From assembly GCA_950295325.1 (NCBI GenBank), contig OX485807.1:47896440-47960439 (forward strand): a stretch of DNA of 64,000 nucleotides, read 5' to 3'. Shown here piece after piece: positions 1 through 64,000 of the stretch (position 1 is its first letter; each line of letters starts with the position of its first letter). The notes beneath the pieces were generated by a model. That model searched no databases and had not been told where the DNA came from. It saw only the letters and a program-made list of their open reading frames with translations. The translations under genes were made by a program, and so were the position numbers. The DNA comes from Polytrichum commune. Taxonomy: Eukaryota > Streptophyta > Polytrichopsida > Polytrichales > Polytrichaceae.

Positions 1-2
1 AA

Positions 3-197
3 ACAAGAATAGCAGAAGTATTTGATAGAGATACTGAAATTTTTTTGATAAAAGAAAATGAAAAAGATGAAGATTTATTGATAGAAGCTACAAATATGCA
101 TATAGCAATAGCTAAATCCTTGTGGCAAATCAAACTGCAGAAAAATTCTAACCTGGAATTCCAGGATATGGATACTAATTCTGATATGAGTATGTAA
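3..197 (+). CDS. Unrecognised open frame entering from the left edge
   Basis: A reading frame of 64 codons is already open at the window edge and ends at TAA 195-197. It is acidic and charged in the middle (a run rich in K, E and D) and ends in a Met/Asp/Ser-rich tail. Its composition is more protein-like than most short frames here, so it may be the last exon of a gene or transposase lying to the left. No family was recognised and the upstream sequence is absent. It could equally be a chance frame. Confidence 0.2.
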   Translation, partial: TRIAEVFDRDTEIFLIKENEKDEDLLIEATNMHIAIAKSLWQIKLQKNSNLEFQDMDTNSDMSM

Positions 198-640
198 CTA
201 TAACTTCTGTACTAAGGTTGCCATATGAGCATCCATATTTTTCAGTAAATATGTTGTTGCCTGAAAAGATGCAATCAAATTTGAAAAATTACTAACTATC
301 TGTTCTAAGAAGCCTTCCATTTTGTCTTGAAATTTCTTCTTCTTGTCCTTTGTAGCACTTGCAGGTGAATTTTGTTGTGTGGTTTACATACTGTTGTGGT
401 CTTCATCCTCTTGAGCACTTGCTGCCATCTGATTTACCACACTTGCACGCTGTCTATTCCACATGTCCATCTGCTCATAATACTGACACTCTCGTCTTTC
501 ATGTCTTGATATTTCATTTGACCTCTTATCATTATTTTACTCCATCAGCGAAACTTTGTATTTCTTCTTATAGGCCAGCCAAGTTCTTCCAAAATTCCGC
601 AATGTAGAAACCATATGAGCATGTAACTTGATCCAAACAT
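198..640. other. No gene seen; AT-rich spacer
   Basis: Low-complexity T-rich sequence between the edge frame and the minisatellite. An 82-codon frame at 359-607 has no recognisable motif and is probably chance. Confidence 0.5.
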
Positions 641-1053
641 TCATTCCTGTTTACATACAACCAGTAGAATTTCAGAATATTACAACAGTACAATACAAAG
701 AGAACAAGTACTATGTGGCATCCATTCCTGTTTACATACAACTAGTAGAATTTCAAAATATTACAACAGTACAATACAAAGAGAACAAGTACTATATGGC
801 ATCCATTCCTGTTTACATACAACCAGTAGAATTTTAGAATATTACAACAGTACAATACAAAGAGAACAAATACTATGTGGCATCCATTCTTGTTTACATA
901 CAACCAGTAGAATTTCAAAATATTACAACAGTACAATACAAAGAGAACAAGTACTATGTGGCATCCATTCTTGTTTACATACAACCAATAGAATTTCATA
1001 ATAGTACAATAGTACAATACAAAGAGAACAAGTACTATGTGGCATCTAGTTTA
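641..1053. repeat. 81-bp minisatellite, about five copies
   Basis: The motif GTTTACATAC recurs at 649, 730, 811, 892 and 973, an exact 81-bp period. Units differ by only a few substitutions. Because 81 is a multiple of three the array is open in frames on both strands, giving apparent repeat proteins of 27-residue period; these are artefacts of the array, since stops appear as soon as a unit carries a substitution. Confidence 0.92.
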
Positions 1054-1083
1054 TACACTTGAGGGAAGGAGTACTCTAGGTTA

Positions 1084-1143
1084 TCCAACCCTCTACGGTT
1101 GTCCTATATCCTAGAGGTCCCGGGCTCGATTCCCGAGGTAGCC
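1084..1143 (+). other. tRNA-like (B-box) sequence, possible SINE remnant
   Basis: The stretch around 1108-1130 contains GGCTCGATTCC, close to the RNA polymerase III B-box consensus GGTTCGANTCC, with four of five possible T-stem pairs. No convincing A box, anticodon arm or acceptor stem was found, so it is not called a tRNA gene. It abuts the end of the 81-bp array and may be a decayed tRNA-derived SINE. Confidence 0.3.
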
Positions 1144-1299
1144 AAAACCCCTAAGTCCTCCAATGGGGGGAAAAGGGGGCCCGGGGCAGGCGCCTAAGGC
1201 CAAGGCCTTTAAAAAGGCCCAATTGGCCCAATCTGTATCTGAACTTTTGCATTTTGATTGAACTAACAAATATTAATGAACATAGCGTAGAAATAATAT

Positions 1300-1770
1300 C
1301 AATACATACCTTGCTTTCTTGCTGATTTTGCAAATTCCTCCTCCATCTCACCGCGAATGGCGATGAGAGTTTCGATCTCATAATCTCACCATTTAATAGG
1401 GGCCTCTTCTTTATCTTCCGAATCTCCCAAATCTATTTCATCTACTTTTGCTTTCTTTTTATACTCCTTTCGATTTTGTAGCCACTGCCCTACCTCTCTT
1501 CTTCTTGCCAATTTCATCTTCTTTCCTACTCACATCTTCTGCCTCTTCTCTCATGCTCATTTCTCTACTACCCTCTATATGTTGCGGCATTTGAGTTCCA
1601 ATCACTTCTACATCTTCTTCATTGAACAACTGAAAATTGTTGAAATTTCTACTTCCTAATGAGGGTCCGTGCAATCCGAATTGTGGTTGACTCCACGACA
1701 TCCAAGGAGAATTTTGGCTCCATTGCTGGGTTTCGGAACCACTTCCATCTTGCGAGAATCCTGCCATCTT
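1300..1770 (-). pseudogene. Broken trihelix/Myb-like DNA-binding protein gene, 5' exon
   Basis: On the minus strand, from ATG at 1770, a Gln/Ser/Trp-rich N-terminus is followed by an acidic stretch and a basic GKKKRGR cluster. A frameshift near 1475 breaks the frame. The shifted frame continues with a Lys-rich linker, then a tryptophan followed by a TGA stop near 1385, then YEIETLIAIRGEMEEEF, which resembles the first helix of plant trihelix (Myb/SANT-like) domains. The exon runs into a plausible splice donor (GTATGT) near 1310. With one frameshift and one nonsense codon it is a pseudogene. Such proteins occur as host transcription factors and as accessory Myb-like proteins of PIF/Harbinger transposons. 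The Harbinger-type terminus at 2252 favours the transposon origin, but no transposase remains. Confidence 0.55.
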
Positions 1771-1995
1771 GTGAAAAAAATTGACAAAAAAAAATTCAAT
1801 CAAAAAATCTCTCTACCTCTCTCACACATACAACACACTTCAAGAACTTCTGGGCATTTCAAAGAAACGGCCATCTTCCTCTTATCCCCTAAACTGCCCT
1901 GAAAAAATTACTGTTGAAAAAAATATTAAAATAATACTGCCAGCCTACTCGCTAACTGCTGGCAGCTGTCTGACTGCTGTTTTGGGTTCTGACTG

Positions 1996-2068
1996 CCATG
2001 GTCTGCCGGAATTTGCGTCAGGCCTACCTCTTGGAGGTGGGCTTGACGCAAATTCCGGTAGACCATGG
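1996..2068. repeat. 35-bp inverted repeat with 3-nt loop
   Basis: Arms 1996-2030 and 2034-2068 are reverse complements with three mismatches and a TTG loop. Related half-arm sequence occurs inside the MITE at 18312-18809, so this hairpin belongs to that element family. Confidence 0.85.
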
Positions 2069-2149
2069 AGCCTTATCCATAGCCTGCCATGTAGGACTCC
2101 ATGTAGACTTTTCATCCACGAACTTTTCTTTGGGCCTTTAGGCCTTCAC

Positions 2150-2252
2150 CTCCTAGTGTGAAGCGAACTTGGACGGTCTCCGCCTTTTCGACCAATGAGA
2201 GCTCTTACATCGTCATGGTCATGGGCCTTCAGCCTTGTGTGTGAAGTGGCCC
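2150..2252. mobile_element. Right end of a PIF/Harbinger-type element
   Basis: The sequence ends in GTGTGTGAAGTGGCCC followed by TTA. Reversed and complemented, its last ~100 bp matches the left end of the MITE at 18312. The TTA after the terminus is the usual PIF/Harbinger target trinucleotide. No matching left end was found, so the element is truncated or its left terminus has decayed. Confidence 0.6.
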
Positions 2253-2639
2253 TTAGATCACTTCAAGAGCAAATCATGCTTGCAATTCTCTGCCCAATTT
2301 ATACCATCTCTATTTTCAACAAATAGTATCAACTGATATTTGTGATGAACTTTTAAAATCTATACTTCTTTGGGAGGACAGTTTTTTATATATATAAAAA
2401 ATGGTATTTCTAATTGTATGGATGTGATCATTTCAATTTGATCAGATGTACGACTTCTAATAATTTGTGGCTAATTCTGAAATGAAACGGTCTTGGCAAC
2501 GTTATTTTACAACACATCGTACGAACTGCTTTACCCCTCGGACCTTTTAGGGTTGAAAACTTGATCCCCACCAACACATGAAGGCCTTGAGCTCTTATAA
2601 GGCTCTGATTGCAGATTAATTGCTCATTGACAAGTTGCA

Positions 2640-2815
2640 AGATCTGGTGTTTCCAAGTCCAACCAGTTATATGTTGGCATCTGTCGATTTATTTTTCCAT
2701 GAATTCAAAGTGTATTGTATAAATTCATCTAAAATGATCAGTGGTTTTCCTAAAGTCTTGAACTTGAACCAGTTAATTTTCAAGCTCAATCGTGGTTGGT
2801 TCTCCCCATTCATCA
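2640..2815 (+). repeat. Dispersed AACCGGTT-type repeat, diverged copy
   Basis: This stretch aligns with the repeat unit in the duplicated blocks (5262-5475 and relatives): 'TTTCCAAGTCCAACC', 'TAAAATGATC', 'CTTGAACTTGAACC' and 'TTCTCCCC' occur in the same order and spacing. It is more diverged than the other copies. No coding capacity. Confidence 0.7.
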
Positions 2816-3100
2816 GGCAAAATGGGCCTTAATGTGGCCGCTGGCCTTAATCGGACACCTACTACATTTGAGTGGTATATGGCAAGGCTTGTAGCAAGAA
2901 TAGACATCAAAATGACAAGTGTTATAATGAGATTGGAGTATGTCTTCACAATATGGACATCATTATGGGTATGGTTGTCAACACAATCGACATATGTGAT
3001 CACTTAAACAAGAAATGTCAATCGTCTCTTTGACCTCCTATACCTTTTGCAAGTCAACTCAAATTCTAAAACTTGAAATGACAATATGTGTTATTCGGAA

Positions 3101-3719
3101 TTGGGTGCAATCATGGTAAAGTGGACAACTCCCAATTCTTGCCTAGTGTTCAGTGAAAGTGATTCAAAATAATACACTAACTTTGAATTATGTGAAGAAA
3201 AGAACCATAGACATTTTAAAAATATTTTGATCTACAAAGTCAAGCAAATTATGACAACCAAAAAAAATCTAAGAAAAGTCTACATATTTTAGAAGACGGT
3301 ACAAGTGGTGTGCAAGTAGGTGATATTGAACAAGTGATAGTCTAAAATTTGTTTAAAGTATGATAAAATTACATTAAACTGATGGTTTTCCACAAAGTTT
3401 TGTAACGATGCCCTCAAGTAGATAATGAATTCAAGAATTATGAAAGAAAATTCCAACTTCAGAATAGTTAAGGTCATGAAATTTACATCCAAAACCAAAC
3501 TCAATCATTTGCTTTTGAGCATCAATTTTAATGATAAGTATTGAAGATCTCAACTTGATTTTCTACATTTGAGTATTCAACACAACAACAAAGGTCATCA
3601 TGAAAAGAAATCCAATTTAAACAACACTTTGCTACTACTTTTAGGCCTTTGACCAAAAAAATGATGGTTTTGGTAAACCGGAGCACTTATTTGGTCCACT
3701 TTACCATGCTTGCACCCAA
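3101..3719. mobile_element. 619-bp element with 26-bp terminal inverted repeats
   Basis: Positions 3101-3126 and 3694-3719 are reverse complements with one mismatch in 26 (core CATGGTAAAGTGGAC). The interior is AT-rich and non-coding. No clear target duplication was found, so the superfamily is not assigned. It is probably an old non-autonomous DNA transposon. Confidence 0.65.
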
Positions 3720-4634
3720 CTGCTATTAATTAGTTGAGACAATTCTTGATATGATTCAACGGCCAATTTTAGATGTGGAGTAGGAAGTGCTACATAGGTT
3801 ACAACCCTCAATCGAAAAAGGTTTTGTGTTTATGTGGAGGCAAAATTTCATTGAAGGTTGGAACAAAGTCTCATCCACTGAGGTAAGTGCCAAAATACAT
3901 TCACTTATCTTAATCGGACACATATGTTTAAGCAGTGTGTTGCCATGCATGTGTTTGCAAAAGATTGGAATATGTACTTATAATTTATAGAATCAACAAT
4001 CAACACAAGTGAGGGATCTAGATATATGATGATTCATGTTTTTAATAAGAATCTTCACTTTGATGATGAATAGAATATTCATGTGAGCTCAAGAATATTT
4101 ATTACAAGGTATATGGCAATGGCTAGATTTGGATATGCTAACCAACCTAATATAATCGTGCATTTCATGTCATAAGAGTGATTTTGATGCCCTAAGAGGA
4201 GTGGGTTGACTAGAAGATGTGTCAACATTAGGTCTCCTTACCCTGACCTTCAATGGTCCACAAGAGCACTATTATGATCATAAAGACATTGTACAAAGGT
4301 GTTTAAGGGGGCTTGTTGCTATTTTAAGCCAAAATTGTTAAAGGTGACCCCACTTGACATTGACTCATTGTTCAATTGCATCCTTCAAATCAAAACGTAC
4401 AAACATGTAGAATAATTATTTGTAGATGTGGAGATATGGGCTTGTCTAAATGACTTACCTTCGAACACATTTCACATAATCTATCTTATCACCATTGTTA
4501 CATATGACAGAAATTCTACTTCCTCGTTGTAGTAACTTGTGTTGCATAAACTTTCAATCTCTCAAACCAAATACAAATCGATTGTCATACTTATTTGAGG
4601 TCCGTACACACTATCAAGTAGTCCAAAACAAAAG
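3720..4634. other. No gene seen
   Basis: Unique-looking AT-rich sequence. The short frames here have no recognisable motif. Confidence 0.5.
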
Positions 4635-5021
4635 TATACGGTTTGGAGTTCATGGTGTCCATCCATCATAGATGAAGGCATTCTAGTAACAACAAGTCCG
4701 CTACATGTTGAGCTAGGTCCATTTCATTCCGATTGGAATCACACTACACTAATTCAGAATCTTTGGGTCTATTTATAGAACCGAGTCGTGGAATAAAAGC
4801 ATTTTCGGGCTATAGAATAGTTGACTGCTTTTGAATGGATGGGTTTATATAGATCCTATTGAAAGTATATTGGCGCATTTAAGGGTTAAGCCTCTGATTG
4901 ACAAGTTGCACCTGGAGCCACTTGTGGCCCTTGGATTCTATTTCTCATTGTACCTACACCCTCTACGACAGCAAGCTGACTGATTCCACTCCATCTATTT
5001 CAATGGAGGTGGAAAACCGAT

Positions 5022-5760
5022 TGCTAGTTACAGATGATCCGTTTTGAGAAATAACCAGCTGAAGTTCAAGGCTTCGGAAAAAATTACCAGTCGATTTGTA
5101 AAGGAATCTATTGAATATACCTCACGATGATAAAGAATAACTGAAAGACTCTCACGATGTATATGTAACCAGCTGGACTTGGAGTTTTGACTGATTGTGC
5201 CCAAAATCTTCCCTACGAACAATCTTATCTGCTCATGAGGAGCCTCCAGTGCAGTGTCTGGGGAGATTTTTGGGCATAATCGATCGAGATCCGAGTGTTT
5301 CCAGGTCCAGCTGGTTACATGTTGACATCTTTTGGTTTTTCTTTACTAAATCGGGGTATTTTGCATACATTCCTTTCAAAACGACTGGTAATTCTTTTCC
5401 TGAAGTCTTGAACTTCAACCGATTTTTCCTCAAACTCAACCGGTTTGTCTGTAACTAGCAGCCGGTTCTCCGCGTTCATCGCTCCGATCAGCAAACACGA
5501 CGAATTTGAGAAACATTGGCGTTTTAATCATGCAGAGCAGTGATCAGGGAGATTTTTGGGCATAACCGGTAGAGATCCTAGTGTTTGCAAGTCCAACCGG
5601 TTACATGTTGACATCCTCCGGTTTTCTTTCACTAAATTGGAGTATATTCTATAAATTCCTCTAAAATGATCGGTAATTTTCCTGCAGTCTTGAACTTCAA
5701 CCGGTTAATTCTCAAACTCAACCAGTTCATCTGTAACTAACTGCCGGTTCTCCCCGATCA
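5022..5760. repeat. Three AACCGGTT-type repeat units, one inverted
   Basis: A roughly 190-bp unit runs from GGGAGATTTTTGGGCATA through a TGAACTTCAACCGG motif to GCCGGTTCTCC. It occurs inverted at about 5022-5205 and direct at about 5262-5475 and 5548-5760, so the first two could pair as a hairpin. Each unit has several CCGGTT palindromic cores. The arrangement is kept in copy B. Confidence 0.8.
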
Positions 5761-8219
5761 TAGATGCAGAGGTAAATCATTCAGAGTTTTGTAAGTCAGT
5801 AGCACAAAGTCTCGTCCACTATAATTAAGGAAGCCTGTAAGTATCCTCTCTATGTTATAACCTGGTTTCCATGCAGTGCTCCACCTGACCTCTCATGTAC
5901 TGAAGAGACCACATGTAATCATCTTGTGCAAAAGACACGTGATGTCCAAGTCATGTTCAGAGAGTAGAAGCACCTATTGCAGACATTTTGAACAACTATG
6001 GTCTCTTACCTAATACGGACACACTCTCCAATAATTTAGTTGGACCAACAATATCCACTTTGATCGCAACGACTCTGAGATACGTGAATCAGAGCATATC
6101 TAAGTTTTGAAGAAATGTTCAAGTTTACAAACCTCGTTTGATCTTTCTTGGTCACATAGGTCTCCCAAGAAATGGGTGATGTGTCATGGCCTACTGGATA
6201 TGACGTTAGGCTCATCAAAAAGAGGTGGATATAAAGGAAATCTAGGGATCACGACAATGAATCAAATTGTCAATGGCATCCTAGAAATATTATGTTGCCA
6301 TGATGGGGATCCGAACTTGAACATGTGTTGCAGTCCCTGAATATGGTCCACTTTTCATTTACACTAAGCTTGAGGGCCCATCGATTGCAAAATTGGATTT
6401 CTATTTCTCACGGTATGGTCCTTGGGAGAATTTCAAGGCCTTAGATTTTATGCTCACGGTCCTTGGTATGTGTGTAAAACATCCCTAAGAAAAAAATCAG
6501 AGAGAGGGAACTATTGTATACAAGTGTACCTCTCATTCATCCAACATAACACCCTGAAATAGAATGCAGCCTGGAGGTTACTATGTATAGTTGATTCAAT
6601 TCCATAATTTAATTTAAAGATCCCAAATTGATCTACCTGAAGTCATTTGAGATGATCGGCAACAAACCTATAGGGGTATAAGTTTTCATGTTGGATGGAT
6701 GAGAGGCATGCTCGTATACGGTAATTCCCTCTCTCCAAGGTTGCCCAATATAGGCCCACAAGTGTGTCAGTTGGTTTCTAATTTCTACCCTTCCAATAGA
6801 TTTTTCAAGAGAGAGGGAATTATTGTATATGAGCATGCCTCTCATCCATCCAACATAAAGTAAATTGACCCTTCTATAAGTTTGTTGCCATTCGTCTCGA
6901 ATGACTTCACAAAGACTAATTCAGGGTCTTTGAAGTTGATTTTGGTGTCAAATCAACTAGAAAAGTAATGTCCATGTTGAATATTGTTTCAAGGTTGTTA
7001 AGTTGAATGAATGTGAGGCATGCTTGCATACAATAAGGTATGTGGGTGTTATTTGGTTCATTTTTCATGTTCTCCAACTTCTACAGATTAAATTTACACA
7101 ACAAAACCTTGTGTGGCTTCAACAATTTTACGATGAAACATATGCAAAAACTCCTTTGATTTAGTTATGATTATCATAAGCGCATGTTTGTTGATGTTTT
7201 TTTTTTTTTTTTGATACATAGGTCATCCCAATTGTGTTCCTATTGAGCGTAGAGTAATGATTGATATTGAAGATGTAGTCCAATCTCTTCTGAACATCTT
7301 TACAATGTTTTCTCTTTGATCCTCACCCGAATCATGCACCGATCAAATATAGGGGTCTGATTAAGAAGACGAGCCACTTTATAAAACCCATCTACTTAAT
7401 TGGTTCCCTCTCTTTGGCAACCTTGCCTAGTCTTTAAAAAATAACATGCTGAAAATTAACACTAAGGTGTGTAGGGTGTCATTTGGTACGTTTTTCATGT
7501 TCTCCAATTTCTCTCGATTAGATTTACAAAACAAAACTCGTGTTGCATTAGCAAATCTACAATGAAACATCTGCAAAAATTGAATTGAAAATCATACCTC
7601 ACTTGATTTAATCATGATTATCATGTGTATAAGTTTGCTCATTTTTGAAGAGGATACATAAGTCCTCCCTATTGTGTTCACTGTTGAGCGTAGAGTAGTT
7701 ATTAAAATATGAAGACGTAGTCCAACCTCTTTTAAACACATGTCTTAATGATGTTTGCTCTTCGACCCTCACCGAATCACATACTAATCAAATACATGGG
7801 TCCGATGAAGAAAATGAGCCACTTAAGACCCATCTACCTTAGGTTGCATATATAGATGAAAGCGAAGTGTTTTAAGTATGCTTATTACTTCCATAGGAGG
7901 TCCTTAGCTGTGAGTCCACTACAGTAGCCCGTCATGTGTATTATTACTATTACTATTTATAATCGACAAATTCCTTGACGATGATGATGTCAGATGGTAC
8001 CCTGATGACGTCCGTGATGCTTTACTCCATGACGTCACCTATCGTAGTATGGACTTCAGCATTAGACCCGGTCCCCAATTGGCCATAAATAGTTTTGACA
8101 AGTGTCACGCTCCTTCGTTTTCACCCTTTCAACTTGCGTGACTTGGCAAGCTAGACCTTCATTTTACAAGCTCTGGCTTGGGAAGGGTAAGGGTAAGGTA
8201 CAGTTCAGATAAATCATAA

Positions 8220-9679
8220 GGGGCCGTTTACATCGGATAACATTACCCAACCCAATACTCTTAACTCCGGCGCGGAGTTCGATGCGGCTCCGATGCGGTT
8301 CCGGGGAGGTTCGGATGCCAGCTCCGGTGGGTTCGGGTGGGTTGGGGCAAAAATTGCCCCCTATTTTTTTGATTGGGTGGGGCCTTACTTGATCTCATAA
8401 GGGGCCTCCTAGGGTAATTTGGGACCGTAGAACCCAAATTTAGCAGAAAAAAAACAAAAAAAAATCATCAAGGGGCCAAAACGGGGAGGGGCCAGAAAAA
8501 TGGACCCACCGGAGCTGGCATCCGAACCTCCCCGGAGCCGCATCGGAGCCGCATCGAACTCCGCGCCGGAGTTAAGAGTATTGGGTTGGGTAATGTTAGG
8601 GGTTTACATCATGGACCATGGATAAATGCACTAAATGTTGTACTTAGTGTCGTATGGTATTTCATGTCACTATGGTAACTTGTTTAATGACACTTCTTGT
8701 GAATGAGTTCATTAGTACTTGTCATCCCAATATATCTTGTAGTTCATCTAGTGTCCAAACCCCTGCCTACTCTAATGCATGGGGTTGTTGACATGTAGTT
8801 GCATGCTTGTTCTTGCTCATTCGCTCTTCTGTGGCATAATGCTTGAAATTCGTGCCCAATACTGCAATAAAGTTTGGAATACTTTGCATCCAAAGAATTA
8901 TGTAATGAAACGTTGTCATAGATGATTGAAAATCACTTTGTAAGTGATAGTAATTGCAACTTTGTAAATCTATGATGTCCAAAATTGTTTTTATAAGGAG
9001 TGACAAATAATGTTAGGTTTACATACAATGTAGGTGACACTACATGGGCGGTTTACATTTAGTATTGAGCAAGACAAATAGAATTGGTGATACTAAACAC
9101 AAAATTTAGTGTAGTATGTCTTCATGTGCATCAGCTGAGGGTGTCAAGGAAGTTGTCCCATGTCACATGGCCTTTTTCACGGTCACACTTCTATGGTCAA
9201 ATTTATTTCAATGGCAGTTTATAAAGCCTCACTAGGTGTAAGCCGGATGTTGACCAAGAGGAGTGACCATGCACTAAAGAGTGGATGTGTTGATTCTTTC
9301 ATGTATGGTGAAAAGAAAAATTTTGGATTATTCTTCATTTGCTTACCTTCTCCCCCTTCCTCCTCTCTTATCTCCACTTTCCTACAATAACATTTGGCCA
9401 AAAAAGCATTCATATATATTTAAAAAGCCATTTCTCTACCATGGTCCCCTAACTCTTGCATTGAGAGAACCTCTTTTTGCCTCTCTCATTGCAAAAATTA
9501 TTGGACCATGACAATGGATAATGTAAGCATGATAATAGGCCTTTTGGAGACCTCAAACTATATGGTCACTTTGACATTACTTTCCTTGATGTAAACCCAA
9601 GTGGTCCCGGGTCAAGTTCAATGGCCAATCACAAATTGTAGGGGAGCAAGGGACGAGTTCATGGTTTGTAAACAACCCC
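8220..9679. mobile_element. PIF/Harbinger-type non-autonomous element (copy A)
   Basis: The element begins GGGGCCGTTTACATC and ends with the near-complement TTTGTAAACAACCCC. TAA lies directly outside each end (8217-8219 and 9680-9682), the 3-bp target duplication typical of PIF/Harbinger. The equivalent in copy B is 50261-51346 (1,086 bp); this copy is longer only because of the nested insertion at 8236-8601 and its 9-bp duplication. There is no transposase frame. Confidence 0.85.
8236..8601. mobile_element. MULE-like 366-bp element with ~96-bp inverted repeats, nested
   Basis: The ends are a nearly perfect inverted repeat of about 96 bp, apart from the outermost three bases and one internal mismatch, GC-rich around repeats of GATGCGGCTCCG. 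The 9-bp sequence GTTTACATC lies on both sides (8227-8235 and 8602-8610) and occurs once at the matching place in copy B, which is thus an empty site. A 9-bp duplication with long terminal repeats is the hallmark of Mutator-like elements. The interior is non-coding. Confidence 0.85.
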
Positions 9680-9959
9680 TAAAAAAGCTCAAAGTAGAGG
9701 GTGCTTAAACCAACCCTTTGGTTGATTAATCTTCTTTTGGAGTTCATTTGCATTTGTGATGTGCATGATTAGCTTAGGAAATTAACTTAGACATGATAGA
9801 ACAAAATAAAAACAAATTGCATATCATATGAATATACTATATAATTTTAAAGCCACTCACCCCTAGCTTTCTAAATCCTCCCTAGACTTCCATTCTTCCA
9901 TTGCAAATGGTTCCCAAATTCATCTTGACACTTTCCCAAAATTGCCCATGTCTTGCGTT

Positions 9960-11700
9960 TAAGACCGACCCCGCTTTCTCCATGAAGTTTGGTCTCTTTT
10001 GATGTGCAACAAATCCTTGGAGAAACCTTGTCAAGTAGGTCGACAATTTTTTGTAGAAATTCAAAGCGAGAGGGAAGTGTTGCATACAAGTATAATAAGG
10101 TAAACGTATGTTATTGCGATACTTTTCTCTCTGCACCCACTTCTCGTAGGATTTGAAAGCTTGGGGAGGTGACTATCGGAATTTTAGAAACCATGTGAGA
10201 TAAAAAAAATAGGGTCAACTTAATTTGTTGAGGGTAAATTTTATAAATTCGTTAGATCTACCATAGCATTGGAAATATGTCCCATACATGATTCTATGTA
10301 AAATAGGATGGTGATTAATTCCTTCATTTTACTAATCAGTAGAAATAAATAGAGTTATAGATATTGGATCCCCCCCCCCCAATGTGTGCAGTAGGATCAA
10401 TAGAATAATTATGGGTTTGACTACTTGGATGAAGAATTGTATAAATTCTATCCAAAATTGAATGGAACGTGTTAGTATGGAGGGAAATGTTGTGGATTTT
10501 TTTGGGGGAAGGAATGATGTGACTTCTCAAAGGCCCTTGAGCGTGCTTAGAGTTTGGGCAAGCACAGTGGCGTGAAGGCGGTGAAACATTTAGGTAGGAG
10601 GTTTTGCGTTGGTGAAACGTGAAGCGATGAAGCATGGCGCAAAGGTGGTAGGTAAGACACATTTTTGGAAGCTTTCTTCTTTGCTCCATAGCATTTACAC
10701 AAGGTGTTTCACGAGCACGAAAGATTCGGCTTGCTTCACTCTTGTGCGGTAAGAGTCAATTTCAAACTCCAACTCTTTGATTTCCCCCTTCCACTGCCCG
10801 TTTCCTAACAACATGCTACTTATTTCCGATGCCCTCCTCAAGCACTGGATTGGCAATCCAATGCATACACGAGAAGCCATGGCAAAGCGAACAGCACACG
10901 CCGTGTTAACAAGTCATATCACTGGCTGGTTTCTTTGTTGGATTTTGTTATGCATTGATTGAGATCTCAAGGGGTTCACTAGCGAAAATCGTAGAACAAC
11001 GTGCGATAAAAAATAGGGTCCAATATATTCATTGTAGATAAATTTTGTAAAAAATGTACATGTAAAATAGGAGATTTTAAAATAGTGAAACATGTTTACA
11101 TGTAAAATACCATCACATATAATATTTTCAGGTTTTTTACATGTAAAATACCATCACCTTATAATCTTTTATGCAAGGTAAATAACCCCCCCAATAAGTA
11201 GGTCTCGAACGCACGTGTATGCAAAATATAAGAGGGAGTGAACCCCCCGAGATTGAGATATTGGTAGTGAAAGAACCTGCACCTAGAATTTGGTTGGTTA
11301 CCACTTTCCACTTGCTTACTTGGTTTTGTCCAAGTCCTTCTGTCTTATTTTGTGCATTCTAAATGTTTCTCATATGAGGAGTGAAAATCTCTGTAGTTTT
11401 GAGGAGCTCCTAGAAGTTATGGTGTTTTTTTTTGCACTTGATTCTTTTATGTCTGGTTGTGTGTTTGAGGATTTCGAACGTGAATTTTGATGAATTGGGA
11501 AATGCATCGTCATTGCATGTTTGACGCTGCTGCCACTTGTCATGTAGGTGAATCCGAATCTCAATGTTGTGGCAATAACATGTCTTACGGTGTTCATCGG
11601 GTGTCATCGATCTGTCAAGTCTGCTCCTCCCACGGTGAGCTTCGGAAGTGATTTAGTCTAGTGGGTTTAAGTTGGTCCAAAGTTTGTTTTGCATTGATTG
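9960..11700. other. No gene seen; some degenerate repeats
   Basis: Short frames lack recognisable motifs. Two passages beginning 'GATAAAAAA(T)AGGGTC' (near 10200 and 11005) look like diverged copies of one sequence. The passage at 11180-11260 resembles 16510-16600 (shared 'AAAATRTAAGRGGG' then 'CCCCC', 'TTGAGAT'). A C10 tract lies at 10371-10380. Confidence 0.45.
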
Positions 11701-11719
11701 AGAAACTAGTAGTGCAGTA

Positions 11720-12443
11720 TTGGGCAAACTAGTCGAGGGAGAAGTTGCTTGCAATCTATCATATTACACACTAATTGTCACTGATGATAATGTCACAAGT
11801 GCCCTACAAGAAGGTTTGAGAAAAACCAAATCTATGGTTAGGGTTTTGAACATGTCACCTTCAATCCATTGTGCAAATAAGGTATGGTTTATGACACCTT
11901 GGTTGGTGGAAAAAGCAGATCCGTAGAATTTTGTATATATATATATGCAAAATCACTAGTGAGGCGGAAAGATGGTGATGGTGAGGTTCTTCATGCTGAT
12001 CTTGAAGCAAATGCTCTAGATCGTAGTGTGAACAATAATTATAATCCTTGTGTTGAAGGAGAAGTAGACATTGTTGAAGATGGGCCCCCAAATCTCCATG
12101 TTGTAGAATATGAGATACGAGATGTAATGTCGAAAATGTTGAACTTGGAGGAGCTTCAAGTCAACACTGCACTTCCCACAAATAAGGTAATGACTTTTGT
12201 TAAATATGATGGTCATAATATTTATAAGTCCACTTTAATATCACAGTTGAATGTTAATATTTTTGTCTTAGGATAGACTAACTAAAGTGAAAAAATCTAT
12301 TTATTTTAATAATATTGTTGATTATGCTTCATCTTCTACAAAAAAAAATGTTGTTGGGTCTTGGGATGGATTGTGAAGTGTATTTTATGTAAAGAAGTAC
12401 AACAACTATCTGATCTATAGTTAAATCAACTGTCAGGAGGACT
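11720..12443 (+). pseudogene. Unrecognised coding-like fragments, left of the solo LTR
   Basis: Two frames look protein-like: about 11720-11926 and a second, in another frame, at about 11950-12186 that is acidic and ends at a possible splice donor (AAGGTAATG). A (TA)n stretch separates them. The sequence stops at the solo LTR inserted at 12444; beyond it an AT-hook-like frame continues, so these may be remains of a gene the LTR interrupted. No family is recognised. Confidence 0.3.
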
Positions 12444-14050
12444 TGTGAGGCCAAATCCACCACCCTTAAGCGTCCTAGTCCGGGTGATGGCTTTGCGAGT
12501 CACATGTATCTCTTACAACTTGAACCATGTGCAAAGTAATTTTTATGTCCAAAAGAACACATATTGTTTCCACTCATTGTACTTTATTAATGTTAGCCTC
12601 TTGGCTTGTGGTAGAGTTGGCTTTCTCAAGCGTCCAACCCGTGGCTTTAGCCACACATGCCCTTAAGGACATTCCCCTCGCTCGTTTAATCTTCACTTCT
12701 TTTTTCTTGCCATTGCAAGAATCTTCCACATTCTCCATTAATAATGCAAGTGAGTTATTTTGACCAAGAGGTGCAAGTGTTGAAAAACACTTTTCTCAAT
12801 GGTTAAACACACTCATACAAACCCACACGTGGCACCAACTAGCCTAAATGAATATAACTTCTTAGCTACCACTAAAGATGGCCTAATGTGATCTAGTTTT
12901 TTATGTGCTAATACTTACTACTTGAGCTAGCCTTGCTAACCCCTAGATAGTCTAAATGAATTGTTGCTAGGCAACCCAACTGCCTTCTGATTCCAGTCCC
13001 GGGTGTGGTCTAACCTCCAAGCCCAGCTGCCTTTGATTCCAGTCCCGGGTGGCCTAACTTACCGAGCCCAGCTGCCTTCTGTTCCAGTCCCGGGTGGTCT
13101 AACCTCCAAGCCCAGCTGCCTTCTGATTACAATCGCGGTGTGGCCTAACTTACCGAGCCCAGCTGCCTTCTGTTCCAGTCCCGGGTGGTCTAACTTACCA
13201 AGCCCAACTGCCTTTGATTCCAGTCACGGTGTGGCCTAACTTACCAAGCCCAGTTGCCTTCTGTTCCAGTCCCGGGTGGTCTAACCTCCAAGCCCAGCTG
13301 CCTTCTGATTTCAGTATATGAAGTTATAATACCCGAATGGGTATCCCAACCACTAGTTGCACCCTAATCCAAACTCTCTCCTTCCCTAATCACATGTTTT
13401 CTAAGTTTTTCTTCTTCTTTCTTTTTCCTTGCTCCTAAATAATAAACTAATCTAACACACTAATTCCACTAACTACTAACTAATCAACACGTGCAACTTT
13501 AAACTCTAAGAGCTCCCTCAATTGGGAGGCATTGAGAGAGAGAGCTTAACTAATTAACTTCACTAAGAACTAATGTCTCACACACGTGGCTCAAGCTCTT
13601 TAAGAGCTTGCTCTCTTGAGAGCGCTTGATGAAGAGAGAGGAAAATGAGAGAGAAACCACCTTAAGTAGCAAAGAGGGAGAGAGAGGTGAGGATAGGGTG
13701 AGAGGATTAGCACCTCCAATCACAATCCCTTAACCTTCACCTTCAAAGTAGGGACTAATCCCCTTCCACCAAGCTTCCTTCTTCCTAAACTACCAAGGTG
13801 GATCCAAAAGTGGGCATTTAACCCGCGGAGCTCACCTTGCTTCACCTTACCCCCTACTCACAATATCAAGGCATACTCTTATTGAATTCAACCTTGAAAT
13901 AATCACACAACACATTCTAAAGCCTAAACTTAAATCCAAACCACACTTCACTCTTTTTATGTTTTGTGAATAATCATAACACATCAAAGTCAAACTAAAA
14001 TTGGTTTCGAAGAGTTAATCACCACATGTGGGCACCATTTTGGGCTCACA
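12444..14050. mobile_element. Solo LTR, 1.6 kb, with 5-bp target duplication
   Basis: The element starts TGTGAGGCC and ends GGGCTCACA, so the ends are the inverted pair TGTGAG/CTCACA expected for LTRs. GGACT flanks it directly (12439-12443 and 14051-14055), a 5-bp target duplication. No internal retrotransposon region or second LTR lies next to it, so it is a solo LTR. A second member of the family is at 38395-39634; the two share the first ~90 bp, including GCGTCCTAGTCCGGGTGA, and the last ~10 bp. The middle carries a 45-bp tandem array. Confidence 0.85.
12969..13318. repeat. ~45-bp tandem array inside the solo LTR
   Basis: The unit AAGCCCAGCTGCCTTCTG...CAGTCCCGGGTG...CTAAC repeats about seven and a half times; the CTAAC step recurs every 44-47 bp from about 13008 to 13280. 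Alternating unit types (TCTAACCTCC versus CCTAACTTACC) suggest a higher-order two-unit pattern. The 78-codon proline-rich frame across it is an artefact. Confidence 0.9.
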
Positions 14051-14055
14051 GGACT

Positions 14056-14445
14056 AGGGGAAGACCTTCAAAAAATCTGCAACCTACATGTGTCTTCAAT
14101 AGATTTGACCAAGACACGTGGTGTATAGGAAAAATTCAAAAAATGAGACAAAAGGTATGTACAAGGTGGAGAAGTTGCATGCATCCTATTGACCTTCATA
14201 ATCGGGAGGTGAATAAAGGTAAAAAAACAAGTATTGCCAGATCCGGTTTTATGGTCTATGTTAATTATTTTAGAAAAGTCCATGGACATTTCAAACTCAA
14301 ATATGACCACTTAGATTCTATTTGGGTTGATGTAGTTAGCATAATTTGCACATTGACTATGTCATCTGATGTAGAGAGGGATGTCTTGGAGCTTGATCCA
14401 ATTGATGGGAACTCCTTGAATGAGTTTCTTGAAAAAATTACTTGA
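14056..14445 (+). pseudogene. AT-hook-like coding fragment, right of the solo LTR
   Basis: Immediately after the LTR target duplication a frame encodes TRGRPSKNLQPT, an AT-hook-like core, then a Trp/Arg/Lys-rich region, ending at TGA 14443-14445. A good donor, AAGGTATGT, lies near 14153, so the actual exon may end there. The open frame across the LTR end (from 14026) is accidental. A second AT-hook core occurs at 16140. No family is recognised; it is probably the downstream part of a gene disrupted by the LTR. Confidence 0.35.
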
Positions 14446-14459
14446 AATTGATAGTGATG

Positions 14460-16040
14460 TAGGATATTGTTTGTGACCCTATACCCATACCACAAAATGA
14501 CTATTTTTCTTTCTAATGTATAAATTATGCTCATTTTACTTGTTTTTATAAAAATGATTTATTTATCCTAGGATTTTAAAATCACAACAATGTTTCATGA
14601 ATGATTGGTGTAGAATATGTTTTCTAAGTTAGTAGGTGTTATTAAATCTATGAAATTCTTTTACTTCATTCAAGGATGTCGTTTATTAACAAGCATTGGA
14701 TGGTTGAAGTGATAAAAATATATTAGATTATTCAAATGCATGAAGATGATGAGTTAACTTTCAATCCAAATTCGGGGGAAGCTAGGTGCTATGTTTCCCT
14801 AAACCTTGAATTTGTACATTTTCTTGTTATTTGGTCTTGTATAGAATTTTGGATGAGCATGTTCAATTCTCTAAATCTAAAAATCTAGTTTTCAAGCCAT
14901 GAAATTATGAGAATTAAGGATGGCTTATGGTTTGTTCTTCATCAATTTTTGTTGTTGTTTTTACTTGTCTTGCTAGTAGTGTCCAATATGCCAACATTTT
15001 ATTGATTGCCCATTTGCTATAACAACATTTCGTAGATGATCGATGGTGGGCTACAACATTTGGCAACCTCACCGTGGTAGACTCGGAGGATTGCGATTTG
15101 CCTTGGAGGTAGACGCAAAGGACCGCGCTTTGCCTTAAAGGAAGACACGATGGAGTGGTTGGAGACTTCGAAGGTTGCACGCCTCATGCCAACAAGTAGT
15201 TTTAGTTCTTCGTCATCATTGGTGTTAAACCTCTCATAATATTTTAATCTTATCATGACATTGTAGAGGATATTGAACATGTACTTTGATAGTATTGGAG
15301 GGTGCATAGTTATATTCTAACCCTTCATATTGTAAATATTTGATACGAGGTTGAATGTGTTTGTGAACACAATTAAGGTGAATTTTAATTTTGGATTTAG
15401 TTTTCTTGTATTTTAATGAAATATTTAGTTTTTGGAGTAGATAGTTGTGCAAAATTTCATGTTTTGTCACAACCGATTGTATTTCTTGTTTTGTTTTATC
15501 CGCATTTACAACTTGTCTATGTTAGCTTATACATTTTGTTATCTCCATGTTTATTGGTAACTAGAATCTAAGTGCTATTGGTTGTGTTTTGAATGGCACT
15601 TTGAATGGTTTAGGATTGGTATAACTAATTGAAACCAATTTAATGACAAGAATAATGGTGTGGAGTGTTTGTTGCTCACATAGTCAATTTTGCAATGCTA
15701 TAGTATTATGTCCACTATTTGATACTTGTACGAATTATAAAAAAATATGGTGCCAAAAATTAGCCTCTCTAAACAATTACAAATAAATATAGGGTGTTTA
15801 AAAAATACGTCAAAGTAGCTTTATATCTACAAAAAGGGAGGAAAAATATTGAGAGGTGCATAAATATCCCCCCATTAAATCTCGAGTACGCAACTCCCGT
15901 ATTATATGGTCATGATTATAATAATTTATAATGCGTTTTAGTCCAATATTGAGTGATACAATTTGTTTTAATGTAGGAAACCCTTGTAGCCCTTCTAACA
16001 AGGAATCCAAAAATGTATTCATTTCCTTGGCTTAAACAAA
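14460..16040. other. No gene seen
   Basis: AT-rich sequence with short frames on both strands and no recognisable motif. Near 15885 the sequence GTACGCAACTCCC has a reverse-complement counterpart at about 16515 (GGGAGTTGCGTAC), so the AT-hook frame at 16044 sits between imperfect inverted repeats. Confidence 0.45.
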
Positions 16041-16043
16041 CAC

Positions 16044-16277
16044 ATGGATTGTGAGATGAAGAGTAGAGGCTCATGTAGTGGAGGTAGAGATAGGGAGAAG
16101 GAATATGTTACACCTATAATTGCCACAACTCCTTCCAAAAGAGGGAGACCTCGAAAGGACCCTCTATCATTTGTGAATACTAATCCGACATCTACATTGA
16201 ATACCCGTCTTAGACGCTCTACAAGGTTAAAAAAACTAGGTGTTTCAATTGTTTATATACGTTGGAGTTTTTTTTAA
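16044..16277 (+). CDS. Small AT-hook-like frame
   Basis: A 77-codon frame starting ATG GAT TGT. It is rich in Arg, Lys, Ser and Thr and contains SKRGRPRKDP, a good match to the AT-hook core (RGRP flanked by basic residues) that binds the minor groove of AT-rich DNA, followed by a second basic cluster RLRRSTRLKK. It ends in low-complexity sequence before a 41-bp tandem repeat, so the true 3' end may be an intron boundary or lost. It may belong with the fragment at 14056. The AT-hook is visible; gene status is uncertain. Confidence 0.35.
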   Translation: MDCEMKSRGSCSGGRDREKEYVTPIIATTPSKRGRPRKDPLSFVNTNPTSTLNTRLRRSTRLKKLGVSIVYIRWSFF

Positions 16278-16289
16278 ATAAATATGCAA

Positions 16290-16437
16290 CCCAACTTTTT
16301 TTTCATCTCAATAATTTAATTTGGTGTTCACCCAACTTTTTTTTATCTCATTTTATTTAATTTGGTCTTTACCCAACTTTTTTTTCATCTCATTTTATTT
16401 AATTTGGTGTTCACCCAACTTTTTGATCATTTTAATT
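16290..16437. repeat. 41-bp tandem repeat, about 3.5 copies
   Basis: CCCAAC starts units at 16290, 16331, 16372 and 16413; each continues with a T run, CATCTCA-like sequence and ATTTAATTTGG. AT-rich and non-coding. Confidence 0.9.
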
Positions 16438-16599
16438 TGATATAATTTGATATAATTTTTACAAAAGCCGTCCTCTAAGCCGTTTTTAATACGATGCCCC
16501 ATGCGTATAATATGGGAGTTGCGTACCTGGGCATTAAATACCCCAATATTGCACATGGTTACAAAATGTAAGGGGGTGTGATCCCCCTGAGTTTGAGAT

Positions 16600-17785
16600 C
16601 AAATTGTGGTCTCGATCTTGAGGATATTACAATTGGTGGCACACGCTTGGAGGCCTTTTTTGAAAAGAGATTACATTTTTAAGAATTGTGCAAGGTTTGG
16701 AAAGCAGGTTTGGGATTACCATAAGTCTAGCTTTGGTTCTTTAGTGAGCTCATAGCCAACCTCCCAACTAGTGAATGGCTTTTCTAATGGAATCGTGTAT
16801 GCATGAAAAATATTGACTTTCAGTCTTCAAATTGTGTTTATCTCCAAAGAAGAGTTCTTGGAAATATTTTTCTCTATAAGAGCAAAAAAAGAAAATATGA
16901 TACAAAGCTCAAATTATCTACATAGTAAATCTCATTGAATCAAACTTAAATAATTCATAAGAAATAACAATTGCATCATTATATTTCAAAAATGGTGTGT
17001 GTACTATCAAGATGATTATGTATGCACAATAATTAAGTTAGAAACAAAACATCATTTTTGATGAGCCCAATGACAAGTTGTCAATTTCATTAACAAATGT
17101 TGTTCACACTATACACACACAATAATCTTCTGCTATGTGTTTTGAACTATGTCATAAGTGTCATAAGATGAGCACATATATAGAATATCCATGCAAACCA
17201 ATGTCATCCTCAATTTATGAAGGAATTATTTTCTTTTCTTTTGCTTTAAGAATGCTTACATGAAGCTTATGATCTTATAAAGGGGGTCCAATTGCACATT
17301 GTGGTCTTTGACTTTGTGTCAACAATTGTGCTTCATCGGTGTTTCATAAAGCAAGCTTGCAAATTTCACTTTAATACCCAATCTTGAAACACATGCAAAA
17401 CCTTGGAAATAATGAGGGTTGATGTGTATTCCAGGTATGGGATTAAGAGGTGTGCATAGGTGTTGCTTTCATGTGGGGCATTGGATAAGTATAGTTGATA
17501 GCACCCTCTACCTTACGTTATTAGGCCCTTTTAAGAACTCCCGCCATTTGCTCTAACAGCGTGTACTCACTCAATGATTTGCCACCTTGTGAGTTTGTTC
17601 TTTTTTTATTCTTTGATGGAAATTGTTGCCATTAGTTGATTAAAGCAAACAAACAAAAACAAAAACAACTATACAAGGTGCTTTGCTCATTGTTTAAGTG
17701 AATGATGCTTTTGCGATGGCCACATGTAAAAGGTATGGAGGGAGAGAGTAACTTACATGGAGAACAATATGTTGTTAGTGAGTAC
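16600..17785. other. No gene seen
   Basis: AT-rich, with stops in all frames at short intervals and no repeat structure beyond short A and T runs. Confidence 0.5.
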
Positions 17786-17788
17786 TAA

Positions 17789-18135
17789 GGGCTGGTTCAC
17801 ATGGGGTCACAAGTCCCAAGTCACTTGAGGTCAATTTGTGCAATCTCAATTGTTAAGAGCATGGAAGTTGGGACTTACCACTTCACACGTGGTCCCAAGT
17901 CTTAAGTCCCAACTATGACATGGATGCCTACATGACAACAATTTTTGGAGGTGAAGCGCGGGACTTGTGTTGCGAGTTGGGTCAAGCAATTAGCTAGACC
18001 CAACTCTCAACCCAAAACCCATGAGTATTTTTGCATAAAATAATCAAGATCCGACTCCAATGATAATTAAGCATATTTTAATGGTTACTTGAGGCTCACA
18101 AGTTGGGACTCTGCCTCCTTATTGGGACTTGGCCC
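17789..18135. mobile_element. PIF/Harbinger-type MITE, 347 bp
   Basis: The element starts GGGCTGGTTCACA and ends GGACTTGGCCC with TAA directly outside both ends (17786-17788, 18136-18138). Sub-terminal inverted similarity is visible in repeated 'AAGTCCCAA' / 'TTGGGACTT' motifs. About 25 bp of flanking sequence (TTACATGGAGAACAAT...) occurs on both sides, so the insertion sits next to an older local duplication. Confidence 0.65.
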
Positions 18136-18311
18136 TAACTTACATGGAGAACAATAGGCTGTTAGGGGGGCACTTAAGCCTCCTCTCAGGATTGGATAAT
18201 GGCGATGGACAAGATACTGCACTGGGAGCAGTTTGTGTAAGATTTGAGTGGTGTCATGTATATATATGTAGTTTTGCTCATGGAGTATAATTGGTTGTGA
18301 GGGAGTACTAA

Positions 18312-18809
18312 GGGTCACTTCACACACGAGACCGAGAGCCCGTGACCATTACAATTCAAGCACTTTCATTGGTGGAAAAGGCAGAGCCGGTCCAAGTTCG
18401 CTTCACACTACGCTTGAGGGACCAAATGAGTATGTGAATGCAAGATGGATGTGAAGTCTACATGAATTCCTACATGGCAACGAATGGATCATGTTTTATG
18501 GTCACTTGGACTATTTTCAAAAATCACCTCTTGGAGGTAGGCCTAACACAAAACAAGGAGACCATGACACTCCGAACACTCACAACCATTGGTTTATTCT
18601 ATATTATCATGTGTGAAGACCCGCATGAATAGAAATTCATTGAAATAACATTTGGTTGAGGGTCCGGTCACATATGACTTCACACTACACTTGAGGATCT
18701 GTAACCACACTACATGATTTTGGAGGTGACTTGGGATGGCCTTTGAACACTTTCTTTTGGGCTCTCACAATTTCATGGTCACGGCTCTTGGCTCGTGTGT
18801 GAAGTGGCC
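18312..18809. mobile_element. PIF/Harbinger-type MITE, 498 bp
   Basis: Ends are inverted repeats: GGGTCACTTCACACACGAG on the left and its near-complement CTCGTGTGTGAAGTGGCC on the right. Flanks are TAA (18309-18311) and TGA (18810-18812), one change from a perfect TAA duplication. Interior sequence resembles 1996-2252, so that truncated element is the same family. Confidence 0.75.
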
Positions 18810-19401
18810 TGAAGGGCTGGTTCACACAAGGCCAAATTCTTATTCCTGACTTCAATGAAAGGAGTGCGTTTAGGGCCGCTTTACACCTAGAGGCCAAGCC
18901 AATTCCCTTTGAGGCCGATTGCATGAAATTTCAGTCCCTTTTGGGTTGGAGGCTGGCCTCAACTACACATTATAATAAGATTATAATGGGGGCCAAATTT
19001 TCCATATGTAAGGGCCGCTTTACACCTAGAGGCCGGGCCAATTTGTTGTGTAAGAGGCTTGAAATCCTCACTTGTGATTGGCCAAAAGGATGAAATCGGT
19101 CCCAACCCCTTTACACCTAGAGACCGGGCCGATTTGGTGGTATGAATTTTTTAATAAAAAAATGCATGGTATGACACGGCCCGAGCTCGTTGAATTGGGT
19201 GTACCTAAAATGGAGGGCCAATTCTTGGCCTCGGGGCCAATGTCACATTTCAATTAAAAAAACATTTTAAAAATAAAATATGATTTTTCAGCAAACTATA
19301 TTCATTGAATTATGTGGAAATATGAACAACTCTATGCTAGATTATGCTAGATTCGTTGGATTATGCTAGATTTATTGAATCGGCTAGCTTCTTGGCCCTA
19401 A

Positions 19402-19795
19402 GAGCATCCTCAGTCGGTCTAGGTAAAGCTCACTGCAAACCAAAACCTATCTTTTGACTGACCTAAAATTAGAAACTGAAATTACCATCATTAGAAGCAC
19501 ACCTAAATAAACGTGAGATATTTCTCAAGAAAAAAGAATTGTAAAAATTTGACGTAGGTGAAATCCCTCATTGAAAACACCACATTTTCAAAATTTAGAG
19601 GGAGTGCACCAAATCTTGCTTAAAAATGGAAAGATCCTCCCACACTCCCTCCAAATTTTTGACATTTAGAGGGAGTGTGGGAGGATCTTTCCATTTTTAA
19701 GCAAGATTTGGTGCACTCCCTCTAAATTTTGAGCATTTTAAGCAAGATAGGTCTTGGTTTGCAATGAGCTTTACCTAGACCGACTGAGGATGCTC
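19402..19795. mobile_element. Tourist-like MITE nested in the foldback element, 394 bp
   Basis: Ends are GAGCATCC and GGATGCTC; the 52-bp terminal arms 19402-19453 and 19744-19795 match with two mismatches. TAA flanks both sides (19399-19401, 19796-19798). Its centre is the long hairpin at 19590-19730. Confidence 0.85.
19590..19730. repeat. Long hairpin: 67-bp arms, 7-nt loop
   Basis: Positions 19590-19656 and 19664-19730 are reverse complements with a single clear mismatch. The near-perfect pairing implies a recent origin or ongoing conversion. A transcript through it would form a stem long enough for Dicer-like processing, but no expression evidence exists here. Confidence 0.92.
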
Positions 19796-20255
19796 TAAGG
19801 CCTTTACATATGGAAAATTGGCCCCCATTATAATCTTATTATAATGTGTAGTTGAGGCCGACCTCCAACCCAAAAGGGGCAAAAATTTCATGCAATTGGC
19901 CTCAAGGGGAATTGGCCTGGCCTCGAGGTTTAAAGCGGCCCTAAAGGCCTTAGGGCCAAGAAACTAGGCCGATTCAATAAATCTAGCATAATCCAACGGA
20001 TCTAGCATAATCTAGCATAGAGCCGTTCATATTTCCACATAATCCAATGGATATAGTTCGCTAAACAATTATATTTTATTTAAAAAATTAAGTTTTTTTC
20101 ATTGAAATGTGACATCGACCTTGAGGCCAAGAATTGGCGCTCTATTTTAAGTGGACCCAATTCAACGAACTCAGGCCGTGTCATACCATACATTTTTTGT
20201 TTAAAAAATTCATACCACTAAATCGGCCCGGTCTCTAGGTGTGAAGCGGCCCTTA

Positions 20256-20917
20256 GTCAACTCGCCGACTGGGGGTAAGGTACAGACTGTTTGTGCAAAC
20301 CATGAGCCTTGCTCGCCCTTCGCAGATCATCACAAGCCTTTACTTCACGCAAGAATTCTCCGGGTCCAAACACTTGGTGGAGCCTCCCGTATGTAATTTC
20401 CTCCCACTCTTCTTAGTTATGGGCTGCAGATCGGTAGGTTGTAACCAGGTGTCGCTTTGCTTCAGCCTTTCTCGTGCTTCCCAGCACATGAAATTTCATG
20501 CACCGATTGAATCTGGTAGAGCACTTGAAAATGACCTCCATCCTTCGATCTGCTTATTTGTGTGCCCTTAATATTGATCTGTGCAGCGTACCATAGGGTT
20601 TTTGGGGAGATGCGGCTCAAATTCCTGTTCAAAAGCTCGCAAGCATAGTTCGTACCCTCACATCGGCTGACCGGATCATTGCTTACGGTGGGAGGTGGAG
20701 ACTCAGTTTTCCACCTGGTGATCATGATTACGATCCAATTCCAGCAGTTTTATGCGTGAGTGTCTCTTGTCAACCCAGCTTGGAAATGTTCGGATGAAGT
20801 AGGTCTTAGTTCGTTTTGATGTCAATCATCTGCCCTCTATGTAGCAAATGAAGGACAACCTATCCTGCCTGATGCTTCGTTGAGCATGAGGCACACAAAG
20901 TCATCAAGAACCTCAAG
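20256..20917 (+). other. Upstream region of the kinase gene
   Basis: GC content rises above the flanking MITE nest. No recognisable coding motif; a 92-codon frame at 20293-20571 is unsupported. It probably holds the kinase promoter and 5' untranslated region. The frame of the kinase start is open back only to a TGA at 20870-20872, with no other ATG between. Confidence 0.4.
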
Positions 20918-22757
20918 ATGCAAGCGCTCCGTTTTATTAGAGACTGGGTTGTGCCTGTGCCTGTGCCTGTGCCTGTGCTTGTGCCTGTCGATTTCCTAGG
21001 GCTCTCCCAAGACTGTGTGGAAGAGATAGAAGACCGCGTAAGAAACTCCAACGCGCTCCTGAATGAATCTCAGTGTGGAGATTTGTCATCAAAACTTGTG
21101 GAAACCATTGAGAATGTCAGAGCACTCATTTCAAACTGTGGGGAATCTTGCACCCCCTTTACACCGGCTTTACGCGACATATATAAGATTTCAGAGAGGG
21201 CGAAGCGGCTTGTTTTTAACTGTTCCAATAAGAACTTGCGTGAAGCATCACTAATATTTCAGCTACAAAATGGTGAGGCATTTCAGGAGATTTTGTTGGA
21301 GATGGGTTTATGTTACAATGTCATTTATGAGCAAGCCAAGGGAATGCGTGGAAAAGGTGATCCTCAGATACAGGATCTTCGCGAGTCTTCAACATTTTCA
21401 CCTGCAAGTAAAGAGAAGGTCCATAAAGATCGAGAATCTTTGCAAGAGGTACTTGTGCGCTTGGCCGGCACAAAATGCTCCTCAAACCCTTGGGAGAAAT
21501 GCCTCGCAGAATACTTGCTGAGAAGATTCCACTGCCGACCTCAAAATGGCCAGGCCAATGAGTTGGGCATCTCTACCAGTGCAATTTTGTGGGTGAAGGA
21601 AACAGAACCTGAAGAGACCTGGAAATTTGACCGCCGTATTGGAAGTGGGTCTGGCGCCACTGCTGTTTTGAAAGCACAATGGCTTGGCATTCCGTGCGCC
21701 AAGAAGGAATTTCACACGAAAGTGGAGAGGGCTATTTTCGAACAAGAAGCAATAATCTTATGTCGTCTCAGCCATCCAAACATTGTGAATTTTTTCTGTT
21801 GCAACAATGGCCCGGAGAAGGGACAATGTTTCATAGGGATGGAGCTAATGCACATGAGCCTTTCTGATTTGATCCGGGATCAAGCAAAAAAAGGGCGAAA
21901 ACTGTTCCCACTCTCTACAGCACTTGATATTATCTTGCAAATCGCCCGGGGAATGCGCTATCTGCACGACTTGGGGATTGCACATCGAGACCTCAAACCG
22001 TCAAATGTGGTTGTAAATAGATTGATCACACCACATCTCGACGACAATTTCTGTGTGAAATTAGTGGATTTTGGAATGTCAAAGACCAAAGTGGAGGTCT
22101 CCAAGTCAATTACAATATCTATAATTGGTGTCGGCACTACAAGATACAGAGCTCCAGAGGTACATCCTAAAGCACAAGACCTTGAACTAGGAGATGAAGG
22201 GCATGCAAAGGTACTTTGGTTCAAAGCCGATGTCTATAGCTTTGGGGTGACTTGTGCAGAGATTCTATTTTTGAAGACACCATTTGAGGATGTTGAATTA
22301 CCCGACATGTATAGAGAATTAGTGAGAGGTGCAAGGCCCGAACTTCCTTCCCATTGTCCTAGAAAGTTGGTGTCTCTTTTGACACAATGTTGGAACGAAG
22401 ACCCGCGTTCAAGGCCTAGATTTATAGACATTTGCACAAGGCTTGAAGCGGTCAGACATGACCTTTCGAGGGGCTCCACGTCTGTTGCGCATGGAGGTTT
22501 GCAAGAAGTCGGAGTTGATCCCATAGGCTACAAGTACATTGAGGAGATGTTGAGGAAGTGTCAACACCAACGGCAAAAGCACTTTGCCGGCCTTGACCAA
22601 AAGTAAGTCTGTCCTTCTGATTTATGCATGAACTGTGACATATGATCGACTTTTCACTTTTGTTTACAGGATTACTTGGTCGTTGGTCTTGCAGTCGGTT
22701 GGTGCGAGTAGCAAGCTTGCTGCTAAATTGGCAGGTTCAAGTCAGAGACTTTCATAA
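20918..22757 (+). CDS. TKL/Raf-like protein kinase with helical N-terminal region
   Basis: Two exons, 20918-22602 and 22670-22757, joined across a 67-bp intron (GTAAGT...TTTACAG); product 590 aa. Without splicing the frame would stop at 22606; splicing keeps the frame and adds 28 residues rich in Leu, Ala and Ser. Residues 1-30 carry a Val-Pro dipeptide run from a (GTGCCT)6 microsatellite. Residues ~35-150 look helical and resemble the DUF1221-type region before many plant kinases. The kinase domain spans ~235-520: glycine loop GSGSGA from 242, lysine in CAKKEF (K263), catalytic HRDLKPSN from 356, DFG at 384-386 and APE at 412-414. All catalytic residues are present, so an active Ser/Thr (or dual-specificity) cytosolic kinase is expected. 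No signal peptide or membrane segment is seen, so it is not a receptor kinase. The class assignment is inferred. Confidence 0.9.
20951..20986 (+). repeat. (GTGCCT)6 coding microsatellite
   Basis: Six hexamers, one with a C-to-T change, encode Val-Pro repeats near the kinase N-terminus. Length change in steps of six keeps the frame. Confidence 0.9.
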
Positions 22758-24337
22758 CTTTATCCTCAAAAAAATATTATGTGCTCAATGTGAGGACGAG
22801 ATGCATCAGCTTCAATCACTTCAATTGAAATTTGTCATTTCCACGTGCCTTCAAGTGAAGGACCCATTACTTGCACATTAAGGTGTTTTCAACTGGTTTA
22901 GTTACAAAAGTTGAACCACCAGTTTATGCATTGGTTTAGGGCTTGTTCATGTATTTGGTTATCTGGGAATAGATGTGATGTGGTATTTGAGGAGGCGAGA
23001 GAGGATGAAGGACTAGGATCAAGGCTTGAGGTAATTTGGGATTATGAACATGACCATCATAAAAGTGGTACTGTCATCTTCACAAGCGGGGCACAGTTCG
23101 GTAACCCACTAACGAGGTGTGGAGTCCTTAGCTCTTATTTCAACAGTCCCCTCATTGGAGCATTTCGATCTCTCTAAATGACTTGATTCCCTAGGTTTTA
23201 GGGTCTTACACTGCATTTTTGTTATTACTACATGAAATAGTTTTCTCAGTAGACAGAGGGACTCTACTATTTTACACAACGAATGGACATTAAAAAGGCC
23301 CAGCTAAATCAGAATAGTCTCTTGAAAATAAACTGCCTTTCTAGCATGTTCTGGAAATTAGCAACAAGTTCCGCATGGAAATGCATATTTATCTTTGTTG
23401 AGACGAAGGTTGAGTGTAGGTTAAGACCCAGTTTAGAGTTTGTGTGTTTCTGACTTGGAGTTGCCATGACTTGGTCATTTTATTCGCTCCTCTATTTTGT
23501 TTTAGTCCTATGAGAACCCTTGACTGTGACTCATGTGGACACCAAAGCTGGCTGCAATCTGAATTGAGAACATAATCTGATGCTGTGTCTAAAAATCTAC
23601 AGAAGTATGCTTCTGTAGTATTCTGGATGATGACTGTGATTGCATTTCTCTTTTCCAGGAGAAAATAAACGCGTTCGGTGAAAATAGCAATTTTGATGAA
23701 TAGGCTACATGTTATTCTGATATAGTCCCAATTGAAACTTCTATTACCTTGATGTAATATACCATGAAGGAATATTATGCAGGTCTGCCCTTGGGGTGGC
23801 AACTCTCATATTCTATGGCGAGGCTTATGAACATTTGTACAACATAAATTGAGAAATAGCTTATGAATGTCTCCAATTTTGTTTAGAATTCAAGAAAGTA
23901 ATTCATTGACTAAAAAAAATTAAATTTCTATTTGAAGATCATATAGGTTTAATATACAACTTAATACAAGTAAAATATGAGAGCTTATTCCACAGGGAGC
24001 AGAGAGGCAAGCCAAAAGGTATTAGACAATGTTTTTTAAATTATGATCTGTTATGATATGCTATGATATGCCAATATAAATATCCATATTAATAATTTGA
24101 AACAACGAAAAAACATATTTCATAAGTCATGGCTATAGTGAACCTCTTAAGAAGTTTGATTGAGAACGATTGGAGGAAAAACACAGATTCCATAACATTC
24201 TTAAGCATCCTTGACTATCCACCTTGGGGGTTCTACCATCCAATTTATGAAGTTGAATATAGAGACGTGGAGATTAACGTGAATCATAGCATTGCAGAGA
24301 ACGAAGGGATTTTCAAGAAGAAGGGATCTTGCCAAAT
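22758..24337. other. Intergenic; no gene seen
   Basis: It probably includes the kinase 3' untranslated region. A 137-codon minus-strand frame at 23389-23802 has no recognisable domain and no context. The stretch near 23930-24120 is very AT-rich. A 72-codon frame from 24129 could be an upstream exon of the next gene: its 3' part overlaps a possible acceptor (CATTGCAG) at 24290-24297. Confidence 0.4.
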
Positions 24338-27300
24338 ATGGAAGTAGCAGTAATACGACCTGAGATGCTCGTTGGTTCAGGTAAGTGATTGGAAGCATGA
24401 TGCAACCCAAAGCTTCCAAATTTAAGTGACTTTTCCATGCGAAAAAGGTTGATTCGTTGCTATAATCGGAATCTAAAATGAAGTTATGTTCGTTGCAGGA
24501 AGAGAAACTCCCCCCTCGGAAACACATCACGGAGAAGATGGACCAATGAGACAATATTTGCAAACTATACCATGCACCCGTAGCCCTCATGATGCATTAC
24601 TTGAAATCCCGTGCCTGTTGATTGAAGATCCCACAATGTGCCGGACCACTACAATTGCAGTACCTCCTCACAAGATGGTTGTCATACACTTCATTTCCCC
24701 TTTTGATGTTGATGTATTTTGTTTAGTACGGAAGAGAAGTGGACATCAATCTTTATCTCTTGAAGGTCCAAAATCTCGTTTGGTTAGTTGAACACTTAAA
24801 ACATTCAAATCGTATATCTCATTCTATAGAAAGATATGTCATTGTTATGTTGAATAAGAAAGTCACAAATTGACATCCAATCTTCATCAATAGTTCAAAT
24901 GTATGAACCTCAACAAAATTATCCACTCTGTCTTTTAGTCCCTAAATTAAGATATAAATTCTCAAACACAAAGGATTAAGTGTATGTAACATAGAATCAT
25001 TTTTTATTGTGTTATCATATATGTAACCAAGATTTTGTTTGGTTCTAGAGGCATGTGTGGGAATTAAAATTTCAAGCACAAGTAGAAAGTTGTACACTAG
25101 CCATCTTATATATGGTGTTTTTTAGGTGTTAATTTCTCAAATTCATGGATAGTGATTCATGCTTTGCACAAGTGTGAAAACAACTTGTAACGTATAAATG
25201 TTATGTTTAATAAGGTGTTTTTAGCAACTTTGATATTTGTTTTGAACAAGGAGATTTAGATCCAATTAAGACTTTCATCTTAGTTACTTGAGAAAATAAA
25301 ATCGTAATGCAAGTGAATAAATGATTGAGAGTTGTACACTAACTCCCCTCCAGGCTTAGATTACTTTTATCATTTCACTATATATGTTTATTAATTATAG
25401 TTTTGCTAAGTAACACCTTTAATTAGCTCAAGGCCTTAGCTGATTCAAGTACCATAAGCAAGTGGAGTTGATACTCTTGAGTAGCCTATAGACTATAATA
25501 GTGCTATGATACCTTTTCAAATATATTTGAAATTGTTGCAACAATTGGCCTTAACCATTTTGACATTTATATGTTTGATTCTCATCGACTGTTAACATTT
25601 TGAAATTAAGAATTCATGAATTTTGAAATTGAATGGTTTTTGACCAAGCGATTTGACCTAATTTCAACAGGGACGAACACTAGATTATGTCGACCAAGGA
25701 GATTCATTGGTGCTATGGCGTGCAAGACTCGCCTACATACTCAAGGATTGGGAGCATGCAACTTCCGAAAAGGTCTAGTTAAAAACATAATTCTTATTTA
25801 TGTGCCATTGATATTTTTAGAATATGGAAAGTGTTGAATGTTGTTCATGTGATAAAAATAATAAGTTGAAAATGAAATTGTGGTTTATTCTTTCAGGGCA
25901 CCTTAATTCTTGCATCCTCATGGCAACTACTTTGTGATGGAGTCCATGCAATTGATGAGTTTTGTCATCAAGATTGTAAGGTCGGTAAGGATGGCATGCT
26001 CATAGTGGAGGCTACATCAACAACCATTGTTATTTATGATGTTCTTGACCGTAAGGTAAGGGTCATACATAGCTTTGAGGATGAATAGGTTTCTCTCTTT
26101 ACATATTATTTTATTACATACAATTTTTGTAATGATTTTTTTCATAGTTGCTTTGTTCAAAAGATTGTGGCCCTTTTCATTTGCAATATAAACACCTTTG
26201 TGGTAGAACATGGTGATCATCTCCATTAATGTATGTCTTTGTTTGGATGTAAAGGTAAATCCCCAACACTCCAAGGTGTGGTCACCTCTGCCATATTCCG
26301 ATATGGATATCGAGCCTGATAATCAAGAGATGGATAAGGTATTTACATTTTATTTCCTTTTGCCCATGATGTGACTTTGAAAGGTCGGGGAATTTAACGT
26401 GGTGGCAAATACGACATCTACTACATTGGTGTTCTTATTTAGTGTGGGTTTGAGAATATTGATGTGCGTGGTATGTCACTACCAACAAATGATGACAAAC
26501 AATACAAACAACACAAGCTTATATAGACAATTAACAACTTAATTATATGTATAATCGTATACATAATAATATTATGTGTAATTCAACATGTATATTTTCT
26601 ATAGTTGGAAACTATATTTTGATATACTAAACTTGTTATTGCAATTAATAATGTTGATAATTGCCATTGGGTATGTACATGAATGTCATTTAAGTTGAAA
26701 TTTATGTTTTGATATAAGTTTACCCTTCGATATTCCAGTAGTTTTAAACTAATGCTATTAAATCTTATTAGGCATATCCAAAATAGGTGTTTAAACCCAA
26801 AATTAGATTTTGGCATGTGACAATGGATAAGAATGTGTTAGGGGATATGTAGTCCTTGTTCTCTAATTTTTTTGACATCACAATTTTGATTTTTTAAATC
26901 TCATAAAAATTCATACTAGAATCATATTATTGTATTCAAATCGATACCAAATCATGAAGTCCTTCAAATGTCTTCAAAATATAATGGATGGTACTTGCAC
27001 TATCTTGATAAAAATCCACTCATTGGAATTATTGGAAGGACAATATGTCACATTCTACATGTGGCATAAACTGCCCAATCAAGAGCTATGAAAAAAATGC
27101 TTGAACAACATGAAAATGAAGATTGGATAATAAACTACCTTTTTTGCCCCTCCTCTAAGCTTCTTTACATTTCAGCATACTTTCATTTATAGATATTAAA
27201 TATGACACATTATATGTATGCATTGTATCTAAAGTGCAGTGTTCCAGTAAACTAATTTGAGGTTTTAGTGCAGTCCCACTTACATGAAACCTTACACGTT

Positions 27301-30300
27301 ACACCATAGTGTAGTGTAATGGTGGGGTTGGTCAAAATCCAACCATACACCAATTTCTGTAGGTGGCTTACTTTCCATGAAGATCTAGATGAATATGTTA
27401 TGAATTTCTAATTCTTGATGGACAAACATACTTTAACAAAAATTCATACAAATGAAAACATAATTCATGGTGTCAAGAAATAAATAAACAAATAAAGATT
27501 AGACCATAAACTTCATGTAGTACTACATAGGAGGTGATCTTAAGATTCTTTGAAATCAATACATTGTTCATCAATAGTTCCATGGAGAATGACATTTGTA
27601 GGTTGCAAAATAATCCAATTCGTGCAATTCTGCTTTGATCAAACTTATGTATGTAGAAGTAGTTGTTGATTCTCCCACTTTTGGTTACTGACAAATATCA
27701 AAAGATAAAAGTCAAAGATAGTGTATGCATATTACATGAAACCAAAAATATAATATCAGTGTAAAGACATTGGTGCGCAAACAGTTGAAACTGATTTTTA
27801 CATTGATGCATGAAGTGTTGCAAGGTGTGGTTCAAGAGAGGTCTAAATTTGAAAATAAAATTTATACCATCTCTAATTCTTGATTTCGTTCATCTCATTC
27901 TTTCCATTGGACCATACATATGTGTACATGAATACAAATGACCCATATTCAAATACATAGTACATATATATGATAACCATTGTCAAATGTCACACTATTT
28001 CCACATTATTTCTAGATTAGTTCCATTGAAGATTTGTGTGGGATGCATTGAGCAAGTTTAACTAGGGCCACCTCGACCACGACATGGGTCAACATGTTAT
28101 CAACTTTGGAAGGGCTCATGGATGTGTTCATGGTCTTGCGAGATTAATATTTGCAATAATGCAACAAGTAACATTTGGACCAAAATCTAATCTAAAAATA
28201 TGATACGTTTACTTATACCATAGTATGTATTTAATATGTACAAGTAATTAAATATCATTATAAGATAAGGTCATTTTATATTTAACCTAGGGTACCAAAC
28301 TAAGGCCAGTGTAGATCTTCACATTCACACAATACGTGAAATGTTGTCAACATTTCTATAAAATATGAGGTCAAGTAAGTCCACATATGTGGTGGATCTT
28401 AATAGCATGTTGGTTTCCTCTAGAAACATGTGACAACTCTTGAAGTCCAATGGAATATTTAAATGAAATTGACATGCTTGAGCTATTGGGTTTGGGGATT
28501 TAGCCTCTTAGCTCGACAATATCTATCATTATTTGACATGAATCTTAAGCTAGTTATACACACATCTCCTATTATTATAATTGACTTTGAGAAACATACT
28601 TGAATATTTTTACAACTATAATTTAGAGTGAGAAAATGATTGTCAATTGATGATAAATGAAGTGGAGTATTATGGATTAGTAGAAGCACAATGTATCAAA
28701 GTGTTTCAAGTTTAGGTGGATGCATCATTTGTATTTGCAGGAAGAAATTGCCGGTGTTCTCCTACATCCAGATCTCAACATTATATTTTGGGCTACAACC
28801 CATGGTGTTATTGGGGCCTATGATTTCCAAAATGAGGTGCGAAATTACTATCAATGTCATACATGTAGAATATGAAATTCTACGTTGATAAATGATAACT
28901 TTATTGAAGAACTAAAAATGATATTGTTTACGAGAGATGTTTTTGTAGTCCCAAAGAATTTCAATATGGCACATGAGTTAGACCTACATGATTGTCTTAA
29001 CTTCCTATTGAATAATTTGTTGTTGACTTTTTGTAGCAAATAATATAACCCAAAATAGGTACACAGTGGGAACCAATTGCACGATTTCCTAAGAAAAGTT
29101 GATGTATGCATAATTAGAAGAAGATTACCCAAATCATCTCAAGCAAAGCCCGAGGTGTGTAATCTACCTTGCATAGGGGTGCTTGAGAGGGTTGCCAATT
29201 CAAACAAATGTGTACATAGAGCACATAGGGGAATTTGAAGTAAAGTTTGTATGTATAATTTGGGTCATTAATGTGATGTGTATAATATGTAAAAATACAA
29301 TAGGCCCATGATCCGGGCATGAAATGCAAAATTACAACAATAGCCATGAACATGTGCATATGTTATGGACTAGTCATATATTTGAAGCTATGTGTAAACT
29401 CTACATTTGAATTTGAAGGTGGAACATACTTTATTTTTAAGTTTAATGAAAAGTCCCCCCTCCCCCCAAACAAGTATTGTTCATATTGGGCTACTCTAGC
29501 ATTGATTGATTAATACATGGAAATTTATGTTGGATTGCAGATCTTGATTAGAAGAGTGCATCTCTCTCAATTAAGGGAAAATTCCAACGACTATAGCATA
29601 GGGGAATTGATTTTTTCCATCGGTCTAAATATGTTGGTGGTCTGTTGCGATGTCGAAGATGAGGTATTCTTTTGTTGTATATCAAAGTCAACCATGCACT
29701 TGAGTTTCCATTTATGTTCATGCTAAACTCCCCCTAGAAAGCTAGAATTATGTTATCATTCCACCCTTTGATTATGATGATGTGTATTGAATCATGCTGA
29801 AATACAATAAATAAAACCTTGTGTTCTCTTTCGTATGGTCTATGTCTTATGACTCCTATTCCAAATTGTTGGGTGGAAGCAATTTAACATTTAGTTATGT
29901 TCTAACATGTGTGTTTGTGGTGTCATTAGGTGGATATATATACATGGACACTCAATGATGAGCAAGTAGAGAGAATAAATGGATTTGATGACCATTGTCT
30001 CTGTGACCTCCACAATGACCAAGTTCAACTCCTTGTTGCGAATGAAGACAACTTAGCCATTTGCGATTTGCAGCAACGAAAGGAACTCCACAGGGTAAAT
30101 ATCAAATTCTTTTTTAAAATCTTGATTCCTCCATTTCACTTTGTTGGTAATCAGGTCTTATTGTGATCGTGATGCATGGTACACATGATAGTGTATTTTA
30201 TACCACCAATTCTATTCATCTCGCTCAATATTGATTGTAAACCACCCGTGCAGTGTCACCAACACTGAATATAAACGTAACAGTATTTGTCATTCCTTGC

Positions 30301-31267
30301 AAAACAAATTGTTCATCACAAATTTACAATGTTGCAATTACCGTCACTTACGAAGTGATGATTATCATCCAAATATCAATCATCCATGACAGTATTATTT
30401 CATTTCAGAACTTTTAGGATGCAAAACATACCAAACTTTGTTTCAATAGTTGGCAAACTTGGATGACCTAAAAGTAATTTGGGATGAAACTATTGAGTAA
30501 ACTTACTCACAAGAAGTGTCATGAGAACAATTACCAGAGTGACATAAAATACCATACAAAACTACGTCCAATATATGGTGTAGTATCTTGATGTGCTAGC
30601 TAGTATACTTATGTGTCCCTACGCAACCACAATGAAATTCCCATCTCCCGTTTGTTGATGTTTTGAATTCGTTCTACACAGTGGGACCCCAAGGACACAA
30701 GTGTCGAAGGATGGATACGTTGTGCTAAGTACTCATGGGACGGTGAGCTTGTGTATGCCGGCTTTGTCAATGGTTCGATTGGCGTATTTGATGCCACTGC
30801 TCGTTTACAACTACATTGTCGAATTACACCATCTGCATACAGCCCAAATCATCAGTGGCCCGGGTACATATACTAATACCCCAATCCATGCCGAAGTCAT
30901 ACCCAATTCTTCCCTTCTCTGCTAAGCTGCAATGGAACATGAATTGTTTGTGGCTTTGGAGCATAATATGTGTAGGTGTGGATGTTACTGTTTGCAGATG
31001 TCATCTTTAGTTGTAGCAGTTTGAGCTCTTCGTAAATGAAATGCCGTGCTTGGCAATAGACGGAGTTTGTGATGTTTTGACGGGAATTTTGATCCAACAT
31101 TTGTTGTTGATGGCAGCATCTGGCAGATTGTAGCGCATCCTCAAAAGCGCAACCAGTTTGCAATTCTTTTGTGGGGCAAAGAAGTTGTATATGTTATTGA
31201 GCCATCACACGAGTTGGGAGGAGAGTGGGTTTGTGAGGCCAATCAAAGGAGTTGGCGGACAAATTAA
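24338..31267 (+). CDS. TOPLESS-like protein consisting of the C-terminal WD40 propeller
   Basis: Ten exons with GT-AG junctions and consistent phase: 24338-24380, 24499-24782, 25671-25772, 25897-26055, 26255-26338, 28741-28836, 29541-29663, 29930-30094, 30682-30863, 31117-31267; predicted product 462 aa. It follows the C-terminal propeller of TOPLESS/TPR co-repressors in order: DPTMCRT (TPL EPSQCRT), a VLLHPDLNII repeat, DQVQLLVANEDNLAI, CAKYSWDGELVYAGF, LQLHCRITPSAY (TPL LRLRCRINPSAYL) and a final exon with AHPQKRNQFAI and VIEPSHELGGEW. The LisH, CTLH and first propeller of full-length TPL (~1,130 aa) are absent from the window upstream. TPL proteins repress transcription in the nucleus through EAR-motif partners bound by the N-terminus, so this form would lack that interface. 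The start is the least certain part; a longer 5' end or a decayed duplicate are alternatives. Intron 5 is 2.4 kb. Confidence 0.7.
26339..28740 (+). other. Long intron of the TOPLESS-like gene
   Basis: 2.4 kb of AT-rich sequence between exons 5 and 6. No element with clear ends was found in it; short frames have no motif. Confidence 0.5.
30170..30600 (-). mobile_element. Fragment of the 8220-type Harbinger element in intron 8
   Basis: On the minus strand this intronic stretch matches the interior of the element at 8640-9110: the sequence around TGTAAACCACCC and GTTGCAATTACCGTCACTTA mirrors the corresponding positions. It is diverged and its termini are not clear. Confidence 0.6.
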
Positions 31268-31369
31268 AATTAATTACATTCAATCACACTTTATTAGTTT
31301 GAATGCATATAAATATATGTGGAAGTAGAAGGCATTAACTAAAACATTATAAGTTAAACATTCTAAAAC

Positions 31370-31680
31370 AAAGCACTAATTCTAGTTCCATTTTAGAATG
31401 AAAAAGACCCTTTCAATGGTAAGTCACAAAAATTATAATCTTAGTGCTAATTAGGGTTTCGTAATATTTTGACTTCCAAATTAATTCCATGCTTTATTGA
31501 CAGTTTCTTCACTTCGAAGATGAAATCCCACTCAATCGCTTAGTTACTCAATGGAAGTGAACGTATTTATTGGATTTTGGACCTTGAAGATGAAGTGCAC
31601 TCAATATGAGTTACATGGACAAACGACCTTCAAGAATGCAAGCGCAATTTTATTTTTCAAAGTCGGGCGGAGCAGGTAAC
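31370..31680 (+). pseudogene. Unrecognised gene fragment, paralogue of 57905-58200
   Basis: A frame beginning MKSHSIA and containing YWILDLEDEVHS is broken by two in-frame stops (after SIA, and after EVHSI). It ends at a plausible donor, CAGGTAAC. The same sequence with the frame intact is at 58046-58200, and the homology extends ~150 bp upstream of the ATG in both copies, so both descend from one genomic segment. The family is not recognised. Confidence 0.5.
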
Positions 31681-31869
31681 AATTTTCGATCATGATCTGA
31701 ATTAGATTTCTTTTGTGGGGGCTGCACAAAAGTACCAAATCGCAGGGCCCCGGCCCCTATGCACCTACCCCTAAAAGTTCGTAGGGGAAGGGTTAACGTC
31801 CGCCATCTGTAACTAGCAGTTACCTTCCTAATTTACAATTACTTACATGATAAAACAATTCGCCAATTG

Positions 31870-32215
31870 AACGTGTACCTATAATACCATATTTGAACCT
31901 TTTTAATAACTACGTAAACAAGATATTTTATGTCACAATGGTAACTTCTCAGATGACACTTCTTATGAATACACTTACAGATGTTGTCATGGATGATGGA
32001 TGAGTTCATCCATTGGCCAAAACCCTACCTGCTCTTGTCAACAACTTGTGATGAAATATTGTCACAGAAGATTAAAAATTGGATGAAAAGCCATTTAGTA
32101 AATGACAATAATTGCAACATTGTAAATCTGTCATCCCAAAAAGAATTTACAAGGAATGACATATAATGTTGGGTTAACATGTAGTGTTGGTGACCCCAAA
32201 CCTACCCAATGCACT
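31870..32215 (+). mobile_element. Diverged fragment of the 8220-type Harbinger element
   Basis: Forward-strand similarity to 8650-9070 ('TATGTCACAATGGTAACTT', 'GACACTTCTTATGAAT', 'GACAATAATTGCAACATTG'). No clear ends. Confidence 0.6.
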
Positions 32216-32384
32216 AATAAAGAATGTTCGTTTAAATCGCACATGCACTCCAAACATGCACCAAAAACTTATTGAACATGAAAAGTTTTGTATGCAAAAC
32301 AACCAACTCCCAACCAAAAAGTTCGGCTGAATCAAAAAATAACTCCAATCATGTCCAGGACGATTTGGAGAAGAATCAGATGAG

Positions 32385-32560
32385 ATCCAAGTGTTTCCAA
32401 ATCCAACTGGTTACATGTTGATGTCTTCCGGTTATCCTTTTGTTAATTTTCTATAAACTCCTCTGAAATGGTCGACGATTTGCCTAAAGTCTGGAACTTG
32501 AACCGGTTATTTCTCAAGCTCAACGGGCCCATCTCTCCCCAACCGTAAGTTGGCCCTAGA
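32385..32560 (+). repeat. Dispersed AACCGGTT-type repeat copy
   Basis: Contains, in order, GATCCAAGTGTTTCCAA, ACTGGTTACATGTTGA, CTATAAACTCCTCT and TTGAACCGGTTATTTCTCAA, matching the units in the duplicated blocks. A remnant of an inverted unit follows near 32600-32670. Confidence 0.75.
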
Positions 32561-32699
32561 ACTAAACAGGCTCAACTTAATGAAGGAAAAGCCGAAAGAC
32601 GTCGACATGGTGTAAGCGGTTGGACTTGAGGACACTAGGATATCAACAAATTACGTATGCTCAAAAATCTTCCGGCCTTCAGAGCCAGAAGCTGGGGAC

Positions 32700-35600
32700 T
32701 TCGCAGTGCTGGCCTAAGCCTACTTCCATGTATGTATGGTAACGGAGGCCCAATTTGGTGACTTATCTAGAACGGACACCTACTATACTTGAGGGGTGTG
32801 TGGTTACGGTAGGTGCACCTTAAATCGAGAAGTTAAGGTATTCAACATACATGTGGCAGCTGTATGAACCCAAAAGAACTATTTTCATGTATAGAAAAAA
32901 GAAAAGAAGAACACCATGTGTATTACCAAAAAAGAAAAAAAGAAACAAAACTCAAATATTATAATGTATATAAATTCTTGAAGAGAAAGAATGTGTTGGC
33001 ACCCTGAACTGTTAGGAGGGGCATGATGTTCACATGATGAACATTCTCAAGATCAACATGTACTTATTATGCAAGATTTTGAGGTTGTTGCTTTTGGGTG
33101 TTGTCTTGGTTCAAGGTGCTCCTACCTTAGATGAGGATCTAAATATGCACATCAAAAGACATGTGTCTAAAAGAGGTTGCATTGCATGTTCCAAATTTGT
33201 TAAGTTACTCTAGACTCAATAGTCAACATAATTGGCAGGCCATGTATGACCATTTCATAATGAATAAGATATTCATACGAGCATTTTCTTCTCATAATAT
33301 ATGCCTCTTTCATGTCCTTTGAGAAGACGTGAGTGCAAAGCTAAAAGATGTCATTTTAAGGCCCACTGACCTTCATCTAAACTTGTTTATAACACTTGTT
33401 AATAATAATCATCACACAATTATCAACCATTTTCATGATTTTATAGTCTAAGATGCATGAAGATATTTTCTATCACGCTATATATGAATGATAAAAACTC
33501 AACATAATCACAACTTTGAATGTTTTGTGAGTCTTGAATTGTATGAATATGATTACTTGATGACGCCTCACGACTTTTTTTTTGTAGTTTTAAGAAATTG
33601 TTAGAATATTGTTAAAGTTATAGATTATTGAAGGACTCTCATGCTGCCAAGTCCTCAACAACTAAGCTTTGGACCCCTTATGTTAAGCAACCTCCCATAA
33701 TCCAGGCAAGGGAAGCCCAAGAACTCCTACTAGGGCTCTCTTCCCTCCACTATATGATCCAAAATTACTAGGAAAGAAAGAAAAAAAGAGGGAAAAAGAA
33801 GAAGAAGAAAGAGTTTGACGTGCACTTATATGAATATGAGCCCATTTACCTTGTATTGATCCTGGTGTTCCATGATGCAACATCATAAGGAGGATGGCCT
33901 TTCTCTTGGAGGGTGGGCTCTAGGTGGGTGGGATATCTAAGGTGGTATGTCCAGTTTAAGGTGGGGCATGTGTAACATGCGTTTGCCGGATATTGAGTTT
34001 TCTTTTATTTAGTATGAGATAAGCCTAAGGTAAATGAGATATTTTCATGGCATTTTGGTGCATGGATTTCATTATGTTTTGGATGATATATTTGAGGATG
34101 CCCAAAGTTTGTAGTTTCTCTATTGAGTGATCATACTGAATGTATTGGGGTTGGATGTGTTGGTGATGGTGTGCTTTGATTTGGGGCTTTGATGTCTAGT
34201 GTGAGTCTTGCGATGCATTGGCATGGTATGTCGTTACATATGTAATGAAGGAGCCAATCCCGGATTGTGGAGTTAGGGCATTTGTTATTTACAAGGCATG
34301 CGTTGATTAAAGTGAATAATTGGGTGGATTTGTTGGCTTGTAGTGTTTGGTTTATAAGGTGGATGGCTTTATTGTGTCTAGATATTCTTAAGCTTTCAAT
34401 GTGTTGGTTTGCGCATGTGGATAGGAGGCGTGGCCATGTATCTTTATCATTGCTTTGGCACAACATGCAATTAGGGTTTGGATGAGTGATTGGTCACAAT
34501 ATGTCTTTCCTATGGGTCCCACTACATTGTGCATATCTAAGTACGAGAGTGTGAGCAATGTGTGTGACAAATCTACCTGGTGCCTTCTAAACAAAATTGG
34601 TGAGTTTATGATTGAGTTGGTTGTTAGGTAGTCAATTCTCCATGTATGAGAATTTGTATTTAGCTATATTGGTTCTCTTATCTTATATTATCCTTTGATG
34701 AAGGTTTGAAGGTTTTGGATTGCTCCATCATGCATAGCAAAGGAGGCATCGGCTAGCCAGTATGGGACGATATGCGCCATGTGAAAATGTAGTGTGAGAA
34801 ATGTTGATGCAAGAATGAAGGCCATATTTACAAGAGCATCAAGAGGGACAAAATTAAATTAATTTAATCACTTCTATCAAAATTAACACCACTGATATTA
34901 ATTTTGTGAAAAGTTTGCATTGGCTGCCCATGTTGATCATTCAAGACAAGGCGAGTACTATAAATATACTAATGTTAACCAAGGCAAATACTATAAAATT
35001 AGTGTCGGCCACACTAAATTCCAACCCACATGAATTTCCCACCCACATTAATTAGACAAAATAGAGTCGAATTGGTTGATGTAAAAGAGCAAGATGGCTC
35101 ATTAACTACTTCCCTCACGCTGAATATGGTTGGCCATCGATGATGTGGCATAAGTGTCAATTCTTATGCATTATTGGTGACCTCAACCTAATATGGCACT
35201 TTTGAGCATCGTATAATATAATACTTGGCATATGGTCAAGCTCTGAGATCATCTATATACCAAAAAATACTATATGAATGTATTGTAGCTGAGGAAGTTC
35301 ATAGACCGCAATACAAAGAAATTGGATACCAAGAAAACATTGTGTCAAAGAGTTGAAACCAAAAAAAGTACACCAATTTATGTATACATCGGATGAGCCT
35401 CGCCTCTCTTGGACACCAGAGCACATGCCTCGTTATGCCTACAAGGCTCGTTCTTGAGTACATTAAACCCTGGCAACTACAATGTTCTAGAAATACAATA
35501 TCTGCAAGGAGAAATAGATACGCTACTTTGTGTTCCTATATTCAATGAGTAAAGATGAATCGTCTACTCTACTACACCGTTTGTATCACATGCGTAATAA

Positions 35601-37530
35601 TGTCGCTTAGCCTATTTTGGGGCGTATGCTAGGTTACGATAATACCGTAGTTAAATAGCAGGGTCGGCACAAACTAATTCTAAAAATAGATGCCTAAAAA
35701 TTTGGAATATTATTGGCATTTTTTTCCCAATATAAAATTAATTATTTTTCAAAATTGCCGAAAAGTAAGAAACTTTTACTCACTAGAGTTCTACTTACAA
35801 TGGAAGCATATGTGAATTTTGAAGGAGAGAAGGTGCTCCTTTTGTAATCAAGCTCACTTACATTAGTCCACAAAGAATATGGGTTAAGAAGTAGCAAGAT
35901 TCTAGGTGAGGCTTTTCAAATGTGTTGTACACAAATTTTTGGAGTCCAATTGAGCATAGAAGATGAAGTTTTACAGAATTTTGTCCAACTAGCAAAAGTT
36001 GAGAAATCAATCCTTCTTCCCCCTCCAACAAGTTTTGTGTCAAAAAAATTCTTTATGCAAAAGATATGGACAAAACATTGCAGCCGTGTAAAGATCAAAA
36101 AATTAAAATGCGTTCATAACAGTTTTTCGGAGCTCATTTGTGCATAGAAGATCAACTTTTTTGGAATTTTGTTGGTCTAAGAAAAGTTTAGAAATCAAGT
36201 AATCTTTCACCTCCAACAAATTTTATGTCATTTGAAGACTCTATGCAAAAGTTATGCGTGTTATAAAAATGAAGTCTAACTAGGTGCTTCACCTCAAAGT
36301 TTACATATCCCATATGCATTGTTGAACACAACTCCACTCTACTTGCATAAAGCACAGAGCATTCTCAACTCTTCACTCACATCTTACTTGCCATTCAATG
36401 CAAGAGAGATGTACAAGATATAAGCTTAAATAGAAAATTAAAAATGAATTTAAGATGAATATTTAAAAATTAAAAGAGAAAATTGCCAAAAATATGAATA
36501 TACTATTTTTAGGTGCCGAACCTACTTTTTGAACTTTAATTAAATATTAGGCAGCAAGTTGCGGAACCTGCTAGTAAACTACGGTAATCAACAACTTCAC
36601 TACTAGTTGTCACCGCATGACACTTGGCGTTCAATATTTTGTTAATGTACTCGTATGACTATGTTATGAGGTGTATGCTAGTGTTACATAATCTATATGC
36701 AATGGAAGACATGGTGGTGGTGTGGCCATCATCTCACCATCATGTATTGTTTTTGCCTAAAAAAACAAGATACTTTCTAAAGAAATATTCTTTTCGCATA
36801 CAAAATTGCAACAAAGTAATGAGGAAATAAATTGGGAAAGATAGGCAGACTAGAAGTGAACAAGTGGGTATGATGGGGGAAACCTAGGGGAGGTGGCGAT
36901 GGCAAGGGGTAACACGGATGGATGTCCTTGTGTAACCGCAATAGGCCACGGGAATTTACCTTCAAATTTTCATAAGAATTACAAATACTATTAAGATATT
37001 TTGAATGATATGATGGCTTTTGAATCCAATCTAAATTGCTAAGTCAATGAGAGGATTGGCATATCAATATAAATGTAAAAGGTAAAGCATTAGATTTCTC
37101 GTAGTCAATAAAAATATGAAGGAAGAAGCATAAGAAAAAATAAGGTTAAAATAAGGCTACCATGCTAGTCTGAAGAGGAATGCAACTTATCCCATATTGT
37201 TTGTGTGAACCAATGAAGAGAAGAATAACAATAAAAGGCAAAACAAGGAGAGCATGAGACCATCTCACTTCAAGCATTGTTCATATGCCTTTGTATAGGT
37301 GTCTATGCTTGTGCAATCTTATCTCTTATTGATTTCAGTATGTTATGGGCCCACCATGAAAGTGAAGTGCCTAGAGATTTGATTGCATTTGAGTTTGCGG
37401 AGTGGATCTCAAGGAGTTGGCATTTCGGAGCATTGGAGGTGTCCGGGGGCGCACTTTGTTGTTGTAAGTATTCTAATTTATTTATTTTTACTTGAATGTA
37501 TGTTTGATGCAAGAGTATGTGATTTGAGTT
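32700..37530. other. No gene seen; degenerate repeats
   Basis: A stretch at about 33890-34800 resembles 56380-57010 (shared 'TTTCTTTTATTTAGTA', 'GGTGATGGTG' order) and may be an old transposon. At 35935-36300 a ~188-bp unit occurs twice in tandem, degenerate ('GCATAGAAGATSAASTTTT', 'CCTCCAACAA', 'TATGCAAAAG'). The longest frame, 111 codons on the minus strand at 34131-34466, lacks motifs. The remainder is AT-rich and unassigned. Confidence 0.45.
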
Positions 37531-37539
37531 TTTTGAGTG

Positions 37540-38155
37540 TTGAGAGGTTTATTTGAAATGTTTGGAGGTGTGTAGACTTCAAGCATTTGACTTGAGTGTT
37601 TTGAATGTTCTAGGGGTTTTTTTGAGAGCTTTGAAGGTGTATAGACTCTAATAGTACATAACTTAAGGGAGTCGAGTAATGAGAAATTTTATATGAGAGG
37701 TTTGGAGATATTTAGACTTTAAAGCATTTAACTTGGATGTTATGAGAGTACCAGAGTTTCTTTGAGAGCTTTGAAGGTGTTTAGACTCCAATAGCACATG
37801 ACTTGAGAAGCTTGAGCTTTGAAAATATTTTTTGAGAGTCTCAGACGCATTTGAGTTGAAGAGATCTCATTTGAGTGATTTAAATATCCTTAGAACTCTC
37901 TTGAAATGTAGAAAACTTTATTTGTAAATTTGAGAGTGCAAGGCATTGAGGTGAAAGAGATCTTATTTGAGTGATTTAAGTGTTTTTCGAACGCTCTTGA
38001 GGTGTAGAAAATGTTATTTGAATGAGTTGAGACTGTAAGGCATTTGAAGTGAAGAAAATCTTATTTGAATAATTTCAGTGCCTAAAGAACTTTTACGAAG
38101 TATACAAGATCTAACTTGAGATATTTGAGAGTGTAAGGCATTTAAGATGAGAATT
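37540..38155 (+). repeat. Degenerate tandem repeats in the copia leader
   Basis: Two arrays lie directly upstream of gag: a 140-bp unit occurring about twice (GAGAGCTTTGAAGGTGT at 37624 and 37764) and a ~96-bp unit about three times (GARATCTYATTTGA near 37861, 37957 and 38054). They lie where a copia 5' leader or LTR would be; the LTR itself could not be delimited. Confidence 0.65.
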
Positions 38156-38194
38156 TTATTGTTTATATATTTTGAGAGTATATTCGAGCATGTG

Positions 38195-38394
38195 ATGGCA
38201 TCATTTGAAAGTGAGGTTGCTAGAATCATTGACAAGTTCAATCTTTGGAAGTTCAAAATATAAATATTGTTGGCATTTATGGATCTTTGGGATATTGTGG
38301 ACAGATCCTAGGATCCTCCACCTTCCAATGCGGATCCCAAAGTATTGAAGAAGTACCAAAGACGCGTCCAGAAGGCCATGTCCATCATCGGCCT
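38195..38394 (+). pseudogene. Copia gag, N-terminal part
   Basis: From ATG 38195 the frame shows the conserved start of copia Gag, with FNLWKFK followed by a premature TAA, then DLWDIVD, a second stop, and KKYQRRVQKAMSIIGL. Two nonsense codons inactivate it. It ends exactly at the solo LTR insertion, and the next Gag residues resume at 39640. Confidence 0.85.
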
Positions 38395-39634
38395 TGTCAG
38401 CCCTAAACCCCCACCCTTTTATGCGTCCTAGTCCGGGTGAGAGCTAAGGCTAACATGCACCTCATTTGGGTGTCTAAACTAATGCCTTGATTGATAGTCC
38501 CTCTCAGTTGGAAGCAGTTATAAATCCTCACAACTTTATTTCTTAGAAGACAAGGTTTTCAGTGTTCAAAAACACTCTGGCACCTTGTGATCATTTCACA
38601 CCCACATTTCCTTCTAGAAACCAATACACCAAGCCACCTAGCTTCTATACTTCCTAATAACTCCCTTAATGCCCACTTACTCAACAACAACCTATTAATA
38701 CTATTTAATCCGATCCACTATCTAATCCTAATCCCTTCTCATGAACCCCACCTATTCCCTAATGCATGTACTTGAGGTTAAGCCAATGCATCTGATTTCA
38801 GTCGGCTCTCCTCGACTGTAATTCCACGTTGTCCGTCCTTGCACAGTGCCCGTCAACTCCCGTCAGTTGGCCGTCACTGCCTGTCACGCTCCATCGGTCC
38901 ACACTCTGTACCGCTGTCCAACTGAGTGCCTTCGGCCAACTGAGTTCCAGCATGTAGGTGGCTGAGCCTTCTAACTGCTTGGTAGTTTAGATCGCCTGCT
39001 AGCCTAGATCATCTCGGTGGCACCTCACCAGCAATCTCTTCGAGCATGCTCAATGTTGGACACAACTTGAGGTAACTTCCTTCTCTGATGATGCACGACT
39101 GCATTGGCAGTTCAACATTCCCAGGATGGCTTCCCTTACGACCCCAAAATTTCCCCTCAATGTGATTCAATGTTGTCGATCCAGGATTGCAACAACAATG
39201 ATTCAATGTGTGAGATTGCACTTGCCAGTTTGCGGGGAGATTCAACCCACATTGGTGTTGGTGTGTTCATTTCCGCGTTAGCAGGCTCCCTTCCTTCAAA
39301 TCGGTTGAGGGTATGGCCGAGCTCCTGATGTAGTTGCAGCCAATTCCCTTTTCTCGAATCCCCTCCTGAGTTCACCCAATCAGGGTGTTCTCTTGCAATC
39401 CCTATAGCCTTTCGCTCAACCTCCGAGCTCCAAAATTGCCCAATTCCCCTGTCGACTCTACCTCTCTCTGCCTCCCGTACTTGTCTGCCCATTCAAAACC
39501 AATTCTAGCAACCCTCTCACATCCCTTCTCGCCTCTGCCTCCAGCCCAAGCTGATTGCCTCATGGCCCACATTCTCCGTCCTCCTTAGGCAGGAGACTGC
39601 CGATCCAAGCTTTGGCAACAAATTTGGGCTCATA
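38395..39634. mobile_element. Solo LTR inserted in copia gag, 1.24 kb
   Basis: Begins TGTCAGCCC and ends GGGCTCATA, matching the ends of the solo LTR at 12444-14050 (TGTGAGGCC...GGGCTCACA) with one change in the final CA. GGCCT flanks it (38390-38394, 39635-39639), a 5-bp target duplication. It shares GCGTCCTAGTCCGGGTGA with the other copy but lacks the 45-bp array, which accounts for much of the length difference. Confidence 0.8.
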
Positions 39635-39639
39635 GGCCT

Positions 39640-40142
39640 CAACTTGGCAGACAACCAACTTGCGCACATTAAAAGTTGCAAATGACCGGTAAAGACATGA
39701 AAGACTCTTTGCAACATTCACAAGACGAAGATTTTGTTTAATATCATTTTTATTCGCAGCAAATTTTTTAACATTTAAGATGCAAAACGACGATGATTTG
39801 TTACACCACGTCAACAAGGTCAAGGCGTTCGTGGATCAACTTGTTTGCTTGGATGTACCCGTGAGAAACGAAAATATTGTCATGACCTTGCTCGAAAGTT
39901 TACCGACATCGTTTGAATACTTGATTAGCTCCATGAAAACAACGTTGATGAAAAAACTTACAATGGACTACGTGACGGAGCGTTTGATGCATGAGATGTC
40001 GAAGTACAAGGAGAAGGAGCCCAAAGATAAGAATGCCATCATGGTGTTGCGACAAGAGAAAGAGGGCAACTCATTTCCGCGCCAAGGCGCAAAATCGTGT
40101 TACTATTGTGACAAACCATGCCACATTATATGTTTTTGTTAG
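39640..40142 (+). pseudogene. Copia gag, C-terminal part with zinc knuckle
   Basis: The frame resumes with LNLADNQLAHIK, then is disrupted by stops and a frameshift before 39780. From 39780 it reads as the UBN2-type copia Gag (DLLHHVNKVKAFVDQL, MTLLESLPTSFEYLI) and ends in a CX2CX4HX4C zinc knuckle (C, C, H and C within CYYCDKPCHIICFC), where a premature TAG follows. Gag packages the element RNA in cytoplasmic particles. Confidence 0.88.
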
Positions 40143-40229
40143 ATAGCAAAGAACAAAGAGCGAAAACAAACAAAGAATGCGAATGACGATGACGACTAAG
40201 CATTTGTAATGCGTAATGATGCACGTTTC

Positions 40230-41012
40230 AAGAGTATATGTAAGTAGATCATAGATTCGGGTGCTTCTAAGCACATGACTTCGTATAAGGCCGCATTTGA
40301 TAAGTATGAGGTAATCACTCCACGCAATGTGCATTTTGATGATAGTAGCGTTTTCCAAACTATCGGAATAGGATTCATTGTCGTGAAAACAATCTTGGAA
40401 GGTAAAATCAACCAAATTCATATACAAAATATTCCTCACATACCCAAATTACATGTCAATTTATTCTCAGTGAGCAAACTCGTGTTGAACAATTCAAAAG
40501 GTCCAATTCAACCTAAACAAATACATTGTCAATATAATGGCGAAGCCATTGCGATTGCGCCACGTGAACGCAACTTGTACGAAATCAATTTTTTGAAGGT
40601 GCACGAAGCGGAAATGGCCAACTTGGTATAATCTCCAACGGAAGATGACGCGCTCGAACTTTGCAACCGCCGCCTTGGCCATTTGAATGTGAAGGGTATT
40701 CATACCTTCCAAAACATAGTAAGTGATATGAACCTTGGCAAATATTCTTGCCCCACATCCTCCTTATTTTGTGAAGCGTGCATCAAACGTAAACAACATA
40801 GGGTTGTGTTTCCAAATGAAGGAGGGAAACAAGCAACCAAACCTTTGGAAATCGTGCATTCCGACATGTGTGGCACCATGAGGACTACATCTATACAGAG
40901 TGCAAGATATTTTATAACTTTCATAGATGTTTTTCAAGGAAGGTGTAGTTATTTGTATTGAAATCTAAAAGGGATTTTTTTAGAAGTTCAAGAAGTTCAA
41001 GGTACTCGTAAA
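40230..41012 (+). pseudogene. Copia protease and N-terminal integrase
   Basis: IIDSGASKHM at about 40248 is the aspartic protease active site (DSGA). It is followed by the GAG-pre-integrase region with the HHCC zinc-binding pattern (RRLGHLNVKG ... CEACIKRKQHR) and the start of the integrase core, EIVHSDMCGTMR, whose Asp is the first of the catalytic DDE residues. Premature stops occur near 40630 and 40960. The frame is cut at the insertion beginning 41018. Confidence 0.88.
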
Positions 41013-41017
41013 GACAT

Positions 41018-41995
41018 AATCGGATGTTGTGCACCTCTTCATGAGAAGTGCCCAAAACATCATGGGCACAAGGGGGACTCCGGAGTGACACCCAGGACTT
41101 GTGGCGCCGTTGATGAGAGGGCCTAAATGATCCTAGTGTGGGTGAGGGCCCTGGGCGTAGGGAACACCTCCCACCCATGGAGATTCGAAGTCATGAGGGT
41201 AAGGCCATAAGTTATGCGTAGCTTATGGCGTGTTGATTGTAGAATGCTCAAGAACACCTCAATCGGAGGTGTGAGCTAGGAGATATGGCAATTTGAATGG
41301 GACGTTGTCCTAGGACAGCGCCCTGGTACAACAACGGCTTGGGAGTGGCTCCTGGGGCTGCCAAGGTTGAACATACAAAAATTCCTCATTGTTTGCCCAA
41401 ATGGGGCATGTGAGGGATCCATTGGCATCAACGTGAAGCTTAGATGACGGTGGAGTGGTGTTGTTAGCATCAGACATCATACAACGAAGTTATGGTCTTC
41501 TGAATTTGCTGGGGGCTTCTAGGCCCAACAGCTAAAAAAAATGTCTACTTGGCCCCAACTCTTAGTAGAGAGACAAAGGGTTTCTTGACAATGGGGTAAA
41601 GGCCCTGCTAAAAGTCCTAAAGGCTTATATGGGTGAGGTGGTATGGCCGAACCCACCCGAGGCCGAACGGCATGGCTTCCATGGGTATTGGCCCAATGAA
41701 AGGGCATACTAGTTGTCTAGTATGCTTTGGGTTGTTATAGTGTTAGTCCTGCAACACAATGATCAACATAAGATTGGACTTTCATGGATGAAAGTTCACA
41801 TCTAAAAATTGGTTACCGATTGAGGGGTGAGTCCCGAAAGCAAATTGGGAGGGTTGGTTCCCCTCCCGGAAACTATAAGGTCCACGTTATGGGGAGCTAA
41901 TAATTAATATGGCGGAATGCGAACGGTTAGTGCTCGTGACCCTTGCTATAATTGAAAAATAACCAAGATAATTAAGGGAAGCTAGCGAGGGTTGC
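41018..41995. mobile_element. 978-bp insertion in copia integrase
   Basis: GACAT occurs on both sides (41013-41017 and 41996-42000), and integrase homology stops and resumes at these points. The insert has higher GC content than its host and no long frame. On its minus strand near 41190 is ACTTCGAATCTCC, close to a polymerase III B box, so a SINE-like part is possible. The ends lack TG/CA and have no inverted repeat, so the class is not assigned. Confidence 0.7.
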
Positions 41996-42000
41996 GACAT

Positions 42001-42423
42001 GAGATCACAACATCAAAATGTTTCCAGTCGGACAATGACAGGAAGTTCATTTGCAAGACATTTAACTATCTTTTGAAGGAGTATAATATCGAGAAGCAAC
42101 CATTTACCACATATATGCCGCAACAAAATGGTGTGGCAGAATGTGTGAATCATACCATCGTGGAGATGACAAGGAGCATACTTCATGCTCAAAACTTCAA
42201 CAAATTGTTTTAGACAGACTTGGTGGTTATTTTGGTTTACACACGAAACCGTTGTCCAACAAGGGCTTTGGATTTCATTACACCCGAGGAAACGTGGAGC
42301 GAAAGAAGGTCTTGCATTGCACACATACGTGTGTTTGGGTGCGTCGCCTACGCAATGGTGCCGGATGAACGAAGGGGTAAGCTCGATGCAAAGGGCACAA
42401 AATGTTTGTTTTTGGGTAATTGA
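42001..42423 (+). pseudogene. Copia integrase, C-terminal half
   Basis: The frame resumes in the integrase core: SDNDRKF carries the second catalytic Asp, and PQQNGVAECVNHTIVEM holds the third acidic residue within the usual PQQNGVAER-type motif. After a stop near 42212 another frame continues with ITPEETW, HIRVFGCVAY and KGTKCLFLG, the conserved region after the core. Several substitutions in conserved positions show decay. Confidence 0.88.
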
Positions 42424-42799
42424 GAGGGGACTAAGGCCTATAGGCTAAATTGTTTATAAATTAAAAATATCATAAAAAAATAAAAACGTGGTATTCATGG
42501 AAGATGGCATGAGCGTTGGAAACGTTTGGAGATTCGTCGAAGCAGGAGAAATAAAGGCCCTAAGGCAGTTGTTATGAACAAACCTTTCAAATCATCTTCT
42601 TGTGATGATGGTGAGGAGCGCAAGAAGCAAGTGGGAAATCACTTGGTCGCAAATGAGGAGGTAATCGGAATTCTCGTGGAGAATGACTACCGTGCTTAGA
42701 GATTCGGCAATGATGGAAGATATCCTAAGACGGAGCGACGTCCACCTGGAGAGTGGTGGAAGAATCACATTCTACTTCAACATAGCGAAGAACATTGTT

Positions 42800-43340
42800 G
42801 GATGATCATTTGAATTTATGCGAAGCGTTGAGATCCGAAGATGCGAGCAAATGGGATGCCGCAATGCAAGAAGAGTACGACTCACTCATAACAAACAATA
42901 CGTGGGAATTAACCAAGGTTCCAAAGGATCGCAAGAGTGTAGGATGCAAATGAGTGTTCCCACCAAAAAAAATGTATTGAATGAAGTTGTTAGGTATAAG
43001 GCACAGTTAGTGGCAAAATGATATTCTCAAATAGCCGGAGTGGATTTTAATGAGATATTTGCTCCCGTGGCCAAGTTTATGACCATTAGATACATATTCG
43101 CATTAGGAGCGGCGTTGAATTTGGAGATCCACCAAAGGGATATAAAAATGGCGTTTTGGAATGGAATATTGAAGGTGGAGATTTATATGGATCAACCAGA
43201 GGGTTTCGCACAAGAAGAGAAAGAACATCTTGTGTGCAAACTCAAAAAAAATTGTACTGGCTCAAGCAATCGTTGAGGGCATGATACTACCATATCGACT
43301 CATTCTTCATTAACGAGGGTTTTTGTAAGAGCCAAGCGGA
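42800..43340 (+). pseudogene. Copia reverse transcriptase, N-terminal part
   Basis: Frames in two registers encode the start of RVT_2: a KWDAAMQEEYDSL segment, then FNEIFAPVAKFMTIR (usually NEVFAPVAKF), DIKMAFWNG and EIYMDQPEGF. The DIKMAF motif contains the first catalytic Asp. Frame changes and a stop near 43020 break it. It is interrupted at 43341 by a TIR element. Confidence 0.88.
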
Positions 43341-43901
43341 CACGGGTAGGTCACTCTAAGGCATTTTTGTGCACCACGTGCGGCTGGGGGTTTTTTGTTT
43401 TGGGGCTATTTACCTTCAAGGGCTGAATTAAAGCCTCCTTATAATTACTTAAATTTCAAAAATGGCCCATTTGTTTGCACCCTTCCATTACTTACATTGT
43501 CCAAGTCACTGCAATTTTTTGTACTCTATATTCTTTTTAAGTAATAAAAGCTAATCTACTTCCTAACGCATTGACGAGTGTTAAGGGAAACCATGGAAAC
43601 AAAGAAGGGTGCAAACAGTAATATCATTGCAAACAAAGTTATGAAGAAAACACATAGGAGACCATAGCAAACATACTAAACATACCTTCTAGGATCCTTA
43701 TCTTCAGCCCCTATATTAATTTTACCAAAAAATAATGGCCCACATTTTATGTCCATCTAACTTACTTATAATGGGATTGTCTACATTTAATGGCCCCTTC
43801 ATTATTTGGAATTCCTTTATAATTTTTATTTCAAATGATTTTAATTCTCTCTATATTATGCCGCACGTCGTTTTTAAAATGCACTAAGTGACCTACCCGT
43901 G
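43341..43901. mobile_element. 561-bp TIR element in copia RT, 8-bp target duplication
   Basis: Ends are CACGGGTAGGTCACT and its exact complement, with weaker inverted similarity to about 43 bp. CAAGCGGA flanks both sides (43333-43340, 43902-43909). An 8-bp duplication is typical of hAT elements; if the next mismatched base is counted it could be 9 bp, as in MULEs. No transposase is present, so it is non-autonomous. Confidence 0.85.
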
Positions 43902-43909
43902 CAAGCGGA

Positions 43910-44133
43910 TCATTTGTTGTACGTCAAAAAAACAGGTAAATATTTGTTGGTGGAAATTCTGTACGTGGATGATTTGGCCATATTGGCAAACAATGTAACC
44001 CAATTGAAATAGCTCAAATCGGAGCTCAAGAAGGAATTTGAGATGAGCAACCTCGGAGAATTGCATTATTGCCTAGGAGTGGAATTTGAGAGGAATAGAG
44101 AAGCTTGTATCATTACCATGAACCAAAAGAGCT
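43910..44133 (+). pseudogene. Copia reverse transcriptase, catalytic centre
   Basis: Reading resumes after the TIR element with LLVEILYVDDLAIL, containing the YVDD box with two catalytic Asp residues, and continues to ELHYCLGVEF. A stop lies near 44012. It is cut after MNQKS by the SINE. Confidence 0.88.
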
Positions 44134-44507
44134 AGATAGATAGATGATAGAAACTCCGGTCCCTTTTTAGCAAGGGGCCGGCGTGAATAAAGTGTCCGTT
44201 CGTAATGTCAATGACCCGATGCCCACCGGACAAGGGGACATTGGGGCAATACTACTCTCCCCTTTCGAGGATGGGCACTATAGTGACACACTATACTAGT
44301 TCCTAGCTAGCCACTAGTGCCTTGAAGATACCGGACATGGTATCCCCCCAAAGGGCTTTGAGGTACCCATACAACAAGGTCCAAGGACCCCCCACCCTAG
44401 TTGGGTGGACTAAGGTGGTGAGCACCACGCCGGCATGGGGAATAGAACCCACAACCTCCTCATTGGGGGCCATGAGCCCTAACCACCAAGCCAAGGCCCG
44501 TGGTGCC
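44134..44507 (-). mobile_element. tRNA-derived SINE, full length, with 11-bp target duplication
   Basis: On the minus strand the head at 44507-44420 contains TGGCTTGGTGGTTAGGG (A box) and GGTTCTATTCC (B box, GGTTCGANTCC consensus) with tRNA-like spacing. The 3' end at 44134 has TCTA tetranucleotide repeats as its tail. CCAAAAGAGCT flanks both sides (44123-44133, 44508-44518), and the copia frame runs up to and on from these points. The tRNA head, short-repeat tail and long target duplication define a SINE mobilised by LINE machinery. Confidence 0.88.
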
Positions 44508-44518
44508 CCAAAAGAGCT

Positions 44519-44920
44519 ACATTGAAGAGATCCTCAAGCGTTTTAACATAGAAAAATGCAAACCGATTGGAACTCCGTTCGATGTGAATTCTAAATTGTT
44601 TAAACTTTCAAATGAGGAATTTATGAATGTGCAAATGGAAATGAAAGGTGTTCCATACAAGGCCAGAGTAGGATCTCTCATGTATACAATGGTGGCTACG
44701 AGGGCCGATATTGCATTTGCGGTAAGTACGGTGAGCCAATTCATGTCAAAGGCCAGTCCACCGCATTGGATGGTTGTAAAACGCATCATGAGGTATTTGA
44801 AGGGCACTTTGGACTTCAAATTATGCCTCAGAGGCAAGGATATCATCTTAAGAGGTTTTTGTGATGCGGATTGGATGGGAGATGCAAACAACCGGTGATC
44901 CACGACGGGGTACTGTAGAT
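44519..44920 (+). pseudogene. Copia reverse transcriptase end and start of RNase H
   Basis: Continues with YIEEILKRFNIEKC, then PIGTPFD, YKARVGSLMY, TRADIAFAVSTVSQF and VKRIMRYLKGTLD, all standard for the copia RT end, and reaches the RNase H motif FCDADWMGD. A TGA at 44896-44898 interrupts DANNR and homology is lost by about 44920, so RNase H and the 3' LTR are missing. Confidence 0.88.
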
Positions 44921-45143
44921 GGACCCATTTAAGATGAATTAATCACAACTATATGGGGATCATGGTTTTACTAGACTCCATTTACAATGGTGGTGATGGT
45001 GGGGACCCAACTCAAAGAGGGTAAAAATGGACCAAAACTCAAGTTAGGGGTTATAAGAATTCATGCGAGGCATACTGCCCGAAGGGCACTAACACTTATT
45101 CATCAAAATTGCTCACCGATGATGGGCATGCATGTCTAAGTTA

Positions 45144-45717
45144 GGGGTTGCTTACATCATGGATCATGAAGTTGTAGCATATCAGTGGGCATTTTTCCAT
45201 GGTCACAAGTCATGGTCACACATCATGGTCATATTTCAAAAAATACATTTTTAAAGCCTTTGGGCCCCCGACTAGGTGTAAACCGAATGTGGACCAAAAG
45301 AAGTGAAATATGCACCAAATGTGGATGTGCTGAATTTTTTTTAATATATGTCCAAAGATGACAATTTTGGGAATTTTCTTCATGATTAACCTTCTCCCAT
45401 TCTTCTTCTATTCTTTCCAGGTCACTATATAAAGGTTTGGCAAAAAGAAGCGATTATAAACAACACTGCTTTTAAATGGTCCCCTAACATTTGCAGCAAG
45501 AGAACCTCTTTTGTCTCTCCCACCGCAAAACCTATTGGACAATAACAGTGGGTAATGTAGGCCTTAAAATAGGCCCTTTGTAGACCTCAACTTCCATGGT
45601 CACTCTTACATTATTAAATTGATGTAAACCAAAATTGTCCTGGGAAGAGCTCAATGGCCAATCACATAATTTAGAGGAGCAATGAACAACTTCATGGTCC
45701 ATAATGTAAACATCCCC
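45144..45717. mobile_element. PIF/Harbinger-type MITE, 574 bp
   Basis: Starts GGGGTTGCTTACATCATGG and ends CATAATGTAAACATCCCC; TTA flanks both sides (45141-45143, 45718-45720). It is related to the 8220 and 50261 elements by its terminal GTTTACA-type repeats and internal 'CTAGGTGTAA', 'GCATTGAGAGAACC'-like segments, but is shorter. Confidence 0.85.
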
Positions 45718-48700
45718 TTAGGCCCAAAGACATTTAAATGGTTTAACCTCTAATGTTATTTGAGTTTAAAACATATATACGGTTTGGGGTTCATGGTGTC
45801 CATCCATCATAGATGAAGGCATTCTAGTAACAACAAGTCCGCTACATGTTGAGGTCCATTTCATTCTGATTGGAATCACACTAAACTAATTCAGAATCTT
45901 TGGGTCTATTTATAGAATCGAGTCGTGGAATAAAATCATTTTCGGGCTATAAAATAGTTGACTGCTTTTAAACGGATGGGTTTATAAAGACCCTATCGAA
46001 AGTATGTCGGCGCATTTAAGGGTTAAGCCTCTGATTGCAGACAGATTGGTGATTGACAAGTTGCACCTGGAGCCACTTGTGGCCCTTGGATTCTATTTCT
46101 CATTGTACCTACACCCTCTACGACAGCAAGCTGACTGATTCCACTCCATCTATTTCAATGGACGCGGAAAACCGATTGCTAGTTACAGATGTTCCGTTTG
46201 AGTTTGAGTTTGAGAAATAACCAGCTGAAGTTCAAGGCTTCGGAAAAAATTACCAGTCGATTTGTAAAGGAATCTATTGAATATACCTCACGATGATAAA
46301 GAATAACTGAAAGACTCTCACGATGTATATGTAACCAGTTGTAATTGGAGTTTTGACCGATTGTGCCCAAAATCTTCCCTACGAACAATCTTATCTGCTC
46401 ATGAGGAGCCTCCAGTGTAGTGTCTGGGGAGATTTTTGGGCATAATCGGTCGAGATCCGAGTGTTTCCAGGTCCAGCTGGTTACATGTTGACATCTTTTG
46501 GTTTTTCTTTACTAAACCGGGTATATTCTATAGATTCCTTTCAAAACGACTGGTAGAATTTTCCTGAAGTCTAGAACTTCAACCGATTTTCCCTCAAACT
46601 CAACCGGTTTGTCTGTAACTAGCAGCCGGTTCTCCGCGTTCATCGCTCCGATCAGCAAACACGACGAATTTGAGAAACGTTGGCGTTTTAATCATGCAGA
46701 GCAGTGATCAGGGAGATTTTTGGGCATAACCAGTTTGATTCTGCGATTTAAGGCCCCAGTAAAGTAAAAATTTGACTCTGTGTTTGATAGTTTGACTGAA
46801 ATGGTAACTGCCTTTCAAATAAATAAATCGCAGTGCCGAGTAACATGATCTATCTGATCTAAATCCATGGGAGCTGTCTATAAATTCTCTTTCCTAGCTG
46901 GCTTTTCCTAGTGTTTGCAAGTCCAACCGGTTGCATGTTGACATCCTCCGGTTCTCTTTTACTAAATTGGGGTATATTCTATAAATTCCTCTAAAATGAT
47001 CGGTAATTTTCCTGCAGTCTTGAACTTCAACCAGTTATTTCTCAAACTCAACCGGTTCATCTGTAACTAACTGCCGGTTCTCCCCAATCATAGATGCAGA
47101 GGTGAATCATTCAGAGTTTTGTAAGTCAGTAGCACAAAGTCTCGTCCACTATAATTAAGGAAGCCTGTAAGTATTCTCTCTATGTTATAACCTGGTTTCC
47201 ATGCAATGCTGCACCTGACCTCTCATGTACTGAAGAGACCACATGTAATCATCTTGTGCAAAAGACACGTGATGTCCAAGTCATGTTCAGAGAGTAGAAG
47301 CACCTATTGCAGACATTTTGAACAACTATGGTCTCTTACCTAATACGGACACACTCTCCAATAATTTAGTTGGACCAACAATATCCACTTTGATCGCAAC
47401 GACTCTGAGATATGTGAATCAGAGCATATCTAAGTTTTGAAGAAATGTTCAAGTTTACAAACCTCGTTTGATCTTTCTTGGTCACATAGGTCTCCCAAGA
47501 AATGGGTGATGTGTCATGGCCTACTGGATATGACGTTAGGCTCATCAAAAAGAGGTGAATATAAAGGAAATCTAGGGATCACGACAATGAATCAAATTGT
47601 CAATGGGATCCTAGAAATATTATATTGCCATGATGGGGATCCAAACCTGAACATGTGTTGCAGTCCCTGAATATGGTCCACTTTTCATTTACACTAAGCT
47701 TGAGGGCCCATCGATTGCAAAATTGGATTTCTATTTCTCACGGTATGGTCCTTGGGAGAATTTCAAGGACCCTTAGATTTTATGATCACAACCCTTGGTA
47801 TGTGTGTAAAACATCCCTAAGAAAAAAACCAGAGAGAGGGAACTATTGTATACAAGTGTACCTCTCATTCATCCAACATACCGCCCTGAAATAGAATGCA
47901 ACATGGAGGTTACTAAGTATAGTTGATTCAATACCATAATTTAATTTAAAGATCCCAGATTGATCTACCTGAAGTCATTTGCACAAACCTATAGGGGTAT
48001 AAGTTTTCATGTTGGATGGATGAGAGGCATGCTCGTATACGGTAATTCCCTCTCTCCAAGGTTGCCCAATATAGGCCCACAAATGTGTCATTTGGTTTCT
48101 AATTCTATCCTTCCAATAGACTTTTCAGGAGAGAGGGAATAATTGTATATGAGCATGCCTCTCATCCATCCAACATAAAGTAAATCAACCCCCCTATAAG
48201 TTTGTTGCCATTCGTCTCGAATGACTTCACAAAGACTAATTCAGGGTCTTTGAAGTTGATTTTGGTGTCAAATCAACTAGAAAAGTAATGTCCATGTTGA
48301 ATATTGTTTCAAGGTTGTTAAGTTGAATGAATGTGAGGCATGCTTGCATACGATAAGGTATGTGGGTGTTATTTGGTTCATTTTTCATGTTCTCCAACTT
48401 CTACGGATTAAATTTACACAACAAAACCTTGTGTGGCTTCAACAATTTTACAATGAAACATATGCAAAAACTACTTTGATTTAGTTATGATTATCATAAG
48501 CGCATGTTTGTTGATGTTTGTTGATGTTTTTTTTTTTTTTTTTTTTTTGATACATAGGTCATCCCAATTGTGTTCCTATTGAGCGTAGAGTAATGATTGA
48601 TATTGAAGATGTAGTCCAATCTCTTCTGAACATCTTTACAATGTTTGCTCTTTGATCCTCACCCGAACCATCCACCAATCAAATATAGGGGTCCGATTAA

Positions 48701-49219
48701 GAAGACGAGCCACTTTATAAAACCCATCTACTTAATTGGTTCCCTCTCTTTGGCAACCTTGCCTAGTCTTTAAAAAACAACATGCTGAAAATTAACACTA
48801 AGGTGTGTAGGGTGTCGTTTGGTACATTTTTCATGTTCTCCAATTTCTCTCGATTAGATTTACAAAACAAAACTCGTGTTGCATTAGAAAGTCTACAATG
48901 AAACATCTGCAAAAACTGAATTGGAAATCATACCTCACTTGATTTAATCATGATTATCATGTGTATAAGTTTGCTCATTTTTAAGAGGATACATAAGTCC
49001 TCCCTATTGTGTTCAGTGTTGAGCGTAGAGTAGGTATTAAAATATGAAGACGTAGTCCAACCTCTTTTAAACACATGTCTTAATGATGTTTGCTCTTCGA
49101 CCCTCACCGAATCACATACTAATCAATACATGGGTCCGATGAAGAAAATGAGCCACTTAAGACCCCTCTACCTTAGGTTGCATATATAGATGAAAGCGAA
49201 GTGTTTAGTATGCTTATTA

Positions 49220-49882
49220 GGGCGGCTTTATACACGGCATGGGGCCGGCCGGAGCACCGGCCCGATTAAGCCCTCAATCCGGCCCCACTTTATGAACTTT
49301 TTTGGGGCCTAACCTTGTCACATGTAAAGTGGTAAGGCCCGATTCTAGGGCCCGATGGTCTTGAGGGTTAACTTTCATAGAACTTACCGTGGTCAATGTC
49401 CGGTGTTCTCGACAATTAAGTTTCACGACACTTAATACTATGAGGGATGACATCTATAGGGTTGTGGTTAGCGAATCAAAAATTGGGTCTAACACCCTAA
49501 TTGTTGTCTTATTAGTCTAATGCAATCATATTTATGCTAATTGTTGTGTTATTAGAAGAGTGGAGTGAAGAGGAGAGGAAAATAATTTATCCCGGTAGTG
49601 ATTGACGGACAAGATGAGCTCAATCTAACGGAGGGGCCCAATCGGGCCCTAGATGAGAGTTCGGGACGAGGAAAAGCTCGTCCCGAACTCTCATCTAGGG
49701 CCCGATGGTTTGGCGCCAAAACTGTGCCACCTAGGACGCCACATGGAATGAGTGAGTGTTCGGGCCGGCCCCAAGTATAATAAAGCCCTTGGGCCCGATT
49801 TGATGAAATCAAGCGATCCTATTGGCCCAAATTTTGAGAGTTCCAGCCGGCCCTCAATCCGGCCCTAAGTATAATGTGGCCC
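49220..49882. mobile_element. Harbinger-type element present only in copy B, 663 bp
   Basis: Begins GGGCGGCTTTATACA and ends TATAATGTGGCCC; TTA flanks it (49217-49219, 49883-49885). Copy A has a single TTA at the same place ('GCTTATTACTTCC'), an exact empty site. It is GC-rich with many GGGCC/GGCCC runs and has a perfect 30-bp palindrome inside. Confidence 0.88.
49641..49706. repeat. Perfect 30-bp inverted repeat, 6-nt loop
   Basis: 49641-49670 and 49677-49706 are exact reverse complements around GAAAAG. GC-rich, so it would form a very stable hairpin. Confidence 0.93.
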
Positions 49883-50260
49883 TTACTTCCATAGGAGGTC
49901 CTTAGCCATGAGTCCACTACAGTAGCCCGTCATGTGTATTATTATTATTACTATTATTATTATAGTACTAATTTATGATATAACTATTTATAATCGACGA
50001 ATTCCTTGACGATGATGATGTCAGATGGTACCCTTATGACGTCCGTAATGCTTTACTCCATGATGTCACCTATCGTAGTAAGGACTTCAGCATTAGACCC
50101 GGTCCCCAATTGGCCATAAATAGTTTTGACAAGTGTCACGCTCCTTCGTTTTCACCCTTTCAACTTGCGGAAAGTGCAGTGACTTGGCAAGCTAGACCTT
50201 CATTTTACAAGCTCTGGGTTGGGAAGGGTAAGGGTAAGGTACAGTTCAGATAAATCGTAA

Positions 50261-51346
50261 GGGGCCGTTTACATCATGGACCATGGATAAATGCACTAAA
50301 TATGTACTTAGTGTCGTATGGTATTTCATGTCACTATGGTAACTTTTCTAATGACACTTCTTATGAATGAGTTCATTAGTACTTGTCATCCCAACTAACT
50401 TTTTTAGTTCACCTAATGTCCATAACCATGCTTACTCTGATACATGGGGTTGTTGATGTGCAGTTGCATGCTTGCTCTTGCTCGCTCACTCTTTTGTGGC
50501 ATAATGCTTGAAATTCGTGCCCAATACTGCAATAAAGTTTGGAATACTTTGCATCCAAACAATTCCGTAATGAAACGTTGTCATGGATGATTGAAAGTCA
50601 CTTTTTAAGTGATAGTAATTGCAACATTGTAAATCTATGATGTCCAAATTTGTTTTTATAAGGAGTGACAAATAATGTTAGGTTTACATACAATGTAGGT
50701 GACACTACATGGGCGGTTTACATTTAGTGTTGAGCAAGACAAATAGAATTGGTGACACTAATCACAAAATTTAGTGTTAGTATGTCTTCATGTGCATTAG
50801 CTGAGGGTGTCAGGGAAGTTGTCCCATGTCACATGGCCTTTTTCATGGTCACACTTCCATGGTCAAATTTATTTAATTGGCAGTTTATAGAGCCTCACTA
50901 GGTGTAAGCCAGATGTTGAACAAGAGGAGTGACCATGCACTAAAGAGTGGATGTGTTGATTCTTTTCATGTATGGTGAAAAGAACAATTTTGGATTATTC
51001 TTCATTTGCTTACCTTCTCCCCCTTCCTCCTCTCTTATCTCCACTTTCCTACAATAACATTTGGCCAAAAAAGCCTTCAAATATATTTAAAAAGCCATTT
51101 CTCTACCATGGTCCCCTAACTCTTGCATTGAGAGAACCTCTTTTTGCCTCTCTCATTGCAAAAATTATTGGACCATGACAATGGATAATGTAAGCATGAT
51201 AATAGGCCTTTTGGAGACCTCAAACTATATGGTCACTTTGACATTACTTTCCTTGATGTAAACCCAAGTGGTCCCGGGACATGTTCAATGGCCAATCACA
51301 AATTTCAGAGGAGCAAGGGACAAGTTCATGATTTGTAAACAACCCC
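50261..51346. mobile_element. PIF/Harbinger-type non-autonomous element (copy B)
   Basis: Uninterrupted version of the 8220-9679 element: starts GGGGCCGTTTACATC, ends TTTGTAAACAACCCC, TAA on both sides (50258-50260, 51347-51349). Non-coding, 1,086 bp. Confidence 0.85.
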
Positions 51347-51628
51347 TAAAAAAAAGCTCAAAGTAGAGGGTTTTAAACCAACCCTTTGGTTGATTAATCT
51401 TCTTTTCGAGTCCATTTGCATTTGTGATGTGCATGATTAGCTTAGGAAATTAGCTTAGACATGATAGAAACAAAATAAAAATAAATTGCATACCATATGA
51501 ATATACTATATAATTTTAAAGCCACTCACCCCTTGCTTTCTAAATCCTCCCTAGACTCCCACTTTTCCATTGCAAATGGTTCCCAAACTCATCTTGATAC
51601 TTGCCCAAAATTGCCCATGTCTTGCGTT

Positions 51629-54600
51629 CAACTTTACGAATTTATTAGGATTTGTTTTTGAATCATGCCTTTAAATTTGATATTATGGCTTAAATTTTAT
51701 TTGATATTTTTTAATGCCTATAAAAATACTTTTGAAATGGTTGTGAAAAAAAAAGGATTCTAGGTTTACTTATAAATCCTAATATTTTTAATAGTATAGT
51801 TTTTATTGATATCACATCTTATTTCAAACAACATAAATTTTTTTATAAGAAATTAAAATTTTCATGTCAATATTAATAATCGTGAAAAACACTTAACACT
51901 TTAATCTGTCCAAAATTTTGGTATTAAACTCTCTTAAAAAGAACCATTGAATGTTATCTTAAGCTCAATGGAGGAGAGCCTTAGTTTGTGATAAGTAAAA
52001 TTTAATTTTGATTCAATAAAGAGTTCATGTAGTGTATAAATTTATTTATAAAATGAATAAATGGATTACATGCAAAACTATAATGCATGATTTGATTAAA
52101 TTTTTATTGATAAGTTTTAATGATTCATTTTAACAAAATCAGTTTAAAAAATGATTTGTTCTTTTGATGTGGAATTTATCCCATGAACAAATCACTTAAT
52201 ATTTAATTTTATTTAAAAAAAATCACATGCCACTTTAAGTAACATTTGAATACCTTTCAAACATTGTAATTGATTTTTTATGTAACAACCTTAATACCAC
52301 TAATTATGTGTGCAATTTTAGCTACAAGTTCAGATAAGATATTTACCTTACATGAATTAAGATTTATGATTTATGAAATGTATTTTTAAGATTTAAAGCC
52401 TTAGCTTCCCATGGGAGATACAAAATTGAAGACTAGGAATCTAAGAAGTGCTCAAGGGAAGGGTGTGATAACAATCTTTACATTGCAATTTTAATCAAAT
52501 ACAAAAACTAAAAGTGGGCCTTAAATTGTTCATGGTTCATAATTGTTATTTTGTGAAGAGAGTCTTATATAATTGTTATTGGTGTCTCAATGCTTAAATA
52601 CTATTCATGTTCAAAAGAACAAGAAAAATGTGGGGTTCTTCTCACTAAATACAAAATGCATGTTGACAAAATGATAGGGTGAGATCGATTCATGAACTAA
52701 GGTAGATCTCTTTAATTTTGAGTATGTCAAAGTCTGATCTATAGAACACAATAAATATGTTTTTATTTTTATTTTTAAATAATATTTTTATCACAGTGAT
52801 CAATATCATGTATCCTCATTTTTACAAATTTGCAAATTGACTTTGCATAATATCCATATTTATTTATATTAAACACGCAGCTTCATCATGTCTAATATTT
52901 TGTCAAAAGTTTCTAATAAAATAGTTGTGTGTAGGTGCTTTGGAAGGTGCTTATTTTTTTTTTGGGGGGGGGGGAGAGGGCGAGTTGAGCTGAGTAAAGA
53001 GGATGTTGGAAATACCTTCATGGATTTCCTCCTCTTTGCCCTATATTGCTAATGATGAGTGGTTAAACCATCCACCCATGTGTGGTGATGGCCTTGAAAC
53101 CGTTCATAATAAGGGACACTAGCTTGGGTCAATGCTTAATGTGTAATGTGTGATCAATGATCATGCTTAATCAACATGAGCGCCAAAGTGAATCTCACAC
53201 TAATATGTAATGTACATGATGCTCAAATCAACAACCCAAAATCTTGCACAATAAAAAGAAGAAGAAAAAAAACCTAATATCAGTGTTTTTGTACCCTGAT
53301 GTGAATGGGAGACTATTACCCTTACCTTGATCATATGTTACCAAGCATCATCATAGGGGTACTTCCATCCTTTCAGATGGTGGGCTTCATTAGGTGGTTG
53401 TGTTCTTATTGTATGCAAGGGCAACGACGCTAGGATGTGAGCATGCGAGTGTGAGCCTAAGAGCGGTGAGGAGGGATTGTGTGAGCCCATAATCTCAAAA
53501 TTCTCAAAATGATGTAACTTCTAAAAAAATTGGTCAACAAATCAAATATTGATATTTTTCAATTAAAAAAATACTTAAAAAATACATATTACAACATGAC
53601 CCATGACCATTGATTTTAGATTAAATAAACCTTGCAAGGTGATGCTATTGCATGTTTTAAAATTTATATCATGTTGAGGGAGGCCATTCCAAAGTGGGTT
53701 GACCAAGTCATAGTACAAATAATTTAAAGGCAATTTTGCGGATGACAAGGAGCAAACATTATAAAAACACCATAGGATGTGGAACATTGTATTACAACTG
53801 GCACTTACAATTTATGATGCACGTTGACCCAATATGTCCATGTATACATACATATAACTTAAGAATATTAAATAAACTAAGCGTAACCGTTAATGACTAC
53901 ACTTTTATAACTAATAATTAGGCAATGAGGTGGGCTAGTGATGAAGATCATCATGTAATATAAAAGCTCACAAACAGAAGTAAAGTAATATAAAAAAACA
54001 TATTGATGAGAGGGAACGCGGTAATAGAGAAAAAAGCTGAATGTCTTTAGATGCAAGAGAATGTCATTTGTCCATTATTAGTAGTAGTCACTCCAATGGA
54101 GAGTAGGAAAAAAAGTAGGAAGAGAAGTAGCTTTTGTTTTTCAAATAAGAAACAATTGTCAAGGGCTAGAATAAATAGATGTGTTTCTTAAATCATAGGA
54201 GTGGGCCTATCATGCATAAATTTTTTTTTGAAGTACTTTGAATGAATGAGAAAATATTGCAAAATAATGAGAATCTCAAAGTTTTGTTTAGCAAAATGTT
54301 TATGGTCTAGAACTGCCACCATCGTTTGCAAACATGGTTGTCCATCATTAATCGAGACACACATATGATTTTACTTGGCATTATGTTGTTGAACATATTA
54401 TTTTGGACATCAAGGAATATATTGCAACTATGTTGGCAGCCTTGTTTGAAATCAATTGGTAATTCTTTCATTTTTCTCATTTTGTTTGTTCTTTTCATTT
54501 GGCTTCTTGTTTTTTAAATTTATTTTACTATTAGATGTTCATTTTTTAAATTTTTTAAAATTTTGTTTTATTTTGTTATGAGGAACCAAAAATCTCATGT

Positions 54601-54940
54601 TTCTGCAAATCTTGTTCATAAGTTTTTCGCATTCAAAGCATTGCTAGGCAACCACTTTCATGTTTTGAAAAAATTCATCTTCAAAGAGGACATTTTTACT
54701 GTTGATATCAAACATAAATTCAAACATAGAACTTGATTCACTTTGGCTGTTGAGGCTCTTAATGGAATTCTATACTAGGTTATATTCCCTTACATATAAA
54801 AAAATTACTTATTTTTCTCTCTTCTTGTAGATTTCTTTCGTTCTTGTTGTTCATTTGAATTTCTACTATCATATTTTTTTTATTACATCTCATTTTTTAT
54901 TATGTGCGATTTTTCATATTCTTTTATGTTTTTTTCTTGG
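51629..54940. other. No gene seen; very AT-rich
   Basis: Dense A/T runs and frequent stops on both strands. A T9G10 tract lies near 52957-52975. No terminal repeats or domains recognised. Confidence 0.5.
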
Positions 54941-54944
54941 TGTA

Positions 54945-55530
54945 GCAAGAGTTGGCGGATATTGTTGTTGCTGCTCAAAGGAAATTTTATGAAAAATACC
55001 CAGATCATACGTTTTGGACTTTAAGTGTAGTTGATGAATGATGTTGATAGGGTGAAATTAACTTCTCATTTGGAACTGAAAAAATAACTTCTCATTGCAA
55101 ATCCTAAACATACTCCTCTGTTCTTAGAGCATGTGAACTCTCATTATGAAATTCACGATGAGAGTCTTGAGATTCAAGAAAAACTTTGGATGTTGGCAAC
55201 TTAAGTTATGGACACTTCTATGAAGATTAAGTGGCTTGAGACGTGGAATAGCTCAACTGCTCTTCGTGAGGCTCTCAAATTTTTGAAACCAAAATTGAAT
55301 GATATAGAATTTCCAAAGTCGCTTCATAAAGCTACTTGGTGGGCTCAGGTGATTATTATTTTTTATTCTTTATGGTCCATTCATTTTTTGTTCTTTGATT
55401 CTTATTTTTTCATTTTTTTCAATCATTGAAAAACACTATTTTTTATTTTCTACATGACAATTGGCTATTGAGATCGAAAAGCTTTTTTATGCTAATGTGG
55501 TTGATCTGAATGTGTTCATCGACTATCTTC
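54945..55530 (+). pseudogene. Unrecognised exon-like fragments
   Basis: Three protein-like stretches stand out from AT-rich surroundings. After TGTAGCAAG at 54952 comes ELADIVVAAQRKFYEKYP. At 55208-55349 is a frame containing TWNSSTALREALKFLKP that ends at a donor-like CAGGTGATT. At about 55463 is AIEIEKLFYANVVDL. They are in one orientation with plausible splice signals, but stops lie between and no family is recognised. They may be exons of a decayed gene or transposon. Confidence 0.3.
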
Positions 55531-55539
55531 TAGATGATA

Positions 55540-57140
55540 TGGATCTTTTGCCCATTATTTTTAATTATGTGAAGATAATGTGCATAGTGTTTTGGACTAG
55601 TGCATTTTTTTTCTTCGTGAATTTGTTGTAGATAAGAGAATTCACAAAAATCATAACATTGATAAGTAACTCAACTTCAAACTAGCCATGCAAAGGGTAT
55701 TTTATAGGTACTTCAAATATGTCTTATTCCCTGCTAAAGCCATTTTTAAATCTTCCATTTTTTTGCTAACTATTTTGACATAAAAAGTGAAGAGTGCATG
55801 TTTACAAAATGAATCATGAAATCTTGGGAACCTATGCATTTTGAAAAATGTGGATGGTATTTGGATTGTCCTCTTAAAACACCTTCTACTTTTGATATTG
55901 CCCTTCGAGATTCCATTCAACCCACCTTTAAGGGTGCAAAGGTATTTCAAAGGCATTCAAATTCATCGCTTATTCATTCTAAGGCCTTATTCATATTTTA
56001 GTGCTTGCAATGCCTGCAGACTTTGCCTCTAACCCAATTTATATCCAACTTTCATGTTTACAACCCACTTTTGTTGTTCTTTGTGTATTGGACTTCTTAA
56101 ATGTCACCCTTATGATGGTGTTATGATGTATTCAAATTTTACATTGATGTGTATTGTAGTGAGACATTCTAATACGCTACACTTATTTTCAACATGAGTT
56201 TGCTTATACATTATATCCAATTACATTATTGTTATTATCTCAGCATTTGAACGTATATTAGTTTATTTTTTGGTTCAAAATTGGCATAGCAACATTTTCT
56301 TTTGTTGTTCATTTGGACTATAAACCCTTAAATGTAATTCCACGGTCATAGGCCCCCAATGGATTTACAAAGCATAACCGGGAAAATTTGAAGGCTCACA
56401 TACTAGCATCCCCATATGCGAGGGGAGAAAGGAGGAGAGTGGGGTGGGGGGGGGGTGGGGGGGGGAGGCGGAGGCGGAGGCGGAGGCGGAGGTGTGTGTG
56501 TTATCATTGGTTAACATGGGCTTGTGTGTTGTTTAGTTTCCTTTTATTTAGTACTAGGTATGTAAGGTATTTGATGGCTATTTGGTGTATATGTTTCATG
56601 AGTTTTTTTATTTGGTTGGTTGTATGTCCTTGAGTTCTTTTATTGATTATTCATGTATGGCTCCCCTTATACTTGCGGTGATGGTGATGAGGGGGGTTGA
56701 TGTTCCAGCTTGTTGTTTTGAGTGTTCGTATTAAGGGGAGGTATTTGTCATTGTTTTCTTGAATGGCGGTTGTTGGGAATTTGTCTTGGCAAAAGGCGAA
56801 TTTTATCAAATGTTGTGGATAGTGGAGGTTAGGTATCAGTGTGGGCGCCGAGGTCACATAGGATGTTTGGTATGAGTCAGGCCATGCATGTGCATTTGGG
56901 GGGGGGGGGTGCATGAGCATTGTAACTTGACCGCTATGGGATTGTTTTATCTTGTGGTTTGGAGCTTGATTTCCTACATTGACTATGGTGTAAACATGGT
57001 ATGTTTGTTGGATTGGATTGTGTGTGTGTGATTCAGTGTACAACACTGTTGTGCCAAGCTATAGGTAGGCCTTTTTTTTTGTCTTGGTTGCACAATAAAT
57101 ACATATAGATATATCTTAAGAATGTCCACCACCGTACTGC
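55540..57140. other. No gene seen; G-rich tract and old repeat
   Basis: AT-rich apart from the G-rich tract at 56430-56492. The stretch 56380-57010 resembles 33890-34800. A second G12 tract is near 56898-56910. The short frames, including a glycine/arginine frame at 56388-56633, reflect this composition. Confidence 0.45.
56430..56492 (+). repeat. G-rich tract and (GGAGGC)5 repeat
   Basis: Runs of 4, 10 and 13 G are followed by five GGAGGC/GGCGGA hexamers. The strand could form G-quadruplexes; length is likely unstable. Confidence 0.9.
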
Positions 57141-57146
57141 GTCCAT

Positions 57147-57392
57147 CACTAGAAGAAAACTTGTCCATTGCAACCATCCATAGCGACTCGGCCATTGCAA
57201 CTCATGGTGAGAACATTCACAAATAAATCATTTTGGTTGGCAACCAGAGGGTTTTCTTTACACATTATCCAAAAATCGCAGCCAAAAACCTCCAATTGAC
57301 AATCAAAACAATTTATTTATGCATTTTCTCGCCATGAGTCACAATGACCAACTCGCAACATATGGTTGTAATGGACAAGTTTGCTTCTAATG
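57147..57392. mobile_element. CACTA-type MITE, 246 bp
   Basis: Starts CACTAGAAG and ends CTTCTAATG (one change from the expected TAGTG). The outer ~30 bp are inverted repeats (GAAAACTTGTCCATTGCAACC against its near-complement). CAT flanks both sides (57144-57146, 57393-57395), the 3-bp duplication of CACTA/En-Spm elements. No coding capacity. Confidence 0.8.
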
Positions 57393-57672
57393 CATCAAAA
57401 TATTGTGTTGATTTTGAGTCATCTACCACTAAAATTTTGAACCCTTATAACTTTTGCATACAAGACTCAAATTAAATCAGACATACTTTAGTGCTACCGA
57501 CTGCTAACTATAGAGAGAGAGAAAAAAAAGCATTTAATGTATCAATAGTATCTATCCTCAACTCCATCTCATGTACTTATGGTAGTGATGGTTTAGCAGC
57601 ATGTGTCCTGTGCATGCTTTGTGTCGCTCAACTGAAAACGCAACAGTTCACAGGCTTGTAGCTTGACGAGTA

Positions 57673-58446
57673 CATTGTCAAAAGAGAAGCTCGAAAGTAT
57701 GTACTAACACTGCAGGCAGCTCACACAAGTATTCTGTTGCAAAACACTCTACTACTGTACTATCACTCACAACATGTAACTCTCTAAATCCGACGGACTG
57801 ATGAGTGTACGGGGGACCTCAAAGTTCCCCCCACAAACTTATAGGGGAGGTAGATTCGGGCAGGGGCAGCTATAATACTAAACATACTAAAAATAAAACA
57901 GAAAAATTTAGTTCCATTTTAGAATGACAAAGACCCTTTCAATGGCAAGTCACGAAAATCATAACCTCAATGCTAACGAGGGTTTTATAATATTTTCGAC
58001 TTCCAAGTTATTTACATACTTCAATGGCAATTTCATTTAAAAAAAATGAAATCCCAGTCAATTGCTTATTTACTCAATGGAAGTGAACATATATATTGGA
58101 TTTTGGACCTTGAAGATGAAGTGCACTCAATATGGGATTTGTGGATAAATGGCCTTCAAGAATGCAAGGACAATGGTTATTTCGAAGTCGGACAGACTGA
58201 CATCAACTTTCGGTCGGGTCCAGAAAATCTGGAATTTCTGGCCGGGCGGCTGCCCCTGCCCGAATCTACCTCCCCTATAAGTTTGTGGGGGGAACTTCAA
58301 CATCCCGCGTACACTCATCAGTCTGTTGGATTTAGAGAGTTACATGTTGTAAGTGATAGTACAGTAGTAGAGTGTTTTGCAACAGAATACTTGTGTGAGC
58401 TGCCTGCAGAGTTAGTACATACTTTCGAGCTTCTCTTTTGACAACA
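57673..58446. repeat. ~198-bp inverted repeat enclosing a gene fragment
   Basis: 57673-57870 and 58249-58446 are reverse complements with only a few differences. The spacer 57871-58248 is a copy of the segment at 31370-31680. ACATTG lies just outside both arms, a possible target duplication. The structure looks like a foldback element or an inverted duplication that captured a gene fragment. Confidence 0.8.
58046..58441 (+). CDS. Unrecognised 131-aa frame, chimeric with an inverted-repeat arm
   Basis: The first ~60 residues (including YLLNGSEHIYWILDLEDEV) match the broken fragment at 31540-31680, here without stops. The remaining ~65 residues lie wholly in the right arm of the inverted repeat, so the frame is a fusion of a gene fragment and repeat sequence. 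The conserved part may once have been an exon with a donor where homology to 31680 ends. No family, signal peptide or membrane segment is recognised. Confidence 0.3.
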   Translation: MKSQSIAYLLNGSEHIYWILDLEDEVHSIWDLWINGLQECKDNGYFEVGQTDINFRSGPENLEFLAGRLPLPESTSPISLWGELQHPAYTHQSVGFRELHVVSDSTVVECFATEYLCELPAELVHTFELLF

Positions 58447-58449
58447 TTG

Positions 58450-60269
58450 TGTGGCAGTCATGTAGATCGAAACATGATAAGTTACTTGACAGAGATGGCA
58501 TCCAAGTCACTCACTGACTGTGACCTCCAATGTGTTCTCTAGTATTTCTAAGGTAGATGGCTCTTGGATGTTTACTTTGTGCGATCAGCCCACTTCTCCT
58601 AGGATATGAAACATGTGATTAGTACTTACGAGATGGTTAGCAAATCCAAATCAAGGCCATAGTTATTTTCCTTATTATTCTTGGAGTTCAAATTCATAAT
58701 ATCTTATTCATTATTGAAGAGAAGAGTTATGTGTTCACGAAATGGTCATATAGGTTTCTCCAATTGAATTTAGAATAGACTATTGAGTTTAGAATAGTTT
58801 ATCATATTTGGAACACGTAGTCCAATCTCTTTTTAAACACAAGTTTTTTTGGTATTCGTTCTTGGACGCACATTTGGCCACATACCGCCGAAATATAGGT
58901 ATTTGATCAAGAAAAGTAATCGAATAAGAGTTCTCTACCTTAACTCGTTGCCATGGCCACTCTCTCAAATATTTATTAGTGAATTACTGGCCATGTATAC
59001 ATCCTTTTCTTTAAACAAACTAAGGTGCTTATGAAAACAAAATGAGCATAGTTTTTTTGGAATATTTTATGGACTGCAATGGCTTGTGGACTCCTTGGTG
59101 CAAAAACGCCTCTACATCCACTAGTAATCTATATTTAATAGATTCAACCAATTAGAAACCTTTGGCCCCATTATTAATATTGTGTTTTATTTTCTTATAT
59201 TACAGTTTGGTGAGGGAAGCACTGAAATTATTAATCTGAATTCAAAACGCCTACGGTGGTTCAAAAGTATTATCATCTTTGAAGATCAGGGTCATGTAAA
59301 GAGAACCCAAAACAAACAAATCACAAGTATTCTTTTCATATAGGATATTATTGTGAACCGCTTTGCTGTGTCTTTTTCGGACTTGCTGACATGTAGCATT
59401 TTGATATTTAATGTCCTAGTTAGCGGTCCATAATTACGATAACTGAAAGTGTTAACCTTGTTTAAGCTCAGACACAAATGGTACCAATGGATTCCTCGAA
59501 ATGTAGTTATATCCTAGTCCTCTAGGGCACATAATTCATCTTTCACAAAGTTCCATCTCAATGGTGCATATAAATAGATTCATCTTATACGCACCAAGGC
59601 ACAAACCTGGAATTTTTCAAGCTGCAGTTCATGGCACTTTCGTTGAAACACCTCATTACCAAAGAATCTTTGCAAACAAGAATGGAACATGTGGAATCAT
59701 ATATAATACCTCTTCAGTTTCGGCACAGGAAGGTGCCACATGTCAACACAAAATGGCTGGTTAAATTCTACGAAAAAGTTGGTGTGGCATAAACATAAGT
59801 AAATTGAATTTCAGCAAGCAAAGTGCCGAAATTTTTGTGGAATCATGGGTAAGCAGGGAGCAGATTGTGTGAAGATACCGAGGAATGTACATTGCAAATT
59901 AGTAAGGCCTCAAAAATACAGCGAGAGTGAGGTAATGTATCTTCTGTTTGCTCTGCAAAGTGGGACAAGAATTGCTAAAGGCTTGAGTTCCTAGGTGCAC
60001 TCTGCATGGGATGGTGTTACAAGACCCAGTGGCTCATACTGTACTCTTCTGATGAGATCTACATGAATGTAATCTACATGGGGCTGTCTCTTCGCCCCCA
60101 AAAAAATGTCAAGAGTGAGAAAATTAGAGTGCAGTGATCTCATTGAGGTAGAAGCTGATGATAGCTTATATAAAGGCTGATATGAATGCAGGTCATATCC
60201 TCGATAGTAGTTATATACTACTCTAATTACGATATCGAATCATCCGATTGGACCTTCATCGAAGATAGT
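58450..60269. other. Mostly no gene seen; one exon-like stretch
   Basis: At 59206, after an acceptor-like TATATTACAG, a frame reads FGEGSTEIINLNSKRL and stays open to 59343; it looks exon-like but is isolated. A 67-codon frame at 59561 is unsupported. The part next to 60269 probably holds the 3' untranslated region of the GDSL gene. Confidence 0.4.
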
Positions 60270-63200
60270 CTACAAGCTGACCAAGGTTTTCAAGTTGATA
60301 GGGTACGTGACTGTTGATTTGCCATTCCAGACCTCGTTGAAGAGGACTTTCACTGTGTGCTCAGTGGGGTGAAGAGTGTCCCAAAACAAATACTTGGATG
60401 GTTTTGAGCAAACAGAAGCGTGAACCTCTGGCAGACTCGAAGGCACAGGCTTTCCACACTGAAGTTGCGCGTTTAGGAAACCCGCACCACAACATGCAGC
60501 CGTCACGTTTGACACACCTGCAAAGCAATGAAACACACAACCATCCTTCATTAAAATAGCATATGAGCCCCACTTTTTCCCTTTTTCTTCCTCAAGCTAT
60601 TAGCAATCCCAACATGAGATGGGATTTTTCTTTAAAATGGGAGCACCGGTAGTGGAGATTTTCTTTTCTTTTCTTCCAATTGGTCATTGGTATATTGAAC
60701 CATAGTGTGAACCACAGGGAGGAAACTTCAACCAAAATGCAGATAGTTGCTTGTAGCTACACTAATCAGTGGCCCACACTATTCATCATTGATTCAAACT
60801 AGCTGTCTTGTAAATCAGTGGGTGGTAACTAGAGAGGGTGTCATATAACATTTGGTGCTACATGACAAGTCATGAAGATCATTTACATTAACATGGCATG
60901 TCACTTATGATGTCACACTAAATGAGATGCTTAGTGTAGAAAAAACAACTTCTAAATAGATTAGTCACTACAACATTGAGACACTTGGGAAATAGAAGAT
61001 GGTTGTCTGCACACATACAAGAAAACGACCTTCTTCAAAGAGGACTTTTACTTTGCATTGGTACAATCGCAAGTTTGCATAAGGGTCAAAACGGAGGGTC
61101 GAAACCTTGAATGTAAAAGGAATTCTCTTAAAATCTCATTTTGGCAATGTGTTTGGACTCTTTACGACATTGGGTTACTTTATGGCTAACTCTAATGTCA
61201 TTGTGTTGTTTTTAAAGTTGTCGTGAAGAGCTTACCAAATTCAACTCCGTCTGCCATTATAGCAATAAGAGGGTCGTAAGTGTTAACAAATACAATGTGG
61301 AAGTCTGGAAGCGCGACTAACAACGCACCCACCAGTTGCTTCACACCGGCATTGAAGCCTAGAGCCAGCTGGTTACCTACAACTAGGCATTCTCCCTGTT
61401 GGGTTGGGTTTTCTGCCCTGGCTAGAGGTGAACACCCCAATGGCCCAATGCCAAATACGACGGCCTTCCTTGCTCCCAATTGATACAATTCCTGTAATCA
61501 TAAATTATAAACATGGCAATTCAAATCCAAAGCTTGTGAGTCCACACGCATGCAACTGCAACAACGCATTTCAGCATACTGTTGTACATTGCCATTGAGT
61601 CTATCTCAATCTAGTTAGGTGTGGGTTAGGTGACTCCCAACTGAATTATTCACCACAACGCTTACATATGGTGTAAGCATTTTTTCGCCTTTTAATGCTA
61701 AGTGAGGAGATCGAGGTAAGTGAAGTAAAACTCACAATTAGGGCATTCTTGTATGCTTCAACCACCAAAGTGATGTAAGCAGTTGCATTGATCTCCTTCT
61801 GCCGTTCCGGACTCGAGAGGTAGCCACTTCCAAAATCATTTGAGCCAGTGGCCATAAGAAAGATGGATTTGGAGATAAGTTCCTGTGCGGCATCTGCACC
61901 AAGTTGCTTGTACAAAAGAGCTCTTGCAGTGCTGCATTGTTGCAGTTGGAGGCTCATTGTCACGACCTGCAGTTAAGATCATCAGCAAAAGATTTCAACG
62001 CCACATACGAAGTCACTTTAGGAAATGCAACCAAAAAGTTCTAATTGTGAAGCCATCACTCAGTATTCGTACTTGAAGTTCGTTGATATTTGTTTAAGAT
62101 ACTCAAGCCTACTGGGCCCATACTAGGCCATGGCATGCCCACCAATTAGATCTAATCCATGCATGGCACCACATGTTGGGTATGGTCCCATTGCATAGAT
62201 GGAAACTCTGCATGATCACAAATTCTTGGCCTACTGGTGCATGTGATTGTTCCTTGACAAATTCGACAAAGGATGGGGTGCTCGTACACTCATTTGCCAA
62301 AGAGCGGGTGACAAGGTTACACGGTCCCCATATTCCTCACTCAATGAAGGAGTGGCCTTGAGGCGACTGTAATATGCTACAAGTTGTAGTTAATTAGCTC
62401 TTAAGCTCATAACCTAATTGATTGTCCCTCCAGCCATTTTGCAAGGGAGTCGTTGGCTCTTGCCATTGCAACCAGTGGCCTTTGGTTCGTGGTTTCTTCA
62501 TGTTACTTGGATAAAACTATATTCCCATTTTGTATATGTGTACATATGCCTCACATTGTTGTGTGGATCTTTTCCAAGCCTCTCTCCTAAGCCTGGCTTG
62601 GGGTGAATAAATTATCTGGTGAGATGTATATTTCTGCTTTATCGATGGAAATCAGCATTTGATATCACCCCAAAAGAACGTTTTTAAATAGTAAATTACT
62701 CTTTTTGGGGGGAAAAAACTTCAAAGAAACTACTCACTGCAAATTAAGTTTTTTTTCCATAAGTCATTGATACCATGTACCCCAATTGACTGTCGTTACC
62801 ATTATCTGATGCATTCGGTGAAGAGGTTTGATCACTTACAGTTCCAGAATTGGTTGTGTTGAGAAGGCCACTCCCAGCAGACGCGAAGTTGATTCCCCTG
62901 GTGAAGGACGCATTAGGTTGCAGAAATGGTGGTGCAAATGGGAGTTTCAATGCTTGAGCTGCACAAAAAATTCATCACGAAGTTTGGTCAGACTTAGCCT
63001 GGACTCACCCTTTTTTCTTTCAACGAAACTGCGGCGGCCATGTCAATTCCATGGCATCCAATGACCTCAACCTTCCATAATGACACCCACTCATCGCCCT
63101 CTTCAATCAGCTGCGATCGCAACCGAACTAGACTCAGAGGATTGAATATATGTTAGGGCTCCTTACAGTAGAGCTCGAGTGAAGAGCTCCAGCTTGCAGT

Positions 63201-63957
63201 TTTTAGGAGTTTGATACTTGGAGTTGACAAGCTTTCATCCAAAGCCCAAACTATTGAGACCCTGACCGAGCTTCACCAAGCTTCAAGAAAGTGTAAAGTG
63301 GTGATGCTCAAATTGAGATACCAAGGGATGAATGACATTACACAAAGGAGCACTCATGGCTAGCCAAAGTATGGTTGAAAATCCAATGGCTTGGGGTCCA
63401 CAAAACATGAGCTCGAGCTCTCAACAATTCTTGAACTACCTCGTAAAGGTAGCTAACGAATAGGATTTTGACCGAGAGCTTGTCGTAATGATACTCCATG
63501 GGATCCATCAACCTGGCATCTAAACGTTGGAAGGCTGGTAAAAAATTCAAGTTCTCAAGTCGAGAGCTCATGTGTAAAGTGGATTTGAGTGAACAAGCAT
63601 GCGTTTGAGGCTTCTAGCCAATGAGAAGGCTCCATTTGAAAGCTCTCAACTCGAGCTCTAGTATGAAGGGGGCCTGAGTATGAAGGGCCAAGGCATCTTA
63701 CCAACGAAGTCCCCCATGTTGCGCCCATCGCTGAACCGTCCCGTGGGTTTGTGGAAGAAAGTCTCCCCATACGGTGGGAAGTTAGCCTTCGCAGTTGCAT
63801 TCGGGAAGAAGTTGTTGGTGCCCACGTCTAGTAAAGAGTCTCCAAACACAAAGTACCCAGGCACCTTATGTTCCCTGTAAGCACGTCCCTCGACAAAAAG
63901 AGCTGGACCTAGCAAACAAAGTGCCAGAGCTAGCCCAGAGACCAACCTAAAATCCAT
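60270..63957 (-). CDS. GDSL esterase/lipase (SGNH hydrolase), secreted
   Basis: Five minus-strand exons: 63957-63702, 62958-62840, 61966-61736, 61491-61236 and 60517-60270, all with GT-AG junctions and matching phase; product 369 aa, the usual size for the plant family. The start is the ATG at 63957; an upstream GTG frame is ignored. Residues 1-25 form a signal peptide (VSGLALALCLLGPALFVEG), so secretion to the apoplast is expected. Block I is FGDSLLDVGTNN with nucleophile Ser41; block II is NFASAGSG with Gly114; block III is ATGSNDF with Asn168; block V is DTLHP with Asp334 and His337, completing the Ser-Asp-His triad. ACCG and YLFWD near the C-terminus are typical. Members hydrolyse ester or lipid substrates, including cutin and wax precursors; the substrate here is unknown. 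Introns are 743, 873, 244 and 718 bp, the first carrying a MITE. No damage is seen. Confidence 0.95.
63156..63674. mobile_element. Harbinger-type MITE in intron 1 of the GDSL gene
   Basis: Left end GGGCTCCTTACAGTAGAGCTCGAG pairs with the complement of the right end (CTCGAGCTCTAGTATGAAGG...GGCC) over about 35 bp with several mismatches. TTA precedes it (63153-63155) and TGA follows (63675-63677), one change from a TTA-type duplication. It ends only about 28 bp from the exon 1 donor. Confidence 0.65.
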
Positions 63958-64000
63958 GTCCACCACCTGATGATGCTCACCAACACTCCTGAATCCTCCA

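What the first reader, a model, noticed from the sequence alone, without database searches (positions are those of the whole stretch)
24338..31267. Propeller-only TOPLESS-like gene
Ten exons with consistent splice phase encode a 462-aa protein matching only the second WD40 propeller of TOPLESS/TPR co-repressors. The LisH-CTLH part that binds EAR-motif repressors is absent from the window. If expressed, it could compete with full-length TOPLESS for propeller partners or have a new role; otherwise it is a partial duplicate that has kept its frame across ten exons, which would itself be notable.
Basis: partly seen in the sequence, partly recalled or inferred. Interest (0 to 1): 0.75.

Follow-up and report, generated by a model that had tools for sequence, protein, structure and literature searches.

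The report
Fast-diversifying TOPLESS-propeller gene family
A plant has copied only the last ring-shaped domain of its general gene-repressor TOPLESS into a many-copy gene family whose predicted binding face changes faster than the surrounding non-coding DNA, which is what one expects of proteins caught in an arms race.

Summary
Ten exons at 24338-31267 join in frame to a 462-residue protein (453 from a better conserved ATG at 24365). It derives from the second propeller of TOPLESS: it aligns to the genome's full-length TPL far above chance, and 7 of its 9 introns match TPL introns in phase and place or nearly so. LisH-CTLH is absent.

It is not a lone gene. Exon 2 matches nine other places, eight in a block at C5:50.1-50.5 Mb and one on C2; some copies are broken, and tail-only pieces occur.

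Among block copies C, E, F, I every exon diverges more than its flanking introns, although all 21 exon indels counted are multiples of three. The excess is amino-acid changing and concentrated in top-face loops of the propeller. Site models favour positive selection; gene conversion between copies is a confounder. For the window copy itself dN/dS is about 1.

This speaks against a decaying fragment and makes simple competition with TOPLESS less likely. I favour a recognition or decoy family built from the TOPLESS domain that at least one fungal effector binds. The neighbouring kinase belongs to the family that precedes NB-ARC exons in this genome. Expression, ligands and function are untested.

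The parts
24499..24782 (+). exon 2: linker before propeller 2, with a variable stretch (residues 68-76) and an insertion relative to TPL
25671..25772 (+). exon 3: blade 1
25897..26055 (+). exon 4: end of blade 1 and blade 2
26255..26338 (+). exon 5: connection of blades 2 and 3; the intron after it (2402 bases) has no TPL counterpart
28741..28836 (+). exon 6: blade 3
29541..29663 (+). exon 7: D-A loop and first half of blade 4; most divergent exon among C, E, F, I (0.201)
29930..30094 (+). exon 8: end of blade 4 and blade 5
30682..30863 (+). exon 9: blade 6 (next intron phase 2)
31117..31267 (+). exon 10: blade 7 and stop; this exon with up to about 1 kb downstream also occurs as tail-only pieces in the C5 block
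24292..24297 (+). conserved TTGCAG (TTACAG in copy F) before an open frame leading into exon 1: possible acceptor, phase 2
   Evidence: inference
20873..22606 (+). neighbouring protein kinase exon (577-codon open frame; HRD and DFG read by eye), also upstream of copies A and B and about 7 kb upstream of copy H; same family as kinases that precede NB-ARC exons

Best explanation
SHOWN: the gene arose by DNA-level duplication of the last exons of TOPLESS, introns included, into a family of single-propeller genes without LisH-CTLH. Among block copies, selection keeps the frame and the bottom-face loops, and amino-acid changes pile up in the loops assigned to the top face (B-C and D-A). Exons also show signs of exchange between copies by gene conversion. 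INFERRED: a propeller scaffold with a variable binding face serves recognition. The likeliest role is in defence, as decoy or sensor for foreign proteins that target TPL's second propeller, with loop changes tracking changing ligands. Signalling through the neighbouring kinase, of the family that precedes NB-ARC exons in this genome, is possible but not shown.
For: Family: exon 2 matches 10 places counting the window, nine on C5 and one on C2; 8 copies were aligned along the gene and share splice sites, except that I differs 5' of exon 3 and exon 3 of A and B was misaligned there. Exons against introns: in C, E, F, I all 10 exons exceed their flanking introns (0.082-0.201 against 0.035-0.098; exons 1-2 on C, E, F only), and intron divergence is flat with distance from exons (0.059-0.073). 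In the six C/E/F/I pairs dN is 0.126-0.201 against intron K 0.070-0.080, ratios 1.76-2.89. Codon positions 1, 2, 3 diverge 0.175, 0.157, 0.100; 4-fold sites 0.083, close to introns, though uneven (0.027 top loops, 0.119 strands). Exon indels are multiples of three in 21 of 21, intron indels in 22 of 181 (window 25671-31230, six non-independent pairs). Top loops dN 0.370, dS 0.145, against bottom loops 0.086, 0.126; B-C loops differ at 0.660 of residue pairs, C-D at 0.167; 0 of 20,000 shuffles reach the top-bottom contrast. M2a against M1a, own code: 2dlnL 111.9 (C, E, F, I) and 229.8 (eight copies), omega2 7.98 and 6.39; sites over 0.95 for C, E, F, I: B-C 10 of 24, D-A 8 of 57, strand a 4 of 38, strand b 3 of 36, blade 1 3 of 58, A-B 1 of 24, strand c 1 of 40, C-D 0 of 25, strand d 0 of 36, before blade 1 0 of 109. 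[quoted passage not shown] WD repeats of fungal NLRs are hypervariable with diversifying selection on the interaction surface (PMC4986451, passages). Kinase kinship: 34 of 56 kinase matches entered have an NB-ARC match within 1.5 kb downstream on the same strand. Not entered were 40 of the 96 matches, all on C2:0.41-0.74 Mb, and 86 of the 126 NB-ARC matches.
Against: No expression, binding or phenotype data. For the window copy against C, E, F, I dN/dS is 0.93 overall and 1.05 in top loops; against A and B 0.79 and 1.29. Exonic dS (0.122) exceeds intron K, and nearest neighbours change from exon to exon (F exon 6 is 0.010 from A), so conversion between diverged copies explains part of the exon excess and violates the single-tree site models. 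C-D, the closest pair, has dN/dS 0.58. Loop classes were drawn by hand after I had seen the alignment; in the shift control shift 0 ranks 4 of 284, with +1 to +3 slightly higher. D-A loops also vary between this genome's TPL and Arabidopsis TPL (0.67), though B-C loops do so less (0.25). A and B share a stop in exon 2 (A has a second), F has one near its end; G, H, J are broken. C, E, F, I have no such kinase in the 8-10 kb upstream read; of D and G only about 2 kb was read.
Confidence: 0.55

Rival explanations
1. Dominant-interfering TOPLESS fragment: the propeller competes with full-length TPL for propeller-2 partners (DLNxxP proteins) and so tunes repression.
For: Derived from propeller 2 and without LisH-CTLH. 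[quoted passage not shown] A second TPL copy without a detected N-terminus stands in tandem to TPL on C1.
Against: Top-face loops, where partners often bind WD40 rings (recalled), are the most variable; W shares 36% with TPL; many diverging copies are not needed for dosage competition (inference).
Confidence: 0.15
2. Self or mating recognition, or conflict with selfish elements, rather than pathogen defence, drives the diversity.
For: The same molecular pattern is expected; fungal WD40 receptors with hypervariable repeats act in non-self recognition (PMC4986451, passages).
Against: Nothing seen in the locus points specifically to reproduction or to one element; the kinase kinship points to receptor-type immunity.
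Confidence: 0.15
3. Decaying duplicates: exon divergence reflects relaxed constraint plus gene conversion between old copies, with no present function.
For: A, B, F carry stops and G, H, J losses or frameshifts; exon mosaics and dS above intron K; overall dN/dS of W near 1.
Against: Relaxation alone cannot make exons diverge faster than introns; exon indels keep frame 21 of 21; a neutral simulation with 140 changes gives 5.2 stops on average and none in 0.75% of 400 runs, while W, C, D and E have none before their ends; bottom loops are constrained relative to top loops.
Confidence: 0.12

Closest known systems
TOPLESS/TPR co-repressors (second WD40 propeller)
   Same: Sequence above chance, blade order, 7 of 9 introns in phase and approximate place
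   Different: No LisH, CTLH or first propeller; top-face loops hypervariable; multi-copy; about 36% identity
Hypervariable WD40 domains of fungal NLRs (HET-D/E/R family)
   Same: A WD40 ring whose interaction surface is under diversifying selection, with exchange between paralogues (PMC4986451, passages)
   Different: There highly similar repeats in NLR proteins; here seven diverged blades of TPL origin in split exons, no NLR domain found in the gene
PK-NBS-LRR (PNL) genes of mosses
   Same: The adjacent kinase belongs to a kinase family whose members precede NB-ARC exons here; PNL genes are described from Physcomitrella (PMC3352924, abstract and passages)
   Different: No forward open frame of 100 aa or more between the window kinase and the propeller gene's exon 2, so no NB-ARC exon of the usual kind; the published PK-NBS intron is phase 0, the possible kinase donor here phase 2
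Tandem TPL copy on C1:34434902-34448121
   Same: TPL-derived; no LisH-CTLH found in the 5.5 kb before it
   Different: Keeps both propellers, propeller 1 at 72-95% identity to TPL per matched exon; not part of the C5 family

Membership tests
TOPLESS/TPR co-repressor | LisH-CTLH-CRA N-terminus | tested here: not met
   good TPL N-terminal matches only at C1:34419266-34421791; two weak 26% matches at C5:28.6 Mb, none in the window or the C5 block
TOPLESS/TPR co-repressor | first WD40 propeller | tested here: not met
   18 strong exon matches on C1:34.42-34.44 Mb; the other six are weak (E 1.2e-6 or worse) and none lies in the window or the C5 block
TOPLESS/TPR co-repressor | second WD40 propeller with TPL intron pattern | tested here: met
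   score 281.5 against a shuffle maximum of 84.5; 7 of 9 introns matching in phase and approximate place
Hypervariable WD40 recognition domain | diversifying selection concentrated on one face of the ring | tested here: met
   for copies C, E, F, I; weaker for W itself; faces assigned by hand, no structure made
Hypervariable WD40 recognition domain | fused or paired effector or signalling domain | tested here: inconclusive
   kinase upstream of W, A, B and near H; a phase-compatible join is possible but not shown; no kinase found near C, E, F, I
PNL receptor | kinase followed by NB-ARC and LRR | tested here: not met
   no forward open frame of 100 aa or more between 22606 and 24477; no NB-ARC match listed in the window, the nearest listed upstream at C5:47820187 (126 of 466 candidates scored)

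The most novel reading that the evidence does not exclude
A plant lineage has turned the second propeller of TOPLESS, a domain that effectors target, into a variable recognition head: a clustered family diversified by selection on the top face and by exon-wise gene conversion, with tail-only pieces as possible donors. In the window copy (and A, B, H) it may be spliced in frame to a kinase of the PNL type, giving a kinase-propeller receptor in which a TOPLESS ring takes the place of NB-ARC-LRR.
Probability: 0.2. Interest if true: 0.9.

Novelty: new variant of a known kind. Interest (0 to 1): 0.75.

Why it matters
TOPLESS is a hub that effectors of plant pathogens bind (PMC12886408, passages). 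A family of its propeller alone, diversifying on the binding face, would be a record of that conflict in what is probably a moss, and each loop position names a residue to test. My searches of the held library listed no description of such a family, nor of a hypervariable WD40 ring in a plant; that solution is known from fungal NLRs.

Tried and rejected
Pfam and PDB by sequence alone did not name the family: weak generic WD40 matches only. TPL propeller 2 matched 505 PDB sequences, designed WD40 rings first; no plant TPL propeller was among the 60 rows shown.

Considered and not adopted: retrocopy (introns kept); a lone duplicate; hitchhiking or conversion alone as the cause of the exon excess (intron divergence flat with distance from exons). 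Conversion does contribute: C and D differ at 20 exon-2 positions within 24589-24682, where C equals E at 19, and F exon 6 is almost that of A.

I suspected an upstream exon shared by all copies. Copies C, E, F, I instead have a separate intronless Myb/SANT-like gene with its own stop, about 3 kb upstream (about 1 kb in I). A second open stretch at about 8 kb of the joined E sequence diverges like its surroundings and was not tested further. A three-exon kinase-propeller join is not conserved (acceptor lost in H, donor lost in A); a two-exon join is compatible in phase but unproven.

Structure prediction was not run: the spliced protein is not read from the DNA letter for letter as that tool asks, so I did not send it. 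No other plant genome was at hand, so orthologues were not tested. That the host is a moss is inferred from the kinase/NB-ARC pairs and from seven contigs on which matches reach beyond 36 Mb; the species was not identified.

Full report
WHAT IS THERE. They have GT-AG borders and give a 462-residue open frame once exon 9 is taken to 30863. The protein aligns to the C-terminal propeller of the genome's own TOPLESS gene, which I rebuilt at C1:34419266-34429129 as 25 exons: 125 identical of 347 aligned residues, score 281.5, against a mean of 55 and a maximum of 84.5 in 300 shuffles. Seven of the nine introns correspond to TPL introns 18-24 with equal phase and the same or nearly the same place; introns 1 and 5 are extra. 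So this is a DNA-level copy of the 3' part of a TPL gene, not a retrocopy. LisH-CTLH and the first propeller are absent here: the N-terminus matches well only in the C1 gene, and propeller 1 strongly only on C1. The start codon is uncertain: ATG 24338 occurs in 4 of 9 copies (W, E, F, G), ATG 24365 in 8 of 9 (all but F).

A FAMILY. Searches with three parts of the protein gave 34, 31 and 30 exon matches in the genome, of which 28, 25 and 23 lie in one block, C5:50.11-50.59 Mb; the rest are the window itself, one copy on C2:30.04 Mb and, in the first search, TPL and its tandem copy. Exon 2 matches 10 places counting the window. I fetched ten relatives: A-F and I, and the broken G, H, J. W, C, D and E have no stop before their ends (462, 460, 460, 468 residues); F has a stop near its end (455); I is open from exon 3 on with a different 5' part; A and B share a stop in exon 2 (A has a second), followed by an open frame to the end. 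Further pieces carry only exon 10, or exons 9-10, with up to about 1 kb downstream; one (L018) joins window-equivalent 24167 to 30936, a deletion derivative.

EXONS OUTRUN INTRONS. In the whole-gene alignment exon identity is below intron identity in 27 of 28 pairs; the exception is A-B, where misaligned exon 3 inflates the exon count. Among C, E, F, I all ten exons exceed their neighbouring introns (exons 1-2 on C, E, F only), and intron divergence does not rise towards exons. NG86 gives dN/dS 1.24-1.47 and dN/K 1.76-2.89 in the six C/E/F/I pairs; W pairs give dN/dS 0.73-1.06 and dN/K 1.00-1.47; C-D, the closest pair, has dN/dS 0.58. Codon positions 1 and 2 vary more than 3, and 4-fold sites (0.083) are close to introns overall, though uneven between parts. 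Exon indels keep frame 21 of 21; intron indels are multiples of three 22 of 181 times, over six non-independent pairs. This combination points to diversification of a translated protein, not decay.

WHERE THE CHANGES LIE. I divided blades 2-7 by WD40 topology (recalled) into strands and loops, after having seen the alignment. In C, E, F, I the mean residue difference is 0.660 in B-C, 0.436 in D-A, 0.160 in A-B and 0.167 in C-D loops; top loops dN/dS 2.55, bottom 0.68. Sliding the classes round 284 residues, shift 0 ranks 4th and only +1 to +3 do better. As controls, Arabidopsis TPL against this genome's TPL differs 0.25 in B-C and 0.67 in D-A loops, and the tandem TPL copy against TPL 0.10 and 0.50, so D-A variability is partly ordinary and B-C variability is not. 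Site models give 2dlnL 111.9 and 229.8 for a positive class; sites over 0.95 are absent from C-D loops and strand d and most frequent in B-C loops (10 of 24), but some lie in strands a and b and in blade 1. For W against C, E, F, I the top loops have dN 0.386 and dS 0.366: fast, but not above synonymous. Nearest neighbours change from exon to exon (F exon 6 with A at 0.010, I exon 5 with A at 0.028), so copies appear to exchange exons; single-tree tests are therefore approximate.

SURROUNDINGS. Upstream of W lies a kinase (20873-22606), also upstream of A and B and about 7 kb before H. Among seven kinase copies dN/dS is 0.52-0.83, and 0.96 for the closest pair. Its wider family includes kinases followed by NB-ARC exons (34 of 56 entered), the PNL layout described in Physcomitrella (PMC3352924, abstract and passages). 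Upstream of C, E, F, I stands a Myb/SANT-like gene whose DNA-binding domain is itself a hot spot (dN 0.125, dS 0.080, against dN 0.025-0.027 elsewhere in the protein). On C1, a second TPL copy in tandem keeps both propellers, but no LisH-CTLH was found in the 5.5 kb before it.

MECHANISM. I propose that the propeller is a recognition surface or decoy. [quoted passage not shown] the precedent for design is the hypervariable WD40 ring of fungal NLRs (PMC4986451, passages). That the family acts in defence is inference. Kinase pairing, and still more a kinase-propeller fusion, is a lead only: the stop of the kinase frame (AAG TAA) overlaps a GT at 22603 that would be a phase-2 donor, and the AG ending at 24297 would be a phase-2 acceptor, but the ATG at 24365 may equally start a separate gene.

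PRINT. Searches of the held library for TOPLESS with moss, WD40 and tandem, for hypervariable WD40 rings under positive selection, for truncated TOPLESS without LisH and for TOPLESS as integrated decoy listed nothing whose title or abstract start describes such a family. For these I saw listings only, except PMC4986451 (passages). Most subscription papers are not held.

Noticed in passing
G000 C1:34434902-34448121 (L034, L046): Tandem TPL copy downstream of TPL keeps both propellers; no LisH-CTLH found in the 5.5 kb between.
   Followed up: partly
L047/L031, L048/L032, L049/L030, L050/L033 (upstream of copies E, F, C, I): Intronless 243-257 aa Myb/SANT-like gene whose DNA-binding domain is a divergence hot spot: dN 0.125, dS 0.080, against dN about 0.03 elsewhere.
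   Followed up: partly
window 20873-22606: Kinase of the family found before NB-ARC exons in this genome, here without one; its stop overlaps a possible donor that is phase-compatible with a conserved AG before exon 1 of the propeller gene.
   Followed up: partly
L003, L004, L006, L010, L013, L014, L018, L019: Tail-only pieces with exon 10 (L013, L014 also exon 9) and downstream sequence; could serve as donors for gene conversion.
   Followed up: partly
G000 C5:28623538-28624110 and 28610665-28611234: Weak 26% matches to the TPL N-terminus in open frames of 313 and 274 aa; identity unknown.
   Followed up: no
window 627-1046: Tandem repeat of 81 bases, seen as self matches.
   Followed up: no
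window 4625-9962 and 45768-51631: Long direct duplication in pieces of about 87-96% identity; between the copies, at 39693-44898, open frames that look like a copia-type element (name by recall).
   Followed up: no
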